Positions 1 to 64,000 of a DNA stretch of 64,000 nucleotides are shown one piece after another (the first letter of the stretch is position 1; each line of letters begins with the position of its first letter). Source of the DNA: Octadecabacter arcticus 238 (GTDB lineage: Bacteria > Pseudomonadota > Alphaproteobacteria > Rhodobacterales > Rhodobacteraceae); assembly GCF_000155735.2 (NCBI RefSeq), contig NC_020910.1:95684-159683 (forward strand), given 5' to 3'. Made by a program: the position numbers and the translations under genes. Below the pieces are notes generated by a model. That model searched no databases and was not told where the DNA came from. It worked only from the letters and a program-made list of their open reading frames with translations.

Positions 1-156
1 AGTTAGTTAATTATAATCTGCTTTGGTAAAATTTTTGTGACGCTTAATGGTTCACCACTATTTGTTTATACAAACGAACAAAATTTTTTTTCGGTACCAT
101 AATCTTATATAGGCTCTATTTGCTATGGCAACAAAAAAATGAAACCTGTGTAGGTT
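1..156. other. AT-rich stretch, no gene
   Basis: No convincing coding frame. The DNA is AT-rich with runs of A and T and a short palindrome-like tttgtttatacaaac near 60-75. It ends at the terminal repeat of an ISAs1 fragment. Confidence 0.5.
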
Positions 157-267
157 CAGGGCAATCGCGTTTGGCTCATATTGCTGCCAAGTCACTGAGA
201 ATGCTGCGTAAGAAGGTGGTTTCCCAGCCTGCACGTTTGATTTTTATGGAGAGAGAGCCCTTGGATC
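157..267 (-). pseudogene. ISAs1 transposase C-terminal fragment with its terminal repeat
   Basis: On the minus strand this stretch matches, with a few substitutions, the last codons and the right end of the intact ISAs1 element at 62738-63957. The shared part covers the end of the transposase (GWDTTFLRSILSDLA in the intact copy) and the end repeat cagggcaatcgcgtttgg at 157-174. All upstream transposase sequence is missing; the break joins directly to an IS5 end at 268. It is a dead relic of an element family that is still intact at the other side of the window. Confidence 0.85.
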
Positions 268-297
268 GGCGTTGTTGCAGGGACCCCAGCGGGTCTG
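268..297. mobile_element. IS5-family terminal fragment
   Basis: The sequence ggcgttgttgcagggacccc is the same as the right end of the intact IS5 copy at 57739-58838 read in the opposite direction. Only about 30 bases of the end remain, wedged between an ISAs1 remnant and an IS30 remnant. Confidence 0.7.
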
Positions 298-304
298 CTT
301 GGAT

Positions 305-447
305 TCAAACAACAAGTGCAACGGTTGATTTGAAGGCCGCGATTTCGTCGGCCATGGCTTCAGCGGGTGTTCTCCATCCGAGGGTTTTTCTCGGACGGTT
401 GTTCATCAGGTTTGCAACATCGTTCAGCCATGTTTGGCTTGCACCGT
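305..447 (-). pseudogene. IS30-family transposase C-terminal fragment
   Basis: The minus-strand frame reads WLNDVANLMNNRPRKTLGWR followed by TPAEAMADEIAAF and a stop at 305. The NNRPRKTLGWRTPAEA motif is the typical C-terminal signature of IS30-family transposases and resembles the end of the complete IS30 protein at 26307-27299 (LNGTPRKCLRWRTPTEAF). The N-terminal part is absent because an IS6 element starts at 448. Confidence 0.75.
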
Positions 448-1236
448 GGTTCTGTCGCAAAGTTTTTGGGCAAACATAACGGGTCGGGGATGTAGGGCAA
501 TGATCGATTTCAAGGGTACGCACTTCCCGAAGGACGTGATCCTTTTCGCGATCTTTTTCTATCTCCGCTACCAGGTCTCCTACCGTGATCTTGAAGAGAT
601 CATGGAGGAACGCGGCGTTGATGTTGATCATGGGACACTGAACCGTTGGGTGGTTAAGTTTGCGCCGCTGCTGGCGACACAAGCGCAGTCGCGTAAGAAG
701 CCGACTGCAGAATCTTGGCGTATGGATGAAACCTACATCAAGGTTAAAGGCAAATGGACCTACTATTACCGCGCTGTCGACAACACGGGGAAAACCCTTG
801 ATTTCATGCTGTCTGAGCGTCGCAACAAGGCAGCAGCCCGTCGATTCTTCAAGCGCGCGATTGGCACGAACGGCGTGCCTGACCGTGTTGTCATCGACAA
901 GAGCGGCGCCAATCTGGCGGGTCTGGAAAGCGTCAATGTAATTCTGAAGTTCATGGGCTCAGGTAACATGATCAAGATCCTGCAGGTCAAATACCTCAAC
1001 AACATCATCGAACAGGATCATCGCTTCGTAAAGAGGATCACGGGGCCGATGCTAGGCTTCAAGGCCTTCCATTCTGCCGAGGCGACCTTGGCTGGAATCG
1101 AGACTGCGCACATGATCCGAAAGGGGCAGCTCCATGCCAACGGTTTCACCGCGTTTCAGCAGTTTGCGGCGCTCGCAGCATAATTATGTCCGGGCGATGC
1201 CCGCACTCAAACGCCACCAAAATTTGCGACAGAACC
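448..1236 (+). mobile_element. IS6-family insertion sequence, copy A
   Basis: The element is bounded by inverted repeats ggttctgtcgcaaag (448-462) and tttgcgacagaacc (1223-1236). It holds one transposase gene. No 8-bp target duplication is visible (tgcaccgt left, gacttgag right), as is common when IS6 copies have recombined. Compared with copy B (22006-22832) the leader before the gene is about 38 bases shorter. The left flank is an IS30 remnant; the right flank is a truncated hypothetical gene. Confidence 0.85.
500..1183 (+). CDS. IS6-family transposase
   Basis: DDE transposase that mobilises IS copy A by replicative cointegrate formation. The 227-residue product starts at MIDFKGTHFPKDVI, the family's usual N-terminus; an upstream ATG in the same frame lies outside the element. 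Catalytic residues are visible as D in MDETYIKVKGKW, D in VVIDKSGANLAG and E in NNIIEQDHRFVKR. Length fits IS6 transposases (about 230 residues) and the frame is intact, so it may be functional. A nearly identical protein at 22059-22742 is broken by a stop codon. Confidence 0.93.
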   Translation: MIDFKGTHFPKDVILFAIFFYLRYQVSYRDLEEIMEERGVDVDHGTLNRWVVKFAPLLATQAQSRKKPTAESWRMDETYIKVKGKWTYYYRAVDNTGKTLDFMLSERRNKAAARRFFKRAIGTNGVPDRVVIDKSGANLAGLESVNVILKFMGSGNMIKILQVKYLNNIIEQDHRFVKRITGPMLGFKAFHSAEATLAGIETAHMIRKGQLHANGFTAFQQFAALAA

Positions 1237-1337
1237 GACTTGAGTCGGGCTATGGCTTTGGCTGAAGATTTCCAATTGTAAGAACGCGCCCGCATTCCTG
1301 CCTTGAAAGCCCACTTATGTGTTACCTGCTTCGCCAT
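1237..1337 (-). pseudogene. N-terminal fragment of a hypothetical protein, cut by IS6
   Basis: The minus-strand frame starts MAKQVTHKWAFKAGMRARSY and continues NWKSSAKAIARLKSVLSQ, then runs into IS6 copy A at 1236. It looks like a genuine basic N-terminus that I loosely associate with a conserved uncharacterised bacterial family, but I cannot name it. Only about 33 residues survive, so it is non-functional. Confidence 0.5.
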
Positions 1338-1566
1338 GCCTGCGCCATCTCCCCGTTATCCTATTGGGTGAGAGTAGCATACGATTGTAGCGCGACAATC
1401 AAGGTGAGAACGCAGTGGTGGGGGCTCGCAGAGAGGGCGTAGCTCGACTGGAGAGGCCCAACTTAGTCCATAGCCATCGCTGCTAGCTAAATCAGGGTCT
1501 TTCCACTATCGCTCACGGCCAGAATGTCGCACACATGATAGAAAGCAAAGCCACTTACAGAGACGC

Positions 1567-1854
1567 ATGATGATCAGATCAGAGCTTTACGCAAAAATTG
1601 CCGCTGAGAACCGACACCTGATGCATGAACAGGCGGTGGCCGTTGTCGATACTATCTTTGAGACGATCACGGCAGCGCTTGAACGCGGTAACCGCGTCGA
1701 AATTCGGGGCTTTGGCGCCTTCAGTTGCAGGCAGCGCGAAGGCAGAATTGGGCGAAACCCGAAGAACGGGGCCAGTGTGGATGTGGCGCCAAAGGTCATA
1801 CCTTGGTTCAAGCTAGGAAAAGTCATTAGGGACCGATTGAACACCCCAGACTGA
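1567..1854 (+). CDS. IHF/HU-family DNA-binding protein (IHF-beta-like)
   Basis: Small nucleoid protein that would bend DNA as a dimer. The 95-residue product has the whole HU/IHF fold: N-terminal helices (SELYAKIAAENRHL, VVDTIFETITAALERG), the beta saddle EIRGFGAFSCRQREGRIGRN, and the arm-tip motif GRNPKNG with the intercalating proline, ending in FKLGKVIRDRLN. The RGFGAFS segment and the RNPK arm fit IHF-beta better than HU. Two ATG codons are adjacent (1567 and 1570). It stands alone between an IS-truncated gene and a non-coding gap, so it is probably an accessory paralogue rather than the chromosomal ihfB. Confidence 0.85.
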   Translation: MMIRSELYAKIAAENRHLMHEQAVAVVDTIFETITAALERGNRVEIRGFGAFSCRQREGRIGRNPKNGASVDVAPKVIPWFKLGKVIRDRLNTPD

Positions 1855-2278
1855 CCAATCGTCTTACCGACTGGCTGGTTCCGTAAACCTAGGCAGCCAG
1901 GCAAATTAGCGGCCGGGCGCGGCATTTAGGGTATACCCGTGATGACACCTGCGGTGGACACTGAAGCACACCAGTTTCGTGTTCATTTTGAGTCCGCTTC
2001 GAAATAATGAACACATCATGTAGAGGGCACACCCAAAATAAACACTTATCAGGCCAAAATCGGATATCCCCAATCGTCTCCTGCAAGCCGCCCTCATGCG
2101 AGCTTTTGGTCATAAGCTTGCATCAAACGTTACCAGTCGAGCATCGCAGATGCAGCATTCGGCACGAAGGGCGGATTGCGGACTTTCGCTGCGCTTTGCA
2201 TAGCGGCCTGCTGTGCGGACAAAGTGACATTTCGCTGCGACAGCTACCAAGGGCTGCTTTACTGGCAATATCTATCGT
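1855..2278. other. Intergenic region, no gene recognised
   Basis: This 424-base gap between the IHF-like gene and the converging end of catabolic region 1 has no frame with family-like sequence. The part near 2150-2270 looks like degraded coding sequence, with stops in all frames, but I cannot assign it. No rho-independent terminator with a T-run was seen. Confidence 0.4.
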
Positions 2279-3127
2279 TCAGCAATGTTCTTTGAATCTG
2301 TCTACGATAACTTTCAAAATATCTTCTGGGCTTCGCTTCCACCACTTTTGAACCGAGAAAATCTCGACCTCGCAGAAGCCGCTGTAACCGGCGTCTTCCA
2401 CGCAAGAGCGGATGTCCCTTAGATCAGCGACGCCGTCGCCCATCATGCCGCGATCCAGTAGCATGTCGCCGGTGTTTTCGAGCCAGTCGCAAAGATGATA
2501 TCCGAAGATTTTGTCGCCAGCTTCGGCGCAGCTTGCCCGCAGGTCACTGTCCCACCAGACGTGGTAGACATCGACTGCGACACCAAGATTGTCGGCGCCA
2601 ACCATATCGCAGATGCGCAACGCATCACGCACCGTCATGATGCAGGTTCGGTTCCCACCAAACATCGGGTTCAGCGGCTCTAGCGCAAGATCCACGTCCC
2701 GATCAGCTGCGTATTCCGTCATCTGCGAGACGCGTTCTGCCAGAATTTTCTGGGTTTCCAGCACACCTTTTGTTCTCGGTTCAGTACCACCGGTCACGAT
2801 TGTTAGAACAGATGCACCAAGGCCTGCGGTCATGTCGATGCTTGCTTTGGCTTCATCCAGCCAGTGGGGGGGTAGTTCAGAGCCAACCAGATAAGGGGTG
2901 CGGCACAAGCCAGTGACCTCCATGCCTGCAGCCCGGACGCGGTCGCCAATTTCGACTGCGCGAGCCCCGATTTCGCGACGCCAGAATGTGATACCTCCGA
3001 GTCCATGCTTGGCACATGCATCAATGACACGCTCGACGGGCCAACCTGCGCCGTGGCCATCAAGGTTATGACCAAGAGTTGCGGTGTTCAGCGAGAGAGC
3101 AGATGTATCGGCAGAAAAATCACGCAT
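2279..3127 (-). CDS. Sugar phosphate isomerase/epimerase-like TIM-barrel protein
   Basis: Member of the xylose-isomerase-like TIM-barrel superfamily (AP endonuclease 2 fold, relatives of IolE, hydroxypyruvate isomerase and ketose 3-epimerases). The 282 residues show the metal-site pattern: E in DLALEPLNP, D and H in VAVDVYHVWWD, H in FGYHLCDW and E in CEVEIFS. It lies 8 bases downstream of the DUF993 gene as the last gene of the minus-strand operon. The active-site set suits aldose-ketose isomerisation or epimerisation, or hydroxypyruvate isomerisation, which would link to the glycerate kinase in the same operon. The exact substrate cannot be read from sequence. Confidence 0.85.
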   Translation of the reverse strand: MRDFSADTSALSLNTATLGHNLDGHGAGWPVERVIDACAKHGLGGITFWRREIGARAVEIGDRVRAAGMEVTGLCRTPYLVGSELPPHWLDEAKASIDMTAGLGASVLTIVTGGTEPRTKGVLETQKILAERVSQMTEYAADRDVDLALEPLNPMFGGNRTCIMTVRDALRICDMVGADNLGVAVDVYHVWWDSDLRASCAEAGDKIFGYHLCDWLENTGDMLLDRGMMGDGVADLRDIRSCVEDAGYSGFCEVEIFSVQKWWKRSPEDILKVIVDRFKEHC

Positions 3128-3135
3128 GTTTCAGA

Positions 3136-4284
3136 TTAGACCCCGTAGAGTTTCAGCAGGTGACCCATGCGTTTGCACGCGAGATCGGGATTGGAAAGCG
3201 CGCCACATTCATCCGCAAGCTTAAAGCAGTCTACAAAATAGGGCAGGGCGCGCATAGCTTCAGAACCACCCAGCATCTTAAAGTGATCTTGATGTCCGTT
3301 TAGCCATGCGAGGAAAACGACGCCGGTTTTGTAGTGCCGTGTAGGCGCGCAAAAAATATGCCGCGCGAGCGGTACGGTGGGATCAAGGATCGCACGGAAC
3401 TTCGCCGCATCCCCTGTGTTGAGGGCCAAGATGGCAGATGCGGCGTGATTAGCTAGCGGGTCAAAAATGCCAAGTAGAGCATGGCTGAACGCGTCACCGT
3501 CACCGCCGATCAGTTCGGGGTAATTGAAATCATCACCAGTATACATCCGCACCGTTGTAGGTAGCTGCTGCCGCATCGTGATTTCTTTGGATGCATCCAG
3601 AAGGGATATCTTGATCCCGTCTACCTTTGCCTCATTCGTGGCAATAATCTCCAAAACGGTTGGCAATGCATCTTCAAAGCTATCCGCGCCCCAGTAGCCA
3701 GCAAGTGCGGGATCAAACATGTCGCCAAGCCAGTGTAGGATGACCGGCTCATCACATGCGGCCAGCACGTCGTTGTAAATCGAGATATAGTCCTCGGCAC
3801 GATTTGCAGCACGTGCGAGGGCGCGGCTTGCCATCAGGATGATCCGTCCACCGGCGTTTTGGATGGCCTCGACCTGTTCGAGATATGCGCGTCTGACGTC
3901 CTCAAGTGAATGAGCTTCTGTGTCAGCCAAGTGGTCCGTTCCGCATCCATTTGCAACAAGTGCATCTGGTAGGTCCGCCTTTGTGCGACGGATCAGGTCA
4001 AGGCTCTGTGACCAATCCAGCTCCATTCCGCGCTGCGCTGTATCCATCGCCTCTGCGATGCCCAACCCCAGATCAGCCAGATGGTGCCGGAACGCCATTG
4101 TTTTGTCCCAATCAATGCAGGGCAATCCCATAGACGCGCTGTCAGAGAACGGGTCAGCCACAACATGCGCCGCCGAATAAACGACACGTGTGCTGTCTTT
4201 GGTCAATGGCGTGCCCAAGATAGGTTGACCTGTCAGGCTGTATGCAGTCAGTTCACCGCTTTTGTTTGGCAATTGAATTTTCAT
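3136..4284 (-). CDS. DUF993 family protein (dihydrodipicolinate-synthase-like TIM barrel)
   Basis: A 382-residue protein of the DUF993 family, which is predicted to adopt the dihydrodipicolinate synthase / class I aldolase barrel. Recognisable parts are RVVYSAAHVVADP near the N-terminus, PCIDWDKTMAFRHHLADLGLG, and GDDFNYPELIGGDGDAFSHA late in the protein. Family members are usually found in sugar or polyol catabolic operons; the reaction is not established. The start is supported by a gaggac Shine-Dalgarno sequence just before ATG 4284. It sits between glycerate 2-kinase and the epimerase-like gene. I infer an aldolase or lyase step. Confidence 0.82.
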   Translation of the reverse strand: MKIQLPNKSGELTAYSLTGQPILGTPLTKDSTRVVYSAAHVVADPFSDSASMGLPCIDWDKTMAFRHHLADLGLGIAEAMDTAQRGMELDWSQSLDLIRRTKADLPDALVANGCGTDHLADTEAHSLEDVRRAYLEQVEAIQNAGGRIILMASRALARAANRAEDYISIYNDVLAACDEPVILHWLGDMFDPALAGYWGADSFEDALPTVLEIIATNEAKVDGIKISLLDASKEITMRQQLPTTVRMYTGDDFNYPELIGGDGDAFSHALLGIFDPLANHAASAILALNTGDAAKFRAILDPTVPLARHIFCAPTRHYKTGVVFLAWLNGHQDHFKMLGGSEAMRALPYFVDCFKLADECGALSNPDLACKRMGHLLKLYGV

Positions 4285-4337
4285 GTTGTCCTCATGTGGT
4301 AGCGGTAGGGTCTAAAGTGAGCTTGTGGGTATGAATG

Positions 4338-5657
4338 TCATCTGATCAAAATTGCCCGAAAGTCGTTCACGTTGGTGCCGGTTGGACCGGGTGAAAAGAG
4401 GTCGCCAATGACATCAAATGCTGTCCAGGAATCGTGATTTGCAAGGAGAGCTTCCGGGTTTTGTCCCAGCGATCTAAGGTGTTTGGCACTTTGGCCTGAT
4501 ACGAATGCGCCAGCATTTTCTTCTGAGCCGTCAATCCTGTCCGTATCTGCCACGAGTGCGGAAAACGGAACTTCTGCGCCTGCCAGCGCCAATGACAACG
4601 CAAATTCCGAATTGCGTCCCCCTTTGCCGGATTTGGAAAGCGTTACGGTCGTCTCGCCGCCCGACAGCAAAACGACGGGTCGTGGGAATGGACGGTCGTT
4701 GCGAGAAATTTCCGTGGCAATCGCCGCATGCATCTTGGCAATTTCCTTCGCCTCACCCTCGATTTGGTCAGATAGAATGACCGCAGGTATCCCGATCTCT
4801 TTTGCGCGTTCCGCTGCGGCTTCTAACGACTTTCGTGCCGAGGCAATGATGACCACTTCGTCACGTGCAAAGCTGGCGTCTTGGGTGATCGGTGTACCGC
4901 GCGGTGTGATTTCCAGCCATTTCGCCAAACGTGGTGGCATGGAAATACTCCAGATGTCTATCAAACTCAGTGCGAATTCACGAGATACCGTACTTGGGAT
5001 AGTGGGGCCTGACGCAACTTGTGCTGGGTCATCTCCCGGCACATCTGACACCACCAAGGTCACGACCTTTGCAGGATGTGCCATCTGGGCAAGACGCCCG
5101 CTTTTGATGGCACTAAACTGCCCGCGTAGCGCATTCATCACCGAAATGGGTGCGCCAGAATTTAGCAATGATGTGTTCAGATCAATTTCGTCCTGCAGTG
5201 TCAGATCATCCAGCGGCATCGGCAGAAGTGCGGACCCGCCACCACATATCAAAGCAACAACAAGGTCAGCTTCGGTAAGGTCTTGAACGGCATCAATGAT
5301 TTGGCGGGATGCGTTTAACCCAGCCTTATCTGGAATAGGGTGCGCCGCGGTCAAAACGGTTATCTGATCGCATGGCACGTCATAGCCATAACGCGTAACA
5401 ACCACCCCACTGAGCGGCACTGTCCACTGTTGTTCAAAAGCGCGTGCGAGCTGCGCTGCACCTTTGCCCGCACCTATGACGACCGTTCGGCCTTTGGGGG
5501 GCTTGGGAAGATTGGCTTTGATCGCTTCGTAAGGATCGGCGGCGGAAACGGCAGCCTCAAAGAGCGCAATCAAGACGGCGCGATCTGTGCCATCCACCGT
5601 GCTGCAAGTTGCAAGTTGGGCTGGGGCGCTGTTGAGGTGTTCAAGATGGTGGTTCAC
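4338..5657 (-). CDS. Glycerate 2-kinase (MOFRL / DUF4147 family)
   Basis: Phosphorylates D-glycerate to 2-phosphoglycerate, delivering C3 units to glycolysis. The protein shows the nucleotide-binding part RTVVIGAGKGAAQLARAF, the loop ALICGGGSALLPMP, and the C-terminal MOFRL signature LLSGGETTVTLSKSGKGGRN with AFVADTDRIDG-like and DAGAF-like elements. I place the start at the GTG at 5657, 10 bases after the SDR stop, behind tagga; an ATG start at 5699 would overlap the SDR gene by 32 bases. Older annotations call such proteins TtuD hydroxypyruvate reductase. In this operon it implies that the pathway releases glycerate. Confidence 0.88.
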   Translation of the reverse strand: MNHHLEHLNSAPAQLATCSTVDGTDRAVLIALFEAAVSAADPYEAIKANLPKPPKGRTVVIGAGKGAAQLARAFEQQWTVPLSGVVVTRYGYDVPCDQITVLTAAHPIPDKAGLNASRQIIDAVQDLTEADLVVALICGGGSALLPMPLDDLTLQDEIDLNTSLLNSGAPISVMNALRGQFSAIKSGRLAQMAHPAKVVTLVVSDVPGDDPAQVASGPTIPSTVSREFALSLIDIWSISMPPRLAKWLEITPRGTPITQDASFARDEVVIIASARKSLEAAAERAKEIGIPAVILSDQIEGEAKEIAKMHAAIATEISRNDRPFPRPVVLLSGGETTVTLSKSGKGGRNSEFALSLALAGAEVPFSALVADTDRIDGSEENAGAFVSGQSAKHLRSLGQNPEALLANHDSWTAFDVIGDLFSPGPTGTNVNDFRAILIR

Positions 5658-5667
5658 GCATGCAATC

Positions 5668-6438
5668 CTAAAACCTTGGCACAAGCATGCCGCCATCAAC
5701 GGATATAACGTGGCCAGTGGTATAGGGTAGGCGATTGGTCGCGAGGCTCACAATCACTTGTGCCACTTCTTCAGGCTGGCCAACACGCGGGTAAAGGCAC
5801 AGTCCGGCTGCTGCACGTTCTTTGTAGGTCTCGATCACCGCTTTTGTCATCGGTGTCTCAATGAGGCCTGGCTGCACGTCGTAGACGGCGATATTTTCAG
5901 GGGCCAATCTTGCTGCATAGCACTTTGAGATCATCGCAGCGGAAGACTTTGAGGCGCAGTATTCTGCGCGGGGCACGGCGACTGCGGTCGCATTCGACGA
6001 GGTGACATTGATGATCGCATGGGCGCAGTCTTTAGCGCGTTCGCGTGCCAATAGCGTTTTCGAAAAGGCTTGACACAAAAAGAAAACCGCCTTGGCGTTC
6101 ACCGTCATACAGCGGTCAAAGCTTTGTTCGCCCACATCAAGGATGTCACCGCGGCTGATGACACCGACACCGGCATTATTGACGAGCGTCGTAATAGGAC
6201 CAAGCGTTGCTGCGATGCGTTGCAGGGCGTCTGCGTGCGCATTTATGTCGGAGACATCAAAGATTGCCTTGCAAGCTTTGCCCCCCATGCTTTCAATTTC
6301 AGTGACCAGATCATCCAAGGCTTCCGATGGCTCAAGATCATTCAGAGCGACAGAAAAAGATGCCTCAGCCATGGCTAATGCCGTGGCGCGCCCGATGCCT
6401 CCGCTTGCTCCAGTTACTAATGCAACTTGCTGTGTCAT
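5668..6438 (-). CDS. SDR-family NAD(P)-dependent oxidoreductase
   Basis: Classical short-chain dehydrogenase of 256 residues. It has the cofactor motif TGASGGIG near residue 10, LVNNAGVGV in the middle, the catalytic serine in INVTSSNATA and the YCASKSS motif (Y-x3-K). The end GHVISVDGGMLVPRF is typical. The substrate is unknown; sugar or polyol alcohols and 3-hydroxyacyl thioesters are both possible in this context. It is the second gene of the minus operon, 72 bases after the Dabb gene. A decayed relative remains at 21550-21655 beyond pntB. Confidence 0.87.
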   Translation of the reverse strand: MTQQVALVTGASGGIGRATALAMAEASFSVALNDLEPSEALDDLVTEIESMGGKACKAIFDVSDINAHADALQRIAATLGPITTLVNNAGVGVISRGDILDVGEQSFDRCMTVNAKAVFFLCQAFSKTLLARERAKDCAHAIINVTSSNATAVAVPRAEYCASKSSAAMISKCYAARLAPENIAVYDVQPGLIETPMTKAVIETYKERAAAGLCLYPRVGQPEEVAQVIVSLATNRLPYTTGHVISVDGGMLVPRF

Positions 6439-6510
6439 GGCCTGTTGTCCTTGTAGTTTGCGGCTGTTTTTATGGTGAGTGGTGAGAGTGTGGAATGGTT
6501 TTTTGCTGTG

Positions 6511-6822
6511 TTAAACGGCGACATCACAGACAAAGACGCCATCGATACCCGCGTCTGTCGCAGCGTTGATCCGCGCTGCGATGCCTTTGTGTGTTTCATT
6601 CGATAAGTAGGCGTCACGCGCTGAGATATCTTCAAAGTCGATCCAGAACATATCCAGAAACCCCCGCACGACATCATTTTCAGGCGATATGTTTGAACCA
6701 GAGCCAAAATTGATAAAGCCGCTGACTTTTGTTTTGAGGGCTTCGAGGTCGCGTAGAATACCGTCTTTGATGTCTCGTGATACCGAGTTTCTATATTTTA
6801 GAAAAACCAAATGTCTGATCAT
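6511..6822 (-). CDS. Dabb (stress-responsive A/B barrel) domain protein
   Basis: A 103-residue dimeric ferredoxin-like barrel protein. The start at 6822 gives MIRHLVFLKYRNSV and has a good gaggacg ribosome site, and HLVFLKY is the usual first strand. Further features are the LEALKTKVSGFINFGSGSN and RDAYLSNETHKGIAAR segments common to Dabb proteins found next to sugar and lipid degradation genes. The reaction is not known for most members; some act as cyclases or lyases. First gene of the minus-strand operon, facing a divergent aldo-keto reductase across a 120-base control region. Confidence 0.8.
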   Translation of the reverse strand: MIRHLVFLKYRNSVSRDIKDGILRDLEALKTKVSGFINFGSGSNISPENDVVRGFLDMFWIDFEDISARDAYLSNETHKGIAARINAATDAGIDGVFVCDVAV

Positions 6823-6862
6823 CGTGTCGTCCTCATGTTTTTGAATAACTCGAATCACTTGT

Positions 6863-6878
6863 AACTCACTAGAGAGTG
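6863..6878. promoter_or_regulatory. Putative TetR operator, site 1
   Basis: AACTCACTAGAGAGTG, a near-palindrome in the divergent promoter region between the Dabb and aldo-keto reductase genes. It aligns base for base with the sites at 7830-7845 and 12616-12631 (consensus AACTCwCyAGwGAGTk). A possible -35 (TTGAAT, 6841-6846) and -10 (TAACTC, 6862-6867) for the rightward gene overlap it, so binding would block transcription. The local TetR at 15831-16511 is the likely ligand-responsive repressor. Confidence 0.65.
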
Positions 6879-6942
6879 ACTTAACAAGAGATGATGTGAT
6901 CAGCGCCTGATTAAGAGAAGGGCGCATTGAGGGAGGACTAAT

Positions 6943-7761
6943 ATGTCGACGGCATTTACAGGCGTTTTTCAGCGCGGATTTGGGACATTTCCACTTCGCA
7001 GTGAGAAGTTGAAATCTGCGGTGCGCACGGCTGCAGAGATCGGGTACCGCGCTTTTGATACGGCGCAGTGGTACGGAAACGAAGCTGACCTGGGCGCTGT
7101 GCTTCCTGAGTTAGGGATTGATCGCACATTGCTGCAAATCACGACAAAGGTGCATCCGCACAACATGTCAGCTGACAAATTTATGCCGTCAGTTGAGAAG
7201 AGCTTGCGTGACCTGAAGACAGAACAAGTTGATGTCCTTCTGTTGCATTGGCCGCCCAACGACAATCCGGTCGAGCCTTCATTGACCCTGCTGCAAGATG
7301 CATATGAAAAGGGATATGCAAAGCATATAGGCGTGTCCAACTATACAACTGCGATGATGCGCGCTGCGGTGCGTTGTTTGGATGCGAAGCTTGTGATCAA
7401 TCAAATCGAATTTCATCCGCTGCTTAATCAAGACAAGGTTTTGGCCACCGCTGCTGAGGTCGGAATCCGACTAGGATCCTATTGTTCCATCGCACGGGGT
7501 GAAATTTTTAAGTATCCCGTTCTGGGCGAAATTGGCGAAGGCCACGGTAAGTCAGCGGCGCAGGTGGCCCTGCGATGGATTTTGCAAAAGGGCGTGGCGC
7601 TGAACACAATGTCGACAAAACGAGCCAATATGCAGGCCAACTTTGACGTTATGGACTTTGTTCTGTCGTCATCCGAAATGCAAAAAATCGACGTGCTGAC
7701 GACGGCCGACTATCGCATTAGCAACGCAGAAACAGTGCCGTTTGCCCCAGTGTGGGACTGA
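6943..7761 (+). CDS. Aldo/keto reductase (2,5-diketo-gluconate reductase-like)
   Basis: NADPH-dependent reductase of the AKR superfamily, 272 residues. The catalytic tetrad is visible as D39 and Y44 (FDTAQWYGNE), K69 (TTKVHP) and H102 (LLLHWPP). The barrel motifs HIGVSNYTTAMM and VINQIEFHPLL follow, and the C-terminal cofactor helix carries TKRANMQANF. A strong gggagga site precedes ATG 6943. It is the first rightward gene from the shared operator region, separated from the CoA-transferase by a second operator-promoter. The likely role is interconversion of a sugar-derived aldehyde or ketone with its alcohol. Confidence 0.88.
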   Translation: MSTAFTGVFQRGFGTFPLRSEKLKSAVRTAAEIGYRAFDTAQWYGNEADLGAVLPELGIDRTLLQITTKVHPHNMSADKFMPSVEKSLRDLKTEQVDVLLLHWPPNDNPVEPSLTLLQDAYEKGYAKHIGVSNYTTAMMRAAVRCLDAKLVINQIEFHPLLNQDKVLATAAEVGIRLGSYCSIARGEIFKYPVLGEIGEGHGKSAAQVALRWILQKGVALNTMSTKRANMQANFDVMDFVLSSSEMQKIDVLTTADYRISNAETVPFAPVWD

Positions 7762-7806
7762 TCGTAGAGCGGAAAAGTAGAAATGTCTTTACTCAAATTT
7801 GACGTA

Positions 7807-7845
7807 TTGACTTAATCCTCAAGTTAAGTAACTCTCCAGTGAGTG
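7807..7845 (+). promoter_or_regulatory. Promoter with TetR operator, site 2
   Basis: TTGACT at 7807-7812 and TAACTC at 7829-7834 form a plausible sigma-70 promoter with 16-base spacing. The -10 box overlaps the palindrome AACTCTCCAGTGAGTG at 7830-7845, the second copy of the operator seen at 6863 and 12616. A small inverted repeat ACTTAA/TTAAGT lies inside the spacer. The arrangement fits repression of the CoA-transferase operon. Confidence 0.6.
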
Positions 7846-7869
7846 AATAAAGAAAGAAGTGAATCCCAC

Positions 7870-9465
7870 GTGATTGAATTGTCAGCCATGGACTGTGCAG
7901 ACCTCGTAAATGACGGGGCGACAATTGCTGTTACCGGCAATGGTGGCGGCATGCTTGAGCCGGATGCAATCTTTGCAGCCCTCGAATCCCGTTTCCTCGC
8001 AACCGGCCACCCCAAGAACCTGACGCTGATTCATGCACTTGGAATTGGCGACGGCAAGGCTCGCGGCATCAGCCGATTTGCACACAAGGGCATGGTGGGT
8101 CGCGTTATTGGCGGGCATTGGTCTTGGTCGCCGCAGATGCAGCGACTGGCACGCGACAATGATATCGAAGCTTTCACCCTGCCGTCTGGTGTGATTTCGC
8201 TTCTGCTGCGCGAAAGTGGGGCAGGCCGTCCTGGTTTGATCACGCATGTTGGTTTGGGCACGACATATGATCCGCGCGAAACTGGGGGTGCCGCCAATGA
8301 GGCTGCGAAATTGGCAGTGCCGCTAAGTGAAATCGTTGTTCTGGGTGGCAATAAATACATTCGCTACCTACCCATTCATCCTGATTTTGCGATCATTCGG
8401 GGCACCTATTGCGACCAGACAGGAAATATATCCGGCGCAGAAGAAGCTGGTGACTTAGATGTTTATTCTGTGGCTCTTGCTGCGAAAAACGCAGGTGGAC
8501 AGGTTCTCGCGCAAGTGCGTGAAACACGCAAAGCAGAGGCCTGTTATGCACGGCTTGTTTCTGTACCAGGCGTACTTGTCGATTGTGTGGTAAAGATCGC
8601 AGACCAGCCGCAGACGCATTTTCGCAATGATCAGCCAAGCGTCGCTGGTTTGCCGCATGCAACCGCTCCTATTGGGGAGGCCTTTGAAGGATTGACCCTT
8701 CCGCAAGGTGCGCGGGCCATCATCGCGCGGCGTGCTGCCGATGAAATCATCGATGGGCAGTCCGTGAACTTTGGATTTGGAATTCCCGGCGGGATCGCGG
8801 CCATTCTTGAAAGCCGTGGGTCTATCGGTAAGATATGGGTCACCGTTGAGCAGGGCATCCACAATGGTCGTCTTATTGACGGGCCGTTGTTTGGTGCCGC
8901 GATCAATCCGCAGGCCATTATGCGCTCTACCGATCAGTTCGATTATTATAGCGGTGGCGGGGCAGATATCGCCTTTTTAGGTGCTGGCGAATGCGATGCT
9001 GCTGGCAACGTCAATGTTTCCCAATTGGGTGGTGATGTCGTGGGGCCGGGTGGTTTTGTTGATATTTCGCAAGGTGCGAAACAGGTCGTGTTCTGCGGAA
9101 CGTTTGAGACGGGTGGGCTTCGCGTGGCTGCAGCCAAACAGACTTTGTCGATTGAAAATTACGGCCGCATTCCAAAATTTGTAGATCAGGTCCGCGAAGT
9201 CACATTCGCAGGTGCGCTTGCCGCGGCAACAGGTAAGCCAGTCACCTACATCACAGAGCGTGCCGTTTTCCAACTGACCGCGACCGGCATGGAATTGATT
9301 GAAATAGCTCCAGGGGTTGATCTGCAAAAGGATATTCTCGATCGCATGTCATTCGCACCTCGGGTGTCTGAAAATCTGACGCTCATGCCCGCGCATTGTT
9401 TCGTGGGTGACGAAACCTGTGCCAAATCCTCTAAATCCAAAGCGCTAGGAGCAACACATGTCTGA
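7870..9465 (+). CDS. Acyl-CoA:acetate/3-ketoacid CoA-transferase (fused alpha-beta, propionate CoA-transferase type)
   Basis: Transfers CoA between an acyl-CoA and a free acid, activating a carboxylate without ATP. Both CoA-transferase domains are in one chain of about 531 residues: TVTGNGGG-like loop and PKNLTLIHALGIGDGK in the first, FGFGIPGGIAAILE and the active-site glutamate in WVTVEQGIHNG in the second. A GTG at 7843 would lie inside the operator; I prefer GTG 7870, which gives the usual IELSAMDCADLV start after an agaaag ribosome site. It overlaps the next gene by 8 bases. Downstream of an aldehyde dehydrogenase it would activate the acid that enzyme makes. Confidence 0.87.
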   Translation: MIELSAMDCADLVNDGATIAVTGNGGGMLEPDAIFAALESRFLATGHPKNLTLIHALGIGDGKARGISRFAHKGMVGRVIGGHWSWSPQMQRLARDNDIEAFTLPSGVISLLLRESGAGRPGLITHVGLGTTYDPRETGGAANEAAKLAVPLSEIVVLGGNKYIRYLPIHPDFAIIRGTYCDQTGNISGAEEAGDLDVYSVALAAKNAGGQVLAQVRETRKAEACYARLVSVPGVLVDCVVKIADQPQTHFRNDQPSVAGLPHATAPIGEAFEGLTLPQGARAIIARRAADEIIDGQSVNFGFGIPGGIAAILESRGSIGKIWVTVEQGIHNGRLIDGPLFGAAINPQAIMRSTDQFDYYSGGGADIAFLGAGECDAAGNVNVSQLGGDVVGPGGFVDISQGAKQVVFCGTFETGGLRVAAAKQTLSIENYGRIPKFVDQVREVTFAGALAAATGKPVTYITERAVFQLTATGMELIEIAPGVDLQKDILDRMSFAPRVSENLTLMPAHCFVGDETCAKSSKSKALGATHV

Positions 9466-10957
9466 CGCGGTACAACAGGTCTTTGCAGATCCAAGGCGCT
9501 ACCAGAACTTTATTGATGGCGCGTTTGTTGATGCATCTGATGGCGCAACGATTGAACGCGAGAGCCCTGCGCATAGCCGTGTGGTCAGCATTTATGCGGC
9601 CGCAACCAAGGACGATACAGATGTCGCGATTTCGGCTGCACGGTGTAGCTTTGATAGCGGTAATTGGGCGTATGCCTATGCTGGTGACCGTGCCGCGGTT
9701 TTGCGTGCCGTTGCGCAAAAAATCCGTGATAACGTCGAAGAACTTGCACTTGTGGAAACGTTGGAATCTTCGAAGCCCATTGGCGTGTCGCGCGGCGAGG
9801 TCATGTTTGCTGCCGAACTTTGGGACTATGCTGCGGGTCAGGCACGCGGGTTGCACGGTGACAGTCACAACAATCTTGGTCCCGACATGATGGGTATGGT
9901 GCTACGCGAACCGATTGGTGTTGTTGGCATTATTACACCTTGGAACTTTCCGCTGCTGATCCTGTCCGAGCGATTGCCTTTTGCACTAGGTGCAGGCTGT
10001 TCAGTTGTTGTAAAGCCAAGCGAATTCACATCCGGCACTTCATTGATGCTTGCACAATACTTGGTTGATGCAGGCCTACCTAAGGGCGTCTGCAATATAC
10101 TGGCCGGAGACGGCGCAATAGTTGGGCAAACCATTATCGATAGCCATGATGTGGACATGGTGGCCTTTACCGGTTCCAGCCGCGTCGGCAAAATGGCGAT
10201 TAAAGCGTCAGCTGGAAACATCAAGAAGCTGTCGCTAGAGTTGGGCGGCAAATCGCCCTCCGTCGTGTTTGCGGACTGCGACATAGATGCCGCCATTGAC
10301 GGTGTACTTAAGGCGGCAAACGTCAATATGGGTGAATGCTGCATCGCGGGATCACGGTTACTGATTCAGGATAGTATTGCAGATGCGTTTCAGGCGAAAC
10401 TTGCCGCGCGTCTCAAAGATCTGAAAATGGGTGACCCCTTCGATCCAACATCGCGCATTGGTGCGATCATCAACGATCGCCAATATGCACAGATATCGTC
10501 TTACGTTGATATTGCGGTGAAAGAGGGCGCGACCATGGTTTGTGGCGGTGATCAAGATGCATACGATGGCTTGTTTTTCCCACCGACGATCATTGCTGAT
10601 GTGCGCCCCGAGATGCGCGTCGCTCGCGAAGAAATCTTTGGTCCGGTGCTTGTCATGATGACGTTCCAGGATCGCGATGAGGCGATCAAGCTTGCGAATG
10701 CCACCGACTATGGTTTGGCTGCCTACGTTTGGACGCAGGATTTGGCCAATGCGCTTTATTGCACGCGTCACATCAAAGCGGGTCGGGTCTGGGTGAATTC
10801 CGCGCTGGATGGTTTCCCAGAGATGCCTTTGGGCGGCTTTAAGCAGTCGGGCAACGGTCGTGAAACCGGCCGCTACGGTATTGAGGAATATACAGAATTG
10901 AAGTCCGTCCATTTACAAATGGGCACGCAGAAAGAGCGTTGGGTCACCGACGTCTAA
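9458..10957 (+). CDS. NAD(P)-dependent aldehyde dehydrogenase
   Basis: Oxidises an aldehyde to the acid. This 499-residue protein has the ALDH core: ITPWNFPLLILSERLPFALG, the cofactor loop VAFTGSSRVGKM, the general-base glutamate in SLELGGKSPSVVF and the catalytic cysteine in NMGECCIAGSR, then EEIFGPVLVMMTF and PLGGFKQSGNGRE at the end. It is most like betaine- or aromatic-aldehyde-type ALDHs. The ATG overlaps the CoA-transferase stop, so translation is probably coupled. The GMC alcohol oxidase in the same region could supply its aldehyde. Confidence 0.93.
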   Translation: MSDAVQQVFADPRRYQNFIDGAFVDASDGATIERESPAHSRVVSIYAAATKDDTDVAISAARCSFDSGNWAYAYAGDRAAVLRAVAQKIRDNVEELALVETLESSKPIGVSRGEVMFAAELWDYAAGQARGLHGDSHNNLGPDMMGMVLREPIGVVGIITPWNFPLLILSERLPFALGAGCSVVVKPSEFTSGTSLMLAQYLVDAGLPKGVCNILAGDGAIVGQTIIDSHDVDMVAFTGSSRVGKMAIKASAGNIKKLSLELGGKSPSVVFADCDIDAAIDGVLKAANVNMGECCIAGSRLLIQDSIADAFQAKLAARLKDLKMGDPFDPTSRIGAIINDRQYAQISSYVDIAVKEGATMVCGGDQDAYDGLFFPPTIIADVRPEMRVAREEIFGPVLVMMTFQDRDEAIKLANATDYGLAAYVWTQDLANALYCTRHIKAGRVWVNSALDGFPEMPLGGFKQSGNGRETGRYGIEEYTELKSVHLQMGTQKERWVTDV

Positions 10958-10997
10958 GCAAAGGAATAGGATCGTTTTCACGATCTATGGAGGAAAG

Positions 10998-12122
10998 ATG
11001 GCTGATATTGTTCTCAAAAACGTCCGCAAGTCCTTTGGGACTGTCGATGTAATCAAGGGCGTCGACCTAGAGGCCAAGCATGGCGAGTTTGTCGTCTTTG
11101 TTGGCCCGTCCGGCTGTGGAAAATCTACACTTTTGCGGATGATTTGTGGCTTGGAACGCATTACCTCTGGCCAGATCTTGCTGGACGGCGAAGACATGAG
11201 TGAAGTTGAAGCATCGGATCGTGGCACTGCGATGGTGTTCCAGTCATACGCGCTTTACCCGCATATGACGGTTGCCGAAAACATGAGCTTCAGTCTGCGC
11301 ATGGCAAAGGTTGATAAGGCAGAGATCAAGCGGCGCGTCGATCAGGCAGCCAATATTCTTCAGATCCAACATCTGTTGGATCGCAAGCCAAAGGAAATGT
11401 CGGGTGGCCAACGACAGCGTGTTGCCATTGGCCGTGCTATTGTACGCCAGCCCAAGGTCTTTTTGTTTGACGAGCCGCTGTCTAATCTGGATGCAGAACT
11501 GCGTGTGCAGATGCGGGTTGAGCTATCCAAATTGCATAACGAAATTGGTGCAACGATGGTCTACGTCACGCACGATCAGGTCGAGGCGATGACCATGGCG
11601 GACCGCATTGTCGTTCTGCGCGATGGGTTGGTCGAACAAATCGGATCACCGCTGGAGCTTTACTCGAAACCAAACAATCGCTTTGTCGCGGGTTTCATCG
11701 GCTCACCTCAGATGAATTTCTTGGAAGGTACCGTAGATGCATGCGACGGCGTGTTGGCGGCTGTGACGGCGGCAGGAACAGTTGGCGGAATTCACATCCC
11801 TCTGCGGGACGGGGCAAATGTACGCCCAGGTCAAAAGGTATATGTCGGCATTCGACCCGAACATTTTGCTGTCTCTTATGGCGACACAGGCCTGTCTGTT
11901 CTTGTTGATGTTGTTGAAAATCTTGGCGGTCTTGCTTTTGCCTATGGCAAGACAGAGATGGGGCAGGACGTCATTCTTAAAGCTGATAGCGAAAAGCCAC
12001 TCTCATTTGGTACACAAGTTAAAGCCACTCTACAGGCCGAGTACTGTCATTTGTTTGATGAAACTGGTGCAACTGTCAGTGCCGCAGCGGGTGCCGTGCG
12101 CCTGCAAGAAGCAGCAGCGTGA
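10998..12122 (+). CDS. Carbohydrate ABC transporter ATP-binding protein (MalK/UgpC type)
   Basis: Energises the CUT1-type importer encoded just downstream. Walker A is GPSGCGKST (residues 36-44), the signature is MSGGQRQRV, Walker B is VFLFDEPLSNLDAE and the switch histidine lies in YVTHDQVEAMTMADR. The C-terminal 130 residues form the TOBE-like regulatory part (GFIGSPQMNFLEG, VGIRPEHF). A clear ggagga site precedes ATG 10998. It is separated from the binding protein and permeases by the MaoC gene, an unusual interruption. Confidence 0.95.
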   Translation: MADIVLKNVRKSFGTVDVIKGVDLEAKHGEFVVFVGPSGCGKSTLLRMICGLERITSGQILLDGEDMSEVEASDRGTAMVFQSYALYPHMTVAENMSFSLRMAKVDKAEIKRRVDQAANILQIQHLLDRKPKEMSGGQRQRVAIGRAIVRQPKVFLFDEPLSNLDAELRVQMRVELSKLHNEIGATMVYVTHDQVEAMTMADRIVVLRDGLVEQIGSPLELYSKPNNRFVAGFIGSPQMNFLEGTVDACDGVLAAVTAAGTVGGIHIPLRDGANVRPGQKVYVGIRPEHFAVSYGDTGLSVLVDVVENLGGLAFAYGKTEMGQDVILKADSEKPLSFGTQVKATLQAEYCHLFDETGATVSAAAGAVRLQEAAA

Positions 12123-12595
12123 ACCAGATGACCGAAACGCGCTTACAGCCCGGCAAATGTTACTTCGAAGACCTGCAGGTAGGATACTATTTTCAAACTG
12201 GCCGTATCGTAGTGACGGAAACGCATATCGTGAACTTTGCTGGGATTTCCGGCGACTTTTTCGACGTGCATATGGATGATGAATTCGCCCGCGCGCAGGG
12301 ATTTCCAGCGCGTATCGCACATGGTCTGCTGGGGCTTAGCCTTGTTGACGGGCTAAAAAACCGCGCTGATGTAAAGTTGCAAGCGGTGGCGTCTTTGGGT
12401 TGGAAAAGTTGGAACTTCACAGCCCCCATCGTGATGGGTGACAGCATTACGGCAAGAATATCAGTTGAAACCACCAAGCTGACGTCAAAGGGCGACCGCG
12501 GAGTTGTCGAGTTGCGGTTTGACGTCACCAATCAAGATGACGTGTTGGTCCAAACAGGGTGCAATGTCCTGCTGATGCAACGCGAGGAAAGTTAA
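12119..12595 (+). CDS. MaoC family dehydratase (hot-dog fold enoyl-CoA hydratase-like)
   Basis: Single hot-dog protein of about 158 residues. It carries the hydratase-2 motif region FAGISGDFFDVHMDDEFARA followed by GFPARIAHGLLGLSL, in which the D-x4-H pattern is catalytic in R-specific enoyl-CoA hydratases. The frame opens with a GTG that overlaps the ATPase stop (GTGA) behind an aagaag sequence; ATG 12128 is the alternative. Its presence between transporter genes suggests that the imported compound passes through a CoA-thioester stage with hydration or dehydration, matching the CoA-transferase upstream. Confidence 0.88.
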   Translation: MNQMTETRLQPGKCYFEDLQVGYYFQTGRIVVTETHIVNFAGISGDFFDVHMDDEFARAQGFPARIAHGLLGLSLVDGLKNRADVKLQAVASLGWKSWNFTAPIVMGDSITARISVETTKLTSKGDRGVVELRFDVTNQDDVLVQTGCNVLLMQREES

Positions 12596-12615
12596 TGCAA
12601 GAATAGTAAATTAAT

Positions 12616-12631
12616 AACTCACCAGTGAGTT
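12616..12631. promoter_or_regulatory. Putative TetR operator, site 3
   Basis: AACTCACCAGTGAGTT is the most symmetric copy of the palindrome found at 6863 and 7830. It lies 110 bases before the binding-protein gene, so the transport genes can be controlled separately from the upstream enzymes. A TAACTC box again overlaps its left half (12615-12620). Confidence 0.65.
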
Positions 12632-12725
12632 CAAAAGGTTGCCCCGATCAAAGGGTAAAAGTGGCCGTTTCACGGCTCACAAAATAGCCAAGAGGAAATG
12701 GCTGTCATAGCGGAGGAGAAAAGTT

Positions 12726-13958
12726 ATGAAATTCGTCAAAACACTATTGTGTGCAACAGCAGTTGCGGCACTTTCAACGGCGGCAAGTGCGCGGGAATTG
12801 GTGATGAACGCCAATACCTCGGACCCGGCACAAAAGCTGGCCATCGAAAATCTGATCACAGAATTTGAGGCCGAATACCCAGAGATCGACGTGATCTTCA
12901 ATCTGTATGATCACGAGGCTTACAAAGTTGCCATGCGCAATTTTCTGGTGTCAGACGCACCGGATTTGATCACGTGGAATGCGGGCAACCGGATGAAAGT
13001 CTTTGTTGATCTGGGGCTTCTGGACGATGTTTCGGACGTTTGGGAATCTGAGGGACTATACGAGTCCATGCCCGCCGTGGTGAGCGCATCGTCCGTTGAC
13101 GGCAAGCAGTACGGAGTTCCTTATGCCTATTACGCTTGGGGTTTCTATTACCGCAAAGACTTGTTCGAGCAGGCGGGTATCACCGAAACACCAACCACCT
13201 GGGAAGAGTTCAAAACGATCGGTGAACAACTGCAAGCCGCAGATATCACGCCAGTCACAATCGGAACAAAGAACCTGTGGCCCACAGCGGGCTGGTTCGA
13301 TTTTCTGAACATGCGGATCAACGGCGCTGAATTCCACGCCGAGCTTATGGATGGCGAGGTTGCCTATACTGACGACCGCGTCAAAGCCGTGTTCGCGCAT
13401 TGGGCAGAACTCGTTGAGGGTGACTTCTTCATCGAAAATCACCCAGCATACTCCTTCCAAGAGGCGCTGCCCTTCATGAACCAAGGTGACGCGGCCATGT
13501 ATTTGCTCGCGCCCTTTATTGTCTCAATGTTTCCTGAGGAAGTACGCAAGAACGTTGAATGGTTCCCATTCCCGACAATCGACGCTGACATGCCGATCTA
13601 TGAAGATGCGCCTACCGACAGCTTCCACATTCCTGCGAATGCATCGAATAAGGAAGATGCGCGCCTGTTCCTGCGGTTTGCAGCGCAAGCTGATGTACAA
13701 ACAAGGCTGGCCGGCACAATGGACATGCTCCCAACCAACATCAACGCAACCGTCAAGGATGACCGGTTTGCGCAGGGTGGCTTTGCTCAGCTAAGCCAAG
13801 CGGCTGGCATCATGCAGTTCTATGACCGTGATACCGATCCTGCTTTGGCCCGCGTTGGTATGCAAGGCTTCCAGGAGTTCATGCAGAACCCAGAGCGGAT
13901 CGACGCGATCTTAGAGCAGATCGAAGTCGAGCGTGCTCGCATCTACGGCGATCTTTGA
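12726..13958 (+). CDS. Extracellular solute-binding protein, CUT1 sugar ABC family
   Basis: Periplasmic receptor for the ABC importer. A signal peptide is clear (MKFVKTLLCATAVAALSTAA, then SAR, cleavage near residue 22). The mature part has family-1 binding-protein features: LITEFEAEYPEIDVIFN, DAPDLITWNAGNRMK, GVPYAYYAWGFYYRKDLFEQ and TPTTWEEFKTIGEQL. An ggagga site precedes the start. CUT1 receptors bind oligosaccharides, polyols or glycosides. A perfect hairpin follows the stop codon and may protect this mRNA section, giving more receptor than permease. Confidence 0.94.
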   Translation: MKFVKTLLCATAVAALSTAASARELVMNANTSDPAQKLAIENLITEFEAEYPEIDVIFNLYDHEAYKVAMRNFLVSDAPDLITWNAGNRMKVFVDLGLLDDVSDVWESEGLYESMPAVVSASSVDGKQYGVPYAYYAWGFYYRKDLFEQAGITETPTTWEEFKTIGEQLQAADITPVTIGTKNLWPTAGWFDFLNMRINGAEFHAELMDGEVAYTDDRVKAVFAHWAELVEGDFFIENHPAYSFQEALPFMNQGDAAMYLLAPFIVSMFPEEVRKNVEWFPFPTIDADMPIYEDAPTDSFHIPANASNKEDARLFLRFAAQADVQTRLAGTMDMLPTNINATVKDDRFAQGGFAQLSQAAGIMQFYDRDTDPALARVGMQGFQEFMQNPERIDAILEQIEVERARIYGDL

Positions 13959-13971
13959 TCCGACAACGCCC

Positions 13972-13997
13972 GCTCTGGCGCCTACGGGCGCCAGAGC
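13972..13997 (+). terminator. Intercistronic hairpin after the binding-protein gene
   Basis: GCTCTGGCGCC and GGCGCCAGAGC form a perfect 11-bp stem with a TACG loop, 14 bases after the solute-binding protein stop. There is no T-run, so it is more likely an RNA stabiliser or partial attenuator than a full terminator. A similar hairpin follows the TRAP receptor gene at 53466-53501. Confidence 0.75.
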
Positions 13998-14018
13998 CCA
14001 CCCGAGGAGGTTTTTATC

Positions 14019-14945
14019 ATGTCTGATCTTTCCGTTGGCGCCCCTGTGCCCGTAAGACGACGCCAAAGCTTTTTTCGTCGCAACAAGCTTGTGATCACGC
14101 CTCTTCTATTCATCGCGCCAGCCTTTGCGATGTTTTCACTCTTTGTGATTTACCCAATCATTCAATCAATAGCGCTGTCCTTTACCCAGTGGCAGGGCAT
14201 TGGCCCCAAGACATTCATCGGCTTTGAAAACTACCGACAGCTGTGGCACGATCCTGTCTTTTGGAAAGCTCTGGTCAATAACATCTACTGGCTTGTTCTC
14301 TTCCTGTTGGCACCTGTGATCGGGCTTTTCGTGGCCTTGTTTCTTAACCAAAAAGTATTCGGCATCCGGCTTGTGAAGTCGTTGTTCTTCTTTCCCTTTG
14401 TTGTATCGCAGATCGTGGTGGGCATGATCTTCACATGGTTCTATGATCCGTCCTTTGGCTTGATCGCCGCCATTATTGAACCCCTCGGTTGGACCATCCC
14501 GTCCATCCTTGCGGACGAAAACTGGGCGACCATTGGTGTGATCGTCGCCGGCCTTTGGCCGCAGACTGCCTATTGCATGATTCTTTACCTGACAGGGCTG
14601 AATAGCGTGAACCCCGAAATAGTTGAGGCCGCGCGTCTGGATGGTGCAAAAGGCTGGTGGCTGCTGGTGCATATTGTGCTGCCACAACTGCGGGCTGCAA
14701 CCTTTATTGCCATTGTGGTCACGATTATCGGCGCTTTGCGGTCATTCGACCTTGTTGCGATCATGACCGAAGGTGGCCCGTATAATTCGTCAAACGTGCT
14801 GGCTTACTACATGTATGACAATGCGATTTTCCGCTACCGCGTGGGCTATGCCGCGGCCATCGCCACAGTCCTCTTCATGATCATGAACGTCTATATCGCC
14901 TGGTTTCTCATGCGTCTGCTCAAGTCAGAGAAAGGGTCTCACTGA
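14019..14945 (+). CDS. Sugar ABC transporter permease (MalF/UgpA type)
   Basis: Inner-membrane permease of 308 residues with about six hydrophobic helices. The EAA loop that docks the ATPase reads EAARLDGAKGWWLLVHIVLP. The N-terminal segment LVITPLLFIAPAFAMFSLFV is the usual first helix of MalF-type CUT1 permeases. A gaggagg site precedes the start and the stop overlaps the next permease by one base, so the two are made together and probably form a heterodimer. Confidence 0.94.
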   Translation: MSDLSVGAPVPVRRRQSFFRRNKLVITPLLFIAPAFAMFSLFVIYPIIQSIALSFTQWQGIGPKTFIGFENYRQLWHDPVFWKALVNNIYWLVLFLLAPVIGLFVALFLNQKVFGIRLVKSLFFFPFVVSQIVVGMIFTWFYDPSFGLIAAIIEPLGWTIPSILADENWATIGVIVAGLWPQTAYCMILYLTGLNSVNPEIVEAARLDGAKGWWLLVHIVLPQLRAATFIAIVVTIIGALRSFDLVAIMTEGGPYNSSNVLAYYMYDNAIFRYRVGYAAAIATVLFMIMNVYIAWFLMRLLKSEKGSH

Positions 14946-15796
14946 TGTTTCCCCGCCCAATCCAAGACCAAAGCCTATTGCGGCAACGCCTCTATAAGAT
15001 CGCTTTGCCCATCTCACTGATTGTCTGGCTGCTACCGATGATTGCAATTGTCGCGACGGCTGGTCGGTCCTTATCGGACATCAACTATGGCAACTACTGG
15101 GGTGTGCCCACCGAATGGGCGTTTGTGGCCAACTTCACGGCTGTCTTCGATAGCTCGCCGATCCTGATTTATCTGATGAATAGCTTCATCATCACGGTAC
15201 CTGCAATCATAGGCGCGCTGGTCTTGTCGACATTGGCGGGGGCAGGGCTTGCGCTTTATAAGTTTAAGTTCCGCTTTTTCATCTTTGCGTTGTTTATTGC
15301 GGGCAACTTTGTGCCGTTCCAGATTTTGATGATGCCGGTACGGCAGCTGACCCTCGATCTGGGGATTTATGATACCTATTGGGGCGTGATCCTGTTCCAA
15401 ATCGCATTCCAGACAGGGTTCTGTACATTCTTCATGCGTAACTTCATCGCAGAGCTGCCGTTTGAATTGGTTGAATCCGCTCGGTCCGAAGGGGTCAGTG
15501 AATGGAAAATCCTGATCCATGTCATCGTGCCGCTTTTGCGACCTGCATTGGCGGCGTTGGCCGTGTTGCAGTTTACCTTCATCTGGAATGACTTCTTCTG
15601 GCCATTGATCCTGATCCAGTCGGATGAGCTGCGCCCGGTGACTTTGGGGCTGACGACGCTGAAGGGGCAGTTCATCTCATCGTTCAACTTGCTTGCTGCG
15701 GGGTCACTAATTGCGGCATTGCCACCTGTTATGATGTTTTTTGCCATGCAGCGCCATTTCATAGCAGGATTGACTTTGGGGGCGAGCAAAGGTTGA
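14945..15796 (+). CDS. Carbohydrate ABC transporter permease (MalG/UgpE type)
   Basis: Second membrane subunit, 283 residues. The EAA motif is ESARSEGVSEWKILIHVIVP. Helices include LPISLIVWLLPMIAIVATAG near the N-terminus and IIGALVLSTLAGAGLALYKF. The segment FVPFQILMMPVRQL is characteristic of the MalG side. The ATG shares a base with the upstream stop. The TetR gene follows after about 35 bases. Confidence 0.94.
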   Translation: MFPRPIQDQSLLRQRLYKIALPISLIVWLLPMIAIVATAGRSLSDINYGNYWGVPTEWAFVANFTAVFDSSPILIYLMNSFIITVPAIIGALVLSTLAGAGLALYKFKFRFFIFALFIAGNFVPFQILMMPVRQLTLDLGIYDTYWGVILFQIAFQTGFCTFFMRNFIAELPFELVESARSEGVSEWKILIHVIVPLLRPALAALAVLQFTFIWNDFFWPLILIQSDELRPVTLGLTTLKGQFISSFNLLAAGSLIAALPPVMMFFAMQRHFIAGLTLGASKG

Positions 15797-15830
15797 CCGT
15801 GGATATATGTATCGACAAGAGGTGTCTCTG

Positions 15831-16511
15831 ATGACCAAAGCCCCCCTACGTAAGGCCGCTGTGAAACGCATTGGTCGCAATGCCGATGTTGCAAAAGCTG
15901 ACCTGATCAGTTCAGCGCGACGGGAATTTGCCGACAAAGGGTTCGCGCTGGCCGGTATTGAAGCGATCGCAGAGCCGACCGGCCTGAACAAGAAGATGAT
16001 CTATCACTACTTTGGATCAAAGGAGGGTTTGTATGTCGCTGTTCTTGAAGAGGCTTATATAGGTATCCGAGAAATGGAAGAGTCTCTTGGCCTTGATCAG
16101 TTGGCCCCTTTGGACGCAATCCAGAAGCTTGTTGAGGCGACGTGGGACTATTACGTCGCCAATCCTGATTTCCTTGCCTTGGTTAACCAAGAAAACCTGC
16201 TGCGCGCCACGTATCTTAAGAAATCTGGCGTTATGAAAACGTGGACCAGCACGTTACTTAATCGTGTTCAAAGCGTTCTGGACCGCGGTGTTGCCGATGG
16301 CACGATTCGTGCTGGAATAGATCCGATGCAATTGAACCATTCGATTGCGGCCCTTGGATTTTACTATCTCAACAACCGTTTCACCAATGCCGAGCTTTAT
16401 TCCTTTGATCACATGGCTGCTGAGGCGCTTGCGACCCGCCGTGCATTCAATGTGGATTTCATCATGACATACGTCATGGCCGGTCCTGATAAACCTAAGC
16501 TAGAAAGGTAG
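15831..16511 (+). CDS. TetR/AcrR family transcriptional regulator
   Basis: Ligand-responsive repressor, 226 residues from ATG 15831 (behind aagaggtg); an upstream ATG at 15807 lacks a ribosome site. The N-terminal helix-turn-helix reads ISSARREFADKGFALAGIEA followed by IAEPTGLNKKMIYHYFGSKE, the usual TetR pattern, and the C-terminal part is a TetR ligand domain. It is the only regulator in this region and is embedded in the operon. I infer that it binds the three AACTC-type palindromes and responds to a pathway intermediate. Confidence 0.9.
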   Translation: MTKAPLRKAAVKRIGRNADVAKADLISSARREFADKGFALAGIEAIAEPTGLNKKMIYHYFGSKEGLYVAVLEEAYIGIREMEESLGLDQLAPLDAIQKLVEATWDYYVANPDFLALVNQENLLRATYLKKSGVMKTWTSTLLNRVQSVLDRGVADGTIRAGIDPMQLNHSIAALGFYYLNNRFTNAELYSFDHMAAEALATRRAFNVDFIMTYVMAGPDKPKLER

Positions 16512-16517
16512 CCGCCT

Positions 16518-18128
16518 ATGCCCGACCGTGCCTACACTCATATCATTGTCGGGGGCGGCACATCGGGATGTGTCCTTGCTGCGCGGTTGACCGAAGATGC
16601 GTCCACGAATGTCTTGTTGTTGGAAGCTGGTGGCCGCGATTGGCATCCTTATATTCACATACCGGTTGGATTCTCCAAAATCACTGGCGGGAACCTGACT
16701 TGGGGCTATCAGACCACGCCACAAGTTCATGCCAGCAATAGGCGCATACCTTACGCACAGGGCCGCGTTCTGGGAGGTGGAAGTTCAATCAACGCCGAGG
16801 TTTTCACACGTGGCGTGCCCGCTGACTACGATCGTTGGGCAAATGAAGAAGGCTGCACAGGATGGTCGTTCAAAGACATTCAGCGGTATTTCATCCGCTC
16901 TGAAGGCAACACAGCACTCGCGAATGAATGGCACGGAACCGATGGGCCTTTGGGTGTGTCGAACATTGCCAATCCGCAACCTTTGACGCGCGCCTTTGTG
17001 ATGTCCTGCCAACAGCAAGGTATCCCTTTGAACTCGGATTTTAACGGGGCAGAGCAGGCGGGCACTGGATACTATCAGCTCAATGTTGTCGGTGGTCGCA
17101 GGGTGTCAGCCGCGCGCGGGTATTTGGATCCAGCGCGAGGGCGCAAGAACCTGACCATTTTGACGGGTGCCAGAGCACATCGCCTGACATTTGATGGACA
17201 TCGCGCAACGGGTGTCGAATATGAGCTTCGCGGCAAAATCGAAACTGCAACCGCCGAAGCAGAAGTTATCGTCACGGCAGGGGCAATCGGTACCCCAAAG
17301 CTATTGATGCTGTCGGGGATCGGCCCTGCCGAACACCTTCGCGAGAAGGGCATTGAAGTACGGGCAGACGTTGCGGGGGTCGGGGCAAACCTGTCTGATC
17401 ATGTGAACATTGATTTGGTAGCAGAGCTCAAGAACCACCTGAGTTTGGATAAGTACAAAAAGCCACATTGGGCTGCATGGGCGGGGCTGCAATATGCGCT
17501 GTTCAGATCAGGACCAGTCGCGAGTAATGTGGTTGAGGGTGGGCTGTTCTGGTATTCAGGTCAGGATCGCAGCATGCCGGATTTGCAGTTCCATTTCCTT
17601 TCAGGTGCGGGGGCGGAGGACGGAGTCGCCGGCGTCGCGCCCGGAAAATCAGGCATCACCTTAAACTGCTACGGTCTGCGGCCCAAGGCGCGCGGTTCCG
17701 TGCGTTTGTTGTCTGCTGATCCGAAGGCCGCGCCGGATATCGATCCAAATTTCTTTGGTCACCCCGACGACTTGCGCGTCACTATCGAAGGTCTAAAGCT
17801 CAGCCGAGAGGTCTTTGCGCAGCCTGCTTTGGCCAAACATATCAGCCGCGTTGTTTTGCCCGATGACAGCATCAAGTCAGACGACGAGTTGTCTGACTTC
17901 GTGCGAAACCATGCGCGCACTTCGTATCATCCAGTAGGGACCTGCCGCATGGGGTCGGATGATAGCGCCGTCGTTGATCCAACCATGAAGGTGAATGGTT
18001 TTTCAGGCCTACGGATTTGTGACAGCAGTATATTCCCAAGTTTGATTGGTTCAAACACCAACGCGCCAACGGCAATGGTTGCCGAAAAGGCAAGTGACAT
18101 CATACTTGGACGCGGTAAGATCTTATGA
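16518..18128 (+). CDS. GMC family oxidoreductase (choline/alcohol dehydrogenase-like)
   Basis: FAD-dependent alcohol dehydrogenase of 536 residues. The FAD-binding N-terminus is HIIVGGGTSGCVLAARLTED with LLLEAGGRDW. GMC signature 1 appears in PYAQGRVLGGGSSINAEVF and signature 2 in GAIGTPKLLMLSGIGP. The active-site histidine region is ARTSYHPVGTCRMG and the last helix is GSNTNAPTAMVAEKAS. It starts 6 bases after the TetR stop. In this region it would oxidise a primary alcohol to the aldehyde used by the ALDH at 9458. Confidence 0.93.
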   Translation: MPDRAYTHIIVGGGTSGCVLAARLTEDASTNVLLLEAGGRDWHPYIHIPVGFSKITGGNLTWGYQTTPQVHASNRRIPYAQGRVLGGGSSINAEVFTRGVPADYDRWANEEGCTGWSFKDIQRYFIRSEGNTALANEWHGTDGPLGVSNIANPQPLTRAFVMSCQQQGIPLNSDFNGAEQAGTGYYQLNVVGGRRVSAARGYLDPARGRKNLTILTGARAHRLTFDGHRATGVEYELRGKIETATAEAEVIVTAGAIGTPKLLMLSGIGPAEHLREKGIEVRADVAGVGANLSDHVNIDLVAELKNHLSLDKYKKPHWAAWAGLQYALFRSGPVASNVVEGGLFWYSGQDRSMPDLQFHFLSGAGAEDGVAGVAPGKSGITLNCYGLRPKARGSVRLLSADPKAAPDIDPNFFGHPDDLRVTIEGLKLSREVFAQPALAKHISRVVLPDDSIKSDDELSDFVRNHARTSYHPVGTCRMGSDDSAVVDPTMKVNGFSGLRICDSSIFPSLIGSNTNAPTAMVAEKASDIILGRGKIL

Positions 18129-18140
18129 GTAGGTTTTGTC

Positions 18141-18160
18141 ACACCGTGATCAGGCGGTGT
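18141..18160 (+). terminator. Weak hairpin after the GMC gene
   Basis: ACACCG and CGGTGT pair across an 8-base loop 13 bases past the GMC stop. The stem is short and lacks a T-run, so termination is possible but unproven. The remaining 200 bases before pntA hold no other recognised element and must contain the pntA promoter. Confidence 0.3.
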
Positions 18161-18357
18161 ATAGCAGGGAATTGTCTCTGTGCAGGGTACCAGAGTGGCT
18201 GTGTTGCACCTACAAACAGGACCTGTCCGCCCAACGTCAGGCTCTTTATGAATTGGGCGTATCGCAAGCAGCGCTATCAAACCGTCTCTTTTCCTTGTGA
18301 ATTGGCTTATCGGGCAATAACTCATTCGATACCGACGGTTAACATGGGGAAGACGGC

Positions 18358-19929
18358 ATGAAAATTGGCACGCCAAAGGAACTATTTGATGGGGAAAATC
18401 GCGTTGCGATGACGCCAGCTTCCGCGCTTGAACTGCAAAAACTCGGGCACGATTGTGTGATTGAGACCAAGGCGGGCGACGCTTCTGGTTTCTCGGACAA
18501 GTCTTATGAGGACGCTGGCGTTGAGGTTGTAAAAACCGCTGCCGCCCTGTGGAAAGCAGCCGATGTCATCGCCAAGGTGCGCGTGCCTGACGCGGACGAA
18601 ATGAAACGCCTTCGCGCAGATCAGACATTGATTTCTTTCTTCAGTCCGGTCGCTGACGACGACAAGATGAAATCTGCCGCCAAAAAGGGCGCGACCGTTG
18701 TGGCGATGGAAATGATCCCGCGTATCTCGCGCGCACAGAAGATGGACGCGCTGAGTTCCATGGCCAATATCGCGGGCTACCGCGCGGTCATTGAGGCAGG
18801 CAATCATTTCCCGCGCTTCTTTACGGGGCAGATCACAGCGGCGGGTAAGGTCCCGCCGGCTAAGGTTCTGGTGGTGGGCGCTGGGGTTGCGGGCCTTGCG
18901 GCGATTGGTACTGCGACGTCGCTTGGCGCGATTACCTACGCATTTGATGTACGCCCGGAAGTGGCCGAACAGGTCGAAAGCATGGGCGCGCAGTTTGTGT
19001 TCCTCGACTTTGATGAAGACCAAAAAGACGGTTCCGAAACAGGCGGGTACGCTGCCGTGTCCAGCCCAGAATTTGCCGCCGCGCAATTGGCGAAATTCCG
19101 CGAAATTGCGCCGGACATGGACATTGTCATTACGACAGCACTGATCCCCAATCGCGCCGCACCCGAGCTTTGGACCGAAGACATGGTCAAAGCCATGAAG
19201 CCCGGATCGGTGATCGTAGATTTGGCGGCAGAAAAGGGCGGCAACTGCAAGCTGACCGTGATGGATGAAAAGATCGTCACCGAAAACGGCGTCACCATCA
19301 TTGGCTATACAGATTTCCCGTCCCGCATGGCGGCGCAATCATCAACGCTTTATGCCACCAACGTCCGCCATTTGTTGACCGATCTGACACCGGACAAAGA
19401 CGGTAAGATTAACCACAACATGGAAGACGACGTGATCCGCGGTGCGACCATCGCCCACGCATCAGCCGTTACGTTCCCGCCGCCGCCACCGAAAATTCAG
19501 GCGATTGCGGCCAAACCGAAAGCGCCGGTAGTTGAACTCACACCAGAGCAAAAGCGCGCAAACGAAGTTGCGGCGTTTAAGGCGCAGACCAAAAGCCAGG
19601 TGATACTGCTGTCTGTGGGGGCGCTCCTGCTTTTGGCGGTCGGCCTTGTGGCACCGGCGTCGTTCATGCAGCACTTCATCGTGTTTGTATTGGCGGTTTT
19701 CGTTGGCTTTCAGGTCATCTGGGGCGTCGCACATTCGCTGCACACGCCACTTATGGCGGTCACCAATGCAATTAGCTCGATCATCATTCTGGGCGCACTT
19801 ATGCAGATTGGATCCGGGTCGTTCATCGTCGTAGTGCTGGCCGCACTTGCGGTGTTCATGACAGGTATTAATATCTTCGGGGGTTTCCTCGTGACACGGC
19901 GCATGCTCGCTATGTTCCAGAAGTCGTAA
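18358..19929 (+). CDS. pntA: NAD(P) transhydrogenase subunit alpha
   Basis: With PntB it couples proton entry to hydride transfer from NADH to NADP+. The 523-residue chain has the NAD-binding domain I ([59 protein letters not shown]) and a C-terminal membrane part of about four helices starting near residue 400 ([19 protein letters not shown]). Length matches the fused alpha type of E. coli (about 510), not the split PntAA/PntAB of Rhodospirillum. A proline-rich linker PPPPPK lies between the parts. Confidence 0.97.
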
Positions 19930-19941
19930 GGGAAAATAACA

Positions 19942-21375
19942 ATGGAATTTGGTTTTACAACAGCGGCTTACGTCGTTTCAGCGGTTCTTTTCATTCTGTC
20001 ACTGGGCGGGCTTTCGGGGCAAGAGAGCGCCAAACGTGCGGTCTGGTATGGCATCGTCGGCATGGCGCTGGCGGTGGCTGCGACACTTGTTGGGCCTGGT
20101 GCAGGCTATTGGCTGTTGTCGGTGCTGATGATTATCGGCGGCGGCGCGATTGGCTATCAATTGGCGACCAAGGTGCGGATGACGCAGATGCCCGAACTGG
20201 TCGCCGCGATGCATTCGCTGGTCGGTCTTGCGGCGGTCTTTGTCGGACTTATCGCGCACATCGAACTCACGCGCGTGATGGGTATGGACGCTCCAAAGCG
20301 CGACGGATTGAGCGGATTTGCAGGATTGCTGGCGCATAAATCTGGCGTTGAAATCAGCATTCTGCGTGTTGAATTGTTCCTTGGTGTCTTCATCGGCGCG
20401 ATCACCTTCACCGGCTCCGTTGTTGCCTATGGCAAATTGGCTGGCAAAGTGGACAGTGTGGCGCAAAAGCTGCCCGGCGGGCATCTGCTGAACATCGCGG
20501 CGGCGGCCATCGCTGTTGTGACGCTCATCACCTATATCAACACGGGCGGGTTCCTCCCACTGTTACTGATGCTGCTGGCGGCGCTGTTTATTGGCTACCA
20601 TTTGATCATGGGGATCGGCGGCGCGGACATGCCTGTCGTTGTGTCCATGCTCAACAGTTATTCCGGTTGGGCGGCGGCTGCGATTGGTTTCAGCCTTGGT
20701 AATGATCTGTTGATTGTGGTCGGCGCGTTGGTCGGATCAAGCGGTGCGATCCTGTCCTACATCATGTGTAAGGCGATGAATCGCAGCTTTGTGTCCGTGA
20801 TCTTGGGTGGCTTTGGCGGTCCGCAGGGCGAACAAATGGCGGTGGAAGGCGAACAGGTCGCCATTGAAGCCGACGGTGTGGCAAGCGCGCTGGAAGAAGC
20901 CGACAGCGTCATCATCATCCCAGGTTACGGCATGGCGGTGGCACAGGCGCAGCAGAACGTCGCAGAACTGACACGTCGTCTGCGCGCCAAGGGTAAGACC
21001 GTGCGCTTTGCCATTCACCCCGTCGCGGGGCGTTTGCCGGGTCATATGAACGTGCTTCTGGCCGAAGCCAAAGTGCCCTATGATATCGTCATGGAAATGG
21101 ACGAGGTAAACGACGATTTCCCCACGACAGACGTGGCGATTGTGATCGGTTCCAATGACATCGTGAATCCTGCAGCACAGGACGATCCGAACTCCCCCAT
21201 CGCGGGGATGCCGGTTCTGGAATGTTGGAAGGCCAAGCAGGTGTTCGTGTCCAAGCGTGGCCAAGGCACGGGGTATTCCGGCATCGAAAACCCGCTGTTC
21301 TTCAAGGAAAACACCCGTATGTTTTACGGGGATGCAAAGGCATCGCTTGATGCATTGTTGACCAAGATTAGCTAA
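19942..21375 (+). CDS. pntB: NAD(P) transhydrogenase subunit beta
   Basis: Membrane and NADP-binding subunit, 477 residues. About nine helices occupy the first 270 residues ([40 protein letters not shown]). Domain III holds the NADP site with [20 protein letters not shown] and [15 protein letters not shown], ending in [20 protein letters not shown]. It starts 12 bases after pntA in one operon. This pair is core metabolism and anchors the region to a chromosome or chromid. Confidence 0.97.
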
Positions 21376-21549
21376 CTATATCACAGCTACGGCAAAACCC
21401 GAAATTTTTCATGAGTTATGACGCGGAAATTGTCTGAGACTTGGCTTCGGAAGGTTTTTCACTCATTCTGGATGGTTTCGCGAAAGAATTTCAGGATCGC
21501 ATTCGCGAACTGTTTTTGTGTCGGGTAATATCGATTGTGCGTCACATGT

Positions 21550-21655
21550 TGATGCACGCCAACGCCGGCGTTGTTCACCAATGTCGTAACCGGCCCAAGC
21601 GCCTTCTCGACTTGCGCAAGCTGTGAGGCACGCGCGGACAGGTCCGAGACCATAC
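21550..21655 (-). pseudogene. SDR-family fragment
   Basis: The minus strand reads SDLSARASQLAQVEKALGPV followed by TTLVNNAGVGVHQ, the middle part of a short-chain dehydrogenase including the NNAG motif. The cofactor motif and the YxxxK active site are missing. It resembles the corresponding part of the SDR at 5668-6438 (LGPITTLVNNAGVGV). Only about 35 codons remain next to an IS4 relic. Confidence 0.7.
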
Positions 21656-21732
21656 TACACGACAGTAGGGTGTTTGAGGGTGCCAGAAGGTGATTTAGGA
21701 GCGGACTCTTATTGCTAAAAAAGGTTCCACTG

Positions 21733-22005
21733 ATGATCACGAAAGCCCTGACGACCCTCAAGAAGAGGTTATCCCCCCATTTAGAGTTGAGCAACACTCG
21801 CCTTGAAACGATGTGCCTCTTGATCATGGGAATGGTGAATGCCCGGACGGTAAATTTGAGCCATCTGGCCTGTGAGTTTCCTACCGATAGCAAAGTTGAA
21901 AGCACCTACCGTCGCCTACAACGCTTTTTCCAGCATGTTGATCTTGGCTCGGATTGGGCGGCCCCCTTGCTTGTTAAAATGATTGGTTCTGGCCCCACCT
22001 GGAAT
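21733..22005 (+). pseudogene. IS4-family transposase N-terminal fragment
   Basis: The frame starts MITKALTTLKKRLSPHLELS and continues with LETMCLLIMGMVNARTVNLS and ESTYRRLQRFFQHVDL, the usual N-terminus of IS4-type transposases. It is cut after about 91 codons by IS6 copy B at 22006, and the catalytic DDE part is gone. Confidence 0.75.
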
Positions 22006-22832
22006 GGCTTTGTCGCAAATTTTATTGAAGTTTGAGTGCGGGGATCGGCTGGACACAATTACGCTGCGAGCGCCGCAAACTGCTGGAATGCGGTAAGGCC
22101 GTTGGCATTGAGCTGCCCCTTTCGGATCATGTGCGTGGTCTCGATCCCAGCCAGTGTCGCCTCGGCAGAATGGAAGGCCTTGAAGCCAAGCATGGGGCCC
22201 GTGATCCGCTTCTCGAAGCGATGGTCTTGTTCGATGGTGTTGTTGAGGTATTTGACCTGCAGGATCTTGATCGTGTTGCCGGAGCCCGTGAACTTCAGGA
22301 TCACATTGACGCTTTGCAGGCCCGCCAGATTAGCGCCGCTTTTGTCGATGACGACACGGTCATGCACGCCGTTCGTGCCAATTGCGCGCTTGAAAAATCG
22401 GCGAGCCGCAGCCTTATTCCGACGCTCGGACAGCATGAAATCAAGGGTTTTCCCTGTGTTGTCGACCGCCCGGTAATAGTAGGTCCATTTGCCCTTAACC
22501 TTGATGTATGTTTCGTCCATGCGCTAAGATACGGCGGTCGGCTTCTTGCGGGACTGAGCCTGTACCGCCATCAGCGGTGCAAACTTGACTACCCAACGGT
22601 TCAGCGTCCCATGATCAACATCAACGCCACGCTCCTCCATGATATCTTCAAGATCACGGTATGAGACTGGGTAGCGAAGATAAAAGAAGACCGCGAAAAG
22701 GATCACGTCCTTCGGGAAGTGCATACCCTTGAAATCGATCATGGCTCTACATCCCTTACCCGTTATGGTTGCCCACAAACTATTGCGCCATTACGCGTCA
22801 CCGCGAAAGATAAAAAATTTTGCGACAGTACC
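22006..22832 (-). mobile_element. IS6-family insertion sequence, copy B (inactive)
   Basis: Bounded by ggctttgtcgcaaatttt (from 22006) and ttttgcgacagtacc (ending 22832), variants of the ends of copy A. It cuts an IS4 fragment on its left. The transposase gene inside is interrupted by a stop codon. Its leader keeps about 38 bases that copy A lacks, so B represents the longer form. Confidence 0.82.
22059..22742 (-). pseudogene. IS6-family transposase with an in-frame stop
   Basis: Nearly identical to the transposase at 500-1183. The N-terminal 73 codons end ...SRKKPTAVS, then a TAG replaces the tryptophan codon of the intact copy (SWRMDETY), and the frame continues RMDETYIKVKGKW to the normal end. 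All three catalytic acids lie after the stop, so the product is inactive unless the stop is suppressed. Confidence 0.9.
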
Positions 22833-22927
22833 ATCCCCCCCGCTCGTCTGTCGCGGTCGGCAAAAACAGCGCGACGTCGCCAAGACCATGATTGTGTTAG
22901 GGGTACTTTTGCGTTTGCGCAGAACAC

Positions 22928-24280
22928 TCAAACCGTCACGAAATGTGTATCGCCATCAGCCACCGGCGGGCCGCTGAAATCCGCCTCGTCCGGAATGCGG
23001 CCGAAAGCAATTTTGCCACCAAGATATCCGCCAGGCACTTCTCCGGGGAGGCCAAGAGACAAGGCCTGTGGTCCCAACCGGGCGCGCAGGCCGTCCATCA
23101 GATCGCTGACAGCTTCCCATTTCGCGCGTGATGCCCCTTCTGATGCCTCGCCTGACGGCCCGGCCGCTGCGGCAAAGAGATCGGTCATAACTTGATCTTC
23201 TTCGATCAGCCCGTGGATTATCACACTGACTGAGCGTGGTGCGAATTTCAGCCGGTACTCTGCCTGTATCAAACCCTCATTGAGAGCCTGCATGAAGGCG
23301 TGATCATCACGTACAGGAAGGAAATTGGTCTCCCAGCTCCAGCTCTGGTCTTCGCTCTGAGACCCGGAAGCCGACTGTAAACCTCTCCCGCGAAAACTCA
23401 GCGTCAGCTTCGTCGCGCGCATGTCAGCGCGCCGCACACGACGGGCGGCACTTTCGGTCAGAAGGCGTGCGCAGATCCGCACCTTTTCAGGATTTCGCCA
23501 ATCACGAGGCAAAACCCGGCTATGTCCGAACATGCTCTTTTTCGTTGGGGGCCGCTCCGTATGATAGCCATGCAAACCGTTCCAGAAACGTTCACCCTCG
23601 ACACTGCCCCAGATGGCGCGCGCCTGCTTAGGTGCCAGCGCCCAAAGACCTGAAAAGTCGCGCACACCGGCGGCGGCAAGGCGCGACTGCATCCCTTTGG
23701 AGATGCCCGGCAGATCGCTAAGTTCGATATCAGCGAGGGCACTCGGCAGGTCTTCAGCTCGGATTAGACGAAAGCCGTTGGGTTTGTGCATTTCGGCTGC
23801 GATCTTCGCCAGTAATTCTGTTGGTGCCATGCCGATCGAACAAGTGAGGCCGTCGCTGAATGTGCTGGCGAGCGCCTGCTTGATTCTCTGCGCCAGTGCT
23901 TCTCCCGCCGCGCCCTCGACCGGCACAAGGTTGCAGACGACCTCGTCGATCGAGCGGACATGGGCCACGGGCAAACAGGTTTCTATCACATCAAGGATGC
24001 GTTTGTGTAGGCGGACATAGACATCGTGGCGGGCTACAACGAAAATCATGTCGGGGATGACCTCGCGTGCTTTGGTGATAGACATGCGGGATTTGACACC
24101 GCGCGCTTTGGCCTCGCGGCTGACCGCGATGCAACTAGTGTGCAGCGCATCCAGCGGCACCACGCCGACTGGCCGGCCGCGCAAGACCGGATTGAAATGC
24201 TGTTCAACCGAGGCAAAGAAGCTGTCGAAATCTAGATAAAGTCGCTCGATGCCGCAGGCCTGTCCGCGCGAATGCTGCAT
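22928..24280 (-). CDS. Y-family DNA polymerase (DinB/ImpB/UmuC type)
   Basis: Translesion polymerase of 450 residues. Catalytic metal motifs are YLDFDSFFASVEQ (D17 and D19) and RSIDEVVCNLVP; the helix-hairpin-helix part is LSDLPGISKGMQSRLAAAGV, followed by a little-finger domain (RPPTKKSMFGHSRVLP). A long C-terminal tail of about 100 residues beyond the little finger sets it apart from E. coli DinB (351 residues). No imuA or dnaE2 gene is adjacent. Such single ImpB/UmuC-type genes are often carried by alphaproteobacterial plasmids and islands. Confidence 0.88.
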   Translation of the reverse strand: MQHSRGQACGIERLYLDFDSFFASVEQHFNPVLRGRPVGVVPLDALHTSCIAVSREAKARGVKSRMSITKAREVIPDMIFVVARHDVYVRLHKRILDVIETCLPVAHVRSIDEVVCNLVPVEGAAGEALAQRIKQALASTFSDGLTCSIGMAPTELLAKIAAEMHKPNGFRLIRAEDLPSALADIELSDLPGISKGMQSRLAAAGVRDFSGLWALAPKQARAIWGSVEGERFWNGLHGYHTERPPTKKSMFGHSRVLPRDWRNPEKVRICARLLTESAARRVRRADMRATKLTLSFRGRGLQSASGSQSEDQSWSWETNFLPVRDDHAFMQALNEGLIQAEYRLKFAPRSVSVIIHGLIEEDQVMTDLFAAAAGPSGEASEGASRAKWEAVSDLMDGLRARLGPQALSLGLPGEVPGGYLGGKIAFGRIPDEADFSGPPVADGDTHFVTV

Positions 24281-24393
24281 AATGTCTTACTTTTGGCTCA
24301 AGGTACTGAACAATAGCTTGTCAGGTTGGCGACACAAGGCTGCCGCCCTGAGAGATATAGTAGTTCAGATCAAATCCCCTATCGTCTCTATGC

Positions 24394-24780
24394 TCAGTTG
24401 TCGTCATCTGGGTCACGCACAATCACATCCGGTTCATCATGGATTTGGGATTGGTCCATGAAGGTGATGCGCATGCCCCATCCTGCGAACGGCCTGATCA
24501 ATTGCATGAACGCGTCGGCATCCAACTCCTTGTCATCGATATACACGACAAGACCACCATCCTCGTTATCTGACACCTCACATTTCAGGACATGACCGCG
24601 CGCTGACCATTGCTTAACATCGTCAAGCCATTCGATTTGCGGCCGTCCTTTCGGGATTTCAATCGGTCGATTGGCCGGATCGGCGATATTGGCCTCTTGG
24701 GCTGCAATGACATCATTGAACATCTCAAGGATTTCACGATCGGACAAAGTATCGATTTCTGGACCAAGCTTGAAATTTAC
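24394..24780 (-). pseudogene. Hypothetical acidic protein, probably 5'-truncated by IS200
   Basis: The frame reads VNFKLGPEIDTLSDREILEM and ends with EPDVIVRDPDDDN. It is acidic and apparently all cytosolic; I do not recognise the family. The only initiation codon before residue 24 is a TTG that lies inside the IS200 element, whose left end begins at 24781, so the original start has probably been displaced. It converges on nothing and follows the same strand as the polymerase, 113 bases upstream of it. Confidence 0.5.
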
Positions 24781-24840
24781 TTTCCACAAACGGGATTAAA
24801 GCCACCGGCTTCCAGCCGGTCCGCTTTAGCGTAATGTACT

Positions 24841-24909
24841 ATAATCTTCCCTCTCATTTTTAAGACCCCGCGAAGCAGTAAGGGTCTTAAAAATGAGAGG
24901 GAAGATTAT
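24841..24909 (+). promoter_or_regulatory. Long leader hairpin masking the tnpA ribosome site (copy A)
   Basis: A perfect 28-bp stem (24841-24868 with 24882-24909) and a 13-base loop. The right arm contains the Shine-Dalgarno sequence gagaggga and reaches the start codon at 24908. The structure would hide the ribosome site and stop read-through transcripts. The same hairpin occurs in copy B at 41303-41371. IS200 of enterobacteria is known to limit transposase synthesis in this way. Confidence 0.85.
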
Positions 24910-25327
24910 GATCTATTCCACAGGAAGCCATACCAAATTTTATCACCGGTTTCACGTCGTCTGGACAACAAAATACCGATACAAAGTTATGCGCGGTGAG
25001 ATGCGTGAGCGTATCCGTGAAATCATTATCCAAACATGCCAAGAACTTGGCGTGCATATTGAGAAGGGCGTATTGTCGACCGATCACGTCCACATGTTCA
25101 TATCGGTCCCGCCTCAGATAGCATTGTCAAAGGTGATGATGCGGATCAAGGGACGCTCGTCTTATAAGATACAGCGCGAGTTTCCCGAACTGCGCAAACG
25201 GTACTGGGGCCAGCGGTTTTGGGCTCGCGGATTTTTCTCAACAACTAGCGGCAATGTCACTGACGCTGTCATACTTCAGTATCTTGAATTACATTCAAAA
25301 AGGGAACCTACCGGCGTCAGCCGGTAG
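24908..25327 (+). CDS. tnpA: IS200-type Y1 transposase TnpA
   Basis: HUH single-strand transposase of 139 residues from ATG 24908; an ATG at 24893 lies inside the hairpin. The metal-binding HUH motif is STDHVHMFISVP, and the catalytic tyrosine is in DAVILQYLELH. The N-terminal FYHRFHVVWTTKYRY is typical of the family. The product is identical to that at 41370-41789. No tnpB gene is present, so this is the IS200 subgroup. Confidence 0.93.
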   Translation: MIYSTGSHTKFYHRFHVVWTTKYRYKVMRGEMRERIREIIIQTCQELGVHIEKGVLSTDHVHMFISVPPQIALSKVMMRIKGRSSYKIQREFPELRKRYWGQRFWARGFFSTTSGNVTDAVILQYLELHSKREPTGVSR

Positions 25328-25479
25328 TCGTTCAGTGTCCCATAGGCAGGATCAGCATACTCAATGATTGCTGACTCCCCCTCCCGCGAGATATGCATTT
25401 GATCGATCGTGGATTGAGGTGGTCGTCGAAAGCGCAAAGCAGGTCTCCAAATGGATGCCAGGGCTCTATTGTCACGTTA

Positions 25480-25768
25480 TCACAGAGCTGGCAGTGAATT
25501 AGTGGTCAAGCATAGATCGATCGACCTTGTCAAATCAAGCACATGCCTCTGCGCCGACCCGGTGACGTCGAGCGTGGCAATAGACAAATTTGCCTCTGCA
25601 TGTTTTGCGCCGATCGCATAGTTTGTGAACATTGGATCGGGTGGAAGCGCGCCATGATGCGGGTAAAGCAGCATGACATTCGGACAATTGTAAAGCTGGC
25701 TGTAGGCCATCAGCTGATAGACATCTCCCTGGCTGACGCCCTGTTTTGGATCGTCAATCTGCGGTGTT
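25480..25768 (-). pseudogene. McrC-like restriction protein, C-terminal fragment
   Basis: The minus strand reads TPQIDDPKQGVSQGDVYQLM, then AYSQLYNCPNVMLLYPHHGA and IATLDVTGSAQRHVLDLTRS to a stop at 25480. The DVYQ-MAY-YPH pattern matches the end of McrC, partner of the modification-dependent nuclease McrB. The upstream part is cut by the inverted-repeat element at 25769. No mcrB gene is present. Confidence 0.7.
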
Positions 25769-26129
25769 AGGCCCCATCGGAAGGTTTGTTCGTACGATCC
25801 GTTAAGAAGGAACGCATAGCGAACAAAATATTAAGCAAACCGATAAAGCCGTTTCTGAACAGCATGTTGCATCAATTGGAGCGTTTTTAGTTGATGTGCA
25901 GAATTGGGTATCCAACTCTGCCTGTCTCAAAACCGACCGGTTTAAAGACAACATAGGGGTTAGGTCATTAGCGGTCAGAAAAGATCCTAAACCTGCCCCT
26001 AAAGCTGTCTCTAAACTGTTTTGCCCATAAAATGAGGGCCATACATTTTATGGACTGTGCTAAAATACGGGTGTCCTTCGTTCGTACTGGTCTAGGGTAA
26101 CCCTACGAACAAACCTTGCGATGGGGCCT
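25769..26129. mobile_element. Miniature inverted-repeat element (MITE-like), 361 bp
   Basis: The ends at 25769-25794 and 26104-26129 are 26-base inverted repeats with one mismatch (begin aggccccatcg). The 309 bases between them have no plausible gene and contain AT-rich DNA. It separates an mcrC remnant from an ISNCY-type transposase N-terminus, so it interrupts or joins other mobile DNA. No target duplication is obvious. It could be a deletion derivative of an autonomous element not present here. Confidence 0.65.
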
Positions 26130-26218
26130 CCATCATCGACCTGCGCCAACATCTCAATGCGATTTAGCTCGCGTCCGCTCCTCATCACCCAGCCCATGTC
26201 CAATCTCCCGTTGTTCAT
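26130..26218 (-). pseudogene. ISNCY-type transposase N-terminal fragment
   Basis: From an ATG at 26218 the minus strand reads MNNGRLDMGWVMRSGRELNR then IEMLAQVDDGG before entering the inverted repeat at 26129. The MGWVM-S-RELNRIE-LAQVDDG pattern is the usual N-terminus of ISNCY-group transposases. Fewer than 35 codons remain. Confidence 0.6.
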
Positions 26219-26287
26219 TTGAACAAGAGAGTGACATTTCTGAATTGCACAGGGGTGACATTATCGCTTTGCAGTGGAATCTCAAGG

Positions 26288-27348
26288 CACGTTGCGACAG
26301 GTTCCGTTATCTTAGTTTCATCAGTTCTTCCCTGAATGCTTCGGTTGGGGTGCGCCATCTGAGGCACTTTCGGGGTGTGCCGTTCAAGCGGTCGCAAATC
26401 GACTTCATATCTCGATTTGAGAGTGCGGCCACGGGCGCATCGCGTGGCAGATATCGCCGCGCGCGCTTGTTTAGATTCTCGACTGATCCTTTCTGCCACG
26501 GCGCCTGCGGATCACAAAACCACGCCTCTGTTCCAATGCCTGGCTTGAGTTTACGCCAGTTCCTAAACTCGATCCCACGATCAAACGTGATCGATTTGCG
26601 CGCCAGTTGGGGGAGGGGTTCCATCACGCTCATCAGCCGGTTCATCAGATGCGTTGTGCTGCGGTCGTTGTTGCGGAACAGAACGGCAAAGCGGGTCTTG
26701 CGTTCGACCAAGGACGCCACGTTGGTCTTGCCCTGTGCGCGCTCAAAGATCATCAGATCGCCTTCCCATTCGCCAAAAGTCTCACGTTTTTTAACGTAGT
26801 CTGGTCGTTCATGGATTGACCGATCGGGCGGGAAAACAAGGCCACGCGGCGTGCGGCGGCACCGTGGTTGACGTTTCTTGCGTCGGTGCGGCAGATGGCG
26901 CGCCAATTCTTCGGACTGGCCATCTGGACCGTAAACGTAGGCATAGATAGTCTCATGGCTGACGCGCAAAGATTGGCCGTCATATTGTAGGCGACCGGCG
27001 ATCTGTTTGGGCGACCATCCGGCCTCCAGCTGCGTGATCACGTGCTTTCGCAGGTCCACAAACCGCACCAGCTTGCGACGCCGCGCACGCCGAGTCACTG
27101 CTGTCCGTTGCGCATTCATTCCGTAGTAGCCATTCAGCTTCGGCAACTCATCATCGACGAACCTGTTCCGTTTGATCTCTCGGAACACGGTTGAACGATG
27201 CCTGCCGATCTCAGCAGCAATCTTGTCTACCGACATCTTTGCATTAAGCATATCTTCGATTGTGCGTCTTTCACGTAAACCTAACTCAGTGTGGGCCATC
27301 TTCCGTTCTCCTTGCTTTCCAGCAAGATAGGGGATTTGTCGCAACCCA
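26288..27348 (-). mobile_element. IS30-family insertion sequence
   Basis: Imperfect inverted repeats near 26291-26313 (gttgcgacaggttcc...) and 27324-27345 (its complement, with gttgcgacaaatcc) enclose one complete transposase gene. The length of about 1.06 kb fits IS30. It inserted beside the ISNCY fragment and the gene for a small repeat protein. Confidence 0.85.
26307..27299 (-). CDS. IS30-family transposase
   Basis: A 330-residue DDE transposase. The start MAHTELGLRERRTIEDM has an aggaga ribosome site, so the further upstream in-frame ATG is not used. The helix-turn-helix is SVDKIAAEIGRHRSTVFREI; a second DNA-binding part is GWSPKQIAGRLQYD. The catalytic core shows D in GEWEGDLMI, D in SITFDRGIEF and E in WQKGSVENLNKRARRY. 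The stop codon lies inside the left end repeat. The frame is intact. Confidence 0.93.
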   Translation of the reverse strand: MAHTELGLRERRTIEDMLNAKMSVDKIAAEIGRHRSTVFREIKRNRFVDDELPKLNGYYGMNAQRTAVTRRARRRKLVRFVDLRKHVITQLEAGWSPKQIAGRLQYDGQSLRVSHETIYAYVYGPDGQSEELARHLPHRRKKRQPRCRRTPRGLVFPPDRSIHERPDYVKKRETFGEWEGDLMIFERAQGKTNVASLVERKTRFAVLFRNNDRSTTHLMNRLMSVMEPLPQLARKSITFDRGIEFRNWRKLKPGIGTEAWFCDPQAPWQKGSVENLNKRARRYLPRDAPVAALSNRDMKSICDRLNGTPRKCLRWRTPTEAFREELMKLR

Positions 27349-27426
27349 GTATAGAATGTGCCCAGTTATAGCTGACTTATCGCATAATAGTAGTTATGTT
27401 AAATGTAGCAGAGTTACTGACCTTTG

Positions 27427-27759
27427 TCAGAGGTTTGCGTCAATCCACTTTGACATCATCTCACGATCTCGGAAACATTCCTGCGGCACTTCACGCCGTT
27501 TCATTCGCGCAATCCGCTCCGCAAAACCAACCTGCTTTGATGTTGGATAGTTTGAAAATTGACCAGTTGGCTTCGCGATTTTGTGCGTATCAATCCAACG
27601 GGAAAGCGCATAGCGGTTCTGCTGAACTTCCCAAGGGACAACAACGCCAGAGCGTGTAGCGATTTGCCGCGCATAGGCCATCTGTTTTTCGGTAACTGGG
27701 GCCTGATGGTAGTCGTTATACGGCGCCGACGCGGCAGCCGTTTGTTGGATAGCACTCAT
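27427..27759 (-). CDS. Hypothetical protein with a duplicated KQ-x2-YA-x2-IA motif
   Basis: A 110-residue protein with a good gaggag ribosome site. It contains two tandem copies of a roughly 38-residue unit: VTEKQMAYARQIATRSGVVV...LSRWIDTHK and TSKQVGFAERIARMKRREVP...MSKWIDANL. Each pairs a helix starting (S/E)KQ-x2-(Y/F)A-x2-IA with a WID ending. Single units of this kind occur at the edges of some plasmid topoisomerase or helicase-type proteins, suggesting DNA or protein contact, but no function is established. It is a lone gene between IS elements. Confidence 0.7.
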   Translation of the reverse strand: MSAIQQTAAASAPYNDYHQAPVTEKQMAYARQIATRSGVVVPWEVQQNRYALSRWIDTHKIAKPTGQFSNYPTSKQVGFAERIARMKRREVPQECFRDREMMSKWIDANL

Positions 27760-28000
27760 GGGAATTTCTCCTCACTTTGGTTTCTATTTAACTTAGAACA
27801 TTCAGATGAATAAATCAAGATGTTGTACATGAAATCTATAGCATCACATTATCTGGTGCGTGGATATTACTCTACGTCGATCTCAGTGCGTAGTTGAGCA
27901 ACAGCTTGCACTGAGCGGGGCTGCAGGTCTCTAAAGTCTACTGTCGACGGGGTCATATCTATCAAGATCGTTTATGGAAGTGTGAGGTTGCGTATTCCGG
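27760..28000. other. Intergenic DNA, no gene recognised
   Basis: Upstream of the repeat protein lies AT-rich DNA with several stops in every frame; the first part (27777-27850) must hold its promoter. Nothing else was recognised before the IS21 end. Confidence 0.4.
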
Positions 28001-28330
28001 GGTGATCCGGCCACCCGTACCGATTTGATCCGGCCGGTGATTCCGGGACATCCGGCCACCCCTAATTGGCCATGTTTTAAGCGGCTGCGAGACGATCTGT
28101 AACAGGGCTACTCTTACGTTCACTTGAACGAGAGAGAGCCCTTATGAAGAGATTGCCTATGCGGAAGATACGGGAAGCTTTACGGCTTCGAGCAGATGGA
28201 TTTTCAGGCCGCCGGGTGGCGCAGAGTCTGTCGATTGGACGCGCCACGATATTGGAGTATTTCCGGTGTGCTGACCTGGAAGGTTTGAGCTGGCCCCTAC
28301 CAGCCGATCTGTCTGATGTGGACCTTGAGC
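28001..28330 (+). pseudogene. IS21-family fragment with istA N-terminus
   Basis: The left part has direct repeats typical of IS21 ends (tgatccggccaccc at about 28002 and catccggccacccc at about 28049). From ATG 28144 the frame reads MKRLPMRKIREALRLRADGF and RRVAQSLSIGRATILEYFRC, the helix-turn-helix N-terminus of IstA, then SWPLPADLSDVDLER. It is cut at 28330 by an IS6 end, so the catalytic core and istB are missing. Confidence 0.82.
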
Positions 28331-28360
28331 GGTTCTGTCGCAAATTTTGTTGGAGTTTAA
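28331..28360. mobile_element. IS6 end fragment
   Basis: ggttctgtcgcaaattttgt followed by tggagttt matches the transposase-3' end of the IS6 copies A and B. Only about 30 bases survive at the break in istA. The next 130 bases to 28491 show nothing recognisable. Confidence 0.65.
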
Positions 28361-28693
28361 AGGCCCTCGTTCACGGCAAAAGCCACGCCCTATAAACCCA
28401 CCAGACGTTACAAACTGATCCGATCCGCTTCTCAAGCCACAAGGGCGAGGTTCTGCGCCGCGTCAACATGTGGGGGAAGCGGACTAAAAGGGGCGTTGTT
28501 GCATGGAGCATGAAGAGTTCGGAACGCGCCCTGCCCGAGACGGAATTCAGGCGGTGCGTTGGAAATTGGGGCGGCCAAGTTCGGTCATCCGGTTAAGGAT
28601 CCGGACGCCAATCTTGGCCTCTGTTTTCTGATTTCCAAAGTTGCGCGCCTGGAGCTTGGGCCCGACGACGGCCTTCCAACGGCCGATCCGCTG

Positions 28694-28728
28694 CCCGGCA
28701 GTGCATGCGTAGCATGCATGAGAGGGTG
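28694..28728. repeat. Palindromic mini-insertion A in the IS5 transposase
   Basis: About 35 bases absent from the homologous intact copies, with core GCATGCGTAGCATGC. It shares GCATGCGyAGCATGC with insertion B. The same insertion, cut short, is present in the IS5 fragment at 38596-38828. Confidence 0.7.
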
Positions 28729-29132
28729 CGTCTCAATATGGCTGCGCTGATTGTAGCCGGATGACTTCTGCCAAGCCATGCAACCATGGGCAGTTATGTC
28801 TGCAATATGGCGGTCACGAATGCTTGGATTTTGGGCGGCATCGGGGCTCAAAATCGCGTTCTTGGGTGGTGGGATCGTGACCTTGATTGACGCGCCGAAG
28901 CGTTCGATAAGAGCCTCAACTGTTGGCTCGCCATCGTAAGCACCGTCCGCCCGAAATAGGTCAACTGGGCCGTCGATCTGATCCAGCAGGCCCGGCAGCG
29001 CGGTCTGATCACCAATGTCATCAGCGGTCAAATCAGAGCAGACGATCTGGCCGCTGACAAGGTTAAGGCCAAGGTGTAACTTGCGCCAAGAGCGCCGTTT
29101 ACGCTTGGTTTTATGCTTTTGCTCCAGCCATT

Positions 29133-29173
29133 TATTACCCGATAGGCGCATGCGCAGCATGCTGCCGAAAGGG
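29133..29173. repeat. Palindromic mini-insertion B in the IS5 transposase
   Basis: About 41 bases absent from the intact copies, with core GCATGCGCAGCATGC flanked by matching arms (GGC...GCC and cccgat / gaaaggg). Its relation to insertion A suggests a small dispersed palindromic element. Confidence 0.7.
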
Positions 29174-29670
29174 CGCCTTCGCCGAAGATCTTTAACCCAG
29201 TGCTATTCACGACCAGATGTACTGATTCGGTGCTTTTGGACAAAGCTTTGGGAGACAAACTCAGCCCATTGCCTCTGTGTGACAAGGTCGTGAAATGCGG
29301 CACTTCGATCTCAACCCCCAGCAGTCCGGCGATGGAGCGCATCAAGCCTTGGGTTTGCCGCAGTGGTTGCTTGAACACCATGCCAAAGGTCAGGCAAAGC
29401 TCAATCGCCAAGTCCGAATAGCCAGCCTGGCCGCCAGGCGTCGTTCGGGGTGCCGCCGCCCACAAAGCGCGAGCCTCTTCACTTATCCAAACGGTCAGAT
29501 CGCCGCGCAGACGCAGGCTTTCGTCATACGCGGCGCAGTTGGTCACCCGACGCTTTTGCTTCGGGATATTGTCGCGACGATCAGCGTTGAATTTGTGCGG
29601 CATTTATAGCATCCTCAAGAAGGCAGGCCGCCACCAATATCAGTGGATTCGGGGTCCATGCAACAACGCC

Positions 29671-29969
29671 CTGTGGAACAATTATGCGGCTGAAATGGCG
29701 GCCTGAACGGGGCGCGGTTCTTGGTCTCGTCCTGACAGAACAACCTGACAAAGCCCGGTGGTGTCCTTCGACACTGAAAGCGCGGCTGGGGGGCGACATC
29801 TCCGGGAACTCTGTGGTTTGGCGTGGTTGAAGGCGACAGGGGCCGCCCCCATGGCCAATTCAAGTCGCTTCGAGCACCATGTTGAGCGGCGTCTCGGTGG
29901 CGCGCTTAGCCATTACAGCTTCAGACTTCTGCATGATGTCTTTGCGGTGCTTCCCTCAAATGCGTCCCA
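29671..29969. other. Non-coding gap, no gene recognised
   Basis: This 299-base stretch between the IS5 element and the regulator gene has no frame with recognisable family sequence. It may be degraded mobile DNA. Confidence 0.4.
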
Positions 29970-30566
29970 TCACATTGTATCCTGTGGGCGCATCACCTCG
30001 GTGCAGATGCAAACCGCCTCGGCGTCCACGTCGCCTGCGCTGAGATAGGCATGCCCCATCGTGGAATCGAGGTAGATACCCTCGCCGCGCTCAAGAATGA
30101 CGGGGGCATAGAATTCGGTGTGAACCTCGATCGTGCCCTCAAGGACGATCAGGAATTCTTCGCCGCCGTGGCGCTCAAGTGTACCAAACTCCTGCATGGT
30201 CGCAGCCTTGATGCGGGCGCGGATCGGCATCATACGCTTGTTCTTCAACTCGCTGCATAGATAGCGGTATTCATAGTTCTGCGTGTCGATCACGATCCCT
30301 TCGCCTGCGCGCGCGGGCACTAGGCGGCTGTTGGGGGGTGGCTCAGCCTCGCCCTCGGACTCCTCGTTGATCAATTGAGAGATAGTGATGTTAAGCCCCT
30401 CGGCCAGCCGCAGCACCTTATCGAGCGTCGGCGACAGCGCTCCGTTCTCTATCTTAGAAATCGTGGACAGAGCTACACCTGACACAGCCGCCAGGTCGCT
30501 GAGCGTCAGTTGCTGTGATTTTCGCAGCTTTCGCAGCCGCGCCCCCAAGACCTGCTCAGTTGTCAT
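29970..30566 (-). CDS. XRE-family regulator with C-terminal cupin domain
   Basis: Transcription factor of 198 residues. The N-terminal helix-turn-helix (about 9-63) reads LRKLRKSQQLTLSDLAAVSG then VALSTISKIENGALSPTLDK. The C-terminal cupin (about 110-190) includes HGGEEFLIVLEGTIEVHTEF and YLDSTMGHAYLSAG, a small-molecule sensor fold. This architecture controls amino-acid and polyamine catabolic genes (PuuR-like). It is divergent from the D-amino-acid operon, and repeated GAAAAT-type palindromes lie between them, so it probably represses that operon. Confidence 0.92.
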   Translation of the reverse strand: MTTEQVLGARLRKLRKSQQLTLSDLAAVSGVALSTISKIENGALSPTLDKVLRLAEGLNITISQLINEESEGEAEPPPNSRLVPARAGEGIVIDTQNYEYRYLCSELKNKRMMPIRARIKAATMQEFGTLERHGGEEFLIVLEGTIEVHTEFYAPVILERGEGIYLDSTMGHAYLSAGDVDAEAVCICTEVMRPQDTM

Positions 30567-30622
30567 AGTCTCTCCGCTTTCATCAATGTCACATTGATAT
30601 TTAGGCGCAAACTTTGGAAAAG

Positions 30623-30672
30623 GAAAATATTTTCGTATATGAGAAAATTTTGTTGTATCCAGAAAATTTCTG
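30623..30672. promoter_or_regulatory. Three phased GAAAAT/ATTTTC palindromes, candidate XRE operators
   Basis: GAAAATATTTTC (30623-30634), GAAAATTTT (30643-30651) and CAGAAAATTTCTG (30660-30672) are centred about 19 bases apart in the divergent control region. The spacing of nearly two helix turns would put bound dimers on one DNA face. They lie upstream of the dehydrogenase start and close to the regulator's own promoter. Confidence 0.55.
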
Positions 30673-30713
30673 CTTACCGTTGGAGCATCGAGAATCGTAA
30701 GGGAATGGCGCGT

Positions 30714-31856
30714 ATGAATGGACCAGACACCAAAGTGGATGTCGTCGTGATCGGTGCAGGCATGGCCGGGGCGTCAGTTGCGGCAGAACTGGCTACTGGT
30801 GTTCATGTCGTGTTGATCGAGATGGAGGCTCAGCCGGGCTATCATACCACTGGCCGCTCGGCTGCCGTCTTTGCCCCCAACTACGGCCCCGGCGGAGTGC
30901 GCGCGCTGACCCGCGCCTCGCGCAAATTTTTTGACTCGCCGCCCGAAGGCTTTGCCGATGCGCCGCTGCTGTCGCCGCGGCAGATCCTGATGATCGCCCG
31001 CGCGGATCAATCCGCAACGCTTGAGAGGCTGATCGCGACCGCATCTGTTGACTCCGACGTCGAGCAGCTGGATGCGGCAGACCTTCGCTGCTGTCAGCCC
31101 CTGTTGCGCGACGGCTACGCCGAAGCGGGCATGCTGGACGCCGGTGGGCAGGATATCGACGTGGCGGGCCTGCACCAGGGGTATCTGCGACAGTTCAAGG
31201 CGCGCGGCGGCACGTTGATCAACGGCGCTGCGGTTGCCGACCTGTCGCGTGACGGTGACGGATGGATCGTGGTCACGCGCAAAGGCCGGATCGCCGCCGA
31301 CATCGTGGTCAACGCCGCGGGGGCCTGGGCTGATCAGCTTGGACAGCTTGCCGGTGCAGAGTCCATCGGCCTGGTTCCCAAACGGCGCACGGCCATGATG
31401 ATCGCAGAGCCTGCAGGCTTTACCCGGCGCGATGCCCCGATCACCATCGACGTAGACGAGCAATTCTATCTCAAGCCCGATGCCGGGCGGCTGCTGATCT
31501 CGCCCGCGGACGAAACACCGACCGAACCGCAGGACGCCCAACCCGAAGAGCTGGACGTGGCGCTGTGCGCGGACCGGATCATGACCGCCTTCACGCTCGA
31601 CATTCGCCGGATCGAAACCAAGTGGGCCGGGCTGCGCAGCTTTGTCGCGGACAAGGAGCCGGTGATCGGCTGGTCCTGCGCGGCATCCGGTTTCTTTTGG
31701 ATGGCAGGGCAAGGCGGCTATGGAATCCAGTCCGCCCCGGCGGCGGCGAAACTGGCGGCGGCACTGGTGCTGGGACAGCCCGTGCCGTCACACATTCTGG
31801 CCGAAGGCTTTGACGCCGCCCTTGTCTCTCCTTGCAGGATGAGGCAGGCCGCATGA
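30714..31856 (+). CDS. FAD-dependent D-amino-acid dehydrogenase (DauA / D-arginine dehydrogenase-like)
   Basis: Oxidative deamination of D-amino acids to 2-oxo acids. The 380 residues start at MNGPDTKVDVVVIGAGMAGA (start 30714, aaggga site; earlier ATG at 30705). FAD motif GAGMAGAS is followed by QPGYHTTGRSAAVFAPNYG, in which H44 and T46 match the active-site loop of Pseudomonas DauA. PKRRTAMM, FYLKPDAGRLLISPA and WAGLRSFVADKEPV correspond to substrate-binding arginines and tyrosine, and FFWMAGQGGYGIQSAPAAA ends the FAD site. The stop overlaps the TRAP gene by ATGA. It is the first gene of the operon. Confidence 0.88.
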   Translation: MNGPDTKVDVVVIGAGMAGASVAAELATGVHVVLIEMEAQPGYHTTGRSAAVFAPNYGPGGVRALTRASRKFFDSPPEGFADAPLLSPRQILMIARADQSATLERLIATASVDSDVEQLDAADLRCCQPLLRDGYAEAGMLDAGGQDIDVAGLHQGYLRQFKARGGTLINGAAVADLSRDGDGWIVVTRKGRIAADIVVNAAGAWADQLGQLAGAESIGLVPKRRTAMMIAEPAGFTRRDAPITIDVDEQFYLKPDAGRLLISPADETPTEPQDAQPEELDVALCADRIMTAFTLDIRRIETKWAGLRSFVADKEPVIGWSCAASGFFWMAGQGGYGIQSAPAAAKLAAALVLGQPVPSHILAEGFDAALVSPCRMRQAA

Positions 31857-33136
31857 TCTGGGCCGTTCCTGTCGCCGTTGTCGCGCTGCTGGCCTCGGGT
31901 CTGGCGCTGGCCTATGTCATCGGTGGCGCGGCTGTGCTGACCTTCATTCTGTCGGACAACACTCGCTACCTTGCCGTGCTGCCGCAAAAGGTCTTCTCGC
32001 AGATCAGCGTGTTTTCCCTACTGGCGATGCCCCTGTTCATCCTTGCGGGAGAGTTGATGAACCGGGGCGGCGTGACTAAGGCGCTGATCGACCTGTCGAT
32101 GGCGTTGATCGGACGCCTTCGGGGGGGGCTGGGGCATGTCAACATCATGACCTCGGTGTTTTTCGCGGGGATATCCGGGTCGGCCATCGCCGATGCGGCG
32201 GCATTGTCGAACACGCTGGTACCCGCGATGCGCGAACGCGGGTATTCGGCCGAGTACGCGGGAGCGATCACCGCTGCGTCGTCGATCATCGGGCCAATCG
32301 TGCCGCCGTCGATCATCCTGATCTTCTACGGCGCGATCATGCAAACCTCGGTAGCGGCGCTTTTCGTGGCCGGGATCATGCCAGGGTTGCTGCTGGCTGC
32401 GATGCTGTTCGTCATCAACGGCTGGTACGCGTGGCGCGAGGATCACCCACGGATCGAGAAGGGCGAAAGCCCACCACTATTCCCAGCAATACTTGCCGCT
32501 CTGCCGGCGCTCTGCCTGCCCTTCATCATCGTGGGCGGCATCGTTCTGGGCTGGATGACCCCGACCGAGGCGGCGGCAGTGGCCGTGCTGGCCGCCGTTG
32601 TGGCCGCCTTGTTCTATTCGCCGCTGACCAGATCGGACCTTTGGGAAAGTTTCTCGCGCACTGCGATCCTGACGGGATCGATCTTCATGATCCTGTGCGC
32701 GGTGGCGGCATTCGGACATCTTGCGGCGCTGGAACGCATCCCGCAGGCCATCGCCGGTCTGGTCGAGCAGATGGGCCTCGGGCCGGTCGGTTTCCTGCTG
32801 GTGATGAACCTGATCTTCATTTTAGCCGGCATGGTGATGGACGTGCCCGTGGCGCTGGCGCTACTGGTGCCACTGCTGGCCCCCGTGGCGCTGGCCAACG
32901 GGGCAGACCCGGTGCATCTGGGCATCGTCATCTGCTTCAACCTCAGCATCGGGCTGGTCTCGCCGCCGCTTGGCAGTTGCCTGTTGATCGTCTCGACCGT
33001 CACCGGCGTGGACTACTGGAAGCTGGCCCGCAAGGTCCTGCCCTTTCTGGCGGCCGAACTGGTGGTGCTGGGCATCCTTGTCTTCACCCCCGAAATCAGC
33101 CTCTGGCTACCCCGCACGCTGGGTCTGTGGAAATGA
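31853..33136 (+). CDS. TRAP transporter large permease (DctM type)
   Basis: Membrane transport subunit of 427 residues with about 12 helices, driven by a sodium or proton gradient. DctM features are FSLLAMPLFILAGELMNRGG, VNIMTSVFFAGISGSAIADA, IGPIVPPSIILIFYGAIMQT and NLSIGLVSPPLGSCLLIVS. ATG 31853 overlaps the dehydrogenase stop. The order here is large permease, receptor, small permease, which differs from the usual P-Q-M order. Confidence 0.94.
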   Translation: MIWAVPVAVVALLASGLALAYVIGGAAVLTFILSDNTRYLAVLPQKVFSQISVFSLLAMPLFILAGELMNRGGVTKALIDLSMALIGRLRGGLGHVNIMTSVFFAGISGSAIADAAALSNTLVPAMRERGYSAEYAGAITAASSIIGPIVPPSIILIFYGAIMQTSVAALFVAGIMPGLLLAAMLFVINGWYAWREDHPRIEKGESPPLFPAILAALPALCLPFIIVGGIVLGWMTPTEAAAVAVLAAVVAALFYSPLTRSDLWESFSRTAILTGSIFMILCAVAAFGHLAALERIPQAIAGLVEQMGLGPVGFLLVMNLIFILAGMVMDVPVALALLVPLLAPVALANGADPVHLGIVICFNLSIGLVSPPLGSCLLIVSTVTGVDYWKLARKVLPFLAAELVVLGILVFTPEISLWLPRTLGLWK

Positions 33137-33174
33137 CGAAACCGAACTTGGACAAAACAGAGAAGGAAAAGATC

Positions 33175-34146
33175 ATGAAACTAACAAGATTTCTTGCAGC
33201 CTCGACGATGGCCATCGCGCTGGCACTGCCCGCAGGGGCCGAGGTCAAAATCGCACTTGATAGCCCACCCGATCTGGAAAAATCGGGCACCTATGTCTGG
33301 GCGCATACTTTTGGCGAGTATCTGAATGCCAACGGCATGGAAGCGCGTGAATACGAGCGCAACTCGCTGGGCGAAGAAGCGGAACGGCTGGACCAGGTCA
33401 GCCAGGGCCTGCTGGAGGTGTCGATGTCCGACGCCAAATCCGCCGGGACGCTGGATGGCACAATCTTCGGCGCGATGATGCCTTATTTCTTCGAAGACAT
33501 GGAGCAGCTTGACCGCGCGCTTGACGAGGGGGGCATGCTGGACCGCATAAACGAGGGTACGACTCCCAAGGGCGTGCGCGTACTGGATATCGTCTATACC
33601 GGAACGCCCTCCGGGATCTTCACCACTGAAGTGCCGATCCGCACCTTCGAGGACATTCAAGGCGTGCGCATGCGCGCACTGGACGAGGTGCAGATCACCA
33701 CGTTCGAGAACTGGGGCTCGAAGGGCACGATCGTGTCGTGGTCCGAGGTGCCCAATGCGCTGCAGACCGGCGTGGCAGGCGGATACATCAACCCCGCCTT
33801 CGTGCCACTGACTTATGGGCACACCGCATTCATCAAGTATTTCACCAACGCCAAGATGAGCGCGTCGGTCCGCGTCGCCATCGCGTCCGAGGACTGGTAC
33901 CAAGGCCTGTCCGACGAGGAACGCCAGATCGTTGCGGATGCGGTGGCCGAGGCGCATGACGCCAACCGCGACCTGGTGTCTGACGATACCGCCGTCTTGA
34001 AAGAGCTGGAAGAGGCAGACATCGAGGTGATCGAGCTGAGCCCGGAAGAGCGCGCCAAGTTTCGCGAGGCAAGCCAGCCGATCTATCAGGAGACGGACAT
34101 GCCCGAGGGCGCGCTTGACGCCTGGAACGCAGCCGTAGGGCGCTGA
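33175..34146 (+). CDS. TRAP transporter substrate-binding protein (DctP type)
   Basis: Periplasmic receptor of 323 residues. The signal peptide is MKLTRFLAASTMAIALALPA with cleavage after GA near residue 22. The mature part has the family's SLGEEAERLDQVSQGLLEVS, PYFFEDMEQLDRALDEGG and IQGVRMRALDEVQ, where arginines usually bind the ligand carboxylate. Start chosen at 33175 with agaagga ahead of it. The receptor would bind a carboxylate such as an N-acyl amino acid. Confidence 0.93.
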   Translation: MKLTRFLAASTMAIALALPAGAEVKIALDSPPDLEKSGTYVWAHTFGEYLNANGMEAREYERNSLGEEAERLDQVSQGLLEVSMSDAKSAGTLDGTIFGAMMPYFFEDMEQLDRALDEGGMLDRINEGTTPKGVRVLDIVYTGTPSGIFTTEVPIRTFEDIQGVRMRALDEVQITTFENWGSKGTIVSWSEVPNALQTGVAGGYINPAFVPLTYGHTAFIKYFTNAKMSASVRVAIASEDWYQGLSDEERQIVADAVAEAHDANRDLVSDDTAVLKELEEADIEVIELSPEERAKFREASQPIYQETDMPEGALDAWNAAVGR

Positions 34147-34149
34147 ACG

Positions 34150-34674
34150 ATGCGGGCGGTGTCCATCACGTTGAACCGGCTGTCCGACAGTCTGAACCGT
34201 GTGGCCTTGGTAGGGGCAGCCCTTGCCGTCGCCGTCATGCTGGCCGCGGCCGGCTGGCAGGTCATCGCCCGCTATCTTCTGAACCAACCTCCGATCTGGA
34301 CCGAGGAGCTGGCGCGCTTCTCGATGGTCTGGGGAGGGCTTCTGGGGGCGTCCTGCGCATTCCGGCTGCGCCGCGATCCGACGCTGTTTCCCGAGGCGTT
34401 GAAAGCCACCGGCGCGCGCGGGCTGGTCTTTACGGTGCTGCGGTCGTTTGGCGTGCTATGCTTCATCCTGCCGATCCTGTGGTTCAGCCTGCTTGGCTCC
34501 GGCGCAGATCCCGCGCGCGGATACCTTGCGCGGCTTGCCGGACGGCAGACAGAAACGATGGACCTGCCGATGGTGGTGTTCGGCGTCGCGATCCCACTCG
34601 CCTTTGCGCTGATCCTTCTGCACGTTCTGGCCGACATTGCATCAGCGCTGGACAATACAAGGAATGACGAATGA
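34150..34674 (+). CDS. TRAP transporter small permease (DctQ type)
   Basis: Four-helix membrane protein of 174 residues. Helices include LVGAALAVAVMLAAAGWQVI and VLRSFGVLCFILPILWFSL; between them is the DctQ pattern PPIWTEELARFSMVWGGLLG. It starts 3 bases after the receptor stop and overlaps the next gene by ATGA, so all are one transcript. Confidence 0.92.
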   Translation: MRAVSITLNRLSDSLNRVALVGAALAVAVMLAAAGWQVIARYLLNQPPIWTEELARFSMVWGGLLGASCAFRLRRDPTLFPEALKATGARGLVFTVLRSFGVLCFILPILWFSLLGSGADPARGYLARLAGRQTETMDLPMVVFGVAIPLAFALILLHVLADIASALDNTRNDE

Positions 34675-36119
34675 AACTCTTCATGGCGTCGCTCGCGACG
34701 GAAACCAATTCGTTCTCGCCGATCCCGACCGGGTGGAGCGGATTTCGCGAGCATCTATACACCAAGGAGGCCTCGCGGGGCGAGGCCGGTCTGTATGCCG
34801 CCGCCGTCACCATTTGGCGCTGCCGCGCCGAAGAGCGCGGCTGGGACGTGGCCGAGGGGCTTTCGACCTATGCCCAACCCGCCGGGCCGACTGTGCGCCA
34901 TGTCTATGAAACGATGCGCGACGATATCCTGACCGACCTGCGCGCGGCAATGCCGGTGGACTTGGTCCTGATGTCGATGCACGGGGCGATGATCGCGCAG
35001 GGCTATGACGACTGCGAGGGCGACATGATGGCCCGCATCCGCGAGATCGTGGGACCGGAGGCCAAGATCGGACTGGAGCTTGATCCCCATTGTCACCTGA
35101 CCGAACAGATGCTGGATAACGCCACCGCGATCATCTGCTACAAGGAATATCCCCATATCGACGTGAAAGAGCGCGCCGAGGAACTGTTCACCCTGTGCGC
35201 CGATGCCGCCGAGGGCAACATCACCCCCGTCATGCGCGACTACGACTGTCGGATGCTGGCGATGTATCACACCCCTTTCGAGCCGATGCGTAGCTATGTT
35301 GATCGGATGTCCGCGATGGAGGGTAAGGACGGCATCCTGTCGGTTTCGCTGGTGCACGGTTTTCCCTGGGGCGACAGCCCGCGCGTGGGCGCCCGCACAC
35401 TGGTCATCACCGACGGCGACGCCGAACTGGCTGAGGCGCGGGCACAGGAATTGGGACAGGACCTATGGGCGCTGCGCGACAAGCTGCGTCGTTTTCCCCC
35501 GATGGAAGAAGGGATCGACCGCGCGTTGACGGTCAACGGCGCTCCCGTGGTGATGGCCGATTTCGCCGACAACGCCGGCGGAGGCGCGCCTTCGGACGCG
35601 ACCTTTGTCCTGCGCGCGGCGCTGGATCGCGGCCTGAAGGACATTGCCTTCGGCACCTTCTGGGACCCGGTCCTTGTCGGCATGTGCATCGACGCCGGGG
35701 TCGGGGCCAAAATAGCCGTGCGCATCGGTGGCAAGATCGGGCCGATGTCAGGCAATCCGGTGGATCTGACGGTGACCGTGCGGGGCATCGCCCGTGACGC
35801 CGTACAGCATCTGGGCAGTGCCGCAATGAGCATGGGCGATTGCGTCTGGCTGGAATCCGATGGGCTGCATATCCTCGTCAACACCCGCCGCACCCAGACC
35901 TTTCACCCCGAGGCCTTCGAGAACACCGGAATGGACCTTGGCGCAATGAAGTACATCGTCGTCAAATCCTCGCAACATTTCTATGACGGTTTCGCGCCGA
36001 TCGCTGCCGAGGTGATCCATCTGGCCACCCCGGGGGCGATCACGCCGGATTTCACCATCATCCCTTTCACCAAGCGGGATGACAGTTATTGGCCAAAGAC
36101 CGAGAATCCGTTCAACTAA
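34671..36119 (+). CDS. M81 family metallopeptidase (MlrC-like)
   Basis: Zinc peptidase family named for MlrC, which cleaves linearised microcystin. The 482-residue protein has the N-terminal domain (KLFMASLATETNSFSPIPTG, LMSMHGAMIAQGYDDCEGD) with the zinc ligands E in ATETNSF, D and H in LELDPHCHL and H in YKEYPHID, and the C-terminal domain with DFADNAGGGAPSDATFVLRA and YIVVKSSQHFYDGFAPIA. Family members often sit beside peptide or amide degradation genes. In this operon it could open peptide bonds involving D-residues. Confidence 0.92.
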   Translation: MKLFMASLATETNSFSPIPTGWSGFREHLYTKEASRGEAGLYAAAVTIWRCRAEERGWDVAEGLSTYAQPAGPTVRHVYETMRDDILTDLRAAMPVDLVLMSMHGAMIAQGYDDCEGDMMARIREIVGPEAKIGLELDPHCHLTEQMLDNATAIICYKEYPHIDVKERAEELFTLCADAAEGNITPVMRDYDCRMLAMYHTPFEPMRSYVDRMSAMEGKDGILSVSLVHGFPWGDSPRVGARTLVITDGDAELAEARAQELGQDLWALRDKLRRFPPMEEGIDRALTVNGAPVVMADFADNAGGGAPSDATFVLRAALDRGLKDIAFGTFWDPVLVGMCIDAGVGAKIAVRIGGKIGPMSGNPVDLTVTVRGIARDAVQHLGSAAMSMGDCVWLESDGLHILVNTRRTQTFHPEAFENTGMDLGAMKYIVVKSSQHFYDGFAPIAAEVIHLATPGAITPDFTIIPFTKRDDSYWPKTENPFN

Positions 36120-36130
36120 AGGAGATCCCA

Positions 36131-37633
36131 ATGCCACAGGCCTTTGACATCATCATCCGTGGCGGACGCGTGATGGATCCCGAAACAGGGTTCGACAGTA
36201 TCTGCGATGTCGCCATCACCGGCGACATCATCATCCGAATCGGCAAGATCGACGGATCGGCCGGGCACGAGATCGACGCGACGGGGCTGATCGTGGCCCC
36301 GGGCTTTCTTGATCTGCACGCGCACGGGCAGTCCGTGGCCGCCGACCGGATGCAGGCGTTTGACGGGGTGACCACGACCCTTGAGCTTGAGGTGGGCGCG
36401 CTGCCTGTCGCGGGCTGGTACGACCGACAGGCAGAAATTCCCCGGGTGCTGAACTATGGCACAGCTGCGGCGTGGATCTTTGGCCGCAAGGCGGTGATCG
36501 GCGATATCCAGCTGGACCCCGAAGTGCATCCAATCGACCAGATGGGCGCCGGGGCCTATGACATGCGCTGGTCAACCGAGGCCGCGACGTCGGAACAGAC
36601 CGCCCGGATCGTCGGTCTTGTGCGGCAGGGGCTGGACGACGGGGCCATCGGAATCGGCCTGCCCAATGGCTATGCCCCCGGTGCCGGCGTCAAGGAAATG
36701 GCGGATATATGCGATCTGGCCTTTGACTACGGCACACCGACCTTCACCCATATTGCCTATCTCAGCAACATCGACCCGCAAAGCTCGGTTGACAGCTATG
36801 TCCGGCTGATCGGATTGGCCGGGGCGACGGGCGCGCACATGCACATCTGCCATCTGAACTCGACCTCGCTGATGGACATCGAACGGGTGGTGGAACTGGT
36901 GGCCAAGGCACAGGACCAAGGCTTGCCGGTCACGACCGAGGCCTACCCCTACGGCACCGGGGCCACCGTTGTCAGCGCAGGTTTCTTCATGGACCCAAAC
37001 TTTGTCGAACGCACCGGCAGCGCGTATTCGAACATCGAACTAGTCCACAACCACCACCGCTTTACCGGGCGCGAGGACATGAAATCCGCGCGCGAGAAAT
37101 CACCGACCGATCTTGTGATGTGGCACTACCTGGATGTCGAGGTGAACGATAATCACCGCCGCCTGCTGGATCTGTCGGTGACGTATCCCGGCGGCTCGAT
37201 CGCGTCCGACGCGATGCCGTGGACCGACACCGACGGCAGCATTTACGAAGGTCTAGAATGGCCCCTGCCCGACCGGCTGTCGGCGCATCCGCGCTCGTCG
37301 GGTACGTTCACCCGTTTCCTGCGTGACCACGTGCGCGAGCGCAAAACGATGCCCTTGATGGACGCGCTGGCGAAATGCACAATCCTGCCCGGTCGGGTGA
37401 TCGAGAGCTGCGCGCCGCAGATCGCCAGGAAAGTGCGCTTGCAGGAAGGCTGCGATGCGGATGTGGTTGTCTTTGATCTGGAGACGCTTAGCGACATGGC
37501 CGATTTTGTGGCCATGAGTCGTCCGTCGCAAGGGGTGAGGCACTTGTTGGTGGGGGGCGTGCCGGTGATCGCGGACGGGCAACTGGACACCAGTGCCGCG
37601 CCTGGCCGCCCGATCCGCCGCACATCGGGATGA
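36131..37633 (+). CDS. N-acyl-D-amino-acid deacylase-like amidohydrolase
   Basis: Metal-dependent amidohydrolase of the D-aminoacylase group, 500 residues. Start 36131 follows aaaggagat. Metal ligands H63 and H65 are in GFLDLHAHGQS; further ones are H in PTFTHIAYLSN, H in HMHICHLNSTS and D in IASDAMPW. The N- and C-terminal beta-sandwich (IIRGGRVMDPETG; DADVVVFDLETLSD) is typical. Family enzymes release D-amino acids from N-acyl or N-carbamoyl forms; the adjacent D-amino-acid dehydrogenase supports this role. TTLELEVG replaces the cysteine-containing loop of some family members. Confidence 0.88.
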   Translation: MPQAFDIIIRGGRVMDPETGFDSICDVAITGDIIIRIGKIDGSAGHEIDATGLIVAPGFLDLHAHGQSVAADRMQAFDGVTTTLELEVGALPVAGWYDRQAEIPRVLNYGTAAAWIFGRKAVIGDIQLDPEVHPIDQMGAGAYDMRWSTEAATSEQTARIVGLVRQGLDDGAIGIGLPNGYAPGAGVKEMADICDLAFDYGTPTFTHIAYLSNIDPQSSVDSYVRLIGLAGATGAHMHICHLNSTSLMDIERVVELVAKAQDQGLPVTTEAYPYGTGATVVSAGFFMDPNFVERTGSAYSNIELVHNHHRFTGREDMKSAREKSPTDLVMWHYLDVEVNDNHRRLLDLSVTYPGGSIASDAMPWTDTDGSIYEGLEWPLPDRLSAHPRSSGTFTRFLRDHVRERKTMPLMDALAKCTILPGRVIESCAPQIARKVRLQEGCDADVVVFDLETLSDMADFVAMSRPSQGVRHLLVGGVPVIADGQLDTSAAPGRPIRRTSG

Positions 37634-38544
37634 GCGTTCCGATCCTGCTGATCACCGGGTTCCTGGGCGCGGGCAAGACAACGCTGATCAACCGCCTGCT
37701 TGGCGCTGATCATGGACGCCGGATTGCCGCCATCGTCAATGATTTCGGTGCGATCAACATTGATGCGGACATCCTGAGCGGAAGCGCCGAAGGCATCATC
37801 GGGCTCAAGAATGGCTGCATCTGCTGTTCTCTTCAGGGCGACCTGTTGCGCACGATCAAACTGCTTTTAACCCAGGATCCGGTCCCCGAACTGATCGTGA
37901 TCGAGGCCAGCGGTGTGGCCGATCCCGCAGGTATCGTGCAATCACTGATGGACCCGGTGATCGGGCTTCAGGCCAGCCTTGGCAGCATCGTCTGCGTGGT
38001 TGATGCTCCCGATGCCGCGACGCGCGGCGCTGATCCGCTGTGGCAGGCGCAGGTGCGCGCGGCCGACATGATCTGCCTGTCCAAGACCGGCGAGACGGAC
38101 CCGGACGCGCTGGTCAGTCTACAGACCCGCCTGGCCGTTGAACAGCGACGGTATGGTTTCGACATGGATGCGCCCTTGCCACTTGCCGTTCTGCTTGAGG
38201 CGGGACCGACGGCGGACCGGCCACGAGACACCATCCGCGCGCCGCTGCGCGACGACCGTTTTGTTCATCTTGAATGGACACACTCGGGGGCGGTGGACAT
38301 GCGCGCGTTCCAGGATCTGATTGGGCATTTGGCCCCGGATCTGCTCCGCGCCAAGGGGTTCCTGACATTTCAGGGACGCACGGGTTGCATGCTGTTTCAG
38401 TTGGCCGGACAACGCGCGACGCTGGCCCCTGCGCAGGATCCGCACAGGACCGGCTGCGCGCTTGTGCTGATCGGGGAACACGGCACCTTCGATCCCGACG
38501 CGGCGCACGCAGATCTGGATCGACTTAGCCCGGATAATTCATAA
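37630..38544 (+). CDS. CobW/COG0523 family GTPase (putative metallochaperone)
   Basis: G3E-type GTPase of 304 residues. The P-loop GFLGAGKTTLI is at 10-20, the metal-binding CICC motif at 63-66 (KNGCICCSLQGDL), Walker B in LIVIEASGVADP and the C-terminal CobW domain ends in RTGCMLFQLAGQ. The guanine-specificity motif is unusual (CLSKTGETD rather than NKxD). Relatives deliver zinc or other metals to client enzymes. Its ATGA overlap with the amidohydrolase gene suggests that it loads the two metallohydrolases of this operon. Confidence 0.9.
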   Translation: MSVPILLITGFLGAGKTTLINRLLGADHGRRIAAIVNDFGAINIDADILSGSAEGIIGLKNGCICCSLQGDLLRTIKLLLTQDPVPELIVIEASGVADPAGIVQSLMDPVIGLQASLGSIVCVVDAPDAATRGADPLWQAQVRAADMICLSKTGETDPDALVSLQTRLAVEQRRYGFDMDAPLPLAVLLEAGPTADRPRDTIRAPLRDDRFVHLEWTHSGAVDMRAFQDLIGHLAPDLLRAKGFLTFQGRTGCMLFQLAGQRATLAPAQDPHRTGCALVLIGEHGTFDPDAAHADLDRLSPDNS

Positions 38545-38595
38545 AGCTGAAATCTTCTGTTCAGGCGGTCGGCTTCCGGGGTCTCGGGTTTGTCG

Positions 38596-38828
38596 GGCGT
38601 TGTTGCATGGAGCATGAAGGGGTCGGAACGCGCCCTACCCGAGACAGATTTCAGGCGGTGAGTTGGAAGTTGGAGCGGCCAAGTTCGGTCATCCGGTTAA
38701 GGATCCGGACGCCAATCTTGGCCTCTGTTTTCTGATTTCCAAAGTTGCGCGTCTGGAGCTTGGGCCCGACGACGGCCTTCCAACGGCCGATCCGCTGCCC
38801 GGCAGTGCATGCGTAGCATGCATGAGAG
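38596..38828 (-). pseudogene. IS5 transposase C-terminal fragment with part of mini-insertion A
   Basis: Closely matches 28492-28725: the terminal repeat ggcgttgttgcatgg, the last codons (NRMTELGRSNFQ) and the segment IGRWKAVVGPKLQTRNFG, up to the palindromic insertion GCATGCGTAGCATGC, where it stops. The intact IS5 at 38829 begins exactly there. Confidence 0.85.
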
Positions 38829-39926
38829 CCGTGTTGCATGGATGTGGCGAAGTCCGAGATTGCCCTTACCCATAATTCAGGTCATGCAACAGCCTCGTAC
38901 TTGGCACAGCCAAGCCCGTTCATTTTGTTGAGAATGTTAGTCCCAATCCTGACTTCAGTTTTTTGGTTCGGAAAGTTTCGAGCTTTCAGTTTGGGGCCGA
39001 TGACCATCTTCCAGCGGCCTATTTGTGCTTCGCCTCGGCTCCGGTGATTGTAGCCGCTGCTAACTTGCCATGCCAGGCGCCCTTTGTCTCGAATCTCCAC
39101 GATGTGTTTATCTCGGGGCGTTGGATCACGGGCAGAATCGAGGCTGAGAACGGCCGTGATCGGAGGCGGGATTACAATCTCTATCGCTTCACCAAAACGG
39201 TCCACAAGCAGATCGCTGGTAGGATCGCCATCATAGGCGCCATCCGCCAAAAAGCGGCTAACAGGAGCGTCAATTTGATCGAGAAGTTCGGGCAAAGCAG
39301 TTGGGTCGCCCACGTCGTCTTTTGTCAAATCGGAGCAAACGATATCTCCAGTTGTGATATCCAGTCCAAGATGCAGCTTGCGCCACGACTTACGTTTGGC
39401 CTTTGTTTTATGCTTATTCTGCAACCATTCGCCTTCGCCAAATATCTTCAGACCCAAACTATCCACAACTAATTCGATTGGGCCGGCCCTTTGGGCTTTG
39501 GATTTTTCTGGTATGCTGAGCCCTGCACCTCTCCGCGAGAGGGTCGAGAAATCCGGAATGGGAACATCCAGCCCCATAAGCCACGCCAAACTGCCGACCA
39601 ACCTTTGCGTCTGCCGCAAACGTTGTTTGAAAACCATACCCAGCGTCAGAAATACTGATATGGCCATATCATAGTATGTGGGTTGGCCGCCTGGCGCCTG
39701 ACGTTTATCGGCAAGCCACTTATCTGCAACCTCAGGGCTCAACCAAATTGTCACATCACCGCGCTGACGCAGGCCTTGATTGTACACTCGCCAGTTGGTG
39801 ACCTTCTGTCGCTTCTTTTCAAACTTGTGGCGGCGGGAAGCGTTGAATTTGTGCGGCATCATTAATATCCAAGTCGTTAGCAAGCTGGGTGTATAGCAGA
39901 CCCGCTGGGGTCCATGCAACAACGCC
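38829..39926 (-). mobile_element. IS5-family insertion sequence, complete copy
   Basis: About 1098 bases. Right end tccatgcaacaacgcc at 39911-39926; the left end is a slightly altered ccgtgttgcatgga from about 38829. It lies between an older IS5 fragment and the 3'-truncated IS21 istA gene, which it interrupts. Confidence 0.88.
38882..39862 (-). CDS. IS5-family transposase
   Basis: A 326-residue DDE transposase from ATG 39862 (MMPHKFNASRRHKFEKKRQK). Core motifs are D in VVDSLGLKIFGEGEWL, D in FLADGAYDGDP and E in RGEAQIGRWKMVIG within the YREK-like C-terminal part. It differs from the copy at 57794-58774 by a small number of substitutions (for example SLGL against STGL beside the first catalytic aspartate). 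The frame is complete. Confidence 0.93.
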   Translation of the reverse strand: MMPHKFNASRRHKFEKKRQKVTNWRVYNQGLRQRGDVTIWLSPEVADKWLADKRQAPGGQPTYYDMAISVFLTLGMVFKQRLRQTQRLVGSLAWLMGLDVPIPDFSTLSRRGAGLSIPEKSKAQRAGPIELVVDSLGLKIFGEGEWLQNKHKTKAKRKSWRKLHLGLDITTGDIVCSDLTKDDVGDPTALPELLDQIDAPVSRFLADGAYDGDPTSDLLVDRFGEAIEIVIPPPITAVLSLDSARDPTPRDKHIVEIRDKGRLAWQVSSGYNHRSRGEAQIGRWKMVIGPKLKARNFPNQKTEVRIGTNILNKMNGLGCAKYEAVA

Positions 39927-41184
39927 CCTGTACATACTCACGCCGCCCCGCCTTGATCATTCGGGCTTCCATCAAGCGGCGCAGGGTCGCAAATTCGTCC
40001 GGCAAGTCCCAGCCCGCCAAAGGGGCGGCTTGATCCAATGCGCCCGCCTTCTGCTCCAGCAGGGGCAAGTAGTGGATCGGGTCAAAGACCATGTCTTCGC
40101 GGTCCCAGCACCTTGGGTGGCGGGAAATGACGTCGCCACCACAGCCAATCACAACCTGATCGACATAGCCGCGTAGCCAGACGTCACGATGGCCATAGGC
40201 AACCGGAACGGAATAATCGTTGGTTTTATAGCGCACCAATGCTTGCGAGTTCACTTGGCCGCTGGCCTGATCACAGGCATCGAACGGAGATGCTGGCAGA
40301 TCCATCATGGCCTCAAGATCGCGGGCCAAGCGTTGCCCGATGCTGTCGCTATGCCCGCGCAAGACATCGTTCTGGCGCTTGCGGCATTGCTCTTCCAGCC
40401 AAAGATTGAATGCCTCCCACGTGGCAAAATGAGGGATGGGCACCATGAAGTTGCGCCGGGCATATCCGACCAGACCCTCAACGGCGCCTTTATCGTTGCC
40501 CTTGCCCGGGCGACCATAACGATCCTGGATGAAGTAATGCGACAGAAACCCGCTGAACAGTTTGGTCCGCTTGCGTGAACCGTCTGGCAGGATCTTCGCA
40601 ACAAGGCACCGGTCGTTGTCGTAGAGAACCGACTGCGGCACCCGCCCGAAGAAGGCAAAGGCATGGACATGGCCATCAACCCAGGCCTCGGAGACCGCTG
40701 CAGGATAAGCACGCACAAAGCATGCGTCGCTGTAGGGCAGATCCAGTGCAAAGAAATGTGCCTTCTGCTCCACACCGCCGATCACGACCATCGCTTCGCC
40801 AAAATCCGCCTGAGCGTGGCCAGGCGCATGTGCCAGTGGGACAAACATCTCTCGATGGTGGCGGCCATGTTCCCGGACATAGTTCTTGACCGTGGTTTGC
40901 CCGCCTCGAAATTGATGCTCGTCCCGCAGACGTTCAAAAATGCGCTTGGCCGTGTGACGTTGCTTACGGTTCCGGCTGAGATCGTCTTGCAGCCATTGAT
41001 CAATGAAGCCGGTAAAGCCATCAAGCTTGGGCCGCTTGATCTTCGCAGTTCGTTGATATCCGGGCGGAACCGAAAAGCTCATCATCTTCTTCACGCTCGC
41101 GCGCGATATCCCAAAATGAACGGCTGCTGCTCGTTCGCTCATGCCACCTCGACGTGCGAGGCGGACCTTTCTGTAAAGTTCCAC
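39927..41184 (-). pseudogene. IS21 transposase IstA, C-terminus removed by IS5
   Basis: Starts MELYRKVRLARRGGMSERAA with helix-turn-helix HFGISRASVKKMMSFS, then the DDE core (AQADFGEAMVVIGGVEQKAH, SVLYDNDRCLVAKILP, KGNDKGAVEGLVGYARRNFM). After REYVQ the frame runs into the IS5 end at 39926. About the last tens of residues and all of istB are absent. The upstream IS end at about 41185-41242 is cut by IS200 copy B. This IstA differs from the one at 28144. Confidence 0.9.
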
Positions 41185-41242
41185 GCTGAAAATACCCCCG
41201 CCCTCCCTGAAAACAGAAAAGACTAAAGTGGCAAAGTTTTAC

Positions 41243-41798
41243 TTTCCACAAACGGGATTAAAGCCACCGGCTTCCAGCCGGTCCGCTTTAGCGTAATGTA
41301 CTATAATCTTCCCTCTCATTTTTAAGACCCCGCGAAGCGGTAAGGGTCTTAAAAATGAGAGGGAAGATTATGATCTATTCCACAGGAAGCCATACCAAAT
41401 TTTATCACCGGTTTCACGTCGTCTGGACAACAAAATACCGATACAAAGTTATGCGCGGTGAGATGCGTGAGCGTATCCGTGAAATCATTATCCAAACATG
41501 CCAAGAACTTGGCGTGCATATTGAGAAGGGCGTATTGTCGACCGATCACGTCCACATGTTCATATCGGTCCCGCCTCAGATAGCATTGTCAAAGGTGATG
41601 ATGCGGATCAAGGGACGCTCGTCTTATAAGATACAGCGCGAGTTTCCCGAACTGCGCAAACGGTACTGGGGCCAGCGGTTTTGGGCTCGCGGATTTTTCT
41701 CAACAACCAGCGGCAATGTCACTGACGCTGTCATACTTCAGTATCTTGAATTACATTCAAAAAGGGAACCTACCGGCGTCAGCCGGTAGTCGTTCAGT
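41243..41798 (+). mobile_element. IS200/IS605-family element, copy B
   Basis: Same 556-base unit as 24781-25336, again directly after TTAC (41239-41242), with leader hairpin (41303-41371) and right-end hairpin. The two copies differ at one base in the leader loop (cgaagcGg here) and one in the gene (acCagc here), so one was copied recently from the other or from a common source. Confidence 0.92.
41370..41789 (+). CDS. tnpA: IS200-type Y1 transposase TnpA (second copy)
   Basis: Protein identical to that at 24908-25327: HUH motif STDHVHMFISVP and catalytic tyrosine in ILQYLELH, 139 residues. The Shine-Dalgarno sequence is again buried in the right arm of the 28-bp leader hairpin, so expression should be low. 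Confidence 0.93.
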   Translation: MIYSTGSHTKFYHRFHVVWTTKYRYKVMRGEMRERIREIIIQTCQELGVHIEKGVLSTDHVHMFISVPPQIALSKVMMRIKGRSSYKIQREFPELRKRYWGQRFWARGFFSTTSGNVTDAVILQYLELHSKREPTGVSR

Positions 41799-41946
41799 TT
41801 GCCTGCAGCAAGATAATCCTGCCACTTCCGTGGCTCACTTTTGCACTGCCGTTCTCACCCGTTGTCAAACTGGCGCAACATGTCCGCTTGTTGTGACGTC
41901 GGTAGACGCCGCATCGTGCTTCAATTGGCTTCGCCTACCCACGACT

Positions 41947-44313
41947 TTAGATGTGCGGAATCTTGCGCCCTTTGGACAACTCGCTTGCTGAACCGACCAG
42001 CGCTTCGGCATCAATGCGGAAGTGGCGGTATAGGTCAGCAATGGTTCCAGTTTGTCCGAAGTGTTCGACACCATGCGAGATTGTCCGATGCCCCCAAACA
42101 CCACCAAGCCATGACAGCGTGGCGGGATGCCCGTCGATAACGGTGATCAGAACGCAGTTGCGTGGCAAGTCTTGCAGTAGGGTCTCGATGTGAGAAACGG
42201 CGTTTTTGGTGCCATTCGCACGCGCCCTCTGCGCCGCTGTCCAGCCTGCGTTCAAACGATCAGCCGAGGTCACGGCGAGGACACCGACATCGCGTCGACC
42301 TTGGCTGATCATGCCTGCTGCTTTGATTGCTTCAGGAGCCACAGCGCCTTGGTATGCGATTATAACCTCACAGTTTGGTCCCGGTTCGCGTAGCCAGTAT
42401 GCTCCGTCTATTGCGCCCTGGCGGAAGGCGTCGTCGACGCGTCTTCCGGGTTGCTCGATCGGGTTGGTCGTGAGACGCAAATAGACAGATCCGCCGGTTT
42501 CATCGCGCAGCCAAGTACGCTCGTCTGGATCGCTTTCACCGTCTTTTTGCAGGTGGTTGAACGACCATTCCATGATGACGGCCAACTCGTCTGCAAAGGC
42601 GGGTTCGAACGCGGCGAGCCCGTCCTGTGACATGCCAATCAGCGGGGAAGCGATGGATTGGTGCGCACCGCCTTCATATGCCAACGTTACGCCCGACGGT
42701 GTGCCGACGATCATAAAGCGGGCGTCTTGATAGCAGGCGTAATTCAACGCATCCAATCCACGCGACACGAATGGATCATAGACGGTGCCGATGGGGATCA
42801 GACGTTTACCGAACACCGAATGTGACAGGCCAGCGGCGGCCAGAAGCAGGAACAAGTTCATCTCTGCGATGCCCAGTTCGATGTGCTGGCCGTCTGGTGT
42901 GAACTCCCATTTCGCAGTGGATGGGATGTTTTCGGCCTTGAACGTGTCCTCCTGGTGATCGCGCGCGAACAGTTTGCGGCGGTTCACCCACGGGCCAAGG
43001 TTGGTTGTGCCTGTCACGTCAGGCGAAGTGGTTACGATGCGTTCGGCAAGCTGGCTGTCGCCTTTGGACAGATTGTCGAGGATTTTACCAAACGCCATCT
43101 GCGTCGAGATTTCGCGATCAGTGGCCAACTGGATGGTCGGTACATCAATAACTTCGTCGGTATATCGCCGCGGGCCCTTAGCGAAAAACGGCGCCTTTGC
43201 CAGCTCGGCCTCGAACGCGGCAGGGTCAGAAATGGTCGCAAATTTGTCCCATTCATGGCCCTTCGCTACGCCCATATAATCTTGCCACTCACCCATCTGG
43301 GTCTTGTTCATCAACCCGCCGTGGTTGTCTTTGTGGCCTGCAATCGGCGTACCCCAACCTTTGATCGTATAGGCCAAGAAGCAAACGGGGCGGTCGTGAT
43401 CGATCGCAGCAAACGTGTCAGCCATCGTTTGCACGCAGTTGCCGCCAAGGTTCTCCATCAACTCGGCAAGCTCTGCATCGCTGCGCCTTTCAATCAACGC
43501 CGAGACATCGCCCTGATCCCCAAGCGCATCCATCAGGCGTTCGCGCCAAACGGCCCCCCCCATAAACGTCAACGCGGAATACAATTGGTTCGGACAATTA
43601 TCGATCCACTGGCGTAGTTTGTCACCGCCCGATTCATCAAACGCTGCGCGTTGAAGGTGGCCGTATTTGACCCGCACGACATCCCACCCGAAGGCATCGA
43701 AAATCTGCTCAACACGCTTAAACAAGCCCTCGCGGACAACGCCGTCAAGCGATTGACGGTTATAGTCGATAATCCACCAGCAATTGCGCAGACCGTTTTT
43801 CCAGCCCTCTTGCAGGGCCTCGTAGATATTGCCTTCGTCCAGTTCCGCATCCCCAACAAGCGCGATCATCCGGCCCATTTTTTGGTCAGCACCCCATGAC
43901 TTGGCCTGAATGTAATCCTGCACAATTGAAGCAAACGACGTCACCGCAACCCCAAGCCCAACCGAGCCTGTCGAAAAATCCACATCGTCAATGTCCTTGG
44001 TCCGCGATGGATAGCTTTGTACGCCACCGTAGCCCCGAAAGTTCTCCATCTTCTCGCGCGTCTGGTTGCCCATCAGATACTGAATCGCATGGAAAACCGG
44101 TGAAGCGTGCGGCTTGACGGCGACGCGATCCTCTGGTCGCAACGTCTGGAAATACAGCGCCGTCATAATCGACACCATCGACGCGGATGACGCCTGATGC
44201 CCACCGACTTTGATGCCATCCGCCTTGGGCCGAATGTGGTTAGCATTGTGGATCATCCAGTGGGACAGCCAAAGTAGGCGCTGCTCAATAGTTTTTAGAT
44301 GGTTTTCAGACAT
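41947..44313 (-). CDS. Transketolase / AceE-like thiamine diphosphate enzyme
   Basis: A 788-residue ThDP enzyme with all three transketolase-type domains in one chain. The ThDP motif is ALVGDAELDEGNIYEALQEG followed by IIDYNRQSLDGVV, closer to homodimeric pyruvate dehydrogenase E1 (AceE) than to pentose-phosphate transketolase. HQASSASMVSIMTALYFQTL and PDGQHIELGIAEMNLFLLLA mark domains I and II. It is shorter than AceE (about 890) and lies alone, without E2 or E3 genes. The role may be a 2-oxoacid dehydrogenase E1 or an acyl-transfer enzyme; substrate unknown. Confidence 0.85.
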   Translation of the reverse strand: MSENHLKTIEQRLLWLSHWMIHNANHIRPKADGIKVGGHQASSASMVSIMTALYFQTLRPEDRVAVKPHASPVFHAIQYLMGNQTREKMENFRGYGGVQSYPSRTKDIDDVDFSTGSVGLGVAVTSFASIVQDYIQAKSWGADQKMGRMIALVGDAELDEGNIYEALQEGWKNGLRNCWWIIDYNRQSLDGVVREGLFKRVEQIFDAFGWDVVRVKYGHLQRAAFDESGGDKLRQWIDNCPNQLYSALTFMGGAVWRERLMDALGDQGDVSALIERRSDAELAELMENLGGNCVQTMADTFAAIDHDRPVCFLAYTIKGWGTPIAGHKDNHGGLMNKTQMGEWQDYMGVAKGHEWDKFATISDPAAFEAELAKAPFFAKGPRRYTDEVIDVPTIQLATDREISTQMAFGKILDNLSKGDSQLAERIVTTSPDVTGTTNLGPWVNRRKLFARDHQEDTFKAENIPSTAKWEFTPDGQHIELGIAEMNLFLLLAAAGLSHSVFGKRLIPIGTVYDPFVSRGLDALNYACYQDARFMIVGTPSGVTLAYEGGAHQSIASPLIGMSQDGLAAFEPAFADELAVIMEWSFNHLQKDGESDPDERTWLRDETGGSVYLRLTTNPIEQPGRRVDDAFRQGAIDGAYWLREPGPNCEVIIAYQGAVAPEAIKAAGMISQGRRDVGVLAVTSADRLNAGWTAAQRARANGTKNAVSHIETLLQDLPRNCVLITVIDGHPATLSWLGGVWGHRTISHGVEHFGQTGTIADLYRHFRIDAEALVGSASELSKGRKIPHI

Positions 44314-44358
44314 TAAAATGGCCTTTGGTGCTTAGAAAAAACAGAAAGGTAACCAGAC

Positions 44359-45180
44359 GGCATTGTCAAGTTGTCGGCGATCTTCGCAACGATAGCCGGG
44401 GCGCTAGATCTCAAGCAGCCTTAAGCTCACGCGTGATGTCGTCCCAAATCCAATGGGCATCGGCTCTCGTCTGGCGATAGGCAGCTGCTGAAAGGGTGTG
44501 TCGGTGCGGGTGGAAGCGAGCGGAAGACGGTTTGGACCTGATCATGAACGGAAAGAAATCGCTGGGCTTGTCTCGGCGATTTGAACCTCCCCATGATCTT
44601 TTCTCGCCGTCGGGTCGGTCTGTGTGACCCTTCGGATCGATTGTTGAGACCCTTATGGCTGCGATGCTCTATTCCCGGAGTAAGCTCCTTCAAGGCGGCG
44701 CCATAGCTTCGGAGTTTATTGGTGACGATCACCCGTGGCTCACCAAATGCCTTGAATAGTTTGTGGAAGAACCGAATGGCGGCCCGTTTATTGCGCCGAG
44801 ACTGCACGAGGATGTCCAGCACATCGCCTTTGCTGTCGACAGCGCGCCACAGCCAATACTTCTTACCATTTATCGGAATGACGACTTCGTCCAAGTGCCA
44901 TTTGTCCGCCACTTTAGGTCGATCTTGGCGGATCACCTTGGCATATTGTAACCTTAATTTCGCAACCCAAGCGCGGATGGTCTCGTAGCTGACCACCACA
45001 CCGCGTGCGGCTAACAGATCCTCAGCATCGCGCAAACTCATGGGAAATCGATGATAGGCCCAGACGGCGTATAAGATAATCTCAGGTGGGAAACGGTGGC
45101 CTGAAAAGGCACCAGATTGCTTGGGTTTGGTCATGTGCCCACGTACCGGCTTTCGAGATGTCCCGCAACCTGACGATGCC
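44359..45180 (-). mobile_element. IS6-family insertion sequence, second type
   Basis: Imperfect inverted repeats ggcattgtcaagttgtcgg (44359-44377) and the complement of ggcatcgtcaggttgcggg (ending 45180) enclose a transposase unlike that of copies A and B. The right end lies only 3 bases past the hipA stop codon. No target duplication is seen. Confidence 0.82.
44427..45134 (-). CDS. IS6-family transposase with altered catalytic residue
   Basis: A 235-residue IS26-like transposase. The N-terminus GHRFPPEIILYAVWAYHRFP and the first acid in WHLDEVVIPINGKKYWLWRA are normal. The second catalytic aspartate, expected in VTDKLRSYGAA, is asparagine here (VIVTNKLRSYGAALKEL, codon AAT). The glutamate in NNRSEGSHRPTRRREK is kept. 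The frame is complete, but the D-to-N change should abolish strand transfer, so the element probably moves only if another copy acts on it. Confidence 0.9.
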   Translation of the reverse strand: MTKPKQSGAFSGHRFPPEIILYAVWAYHRFPMSLRDAEDLLAARGVVVSYETIRAWVAKLRLQYAKVIRQDRPKVADKWHLDEVVIPINGKKYWLWRAVDSKGDVLDILVQSRRNKRAAIRFFHKLFKAFGEPRVIVTNKLRSYGAALKELTPGIEHRSHKGLNNRSEGSHRPTRRREKIMGRFKSPRQAQRFLSVHDQVQTVFRSLPPAPTHPFSSCLSPDESRCPLDLGRHHA

Positions 45181-45183
45181 TTT

Positions 45184-46416
45184 CTACTTGTGTTCGTTCA
45201 TCAGAGGGAGGGTTGGCAGCAGTGCATCAATCGCCGACCTAACGTCGTCGAGCATCGGCGAGGCATCTTTTTCACGCTTCCAGAGCGATGCAAAGTCGCT
45301 GGCGGTTTCTCGCGCGACATCAAGAACCATTTTTTTGGGTAACGCTGCTTTCGCAGCAAGATGGGAGATTTCATCTTCATCAAAGGCAGCAAAATCTCGA
45401 ACACGACTGTAGTTAAGGGCGAAGCTGTCACCTTTAATGTAAGGGACTGTTGATACAAAATCATAGGCTGGCGAAAGGGCGGCGCTGCGTCGATCAGGGT
45501 AGATCAGCGACCAGTTCTTAAGATGCATGTCCCCGTTGCCAATCAACGTGCTGAACGTCAGGCGACGTATGAACTCACGGATGTCTTCATCCGATCCTTC
45601 CGCCGCGATGACAGCAGCAATATTTCGCATGCTCGCCTTCTTATATTTATCTTCGCCATAGACGCCAAAGACTTGAGCGAAGTCTTCTATATGCACGCGC
45701 TCTCCGCTGGGGTGCCGGTCAAAGCGTTCGATCACGAAGGCCTTGGTTCCAAAGCGATCAGTGCCGTCAGGCAGATTTGCGATACTGTCGATATCGACCA
45801 GATCAATGCGAGGCACGTCCATGCCGAGCATTTTGGCCAGCCGCATCATTGAAAATTCGTTTTCAGGGACACCCATGTATTCCCGTGATGGCAGTTTGAC
45901 GATCCAATCACCGCCAATGCCCGACGCGGGAATAGTCAGCCCGCCGCTTGCGCCCTCAATGGCTGAGAATTTCAATTGAACACCGGCGAGAGAGAACCGA
46001 AGCATGTTGTCTTTTGATTTTGGCGCGTCTTCGCCATCCACATGCGCGGCCTCTGGTGGCCAGATTTCGCCGTCCGCCGGTTTGATTGTTATCGCGCCAG
46101 GAAGGTCGCGCCCTAACGCCCAAAGCAAAAAGAATTCGCGCTCGGCATTAACCCCTGCTTGCTCTGCGAGGTACTTGCGCAAGTGACCCTCAGGCAAGAC
46201 GTTTGAAAAAAACGGCATGACCTGTTTTTGGACAGGCTTAAATTCGGTGCGCAACTCGCCAAACTCATCCTTGAAAAACAGACCGAGTGTCGAGCGGTCA
46301 GGGTTTTCGATATACTCTTCGTTGAACGCGAACAGACTGCGATCCCCCGCGACGCGTGTCAGCGTTCCGATGTTTTCACCATAAAGCTCAACATTTAGCA
46401 CAGATACATCAGCCAT
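45184..46416 (-). CDS. hipA: HipA-family serine/threonine kinase toxin
   Basis: Toxin kinase of about 410 residues; HipA relatives phosphorylate glutamyl-tRNA synthetase or similar targets and cause persistence. N-terminal domain: VLNVELYGENIGTLTRV, VMPFFSNVLPEG. Kinase features: FSLAGVQLKFSA, WIVKLPS, the catalytic loop LIGNGDMHLKNWSLIY (D and N) and the metal motif PAYDFVSTVPY. I chose ATG 46416 behind gagga; ATG 46425 is nine bases upstream. It overlaps hipB by 8 bases. An IS6 element abuts its stop. Confidence 0.92.
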   Translation of the reverse strand: MADVSVLNVELYGENIGTLTRVAGDRSLFAFNEEYIENPDRSTLGLFFKDEFGELRTEFKPVQKQVMPFFSNVLPEGHLRKYLAEQAGVNAEREFFLLWALGRDLPGAITIKPADGEIWPPEAAHVDGEDAPKSKDNMLRFSLAGVQLKFSAIEGASGGLTIPASGIGGDWIVKLPSREYMGVPENEFSMMRLAKMLGMDVPRIDLVDIDSIANLPDGTDRFGTKAFVIERFDRHPSGERVHIEDFAQVFGVYGEDKYKKASMRNIAAVIAAEGSDEDIREFIRRLTFSTLIGNGDMHLKNWSLIYPDRRSAALSPAYDFVSTVPYIKGDSFALNYSRVRDFAAFDEDEISHLAAKAALPKKMVLDVARETASDFASLWKREKDASPMLDDVRSAIDALLPTLPLMNEHK

Positions 46417-47008
46417 CACTGTCATCCTCGTCTAGACTGTAGGCCGGTCTACTGGTCGGCTCATCGATCATGTGTGATGGTAGACTATGCGCCAACATGT
46501 TGCGGAGACGTTGAGCATCTTTGGCGATTTTTTCGAGGCCCTTGAGCCCTCCAGAATTCTCGACAGCTTCAAGTGCGCTTCGCATATTTTTGATTGCTTC
46601 AGTTTCCTGCAAGATGTTGCGGAAGTTGTTCATTTCTTGAAACTGTCTTTGCAGCGTCTGCACCGCCGAGCTCTCATGCAAAGCCTTGGGCAATGTATCA
46701 AGAGCACGTTGCGCGCGCGCAAGCTCGCGCAGTGCATCATTGTTACTATGCGGCTTGTGACTGCCTGTACTGCGCACAATCGATCTGACTGCCGGTGCCG
46801 ATTTTCGTGGTATCATCGTCAGTTCAAGGTCAAGTGCATGGGCAAGTGACGCAAGACTTGAGAGCCGCAGGTCAACTGCGTTGCTCTCAATCTTTGAGAT
46901 ATGCGATTGCGGTACGCCTGAGCGAGCGCTAAGCTCTCTTTGGCTTAACCCCTTATTTTCGCGCGCTGACTTCAGGGAAGCGGCGATGTTTTCGTTAGCA
47001 TAACTCAT
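46409..47008 (-). CDS. hipB: HipB-like XRE antitoxin with long C-terminal extension
   Basis: Antitoxin and autorepressor. The helix-turn-helix is SLKSARENKGLSQRELSARS followed by GVPQSHISKIESNAVDLRLS. E. coli HipB has 88 residues; this protein has about 199, with a charged, probably coiled-coil tail (RELARAQRALDTLP, LQRQFQEMNNFRNILQETEA) ending in acidic DEDDSDG. The tail may add another HipA-binding or oligomerisation surface. Start at ATG 47008; a GTG at 47026 is possible. Operator-like palindromes lie directly upstream. Confidence 0.88.
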   Translation of the reverse strand: MSYANENIAASLKSARENKGLSQRELSARSGVPQSHISKIESNAVDLRLSSLASLAHALDLELTMIPRKSAPAVRSIVRSTGSHKPHSNNDALRELARAQRALDTLPKALHESSAVQTLQRQFQEMNNFRNILQETEAIKNMRSALEAVENSGGLKGLEKIAKDAQRLRNMLAHSLPSHMIDEPTSRPAYSLDEDDSDG

Positions 47009-47028
47009 ATTCTGATCTACTTTCACAC

Positions 47029-47107
47029 ATCAAGAACGACTCTTGATATAGAATAATATATCATACCTTCAACACGCCAAGCAAGTCACGATCTATTATT
47101 ATAGATC
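47029..47107 (-). promoter_or_regulatory. hipBA promoter region with three palindromes
   Basis: ATCAAGAacgacTCTTGAT (47029-47047), GATATAgaataaTATATC (47045-47062) and GATCTATtattATAGATC (47090-47107) are perfect inverted repeats upstream of hipB. A possible leftward promoter is TTGAAG (about 47069) with TATATC about 17 bases on. This is the expected layout of HipB operators for autoregulation. Confidence 0.65.
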
Positions 47108-47119
47108 AAACGCCTGCAC

Positions 47120-47877
47120 TTATAATGGAAACAAGTGTCCCGTGTCCGAGGACACAGGACGAAACCCCGCTGGCAGGATGCTCTCTAAAAGAGCGACATC
47201 TAACGCGATGGCGCGGTTGAGCTTGAAGTTGTCGCGTGAATAGAGGTGGCGCTCCGCGTTAAAATGGTTGTGAACAGAAGCGTGGACGGCGACGAATTTC
47301 TGTAAAGTTAGCATCCGCCTAAATCGCAGCATGGCCCGCTCTCTTCGCCTAAAGGATTGGTGGGAATTCTCGGCTCGATTGTTGAGCCAGCGGCCAGCTT
47401 CCTGTTTGTCCACATTGCCGATCATCTTCATCGCCGCACCATAGGAACCTAGCTTGTCGGTGACGAAGATATGTGCGCGACCATGGCGTTTTATGGTCTT
47501 CCTGAGGAATTTCAGGCTGCCTTGCGATCACGGCGCTTTGTGACAAAGCTTTCCAGGACTTCCGCTTCGTGATCCACAGCCCGCCAAAGGTAGTGCGTCT
47601 CGTCGTTGGTATTCACGAACACCTCGTCCAGGTGCCACTGCCAATTTGAATATGCGCGCATCTGGCTGACCCTTTTCTTGCGGATATCTGCGGCAAACAG
47701 CGGGCCAAATCTGTTCCACCAACGCCGCTCAGTTTTGTGGCTGATGTCGATACCGCGTTCGTGCAACAGATCCGCCACGTTCCGAAGCGAAAGCGGGACA
47801 CGAACGTACATCATCACTGCCAAGCGGATGGTCTCAGGGCTCGTCTTGAAGTAGCGGAACGGGCTGCGTTTTGTCAT
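47120..47877 (-). pseudogene. IS6-family transposase with a frameshift
   Basis: A third type of IS6 transposase. It reads MTKRSPFRYFKTSPETIRLA to VTKRRDRKAA, where one base is missing at about 47516, and continues in another frame with LKFLRKTIKRHGRAHIFVTD, NNRAENSHQSFRRRERAM and LHLFPL-like end at 47120. The three catalytic acids are present across both frames. The right IS end (ttctgacagtgcc, to 47931) abuts the next gene; the left end appears lost beside the hip control region. Confidence 0.87.
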
Positions 47878-47935
47878 CCCGAGACGCTAATTGCTCACCC
47901 TGCCCGCCTCAACAAGTTTTCTTCTGACAGTGCCG

Positions 47936-48751
47936 TCAGGCTGGTTGGGACAGTAGAAGAACCTCGAAGGTCACGCAGACCCTGTTCGAACCTGGGGCCA
48001 GATTTCCGGCGACGGCCGGGCCGTCAAAGCCCACGGCGATCACACCCTGACCCGTGCCGCCGGTCAGCAGGACCTCCGTTGCGTCATCTTCCAGTGCTGG
48101 CTGACCGTCCAACTGAGTGCCAACCAGGCTGCCCAGCCCCTTGACGGCCTTGACCGGCAGACCCGCGACTTCAGAGCACCTCACAAGACCTTCATCAATC
48201 AGCATGTTTGGTCGAATCGTCGCCAGCACCGCGTTTGGGTTATCGACCGGCCCAGTGGAAATTGGGCGAAACAGGGAGAACCCCGTCTCCGCGTCCGGCG
48301 TACTTTCCAGCAGCGCGCCGTCCAGTACCCAGACGTCGACCACGCGATCGATGGACAACACTGTTGCATCCGCCAGTAGATGACCCGCATGGCGGGTTCC
48401 GCTCTTCTCAGACCAAAGGCCATGAACATGGGCAAATGCCGCCCCGTCTCGCCGCCCCAAATGCGCGCCGGCCTGTAGTATGATAGCGTCTGTCAGCACC
48501 GTCTCGGCGCTGTACCAAGCCACGTGGCAGTCGTCCGGCGCAGGGGCGGGGCGGACGAATGTTAGCGTCTCGACCGGTAGATCGCCTAAATCGAACCAGG
48601 CGCCAGTCACGCCCACAGCATCGGTCATCGCCAGCAACAGCGTCGATCCCGCCTTCAGCGTCACACGCCGGTGCGTCGCCCTGCACGGCACCGTCGTGAT
48701 CCGCTCCGCGGCAACCGGACCTGGGTGGATCAATGTCCGCGCCTCAGGCAC
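47936..48751 (-). CDS. PPC/DUF296-domain protein in acyl-CoA operon
   Basis: About 271 residues from GTG 48751, which overlaps the acyl-CoA synthetase stop. It has two PCC-like halves with the features of the PPC (DUF296) fold: FAHVHGLWSEKSGTRHAGHL followed by LADATVLSIDRVVDVWVLDG. PPC domains are found in AT-hook plant proteins and in small bacterial proteins of unsettled function; metal- or thioester-related roles have been suggested by context only. Here it is the last gene of an operon for CoA-thioester metabolism. The IS6 end lies 4 bases after its stop, so its C-terminus could have been altered. Confidence 0.72.
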   Translation of the reverse strand: MPEARTLIHPGPVAAERITTVPCRATHRRVTLKAGSTLLLAMTDAVGVTGAWFDLGDLPVETLTFVRPAPAPDDCHVAWYSAETVLTDAIILQAGAHLGRRDGAAFAHVHGLWSEKSGTRHAGHLLADATVLSIDRVVDVWVLDGALLESTPDAETGFSLFRPISTGPVDNPNAVLATIRPNMLIDEGLVRCSEVAGLPVKAVKGLGSLVGTQLDGQPALEDDATEVLLTGGTGQGVIAVGFDGPAVAGNLAPGSNRVCVTFEVLLLSQPA

Positions 48752-50309
48752 CGGCAAGGTCCCCGCGCGCGACCAGCTCGGCACGGATAAGTTTCTTGGT
48801 GATCTTGCCATAGCCAGACTTCGGCATCTCTTCCCAGAACACGACAGCCTTCGGCATCTTGTAGCGAGGCACTTTCGTCCCCAACCACTCCAGCAAGGCG
48901 GCTGAATCGGGAGCATCGCCCCGCGCGACGCAGACGGCGATGCCGACCTCGCCCCATGTCGGGTCCGGCATCCCCAACACCGCACATTCGTTAATGGCGG
49001 GGTGCAACAGGATCTTCTCCTCGATTTCGCGCGGATAGATGTTGGACCCGCCCGAGATATACATGTCCGACGCCCGGTCGGTCAGGTAAAGGAAACCTTC
49101 CGCGTCCATGTGGCCGAGGTCGCCGGTCAGAAACCACCCGTCTCGGAACGCCGTGGCGTTGGCCTCAGAATTGTCATGGTAGCCAGCAAAGACGGCGGGG
49201 CCGATGACGGCGACCTCGCCCGTCTCGCCTGCCGCGACCTCGTGCCCGGCGGCGTTTTGCACCTGCACCTGCATCCCCGTCCGCGCAAAGCCGCAGGTAC
49301 CGATACGCATGGCGGCGTCATCGGCAAAGTGATGGATCGGCGGCAGCACGGTGATGTTGCCCGTGACTTCGCCCAGCCCGAAGTACTGCACCAGGACAGG
49401 TCCTAATACGTCTAGCGCACGGACTTGATCGGCGCGGTACATCGGCGCACCGGCGTAGATCACATAGCGCAGGCTGGAATGGTCGTGATCGTGGACAGAG
49501 GGATGCTCAACCAGCAGCTTCACGATGGTCGGCACGGTAAAGGCATTGGTGACGCGCCACTGCGCAATCAGCCGCCAGACTTCGGCCGCCTCGAACTTCG
49601 TTCCCCCAGGAAGGATCGTCTTCACCCCGTGTGCGACCTGCGCAAGCTGGTGAATCCCCGCGCCATGGGACAACGGGGCGACTACGATGGAAGCATCCTC
49701 TGGTCCCGTTCCAGGCATCAGGTCGCACAGGTGGTTGGTCACTACGAAGGCCATCTGGCCATGGGTCAGCACCGCCGCCTTCGGCTTGCCGGTGGTGCCG
49801 GAGGTAAAGAAGAACCACGCCGGATCGTCGCGGTCCACGGTGGTGGCCGTGACTGTCGCATCCGCGTAAGCGGCGACGAGCGTGTCGTAGTCGTCATCGC
49901 CCGCACCGCCGATGGTCGCGGTGAAGGCGACCGCGTCACATGCAGCAATGTGGTCCGAGAACTCCGCCCCTGCCAGTAATCCTTTAGCCCCAGACGAGGC
50001 GGCGAGCCAGGCAACATCCTCCGGCGTTTGGCGAAAGTTGGCTGGCACCCAGACGCAACCGAGCTTCCAGCAAGCGAAGGCGGCCTCGAACATCTGGTTG
50101 CAGTTGGCGGACTGCACCAGCAGGCGGTCGCCCTTCCGCATCCCATAGCGGTCGCGCAGGGCGGCTGCAAAGGCGGTCGACCGCGCCTCCACTTCGGACC
50201 AGGTCCATTTCGCGTCGCCCCAGACGAGGCCGATGTCGTCCGGGTGCCGCCGAGAGGAGCCCGTCAGGAACTGCGACAAGTTCATCACGCGGGACGAAAC
50301 TGGCTGCAT
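48744..50309 (-). CDS. AMP-forming acyl-CoA synthetase (class I adenylate-forming)
   Basis: Activates a carboxylic acid to its CoA thioester. The 521 residues start at ATG 50309, which overlaps the thiolase stop (MNLSQFL at 50285 is an alternative). Motif A3 is FFFTSGTTGKPKAAVLTHGQ, A5 is VQYFGLGEVTGN, A7-A8 is GWFLTGDLGHMDAEGFLYLT followed by DRASDMYISGGSNIYPREIE, and the catalytic lysine is in PKSGYGKITKKLI. The substrate is probably delivered by the TRAP transporter encoded divergently. Confidence 0.94.
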   Translation of the reverse strand: MQPVSSRVMNLSQFLTGSSRRHPDDIGLVWGDAKWTWSEVEARSTAFAAALRDRYGMRKGDRLLVQSANCNQMFEAAFACWKLGCVWVPANFRQTPEDVAWLAASSGAKGLLAGAEFSDHIAACDAVAFTATIGGAGDDDYDTLVAAYADATVTATTVDRDDPAWFFFTSGTTGKPKAAVLTHGQMAFVVTNHLCDLMPGTGPEDASIVVAPLSHGAGIHQLAQVAHGVKTILPGGTKFEAAEVWRLIAQWRVTNAFTVPTIVKLLVEHPSVHDHDHSSLRYVIYAGAPMYRADQVRALDVLGPVLVQYFGLGEVTGNITVLPPIHHFADDAAMRIGTCGFARTGMQVQVQNAAGHEVAAGETGEVAVIGPAVFAGYHDNSEANATAFRDGWFLTGDLGHMDAEGFLYLTDRASDMYISGGSNIYPREIEEKILLHPAINECAVLGMPDPTWGEVGIAVCVARGDAPDSAALLEWLGTKVPRYKMPKAVVFWEEMPKSGYGKITKKLIRAELVARGDLAGA

Positions 50310-51478
50310 CACGCGACCCTTTCGAGGATCGAGGCATAGGAGGCAACCGCCGCTCCGCCCATGTTGAACACGCCGACCAGCCGCGCATCGGGGATCTGCA
50401 TTCCCCCCGCCTCGCCCATCAGCTGCATCGCGGCCATCACGTGCATCGACACGCCGGTCGCCCCGACGGGATGCCCCTTGGACTTCAACCCGCCCGAAGG
50501 GTTCACCGGCAACCGCCCGTCCTTGGTTGTCCATCCTTCGCGGATCGCCCGACCGCCCTGCCCCGGCTCCGCCAGCCCCATCGCCTCGTATTCCAGCAGT
50601 TCGGCGACCGTGAAGCAGTCGTGGGTTTCCACGAGGCTTAGGTCGTCGATGGTCACGCCGGCGGCGGCATAGGCCTGATCCCACGCCCGCCGTGCGCCGT
50701 CGAAGCGGGTAATATCGCGGCGCGAAAGGGCCAGCGGTTCGTTGGTATGGGTCCGCGCTCGGAAGCGGATCGCGCGATGCAGGTCCGCCGCGACCTCGGG
50801 TGCCGCCAGCACCAGTGCGGCCGCCCCGTCGGACACCAACGAACAATCCGTGCGCCGCAGGGGGCCGGCGACAAGGGGATTTTTTTCGGACACAGTGTTG
50901 CAGAAGTCCACGTCGAAATCGCGCTGCATGTGAGCGAAAGGGTTCTGCATCCCATTGTGGTGGTTTTTGGCAGCGATCATCGCCAGTTCTTCAGACCGGT
51001 CGCCGTAGCGCTGGAAATAACTACCCGCGATCTGTCCGAACAGTCCGGCAAACCCGCCGCGCACGCCGGATTCCTCGCGCCGGTAAGAGGCGCCGAGCAG
51101 GATGTCACCGACCTCCACCCCCGGCGTGGCGGTCATCTTCTCAGCCCCCACGACAAGCGCGATCTTGCCCCGCCCGCTGGCGATGAAATCCATCGCCCCG
51201 TTCAGCGCAGCGGACCCGGTGGCGCAGGCATTTTCATAACGGGTCGCCGGCACACGGGACAAAGCGTCGTTGCCCATGCCCACCAGCGCACCCTGAAAAT
51301 CCTGATCCGAAAAGCCGTTGTTGAAGACACCGACAAAGATGCCATCGACGTCCTCCACCGCGACACCCGCATGGTCCAGCGCAGGGCCTGTGACCTCGGC
51401 CATGAGCGCCTCCGTGTCCGGCGCGTCGCTGCGGCCAAATGCGGTGTGGGCCCAGCCCACAATGTAGGGGTCTGTCAT
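50309..51478 (-). CDS. Thiolase family protein (SCP-x / acetyl-CoA acetyltransferase-like)
   Basis: A 389-residue thiolase fold protein. The nucleophilic cysteine is in YENACATGSAALNGAMDFIA, and the histidine loop is NPSGGLKSKGHPVGATG. The C-terminal segment GVFNMGGAAVASYAS lacks the second active-site cysteine of classical thiolases, as in SCP-x and sterol/cyclic-acid thiolases. VETHDCFTVAELLEYE is also typical of that group. It overlaps the IclR gene (ATGA) upstream and the synthetase downstream, and probably cleaves a 3-ketoacyl-CoA. Confidence 0.9.
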   Translation of the reverse strand: MTDPYIVGWAHTAFGRSDAPDTEALMAEVTGPALDHAGVAVEDVDGIFVGVFNNGFSDQDFQGALVGMGNDALSRVPATRYENACATGSAALNGAMDFIASGRGKIALVVGAEKMTATPGVEVGDILLGASYRREESGVRGGFAGLFGQIAGSYFQRYGDRSEELAMIAAKNHHNGMQNPFAHMQRDFDVDFCNTVSEKNPLVAGPLRRTDCSLVSDGAAALVLAAPEVAADLHRAIRFRARTHTNEPLALSRRDITRFDGARRAWDQAYAAAGVTIDDLSLVETHDCFTVAELLEYEAMGLAEPGQGGRAIREGWTTKDGRLPVNPSGGLKSKGHPVGATGVSMHVMAAMQLMGEAGGMQIPDARLVGVFNMGGAAVASYASILERVA

Positions 51479-52296
51479 CTTGAGTCCTCCTGTAAGGCGG
51501 TCTGCGGCATCCGTCGCGCCAACCGTAATTCGATATCCCGTGCCTCGCTCGTTAGCAGGGCCGCAAGTTCGGCATCGCGGGGCGGTTGCAACCGGCTTTC
51601 AATCGCCGCGATGGACATGGCCCCAGCAACGGACCCGTCGGGGCGCCGCAAGGCTACGCCCACGCCCCAGCTTCCCGCCACGATCCGTCCAGGGTTCAAC
51701 GCGAAACCCCGCGCTCGTGTCGTCGCCACGTCGCGTCGCAGCAGGTCCGCGTCATAGTTCGGGTAGTCCGCCGCCAGCCTACCGGCGTTGTCCACGAGCA
51801 GCACCTCGACCTCTGCATCCGGCAGCACGCTCAATATTGCGAGCGAGCCTGCCCCGATTCCAAGGGGATGCTGCGCGCCCGTCTCCAGCGCGTGAGTGCG
51901 GATCGGGAACGCCCCTTCTTCGCGGTGCAGGCAAACGGCGGAGGACCCGCGCCGCATATTGACGAAGGCCGTGTCGCCGCTCGCCTTGGCCAGCCGCACG
52001 ACCGCATCTGCCGCGATTTCCAGAAGGCCATGGCGCGGCGTCGCCAGCGTGCCGAGGACATAACTTTCCTCGCCTAGATGATAGAGCCGCGTGGCACCGT
52101 CCTGTTCCACCAGCCCGCGCGCGATCAGCGCCAGCATCAGCCGCCGCACCGTGGGCTTGCCCAGACCGGAGGTCGCGATCAATTCCGACAGTGCCACACC
52201 GCGCCCACCGCCGTGGCCGGTGATCTGCAAAAGCGCCAGCGCACGATCCACCGCCTGGCTGCCACTGGCCGGGGTCGCATCATCAAGACTTTTCAT
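51475..52296 (-). CDS. IclR-family transcriptional regulator
   Basis: Regulator of about 273 residues from ATG 52296 (MKSLDDATPASGSQAVDRAL). The winged helix is VALSELIATSGLGKPTVRRL, and the effector domain has FVNMRRGSSAVCLHREEGAF and HPLGIGAGSLAILS. It heads the minus-strand operon and faces the TRAP operon across 144 bases, a good position to control both directions in response to the substrate acid. Confidence 0.92.
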   Translation of the reverse strand: MKSLDDATPASGSQAVDRALALLQITGHGGGRGVALSELIATSGLGKPTVRRLMLALIARGLVEQDGATRLYHLGEESYVLGTLATPRHGLLEIAADAVVRLAKASGDTAFVNMRRGSSAVCLHREEGAFPIRTHALETGAQHPLGIGAGSLAILSVLPDAEVEVLLVDNAGRLAADYPNYDADLLRRDVATTRARGFALNPGRIVAGSWGVGVALRRPDGSVAGAMSIAAIESRLQPPRDAELAALLTSEARDIELRLARRMPQTALQEDSR

Positions 52297-52440
52297 AATA
52301 TGGACCACCATTCCCTTAATCTGCAAGAATTTCTGAGCTTCACACAGAAGACCTGCGCATTCTTACTGCTAATGCAAAAATATCTTGCCCACTCCATAAA
52401 TTTCTGTTCCACATTATGGCATATTGAAAGAGGAACCACC
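52297..52440. promoter_or_regulatory. Divergent control region between iclR and TRAP genes
   Basis: AT-rich 144-base region that must hold both promoters. The segment attccacattatggcatattg near 52410-52430 is a loose palindrome that could be an IclR site, but no clear repeat was found. A gaggaacc ribosome site precedes the TRAP receptor gene. Confidence 0.4.
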
Positions 52441-53445
52441 ATGAAAATGACTACAAAGGCCACCTTGGCCGCCATGTTAGCCACAACTGTCCTGTCCGGC
52501 GCGGCTTATGCCGAAACCCTGCGCCTGTCGCACAATACCGGCGACACCACGACCTGGCACTTGGGGGCCGAGCGATTCGGCGAGCTTCTGGCCGAGAAAA
52601 CAGACGGCGCCTACGACGTCCGCGTCTTTCCGAATGCCCAGCTCTCTGGCGGCGACCAGATGAAGCAGGCCGAAATGGTGGGACGCGGTGCGTTGGACAT
52701 CGTCGTCACGTCCGCAATCAACGTGACGCCGCTGGTGCCCGAAATGGCCGTCTTCTCGCTGCCCTACCTCTACGCCAACTACGCGCAGGTCGATGCGACC
52801 ACGCAGGGCGAGCCCGCCAAACTGCTGGAGGACATCCTGCGTGACAAGGGCATCGAAGTCCTGGCATGGGGCGAGAACGGTTTTCGTGAAGTCACCAACA
52901 ACGTCCGCCCGATCACGTCCCCTGACGACATGAAGGGCCTGAACATGCGCGTCGCGGGTCCGATGTATATCGACGTGATGAACGCTCTCGGTGCCAATCC
53001 CCAGCAGATGCAATGGGGCGAGACGATGACCGCGCTTCAGCAGGGCGTCGTCGACGGTCAGGAAAACCCGATCGGCGCGGTCATCATCCCACAGCAGGTC
53101 TTCGAGGTGCAGAAATACCTGACGACCTGGCACTATTCCTACGACCCGATCTTCCTCGGCGTGTCCACCCAGCTCTGGGACGGTCTGGATGCGGAAATAC
53201 AGGAGGAAATGCGCGCCGCCGCGACCGAAGCGATGGAATACCAGCGCGAAATCACCCGTGAGAGCACAGAGGACGGCGTCGCCTTCCTGCGTGAAAATGG
53301 GATGGAAGTCTACGAGCCGTCCGAAGACGAACTGGCCGCCTTCCGCACGGCGACCCAGCCCGCCTTCGATACATGGGCCGACAAGGTCGGCACCGAGATC
53401 GTTGGCAGCTTTCAAGACGCCATCGCCGCGACCCCGGCAAACTGA
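52441..53445 (+). CDS. TRAP transporter substrate-binding protein (DctP type)
   Basis: Periplasmic carboxylate receptor of 334 residues. The signal peptide is MKMTTKATLAAMLATTVLSG with cleavage after AAYA. Family motifs are VRVFPNAQLSGGDQMKQAEM, PDDMKGLNMRVAGPMYIDVM with the ligand-binding arginine, and MTALQQGVVDGQENPIGAVI. The start ATG lies after a gaggaac site. A strong hairpin follows the gene. Confidence 0.95.
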   Translation: MKMTTKATLAAMLATTVLSGAAYAETLRLSHNTGDTTTWHLGAERFGELLAEKTDGAYDVRVFPNAQLSGGDQMKQAEMVGRGALDIVVTSAINVTPLVPEMAVFSLPYLYANYAQVDATTQGEPAKLLEDILRDKGIEVLAWGENGFREVTNNVRPITSPDDMKGLNMRVAGPMYIDVMNALGANPQQMQWGETMTALQQGVVDGQENPIGAVIIPQQVFEVQKYLTTWHYSYDPIFLGVSTQLWDGLDAEIQEEMRAAATEAMEYQREITRESTEDGVAFLRENGMEVYEPSEDELAAFRTATQPAFDTWADKVGTEIVGSFQDAIAATPAN

Positions 53446-53465
53446 GCCCAACTGACGGAACACAA

Positions 53466-53501
53466 CACCGGCGCGGCCTTCGGAAAGAGGCCGCGCCGGT
53501 G
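53466..53501 (+). terminator. Intercistronic hairpin after the TRAP receptor gene
   Basis: CACCGGCGCGGCCT and AGGCCGCGCCGGTG form a perfect 14-bp GC-rich stem with an 8-base loop, 20 bases past the dctP-type stop and just before the ribosome site of the small permease. Without a T-run it probably stabilises the receptor mRNA and lowers permease output. Confidence 0.8.
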
Positions 53502-53517
53502 AGCGGAGGAGACGGCC

Positions 53518-54009
53518 ATGCGCTTCGTGCTGAGAGAATTCGAGAAGATCGTCTGCGCCGCACTGTTCCTCGGCATGACGCTGCTGGGTTTCATCAACGT
53601 CGTGGTGCGCTATGCCACGCACTACTCCTTTGCCGCCTCCGAAGAAGTGCTGACAAACGGCTTTCTGCTGTTGACCGTCTTTGGTGCCGCTATCGCGGCA
53701 CGACGTGGACAACATCTGGCCGTTACGCTGGTGCACGATGCGCTGCCGAAGCGGCTGGCACAGGCAGTCTTCATCCTATCGGTAATCCTGTCAGTCCTGC
53801 TGCTGGCCGCCTCCGCCTGGTTTTCCTGGGCCACGCTGATGAACCAGATCGACAGCGGCATCCGCAGCTATGCCCTCGGCCTACCGGCGTGGTGGTATCA
53901 GGTCGGGCTGCCCTTCGGCTTTGCCTTGATCATGATCCGCCATCTGCAGTACGTGGCCGAGACGTGGCACACCCCCCGCGCCGAACCGAAGGGGACGCCA
54001 CGTGTCTGA
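53518..54009 (+). CDS. TRAP transporter small permease (DctQ type)
   Basis: Four-helix protein of 163 residues. Helices begin with IVCAALFLGMTLLGFINVVV; the DctQ loop is ASEEVLTNGFLLLTVFGAAI with RRGQHLAVTLV, and YQVGLPFGFALIMIRHLQYV is the last. A gcggagga site precedes it. It overlaps the large permease gene by 8 bases. Confidence 0.93.
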   Translation: MRFVLREFEKIVCAALFLGMTLLGFINVVVRYATHYSFAASEEVLTNGFLLLTVFGAAIAARRGQHLAVTLVHDALPKRLAQAVFILSVILSVLLLAASAWFSWATLMNQIDSGIRSYALGLPAWWYQVGLPFGFALIMIRHLQYVAETWHTPRAEPKGTPRV

Positions 54010-55318
54010 ATTCCTTAGCTTGGGTGCCGGCACCCAGATGATCGTCGGTTTCTTCCTGCTGATGGCCTTGCGGGTGCCCGTGGCCTTCGCACTCGGCCTG
54101 TCTGCGATGTACGCCATGTGGCAGATCGGATTCGGGTTCGAGCTTGCGGGCGACCTGATCGCAACAGGCATTGCGAAATACGCGCTGCTGGCCATCCCGT
54201 TCTTCATCCTTGCTGGCACCCTGATGGGTAAACTGGGGATCGCAGAACGCATGATCCGCTTCTTCCGCATCCTGATCGGCGACCTGCCCGGCGGCATGGG
54301 CGTCGTCGGCACCGTGGTCTGCCTGTTCTGGGGCGCAGTTTCCGGCTCCGGCCCCGCATCAGTTGCTGCCATCGGCCCGATGATCATCAAGGGGATGGAG
54401 GAAGACGGCTACCCCCGCGCCGTCGCGGCCGCCCTCGTCTGCACCGGCGCGGCTTTTTCTATCGTCATCCCGCCGTCCATCGGCCTCGTGATCTATGGCG
54501 TGATCGCGGAAACCTCGATCTCTGCACTGTTCACCGCCGCCATCGTGCCGGGCCTGTTCATGGGCCTTTTGATGCTGGCCGTCCTGCCGTTCGTCAAGCC
54601 GCGGGGCCGTTCGGGCCTCGACAAGATCGCCCCCGCTTCCGCAAGCGATGGGTACTGGCTTGACCTTGGCCACAGTTTCCGCGCATCCTTCTGGGGCCTG
54701 ATGACGCCCGTCGTGATCCTAGGCGGTATCTATTCTGGCATCTTTACCCCGACCGAGGCGGCCCTCGTCGCCACCGTCTATGCCATAGCCGTCGGTGCCT
54801 TCGCCTACCGCACGCTGACGGTCCGCGCGCTCTATGATGCGCTGACCGAAGCCGCGTCGTCCTCTGCGGTTGTCATGCTGGTCGTGGCCTACGCGAGCCT
54901 TTTCGGCTGGGTCGTCACCGTCGAAGACCTTGTCGGCCAGTATTCCGGCCAGTTGCTCGGCCTTTCCGACAACGGCGCGGTGATCTTGATGGTCATCATG
55001 CTGATCCTGCTAATCGCGGGCATGTTCATGGACCCCGTGACGGTGATGTTCATCTCACTGCCAATCTTCATGCCGGTCGTGCGCGAACTGGGCTGGGACC
55101 CGGTATGGTTCGGCGTGCTGGTCATGGTGAACCTCGCCATTGGCCTCATCACGCCGCCCGTCGGCATCAACCTCTACGTCGCGGCGAACATCACCCACTT
55201 GCCGCTGGAACGCATCGCCCGCGCGGCGCTGCCGTTCTTGGCTATCAGCGTCATCGGCCTCGCCATCGTGGCGGCGGTCCCCGCCCTGTCCCTCTTCCTG
55301 CCGGAGATGCTGAAATGA
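54002..55318 (+). CDS. TRAP transporter large permease (DctM type)
   Basis: Transport subunit of 438 residues with about 12 helices. Motifs: AIPFFILAGTLMGKLGIAER, FWGAVSGSGPASVAAIGPMI, FSIVIPPSIGLVIYGVIAET and NLAIGLITPPVGINLYVAAN. The order receptor, small permease, large permease is the classical one, in contrast to the TRAP genes at 31853-34674. The stop overlaps the SDR start by ATGA. Confidence 0.95.
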   Translation: MSEFLSLGAGTQMIVGFFLLMALRVPVAFALGLSAMYAMWQIGFGFELAGDLIATGIAKYALLAIPFFILAGTLMGKLGIAERMIRFFRILIGDLPGGMGVVGTVVCLFWGAVSGSGPASVAAIGPMIIKGMEEDGYPRAVAAALVCTGAAFSIVIPPSIGLVIYGVIAETSISALFTAAIVPGLFMGLLMLAVLPFVKPRGRSGLDKIAPASASDGYWLDLGHSFRASFWGLMTPVVILGGIYSGIFTPTEAALVATVYAIAVGAFAYRTLTVRALYDALTEAASSSAVVMLVVAYASLFGWVVTVEDLVGQYSGQLLGLSDNGAVILMVIMLILLIAGMFMDPVTVMFISLPIFMPVVRELGWDPVWFGVLVMVNLAIGLITPPVGINLYVAANITHLPLERIARAALPFLAISVIGLAIVAAVPALSLFLPEMLK

Positions 55319-56067
55319 AAGACACCGTCACCTTGATCACCGGCGCCGCCCGCGGCATCGGCCTTGCTACAGCGACCCTGTTCCACGCCGAGGGCCGTCG
55401 CGTCGTCTTGCTCGACCGCGACGCAGAAGAACTCGCGACCGCCGCAGCCACCCTGCCCGGCGCTCTGTCCGTCACCTGTGACGTCTCGATCCCGAAGCAA
55501 GTGGCGCAGGCGTTGACCGAGGTCGAACAGAGCTGCGGCCGCCTCGATATTTTGGTGAACAACGCAGGCGTCGCCGACTTCGGACCGCTGGCCGAGACGG
55601 ACTTCGCCCGCTGGCGGCGCGTCATGGACACGAACCTTGACGGCGTTTTCCTGATGTCCCAGGCCTGCCTGCCACTGTTGTCGGCCCGGGGCGGCGCCAT
55701 CGTAAACATTGCATCGATCTCGGGCTTACGCGCCTCCACCCTGCGCATCGCTTACGGCACTTCTAAGGCTGCCGTCATCCATCTGACCAAACAGCAGGCG
55801 GCGGAACTGGGAGAGGTTGGCATCCGCGCCAACTGCGTCTGCCCCGGTCCGGTGAATACCAAACTCGCGCTGGCCGTCCACTCACCCGAGATTCGCGCCG
55901 CCTACCACGACGCTATCCCCCTGAACCGCTACGGTACGGAACGTGAAATCGCAGAAGTCATCTGCTTCCTAGCCAGCGAACGGGCAAGTTTCGTCACAGG
56001 TCAGGTCGTCGCGTCCGACGGCGGGTTCGACTCCACCGGCGTCGGCCTACCCGCCCTCCGGACTTGA
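55315..56067 (+). CDS. SDR-family oxidoreductase
   Basis: Short-chain dehydrogenase of 250 residues. The cofactor motif is TGAARGIG, followed by LDRD for NAD preference, LVNNAGVADFG, the catalytic serine in VNIASISGLRA and YGTSKAA (Y-x3-K). PGPVNTKLALAVHSPEIRAA and FVTGQVVASDGGFDSTG end it. The ATG overlaps the TRAP permease stop. A 3-hydroxyacyl-CoA or alcohol dehydrogenase step in the same pathway as the thiolase is likely. It ends about 40 bases before the IS5 relic. Confidence 0.92.
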   Translation: MKDTVTLITGAARGIGLATATLFHAEGRRVVLLDRDAEELATAAATLPGALSVTCDVSIPKQVAQALTEVEQSCGRLDILVNNAGVADFGPLAETDFARWRRVMDTNLDGVFLMSQACLPLLSARGGAIVNIASISGLRASTLRIAYGTSKAAVIHLTKQQAAELGEVGIRANCVCPGPVNTKLALAVHSPEIRAAYHDAIPLNRYGTEREIAEVICFLASERASFVTGQVVASDGGFDSTGVGLPALRT

Positions 56068-56106
56068 CGAACCCTTAGAGTCTGATTCAAAACTAACTGA
56101 ACCTTC

Positions 56107-56776
56107 TCAATCCCTTGCGAGATACCGTGTGACGCGTCTGATGTGTGCGATGAGGATCCAAGCTTCAGCGCTGGCGATGGATTTCTCCCAATCTTTCGAC
56201 AGGCGGCGACATCGGTTCAGCCAAGCGAAGGTGCGCTCGACGACCCACCGTCGCGGCAGCACTTCAAAGCCTTCTGCTGTGTCAGAGCGTTTACGATCTG
56301 GACGGTCCATTGGCCGAGGGCTTTCAACGCGTCTCGCAGTTTGGGCCCTGCATACCCGCCATCCGCAAATACATGTCGCAATGATGGATAGCGCGACGCG
56401 ATCGCCTTCAGCACATCGGGTGCCCCATCCCTGTCCTGAATTCCGGCGCTGTGGACCACCAAGCCTATCAAAAACCCAACCGTATCGGTTATTATATGGC
56501 GCTTGCGCCCCTTGATCCGTTTGCCCGCATCATACCCCTAACCCCACCGCTTTCAGTGGTTTTTACGCTCTGGCTATCTATGATCCCGGCTGTTGGCTGG
56601 GCTTTGTGGTCCTCGGCCAGACGCGCAGCTTCGACCAGCTTACGGTTCATCTCATCAAGCAGGCCGTCATCGCGCCACGCGTAGAAATAGCTCCACACTG
56701 TTGAAACAGGTGGAAAGTCATTGGGCAACATACGCCATTGGCAACCGGTCGTTGCAATGTAGCAGAGGAATCGCAT
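56107..56776 (-). pseudogene. IS5-family (IS1031-like) transposase, frameshifted and 5'-truncated
   Basis: Three frames hold consecutive parts: FLCYIATTGCQWRMLPNDFP...IIDSQSVKTTESGGVRG (56492-56776), [20 protein letters not shown]...[11 protein letters not shown] (56217-56471) and [20 protein letters not shown]...ARD (from about 56290 to 56107). The DDE residues are spread over them. The N-terminal part is missing at the border with the ISAs1 relic. The element type differs from the other IS5 copies in the window. Confidence 0.85.
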
Positions 56777-56781
56777 GAGAT

Positions 56782-57738
56782 TTAGGTGTTAATTATTTCG
56801 GCGAGGAAATCATCATCCCATGATGCAATGTGGCGCTTTGATCGCAGGCTATGCTTCCCCTTTACGGAGCGCAGCATGTTGCTTGCAGCGTGTTTTATGG
56901 TCGTAAAATTGGCTGGAGCATTGCCTTTTCGGATACGGCATTCATCGTCGCGAAACACCATGTCCATGACCCAATGCAGCCCGTTTTCTATTCCCCAGTG
57001 GTCACGGATGGCTTTGGCGTGATGTTCAGCATCTGATGTCATTGATGAAATGTAATAGCGGGTTTCGGCGCGCGTTTTATCCTGCAGGATGGCGTGGTAC
57101 TGGACCATAACGATGCTTTTCAAACTGGGCCAATTGTGGTTCGCCTTAAGCCAGTCAATATCCGTGCACACTGTGACCCTCCTTGTTTCGATACGGCCAT
57201 GAGACTTCTCTACCGTTTCGTGGTAAGTGACTGTTGTGTCGTCATAATCTACGGCCGCCTGTTCCGTCATGAATAATTCTGTGTCCTTGCGTAGGCTGCC
57301 CTGATTACCCTTCAAAGCGAGGATGTAGTCTGCTTCTTTGGAGATGATCTTCGCGGCGATTTCGCGTTGGCATCCCATAGCGTCGATGGTGACAATAGCC
57401 CCCTTCAGGGTGAGCAGCTCCAACAGTTCTGGTATGGCCGTTATCTCGTTGGACTTGCCGTCCACCTGCCGTTGCGCCAGCGTCAGATTCCATTCCGAAC
57501 TCCAGGCCGAGATCATGTGAATTGCGGCCTTGCCGCCAGCTTTATCCAGGCTGCGGCGAGAGGTTTTCCCATCAATCGCGACCACTCCAGTCACCGTCTT
57601 GTTAAGGGAGGCCACCCAGTCGATAAAACAGGCCTGAAACGCCTCGGCATCCAAGGCCGCAAAGATGTTTCCAAGTTGGTCATGGGACGGTGTCCCGTCT
57701 GCAAAAGGTAGAAAACGCTTCAAAAAGCCCAGTTTCTT
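56782..57738 (-). pseudogene. ISAs1-family transposase lacking its N-terminus
   Basis: The frame reads from AKKLGFLKRFLPFADGTPSH to the stop, with DDE-type motifs VVAIDGKTSRRSLDKAGGK, VTIDAMGCQREIAAKIISKE and DHWGIENGLHWVMDMVFRDD. It is a different subtype from the ISAs1 protein at 62841-63938. The first 40 or so residues are replaced by the IS5 element that starts at 57739, and the missing piece is not found on its other side. Confidence 0.88.
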
Positions 57739-58838
57739 GGCGTTGTTGCAGGGAGGCATCTGTAGTCGCAAGTGCCCTTTCCCATGATTTAGGTCATGCA
57801 ACAGCCTCGTACTTGGCACGGCCGAGCCCGTTCATTTTGTTGAGAATGTTAGTCCCAATCCTGACTTCAGTTTTTTGGTTTGGAAAGTTCCGAGATTTCA
57901 GTTTGGGGCCGATGACCATCTTCCAGCGGCCTATTTGTGCTTCGCCGCGGCTCCGGTGATTGTAGCCGCTGCTAACTTGCCATGCCAGGCGCCCCTTGTC
58001 TCGAATCTCCGCGATGTGTTTATCTCGGGGCGTTGGATTACGGGCAGCATCGAGGCTGAGAACGGCCGTGATCGGAGGCGGAATTACAATCTCTATCGCT
58101 TCACCAAAACGGTCCACAAGCAGATCGCTGGTAGGATCGCCATCATAGGCGCCATCCGCCAAAAAGCGGCTAACAGGAGCGTCAATTTGATCGAGAAGTT
58201 CGGGCAAAGCAGTTGGGTCGCCCACGTCGTCTTTTGTCAAATCGGAACAAACGATATCTCCAGTTGTGATATCCAGTCCAAGATGAAGCTTGCGCCACGA
58301 CTTACGTTTGGCCTTTGTTTTATGCTTGTTCTGCAACCATTCGCCTTCACCAAATATCTTCAGACCCGTACTATCTACAACTAATTCGATTGGGCCGGCC
58401 CTTTGGGCTTTAGATTTTTCTGGCATGCTGAGCCCCGCACCTCTCCGCGAGAGGGTCGAGAAATTCGGAACGGGAACATCCAGCCCCATAAGCCGCGCCA
58501 AACTGCCGACCAATCCTTGCGTCTGCCGCAAAGGTTGTTTGAAAACCATACCCAGCGTCAGGCATACTGATATGGCCATATCAGAGTATGTCGGTTGGCC
58601 GCCTGGCGTCTGCCGTTTGGCGGCAAGCCACTTATCTACAACCTCAGGGCTCAACCAAATTGTCACATCACCGCGCTGACGCAGGCCTTCATTGTACACT
58701 CGCCAGTTGGTGACCTTCTGTCGCTTCTTTTCAAACTTATGGCGGCGGGAAGAGTTGAATTTGTGCGGCATCATAAATATCCAAGTCGTTAGCAAGCTGG
58801 GTGTCTAGCAGAGCCGCTGGGGTCCCTGCAACAACGCC
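57739..58838 (-). mobile_element. IS5-family insertion sequence, complete copy (1100 bp)
   Basis: Perfect end repeats ggcgttgttgcaggg (57739-57753) and ccctgcaacaacgcc (58824-58838) enclose one intact transposase gene. It truncates an ISAs1 transposase on its left and a vapB-like antitoxin gene on its right. No target duplication is visible, suggesting that a deletion accompanied or followed insertion. Confidence 0.92.
57794..58774 (-). CDS. IS5-family transposase
   Basis: A 326-residue transposase nearly identical to the one at 38882-39862. Motifs: D in VVDSTGLKIFGEGEWL, D in FLADGAYDGDP, E in RGEAQIGRWKMVIG. The start is ATG 58774 (or 58771), MMPHKFNSSRRHKFEKKRQK. Frame and ends are intact, so this copy is a candidate active source for the IS5 relics in the window. 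Confidence 0.94.
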   Translation of the reverse strand: MMPHKFNSSRRHKFEKKRQKVTNWRVYNEGLRQRGDVTIWLSPEVVDKWLAAKRQTPGGQPTYSDMAISVCLTLGMVFKQPLRQTQGLVGSLARLMGLDVPVPNFSTLSRRGAGLSMPEKSKAQRAGPIELVVDSTGLKIFGEGEWLQNKHKTKAKRKSWRKLHLGLDITTGDIVCSDLTKDDVGDPTALPELLDQIDAPVSRFLADGAYDGDPTSDLLVDRFGEAIEIVIPPPITAVLSLDAARNPTPRDKHIAEIRDKGRLAWQVSSGYNHRSRGEAQIGRWKMVIGPKLKSRNFPNQKTEVRIGTNILNKMNGLGRAKYEAVA

Positions 58839-58938
58839 GGTCAAACCCCTGCAATCGCGTGTTGCTGGCCTGGGCCCCGTCGATCCCGACTTCAATATGA
58901 AGACTTTCACCGATGAAATGTGGGGGGATGCCTGATGT
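58839..58938 (+). pseudogene. VapB-like antitoxin, C-terminal remnant
   Basis: The frame ending at the TGA 58936-58938 reads VAGLGPVDPDFNMKTFTDEM followed by WGDA. A short acidic-aromatic tail ending one codon before an overlapping PIN-domain toxin start is typical of VapB antitoxins. The DNA-binding N-terminus and the promoter are missing, replaced by IS5 ending at 58838. Confidence 0.6.
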
Positions 58939-59351
58939 TTCTGGACGCATCCGTTATCGTCGCCATTCTGGCCGACGAGCCAGACGCGCGCGCGCACCTC
59001 AAGCATATTGACGGCTTGCAGACGCAGATTTTTTGCTCACCGTTGGCACGGTTAGAGGCGTCCCTTGCCATCGCCCGCCGCATTGCGGGCGATAAGGGAC
59101 GGGACGCCGCTATGCACGAAGAAGCGGAGCGGATCGTCACAGACTTTCTCGACGTGCTGGGGGCTCGCGATATTCACATATCGGGCAGCATCGGGCGCTT
59201 GGCCCAAGAGGCCGCGCGGACCTATGGCAAGACGGTAGGCCATCCGGCCCAACTGAATTTTGGCGACTGTTTCGCTTATGCCTGCGCCAAAGCCTATCGC
59301 GTAGGTCTTCTCTACAAAGGCAACGATTTTTCTGAAACGGATCTGGCATGA
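58935..59351 (+). CDS. vapC: PIN-domain toxin (VapC family)
   Basis: Predicted ribonuclease toxin of 138 residues. The PIN acidic residues are D4 (MFLDASVIV), E41 (LARLEASLAIA), D111 (NFGDCFAYA) and D131 (YKGNDFSETDLA), a complete magnesium site. ATG 58935 overlaps the antitoxin stop (ATGA-type). With the antitoxin N-terminus gone, the toxin may be silent for lack of a promoter, or kept in check by a related antitoxin elsewhere. It overlaps the next ORF by 4 bases. Confidence 0.88.
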   Translation: MFLDASVIVAILADEPDARAHLKHIDGLQTQIFCSPLARLEASLAIARRIAGDKGRDAAMHEEAERIVTDFLDVLGARDIHISGSIGRLAQEAARTYGKTVGHPAQLNFGDCFAYACAKAYRVGLLYKGNDFSETDLA

Positions 59352-59638
59352 CACTCCCCTCCCCCGTCTGCGCAGTCTGGAAGTCGGCCGAGTTGCTGAT
59401 TGCGTTCCACAAGAACAAGAAACGCGAAAAACGGGCCGAGCCGTTTCTGTGGCGACCCAAGGAGGCGTTCGCACGGCTTTTAGCAGAGCCAGAAGATCAA
59501 GAGGCGTTCGTTGTGTTGAAGGGCGCGGACGATGTTGAGGACGTTCAAATCAAATTGCACCCAGACAAAGTGGTGATCCGCCGCGACCAGCTTTGGGATG
59601 GTCAGGGATCATCATTGACGAACACACCGTCAGGGTGA
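59348..59638 (+). CDS. Hypothetical protein, unrecognised
   Basis: A 96-residue product starting at ATG 59348, overlapping the vapC stop. It is basic near the N-terminus (FHKNKKREKRAEPF) with an acidic middle (AEPEDQEAF, GADDVEDVQIKLHPDKVV). I do not recognise it. Its stop lies inside the next frame. It may be a gene of the conjugation region that follows. Confidence 0.5.
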   Translation: MTLPSPVCAVWKSAELLIAFHKNKKREKRAEPFLWRPKEAFARLLAEPEDQEAFVVLKGADDVEDVQIKLHPDKVVIRRDQLWDGQGSSLTNTPSG

Positions 59639-59853
59639 TGGTCGATAACGTCTGGGTCCGTATTGACCACAACGGCAGTGTCGTGGTCGAGCGGGACGCC
59701 GAGACAACATATCTTGAGGGCGATGGTTCTATCATCAAGATCAATCCCGAAGCTGAAATCATGGTTTCCAGTGACGGACGCCGCATGAGCCGTCGCACCG
59801 ACAGCCAAATCGACGCCTTTACGGAGGACGGTTTTGTGTCGCGGAAGAAGTAA
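59593..59853 (+). CDS. Hypothetical beta-rich protein, unrecognised
   Basis: The frame reads GWSGIIIDEHTVRVMVDNVW, then VRIDHNGSVVVERDAETTYL and GSIIKINPEAEIMVSSDGRR. Alternating strands with regularly spaced D/G turns suggest a beta-repeat or carbohydrate-like shell. It starts at TTG 59593, or at ATG 59638, which overlaps the preceding stop. No family was identified; it may belong to the type IVB module downstream. Confidence 0.5.
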   Translation: MGWSGIIIDEHTVRVMVDNVWVRIDHNGSVVVERDAETTYLEGDGSIIKINPEAEIMVSSDGRRMSRRTDSQIDAFTEDGFVSRKK

Positions 59854-59952
59854 CCGCGTGAGTGACCAATGCTTTGATTTATGATACCCATTCCCTCCAG
59901 TTGCGCCACCCGCTTTTGTGGGTGAAAGCGATGGACGCAAAGGTGGTTGATT

Positions 59953-60111
59953 ATGGGTTATTCACAAAACGAAGCCGCTTTTTACTATGCGAAACAGAAC
60001 CGCCGGAAAAAGGCTGACAATGCCCGTAAAGCAGCTGGCAAAGGCAGTGCCTTTGGCGATGGTGTCACCCTATTCGGGTCTATCCCAACAAAGGTACGTA
60101 ATGCGACATAG
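59953..60111 (+). CDS. Small hypothetical protein (52 aa)
   Basis: From ATG 59953 the frame gives MGYSQNEAAFYYAKQNRRKK then ADNARKAAGKGSAFGDGVTL to a TAG at 60109-60111. It is basic and looks coding, but I cannot assign it. The next 200 bases (60112-60312) show no gene and mark the break that removed the start of dotH. Confidence 0.45.
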   Translation: MGYSQNEAAFYYAKQNRRKKADNARKAAGKGSAFGDGVTLFGSIPTKVRNAT

Positions 60112-60312
60112 GACGTCTGGCCGTACATGACAGCCATCCTATGCTGTTGGAAAAGGGTGTCCGAGAGCAAAGTGGTGTCCAAAAGCCCGTTTTCCTAGTT
60201 TTTGGTGCATGTACTAGACCCTGTCCGCAATGGAACGTTAGCGGACAGCTATGAACGATGCCAAGTCTTCTGAGGGATGCAACTTCTGCTTCTTTCCCTA
60301 CCGAAATCATGA

Positions 60313-60885
60313 GCGTACAAAACCACCTTTGTTGCGACGAACCCTGCATGGCTCATCGCATCTTATGTGATCGGCAAGCCGAATAGCTTTCAGGTCTATG
60401 CAATGCAGGAACGCTCCAACCAATTGGCGGTCACGCCGCTGGTCCCGCACAGGTTTTCCAACATCGTGGTGTCCCTCGTGGGTGAGAGCCGGCCGCTGGT
60501 CTTTGAAGTGCGCACGAACTCACTCAACACACACTATTGCCGCGACTTCACGGTGCATGGGTTGGGGCCAAATGCGGTTTCAAAGCCTCTCCAGACCCAT
60601 CAGAGCGAACCGGTCGCGAGCGCCTCCGACGATGTGATGATGGCGTTTGCGACGGGCGCGGATATTCTGGGCAATGCCGTGCGCCTGTCTACTGACAATG
60701 TAGCCGTTAAGGCAAGGAGCTATGACGGCGCAATCTATCTGCAATCGGCAGATGCGATCATCTCCCCGCCTGCGTCCTGCATTTTGACTGGCCCCGGTCA
60801 AGTCAAAGCCTATCGGATCAGACCCACATCTGTGGCGCTGATTTCGTCGAATGGGCGCGTTTCGAAAGTGGGGATTTCCCAATGA
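60313..60885 (+). pseudogene. DotH/IcmK-like conjugation protein, N-terminus missing
   Basis: C-terminal part of an outer-membrane core protein of type IVB secretion/conjugation systems. The open frame begins after a TGA at 60310 with KTTFVATNPAWLIASYVIGK, then PNSFQVYAMQERSNQLAVTP and RPLVFEVRTNSLN, and ends GRVSKVGISQ. About 190 residues remain of a protein that usually has about 350. The signal peptide and N-terminal domain are absent. It overlaps the dotG start by 4 bases, the native operon arrangement. Confidence 0.65.
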
Positions 60886-62267
60886 CTGATTCAAAAAAGC
60901 TGAATGAAAACACAGATGAAGCAGAGGCTGACTCTGCTGTGAACCAAGCTGGAACCGCTGATCGAGCCGATGCAAGACGCGTCACGCGCAGACGCAAGAG
61001 TGGGCTTTCATCATTCAGAAACAGTGCCTTAGTCACCGTATTGGTTGTTGGAGGAGCTGTTGGCTTCGAGGATTGGAAGAACCCTGACCTCATTGGTCCG
61101 AGACGTGTCGCGGGCACACCGAACGTGGATGATACCCCAGCCGGAGATCAGCTGCGCACGTCAGAGCGCTATCAGGACAATCTGCGGCAACAAAACGAGG
61201 ACGGTGCGCAAACCGCGCAAGACACTGATACCTCATTTATTGCGACACCCGGTGAACCCCTGCGGCAGATTGATGAGAAACCACCTGCTATTACACCGAA
61301 CCCAAATCGTCCCCTGCCACTGGCAAACGCACCTGTTGAAACTCAGCAACCCAGGACCGTGGTCATTGACCGTCAGCAACCCGCGCGACAGCAAGCCCAG
61401 CCTTCGACAAACCAGCCTCCAGCACCTGACTACGCCCGTATCAACCAGCTCGCCCAATTGATGGCGTCGCAGCAGCAAGGACTGCTTGGCGCGTGGGCTG
61501 CCCAGCCTTCAGCCATGACCGTGGTAGTTGAAGAAGACCTCGTGCCCGAGGAAGACGTCGATGTGGCGGGTCAAGCGAGCGAGGGTACTATTCGACAATC
61601 CAGCACCCCTGCCCTCTCAGAACCTCTCATCCGTGCAGGCGATGTTGTTCTTGCCACGACCATCATCACTAATGACAGCGACACATCGGGACCGGTGGTC
61701 GCACAAATTCGGAAAGGTCCGCTGACAGGCGCGCGTTTGCTTGGTGGGTTTGCACCAAATCAGAACAACACCCATCTTATGGTCCAGTTTGACTCTGCGG
61801 TGCTTGAGGACGGAACCGAGATCCCGATAACTGCCTATGCGGTTGATGCCAGTCAGAAGTCACTCGCCGTGCGAACGCATCGGGACCGGCGTTTGTTCGC
61901 ACGCTACGCACCACGCGTCGCAGCGGCTCTTGTTTGTGGCGTAGGTGACGCCCTGTCGGACCTTGGGACGTCGCTCATCGATCTCAGCGGTGTCACAGGT
62001 GTCACACGCCCGGCAGCCACTATCGAACAGGGGCTGTATAAAGGATTGGCAGAAATTGGTAACGATCTGGCCGGAGAGTTTGTGCAGAGTGCGCCCAACG
62101 GTCCGCTGATCTCCCTAGGATCGCGTCAGATCATTGGCGCCTGTTCACCAGCAATGTTGTGTGGCCGGACCGATGAGGGCGATGGAACGAGGCTATGGCT
62201 GAAGAAAGATACAATTTCTATCGTTCGACGGTGCATTGACGCAATGCGATGGCGCGACCGCATTTGA
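60882..62267 (+). CDS. DotG/IcmE-like (VirB10-type) conjugation protein, frameshifted at the end
   Basis: Channel protein of the type IVB core complex. It has a charged N-terminus, a membrane helix at about 48-61 (NSALVTVLVVGGAVG), a long proline/glutamine-rich periplasmic linker and a C-terminal TrbI/VirB10 domain (LIRAGDVVLATTIITNDSDT, MVQFDSAVLEDGTEIPITAY, FARYAPRVAAALVCGVGDAL). Near 62137 one base seems lost: another frame continues LFTSNVVWPDR to a TGA at 62174, the expected DotG ending. The present frame instead ends with an unrelated tail at 62267. Confidence 0.75.
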   Translation: MTDSKKLNENTDEAEADSAVNQAGTADRADARRVTRRRKSGLSSFRNSALVTVLVVGGAVGFEDWKNPDLIGPRRVAGTPNVDDTPAGDQLRTSERYQDNLRQQNEDGAQTAQDTDTSFIATPGEPLRQIDEKPPAITPNPNRPLPLANAPVETQQPRTVVIDRQQPARQQAQPSTNQPPAPDYARINQLAQLMASQQQGLLGAWAAQPSAMTVVVEEDLVPEEDVDVAGQASEGTIRQSSTPALSEPLIRAGDVVLATTIITNDSDTSGPVVAQIRKGPLTGARLLGGFAPNQNNTHLMVQFDSAVLEDGTEIPITAYAVDASQKSLAVRTHRDRRLFARYAPRVAAALVCGVGDALSDLGTSLIDLSGVTGVTRPAATIEQGLYKGLAEIGNDLAGEFVQSAPNGPLISLGSRQIIGACSPAMLCGRTDEGDGTRLWLKKDTISIVRRCIDAMRWRDRI

Positions 62268-62518
62268 TGTTTTTCGATGCCCGATTCATCTTCTTCGTCG
62301 TACTGCTTGTCTTCCACATCCGTTGGTGGACGTTTGCGGTGATAGTGTTTGCCATCGCGGGGTTCACGAGTGCGATCTACTTCAACTACTCGCTTGAGAA
62401 CGTCTTGCGTTTGTTTAGATCGAAACTTGTAGGATCGTTCCGCCCAGCTGTGGCCTATACGCGGCTTCGGCCAATGGTCGATTATGGTTCTGATGCGCTT
62501 AGAGGACACGTGGGGTAG
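62195..62518 (+). pseudogene. IcmT-like small membrane protein with an in-frame stop
   Basis: From ATG 62195 the frame reads MAEERYNFYRSTVH, then TGA at 62237 where a tryptophan is expected (VHWRN), then RNAMARPHLMFFDARFIFFV and LLVFHIRWWTFAVIVF with VGSFRPAVAY. DAR, HI-WWTF and the two hydrophobic segments are typical of IcmT of type IVB systems. An internal ATG at 62249 could give an 89-residue shorter product. The normal DotG stop at 62176 would put this gene 18 bases downstream. Confidence 0.7.
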
Positions 62519-62565
62519 GTATGTGTCTTGAGCATTTCACCAATGGCGCTATTACGAATTCGTTT

Positions 62566-62704
62566 TTCTTGCACGTGTGCAAGAATATAATCGTCTCAAG
62601 ATGGAATGCCCCTGTTCTACTGCTTGCTCGGCCCCTTCAGTAAGTGCCATTGCCGACTGATCTGAAGGACGTGGGATAGTGCTTGATGTCATTCTTGAGA
62701 CGAT
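62566..62704. repeat. Palindrome and inverted repeat pair before ISAs1
   Basis: TTCTTGCAC-gt-GTGCAAGAA (62566-62585) is a perfect hairpin. ATCGTCTCAAGA (62590-62601) is repeated inverted at 62693-62704 (TCTTGAGACGAT). No gene lies between. The region may hold a terminator for the conjugation genes or the edges of a small unrecognised element. Confidence 0.5.
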
Positions 62705-62737
62705 ATCTTATCAGTTTCACCGTCCGTCTTGCACGCA

Positions 62738-63957
62738 CAGGGGAATCGCGTTTGGAACTGAGTGAGTAAAGGATTGCTCTTGCAGGTGATGGCGGGATGG
62801 ATTCTGGATGGGTGGTTGTTCTCATCGGGTGCTCATCGCCATGCATATTTTTCTATCCGCCTTCGACGAAGTTCCTGATCCGCGCGCCAGTAACGTGCGC
62901 CACGACCTTGGTGAACTGCTCGTTATCGCCTTCGTGTCGGTCTTATGTGGATCGACCTCCTGCGCCGAGATGGCCGCATTTGGCCGTGCAAAAGAGAGCC
63001 TTTTCAGGAACTTCCTGAAACTCAAGCATGCCATTCCATCGCATGATACCTTCTCGGAGGTCTTCCGGATCATCGACCCGAAGGCACTCGATGCGGCCTT
63101 CAGTAAGGTACTTGCCGATGTGACCAAGCTCCTCAAAGACGGTGATATCATCGCGATTGACGGCAAAGCGTTACGGGGTGCGCGCGACCCGGGCGAAAGC
63201 GCACGGACCCGCATGATGGTCTCAGCCTATGCCTCGCGGCTGCGCCTGACGTTGGCGACAGTACCTGCCGACCGAGGCACAGAACTCAGCGCGGCCATAG
63301 AGGCGCTTGGGTTGATCGATCTGCGGGGCAAGGTGGTCACCGGTGATGCATTACATTGCAACCGCCGCACGGTTGCCGCAATCAACGCAGGCGGCGGTGA
63401 TTGGTGCCTCGCCCTCAAGGGTAACCAGGAATCCCTGTTGTCTGACGCCCGTGGATGTTTCAGCAAGGGGCACAAAAGCGATCCAACAGCCGTTACGGAA
63501 AATACCGGCCATGGAAGAAAAGAAACCCGTAAGGCGGTTGTGGTATCGGCTAAGGCATTGGCAGAATACCACGAATTCCCTGGCCTCAAGGGGTTCGGTC
63601 GCATCGAGGCGACCAGAGAGACGGGCGGAAAGGTGACCTCAGAGACCCGCTACTTCGCGCTGTCTTGGGTTCCCACACCTGAGGTGCTGTTGGCCGCTGT
63701 CCGCGACCATTGGGCCATCGAAAATGCCCTTCATTGGCAGTTGGATGTGTCTTTCCGCGAGGACGCCGCACGCAATCGGAAAGACAACGGTCCCGGCAAC
63801 ATCGCCGTTCTACGTCGCCGCGCACTCGACGTCCTCCGGCGTGACACATCCAAGGGCTCTCTCTCCATAAAAATCAAACGTGCAGGCTGGGACACCACCT
63901 TCTTACGCAGCATTCTCAGTGACTTGGCAACAACATGAGCCAAACGCGATTGCCCTG
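62738..63957 (+). mobile_element. ISAs1-family insertion sequence, complete, with 10-bp target duplication
   Basis: End repeats caggggaatcgcgtttgg (62738-62755) and ccaaacgcgattgccctg (63940-63957) enclose an intact transposase gene; the length is 1220 bases. The target duplication CTTGCACGCA is present at 62728-62737 and 63958-63967. Direct repeats of about this length are usual for the family, and their perfect state indicates recent insertion. A relic of the same element lies at 157-267. Confidence 0.95.
62841..63938 (+). CDS. ISAs1-family transposase
   Basis: A 365-residue DDE transposase. The start MHIFLSAFDEVPDPRASNVR is typical; in-frame codons further upstream are possible. Motifs: FVSVLCGSTSCAEMAAFGRA, AIDGKALRGARDPGE with the first acid, VVTGDALHCNRRTVAAINAG, ALKGNQESLLSD and DHWAIENALHWQLDVSFRED with the glutamate. 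The last residues, IKRAGWDTTFLRSILSDLAT, match the relic at the start of the window. Complete and probably active. Confidence 0.95.
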   Translation: MHIFLSAFDEVPDPRASNVRHDLGELLVIAFVSVLCGSTSCAEMAAFGRAKESLFRNFLKLKHAIPSHDTFSEVFRIIDPKALDAAFSKVLADVTKLLKDGDIIAIDGKALRGARDPGESARTRMMVSAYASRLRLTLATVPADRGTELSAAIEALGLIDLRGKVVTGDALHCNRRTVAAINAGGGDWCLALKGNQESLLSDARGCFSKGHKSDPTAVTENTGHGRKETRKAVVVSAKALAEYHEFPGLKGFGRIEATRETGGKVTSETRYFALSWVPTPEVLLAAVRDHWAIENALHWQLDVSFREDAARNRKDNGPGNIAVLRRRALDVLRRDTSKGSLSIKIKRAGWDTTFLRSILSDLATT

Positions 63958-64000
63958 CTTGCACGCATGCAAGACGGACGGTGACGAAGTATATTGGCTC

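Follow-up and report, generated by a model that had tools for sequence, protein, structure and literature searches.

A putative operon for N-blocked D-amino acids in Octadecabacter arcticus 238, in which an amidohydrolase gene adjoins a CobW-type NTPase gene

Introduction

D-Glu and D-Asp are not oxidised by the D-arginine dehydrogenase DauA of Pseudomonas aeruginosa (PDB 3nyc), which, according to passages of PMC11193025, binds guanidinium through E87 and E246. The zinc ligands of the M81 microcystinase MlrC (PDB 7ylq) are identified in part of PMC12474180, and the D-aminoacylase residues used here for comparison are found in part of PMC12017989. Passages of PMC9164220 indicate that the client enzyme is unknown for many COG0523 proteins.

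We analyzed a stretch of 64,000 nucleotides of Octadecabacter arcticus 238 (contig NC_020910.1, positions 95,684 to 159,683), hereafter the window, which contains relatives of all these proteins in one gene set.

Gene content and order of the locus

The operon lies on a contig of 159,683 bp on which a RepC gene is present. It is flanked on both sides by related IS5-family elements, and its GC content is 62.4%, against 54% in the flanking DNA on each side. A divergent XRE-cupin regulator gene is followed by genes for a DauA-like FAD dehydrogenase, a TRAP transporter, an M81 hydrolase, an amidohydrolase (AH) and a CobW protein (Table 1). The eight genes of the original prediction are all where it had placed them. 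Its "seven overlapping genes" hold for three junctions, with 4-base overlaps, the three others leaving 3, 11 and about 37 bases between the genes. The ATG of the DctM gene at 31853 overlaps the stop of the dehydrogenase gene, and the list of open reading frames starts it instead at TTG 31832. A 571-residue frame from 32431 was rejected as DctP, being an artefact in which the DctP domain begins only at residue 303. The DctM, DctQ and DctP genes together make a complete TRAP set.

Table 1. Features of the operon in the window
Feature	Position	Strand	Evidence
XRE-cupin transcriptional regulator, divergent	29970..30566	-	Pfam HTH_3 and Cupin_2; orthologue at the same place in sister operons
Candidate operator TTTTCGTATATGAGAA	30630..30645	.	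2 mismatches against palindrome TTTTCGTATACGAAAA
DauA-like FAD-dependent D-amino-acid dehydrogenase	30714..31856	+	Pfam DAO; PDB 3nyc, E 4.5e-97
TRAP large permease DctM	31853..33136	+	Pfam DctM; TIGR00786 above cut-off
TRAP substrate-binding protein DctP	~33174..34146	+	Pfam DctP; NF037995 above cut-off; ATG start read from sequence
TRAP small permease DctQ	34150..34674	+	Pfam DctQ
M81 (MlrC-type) metallohydrolase	34671..36119	+	Pfam DUF1485 and MlrC_C; MlrC 7ylq, E 7.7e-97
Amidohydrolase (AH), subfamily NF006560/PRK09061	36131..37633	+	NF006560 688.6 bits (cut-off 340); nearest solved structure 3gip, E 1.4e-22
CobW/COG0523-type NTPase, proposed dedicated metal-loading partner of AH	37630..38544	+	Pfam cobW and CobW_C; adjacency, tree, eroded NKxD

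The order is not due to chance, since 12 of the 78 loci collected by the genome scan share it. All eight genes are present in ten loci (L004-L008, L010, L013, L016, L017 and L022, the amidohydrolase match of L016 being broken). The order is kept in L009, where the regulator is truncated by the contig end, and in L011, where CobW is not adjacent; it is also found on two named Sulfitobacter plasmids. No tRNA and no Rfam match at the gathering threshold was detected in the window, and the 3 promoter-like and 6 terminator-like sites over 29900-38900 compare with 2.4 and 6.0 in shuffled sequences. A literature search returned no paper combining three of M81, amidohydrolase, TRAP transporter and CobW.

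A 16-bp palindrome with 0-3 mismatches is present in the regulator-operon intergenic region of the window and of 13 other loci (14/14, a count covering loci other than L009 and the short ones), and in all 14 examined this site is the best match within the whole locus. For the window alone, 0.13 matches are expected at up to 3 mismatches, and at least one occurred in 13 of 100 shuffles. L125 carries a site with 4 mismatches, and no site under 6 mismatches was found in L079 and L085. The XRE-cupin protein may control the operon through the palindrome of the window.

Dehydrogenase and M81 hydrolase

The dehydrogenase and DauA are identical at 171 of 370 aligned positions. The alpha-carboxylate residues R222 and R305 are retained, as are the gating residues Y53 and E246, and Y249. 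Of the guanidinium-binding pair, E246 is thus kept and E87 is absent. E87 is replaced by Ile and H48 by Val in 15/15 orthologues; a weaker preference for D-Arg than in DauA is expected. No NCBIfam model reaches its cut-off with this protein.

The M81 enzyme matches MlrC over nearly its full length, and the five zinc ligands of MlrC (E, H, D, H, H) all align, with E11, H104, D138, H140 and H162 (positions counted by hand). Beyond this likeness, nothing speaks for the cyanobacterial cyclic peptides that had been proposed as a source.

The amidohydrolase and its neighbours

The fold and metal site of AH were read from sequence alignment. Both His ligands and the catalytic Asp of D-aminoacylases are present, in 32/32 rows of the close group. 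The alpha-carboxylate Tyr and Arg (YPY and HPR motifs) are retained as well. Unlike D-aminoacylases (D-aminoacylase / N-acyl-D-glutamate deacylase, subtype V; PDB 1m7j and 3gip), AH, which is 25-27% identical to the two that were compared with it, has no Cys ligand (NCG aligns with EVG), an invariant Glu standing one residue upstream, and the alpha-carboxylate Lys is replaced by Asn (HHK aligns with HLN; Asn in 32/32 close rows). Glu87 is conserved in 32/32 close, 10/10 middle and 80/82 distant rows, the residue counts being made on 124 rows that include near-copies, after matches of less than 400 residues (L016 among them) were dropped. AH probably acts as a deacylase on N-blocked D-amino acids. 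The Cys ligand and the Lys that it lacks are both common to the studied D-aminoacylases, which leaves more doubt about the substrate than the original prediction allowed. Names of homologues such as 'D-glutamate deacylase' are annotation only and were not counted as evidence.

Relatives of AH adjoin two types of DAO-family genes. The DauA-like type is found at type-1 loci and at L079 (43%); the DadA-like type is found at L015 and L119, where the best NCBIfam match is PRK00711, below cut-off, and, by similarity to L015, at L012, L014 and L122. Type-2 operons contain an aminotransferase III and a PTE-family hydrolase. A comparable cluster lies on the megaplasmid of Cupriavidus metallidurans CH34 (1773850-1784575) and encodes an XRE-cupin regulator, a DauA-like protein (47%), an M81 protein (48%), an Opp-type transporter and a D-aminoacylase; no CobW was found in it. 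Distant relatives of AH adjoin DUF1611 genes, which we take to be DgcN-like, or a MenC-type racemase gene whose DgcA score falls far short of the cut-off. None of the genes of the DgcN-DgcA route for D-glutamate, mentioned in part of PMC10845958, was seen in the window operon, and this route was set aside.

The CobW-type NTPase

Of 29 distinct loci whose AH is at least 56% identical, 28 have a CobW gene next to the AH gene (27 found by script and L016 added by hand), and this in several operon types. These 29, which do not include the window, remained from 33 loci with AH at least 55% identical once four with identical AH DNA (L087, L094, L095, L099) had been removed. The exception is a genome with a 56% CobW in trans. 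In Chachezhania CobW is separate from AH, so adjacency is not obligatory. At 40-55% AH identity, CobW is adjacent in 2 of 12 loci, and below that in 0 of 2; therefore not every member of the AH subfamily requires CobW.

Among the best 30 CobW loci in Alphaproteobacteria (at most one per genome, window included), 15 stand behind an amidohydrolase gene within the 1.5 kb flank covered, or 10 of 25 without the five of the window's own clade (three from one genus), whereas none of the 30 controls does (28 are informative, as L181 and L185 have no upstream sequence). These controls were taken by highest PF02492 score, overlap in some genes with the unlinked test loci and are not a random COG0523 sample. 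The profile used in the repeat count was enriched with six neighbours, and the profile without them gave the same 15. In the CobW tree, where 13 of the 28 linked rows were added from already known AH-CobW pairs, labels change 3 times against 21.9 after shuffling (0/500 shuffles as low), and there is a separate clade of AH-linked CobWs.

With PF02492 and PF07683 above cut-off, the window protein is, judged by its sequence, COG0523 by descent. Walker A, the Walker B Glu and CxCC are invariant in the AH-partner CobWs (29/29). For guanine recognition, 2/29 have an intact NKxD motif, which reads SKTG in the window; in unlinked COG0523 proteins its Asn is found in 40/40 and its Asp in 39/40. The relatives at L019 and L085 have the motif intact. 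The label 'GTPase' is putative.

Discussion

With moderate confidence, we interpret the locus as an operon on a plasmid for the catabolism of D-amino acids that carry an acyl or peptidyl block on the amino group. The TRAP transporter would import the blocked compound, the M81 enzyme would trim it and AH would release the D-amino acid, most likely a neutral or hydrophobic one. The DauA-like flavoenzyme would then convert it to a 2-oxo acid and ammonia, with electrons presumably passing to the respiratory chain. The CobW-type NTPase, in a branch of COG0523 that travels with amidohydrolases, would load metal into AH and not into M81. The sister operons, the key residues of the DauA-like protein, the two DAO types beside AH, the C. 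metallidurans cluster, the AH-CobW adjacency, the counts of CobW loci against controls and the label changes in the tree count for this interpretation. Counting against it are the missing Cys ligand and Lys of AH, the rarity of CobW beside AH below 56% and its separate position in Chachezhania; the aminotransferase III and PTE-family hydrolase of type-2 operons fit less well, and we infer chirality at every locus. The theme of D-amino-acid catabolism, already in the original prediction, is borne out by the identity with DauA, by the R222/R305 and Y53/E246 kept and by the C. metallidurans parallel with its canonical D-aminoacylase. Its first-choice substrates, N-acetyl-D-Glu, -Asp and -Arg, are weakened by the lack of DauA activity on D-Glu and D-Asp, by Ile in place of E87 and by the two D-aminoacylase residues missing from AH.

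It is unlikely that AH instead acts by ring opening or decarbamoylation (on hydantoin, lactam or diketopiperazine types), the product still being an amino acid for the DauA-like enzyme. A Glu close to the Cys-ligand position and 'CHLN' where D-aminoacylases have 'SHHK' would suit such a role, and parts of AH weakly match dihydroorotase, allantoinase and hydantoinase models, all far below cut-off. However, its best PDB matches are D-aminoacylases, with hydantoinases far lower, the carboxylate-site Tyr and Arg are present, and the D-aminoacylase of the comparable C. metallidurans cluster has canonical residues. It appears quite unlikely that the compound degraded is not of the D-type but an achiral or L-configured amine or amino acid in blocked form, with the flavoenzyme being another kind of amine oxidase. 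The replacement of H48 and E87 and the scores below every NCBIfam cut-off would agree with it, as would the aminotransferase III of type-2 loci, which matches models of glutamate-1-semialdehyde aminomutases best, but R222, R305, Y249, Y53 and E246 are retained, and two types resembling D-amino-acid dehydrogenases recur beside AH.

We consider it very unlikely that CobW acts in general zinc homeostasis as a ZigA/YciC-like NTPase, or as a partner of M81, and is here by chance or for co-regulation. Zinc limitation is linked to many COG0523 genes in passages of PMC2770081, part of PMC7174638 gives predicted Zur sites upstream of CobW-type and amidohydrolase genes in M. smegmatis, and one of the strain's own CobW paralogues adjoins a gene that is ZnuA-like by eye. 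Yet the window CobW falls in the AH-linked clade, where a His stretch occurs in 0/14 versus 20/40 unlinked proteins. As to M81, it occurs without CobW in the five loci examined (L125, L126, L129, L130, L131), and CobW and AH occur without M81 within 8 kb in L012, L014, L015, L018, L019, L083 and L084. Synteny points to AH, not M81, as the partner of CobW, so that the metal supply to both hydrolases originally envisaged is kept for the former and given up for the latter.

A broader hypothesis, possible although doubtful, is that one COG0523 lineage is dedicated to inserting metal into enzymes of the amidohydrolase superfamily. In the operon's branch, guanine recognition would have been lost, and the protein, using another nucleotide or being promiscuous, would load a Glu/His/His-type AH that frees blocked D-amino acids. 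If the operon acts as proposed, plasmid-borne gene sets may recycle D-amino acids from acylated or peptide-bound forms. AH and CobW are an adjacent, co-inherited pair and a candidate case of a COG0523 client for metal transfer, and the erosion of NKxD in their clade puts the nucleotide specificity of these 'GTPases' in question.

Comparison with known systems

The M81 enzyme resembles MlrC and differs from it in sitting among TRAP, DauA-like and AH genes. AH belongs by sequence to the family of the D-aminoacylases and shares with them an operon partner resembling D-amino-acid dehydrogenases. The C. metallidurans CH34 cluster has in common with the operon the XRE-cupin regulator, the DauA-like and M81 proteins, a transporter, an Amidohydro_3 deacylase and a related palindrome upstream; it differs by its Opp-type ABC transporter and by a D-aminoacylase with the canonical Cys and Lys. 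The pairing of AH with CobW recalls Nha3, the COG0523 activator of Fe-type nitrile hydratase, whose gene, according to passages of PMC2770081 and PMC9164220, likewise adjoins that of one metalloenzyme to which it is apparently dedicated. Unlike Nha3, the window CobW would serve an amidohydrolase, and its G4 motif NKxD is eroded.

Operon Organization and Genomic Context

ORF, Pfam and NCBIfam checks of the window found eight genes at 29970-38544. The original prediction had described seven overlapping genes; its gene set was confirmed in full, and the packing is tight, although only some of the genes overlap. Contig C3 (159,683 bp), whose final 64 kb are the window, is probably a repABC plasmid, because it carries a RepC gene at 2769-3284 of the contig. 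Elsewhere in the same genome, the amidohydrolase (AH) has short weak matches only, the M81 metallohydrolase has no second match at E 1e-20, and the DauA-like dehydrogenase (DAO) has one relative (38%) on contig C1.

Positions of the operon and of neighboring features in the window
Feature	Position	Remark
PntA/PntB-type NAD(P) transhydrogenase genes	18358-21375	on the plasmid
363-bp stretch	24776-25138	recurs at 41238-41600, 99.7% identity
Left IS5-type element	28491-29671	transposase split into two ORFs
XRE-cupin regulator	29970-30566 (-)	
Candidate operator	30630-30645	XRE-DAO intergenic; 0-3 mismatches to TTTTCGTATACGAAAA
DauA-like dehydrogenase (DAO)	~30714-31856	
DctM	start 31853	
DctP	start ~33174	start read from sequence
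DctQ	34150-34674	
M81 metallohydrolase	34671-36119	
Amidohydrolase (AH)	36131-37633	
CobW	37630-38544	COG0523-type NTPase
234-bp piece	38595-38828	96% identical to part of left IS5-type element
Right IS5-type element	~38861-39927	
IS21-family transposase	39877-41184	
363-bp stretch	41238-41600	downstream of IS21-family transposase
HipA-like gene	45184-46425	Pfam HipA_C and Couple_hipA
ORF next to HipA-like gene	46409-47026	
AMP-binding enzyme	48744-50846	perhaps another catabolic set, with second DctP
Second TRAP DctP gene	52078-53445	
Copy of right IS5-type element	57773-58838	95.7% identical over 1066 bp

The left and right IS5-type elements have a common 17-bp terminal repeat, GGGCGTTGTTGCATGGA. 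These related elements (28491-29671 and 38595-39927) stand on either side of the operon, an arrangement like that of a composite transposon. The GC content of the operon is 62.4%, vs 54% outside.

Distribution and Gene Orders

Scanning genomes with AH as the query yielded 78 loci. At E 1e-60, matches occurred in 8 of 385 alphaproteobacterial genomes and in 21 of 394 genomes of the family, both counts including the window's own genome and identities down to about 32%; AH is uncommon. The gene order of the window recurs in Rhodobacteraceae, Nitratireductor and two Sulfitobacter plasmids (type 1: XRE / DauA-like, DctM, DctP, DctQ, M81, AH, CobW). Type 2 (L012, L014, L015) has the TRAP genes on the opposite strand, then a DadA-like DAO, an aminotransferase III, AH, CobW and a PTE-family hydrolase, and type 3, on a Roseomonas plasmid, is XRE / M81, SBP5, AH, CobW. 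Other AH-CobW loci were found in Tistrella, Acuticoccus, Acidisphaera (L019) and Falsigemmobacter (L018, CobW convergent). AH and CobW are the core of these co-travelling genes. Distant AH relatives also occur as tandem pairs (L028, L031, L034, L037, L041, L046, L101-L104, L118).

In 14 type-1 operons, the region between XRE and DAO contains TTTTCGTATACGAAAA with 0-3 mismatches, and in each of them no other site in the locus matches it better. The best site in Phyllobacterium L125 has 4 mismatches, and L079 and Roseomonas L085 have no such site with fewer than 6; C. metallidurans and Comamonas have TTTGCGTATTCGCAAA and TTTGCGAATACGCAAA close to their XRE genes.

The Amidohydrolase as Probable Client of CobW

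The original prediction had CobW supplying metal to both hydrolases, and proposed checking its conservation in sister operons. Among distinct loci with AH of at least 56% identity, CobW was adjacent in 27 of 29 by script, and in 28 of 29 counting L016; the 29th (Chachezhania) has a 56% CobW at another place in the genome, where no amidohydrolase is its direct neighbor. At 40-55% AH identity, CobW was adjacent in 2 of 12 loci, and those two CobWs belong to another branch of the tree. M81 occurred without CobW in five loci examined. Since CobW adjoins AH across loci and M81 occurs without it, AH is most likely the client; the proposed role would thus stand for AH but not for M81. Chachezhania L204 and L206 are two more amidohydrolase-COG0523 pairs in one genome, and the L206 amidohydrolase, the one checked, was unmatched by AH in tblastn. 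On a Mesorhizobium plasmid (L127, 5860-7877), a CobW lies behind an Amidohydro_3 gene, with an annotated MlrC C-terminal-domain fragment about 0.7 kb further.

Among the best 30 CobW loci from 385 Alphaproteobacteria, the window's own included, 15 have an amidohydrolase directly upstream on the same strand, vs 0 of the 30 top PF02492 control loci, two of which lack upstream sequence. A domain scan of the ten linked loci outside the window clade found Amidohydro_3 in all ten. A tree was built from 68 sequences, including 13 linked rows that we had added. On it, the amidohydrolase-linked label needed 3 changes vs 21.9 in shuffles; several linked rows outside the window's clade sit on long branches, so their positions are unsure. 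That clade (14 rows, support 100/98) is entirely AH-linked. Of the plasmid-borne CobW matches, the best five (50-62%) all adjoin AH, and the next two (35-38%) come after other Amidohydro_3 genes.

The NTPase is unusual in its own right. All 29 AH-partner CobWs keep Walker A, CxCC and the Walker B Glu without exception. Recognition of the guanosine base is the task of the G4 motif NKxD (PMC9164220); the window has SKTG at this place, and among the 29 partners the motif is intact in 2 and its Asp is lost in 23. Unlinked COG0523 proteins have Asn in 40/40 and Asp in 39/40. The first position alone means little, because E. coli YjiA has TKTD, and the Asp loss is the stronger sign. Also, NDFG is present in 28/28 linked tree proteins, where 37/40 unlinked ones have NE, and a His stretch occurs in 0/14 window-clade members, 1/14 other linked and 20/40 unlinked proteins. 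An altered nucleotide specificity stays a prediction, as specificity is at present not predictable from sequence (PMC9164220).

Among the literature matches listed, no title or abstract opening contained a COG0523-amidohydrolase tie of this kind. In Haas 2009 (PMC2770081), whose supplement covers ten further subfamilies, the word "amidohydrolase" does not occur in the main text, and predicted Zur targets of M. smegmatis include CobW-type and amidohydrolase genes (PMC7174638). We do not claim that such a link is absent from print.

Comparison With D-Amino-Acid Enzymes and Clusters

AH was compared with D-aminoacylases of Azospirillum and Cupriavidus and with the residues given as strictly conserved in PMC12017989. 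AH keeps the two His ligands, the Asp, the Tyr and the Arg, but lacks the Cys, an invariant Glu87 standing one residue before its place, and the carboxylate Lys is Asn. Because of these differences AH was filed as NF006560, and D-aminoacylase was rejected as a class label. The HxR-motif Arg is kept in 82/82 distant and 10/10 middle rows, and is Ala in 31/32 close rows (near-copies counted); the first His of HxH is Glu in 14/82 distant rows.

The dehydrogenase is identical to DauA at 171/370 positions and keeps Y53, R222, E246, Y249, R305 and Q336; E87 is Ile and H48 is Val in 15/15 orthologues compared. In DauA, E87 and E246 bind the guanidinium and R222 and R305 the alpha-carboxylate, and all D-amino acids except D-Asp and D-Glu are substrates (PMC11193025). 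Neutral or hydrophobic D-amino acids would be the expected substrates; D-Arg is a less likely candidate, which the kept E246 would still allow.

The operon is real and conserved, and it is probably a catabolic one of D-amino-acid type. The outline of the D-amino-acid scheme first proposed agrees with the DauA residues and with a parallel cluster; its substrate is less certain, given the missing Cys and Lys of AH and the E87 to Ile change. This parallel, on the megaplasmid of C. metallidurans CH34, comprises an XRE-cupin (-), a DauA-like protein (47%), M81 (48%), SBP5, an Opp-type permease and ATPase, and a D-aminoacylase that has both Cys and Lys. The CH34 cluster gives the D-amino-acid reading its best support. 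No CobW match was found in the 20 kb of this cluster, which is also independent evidence for pairing CobW with AH.
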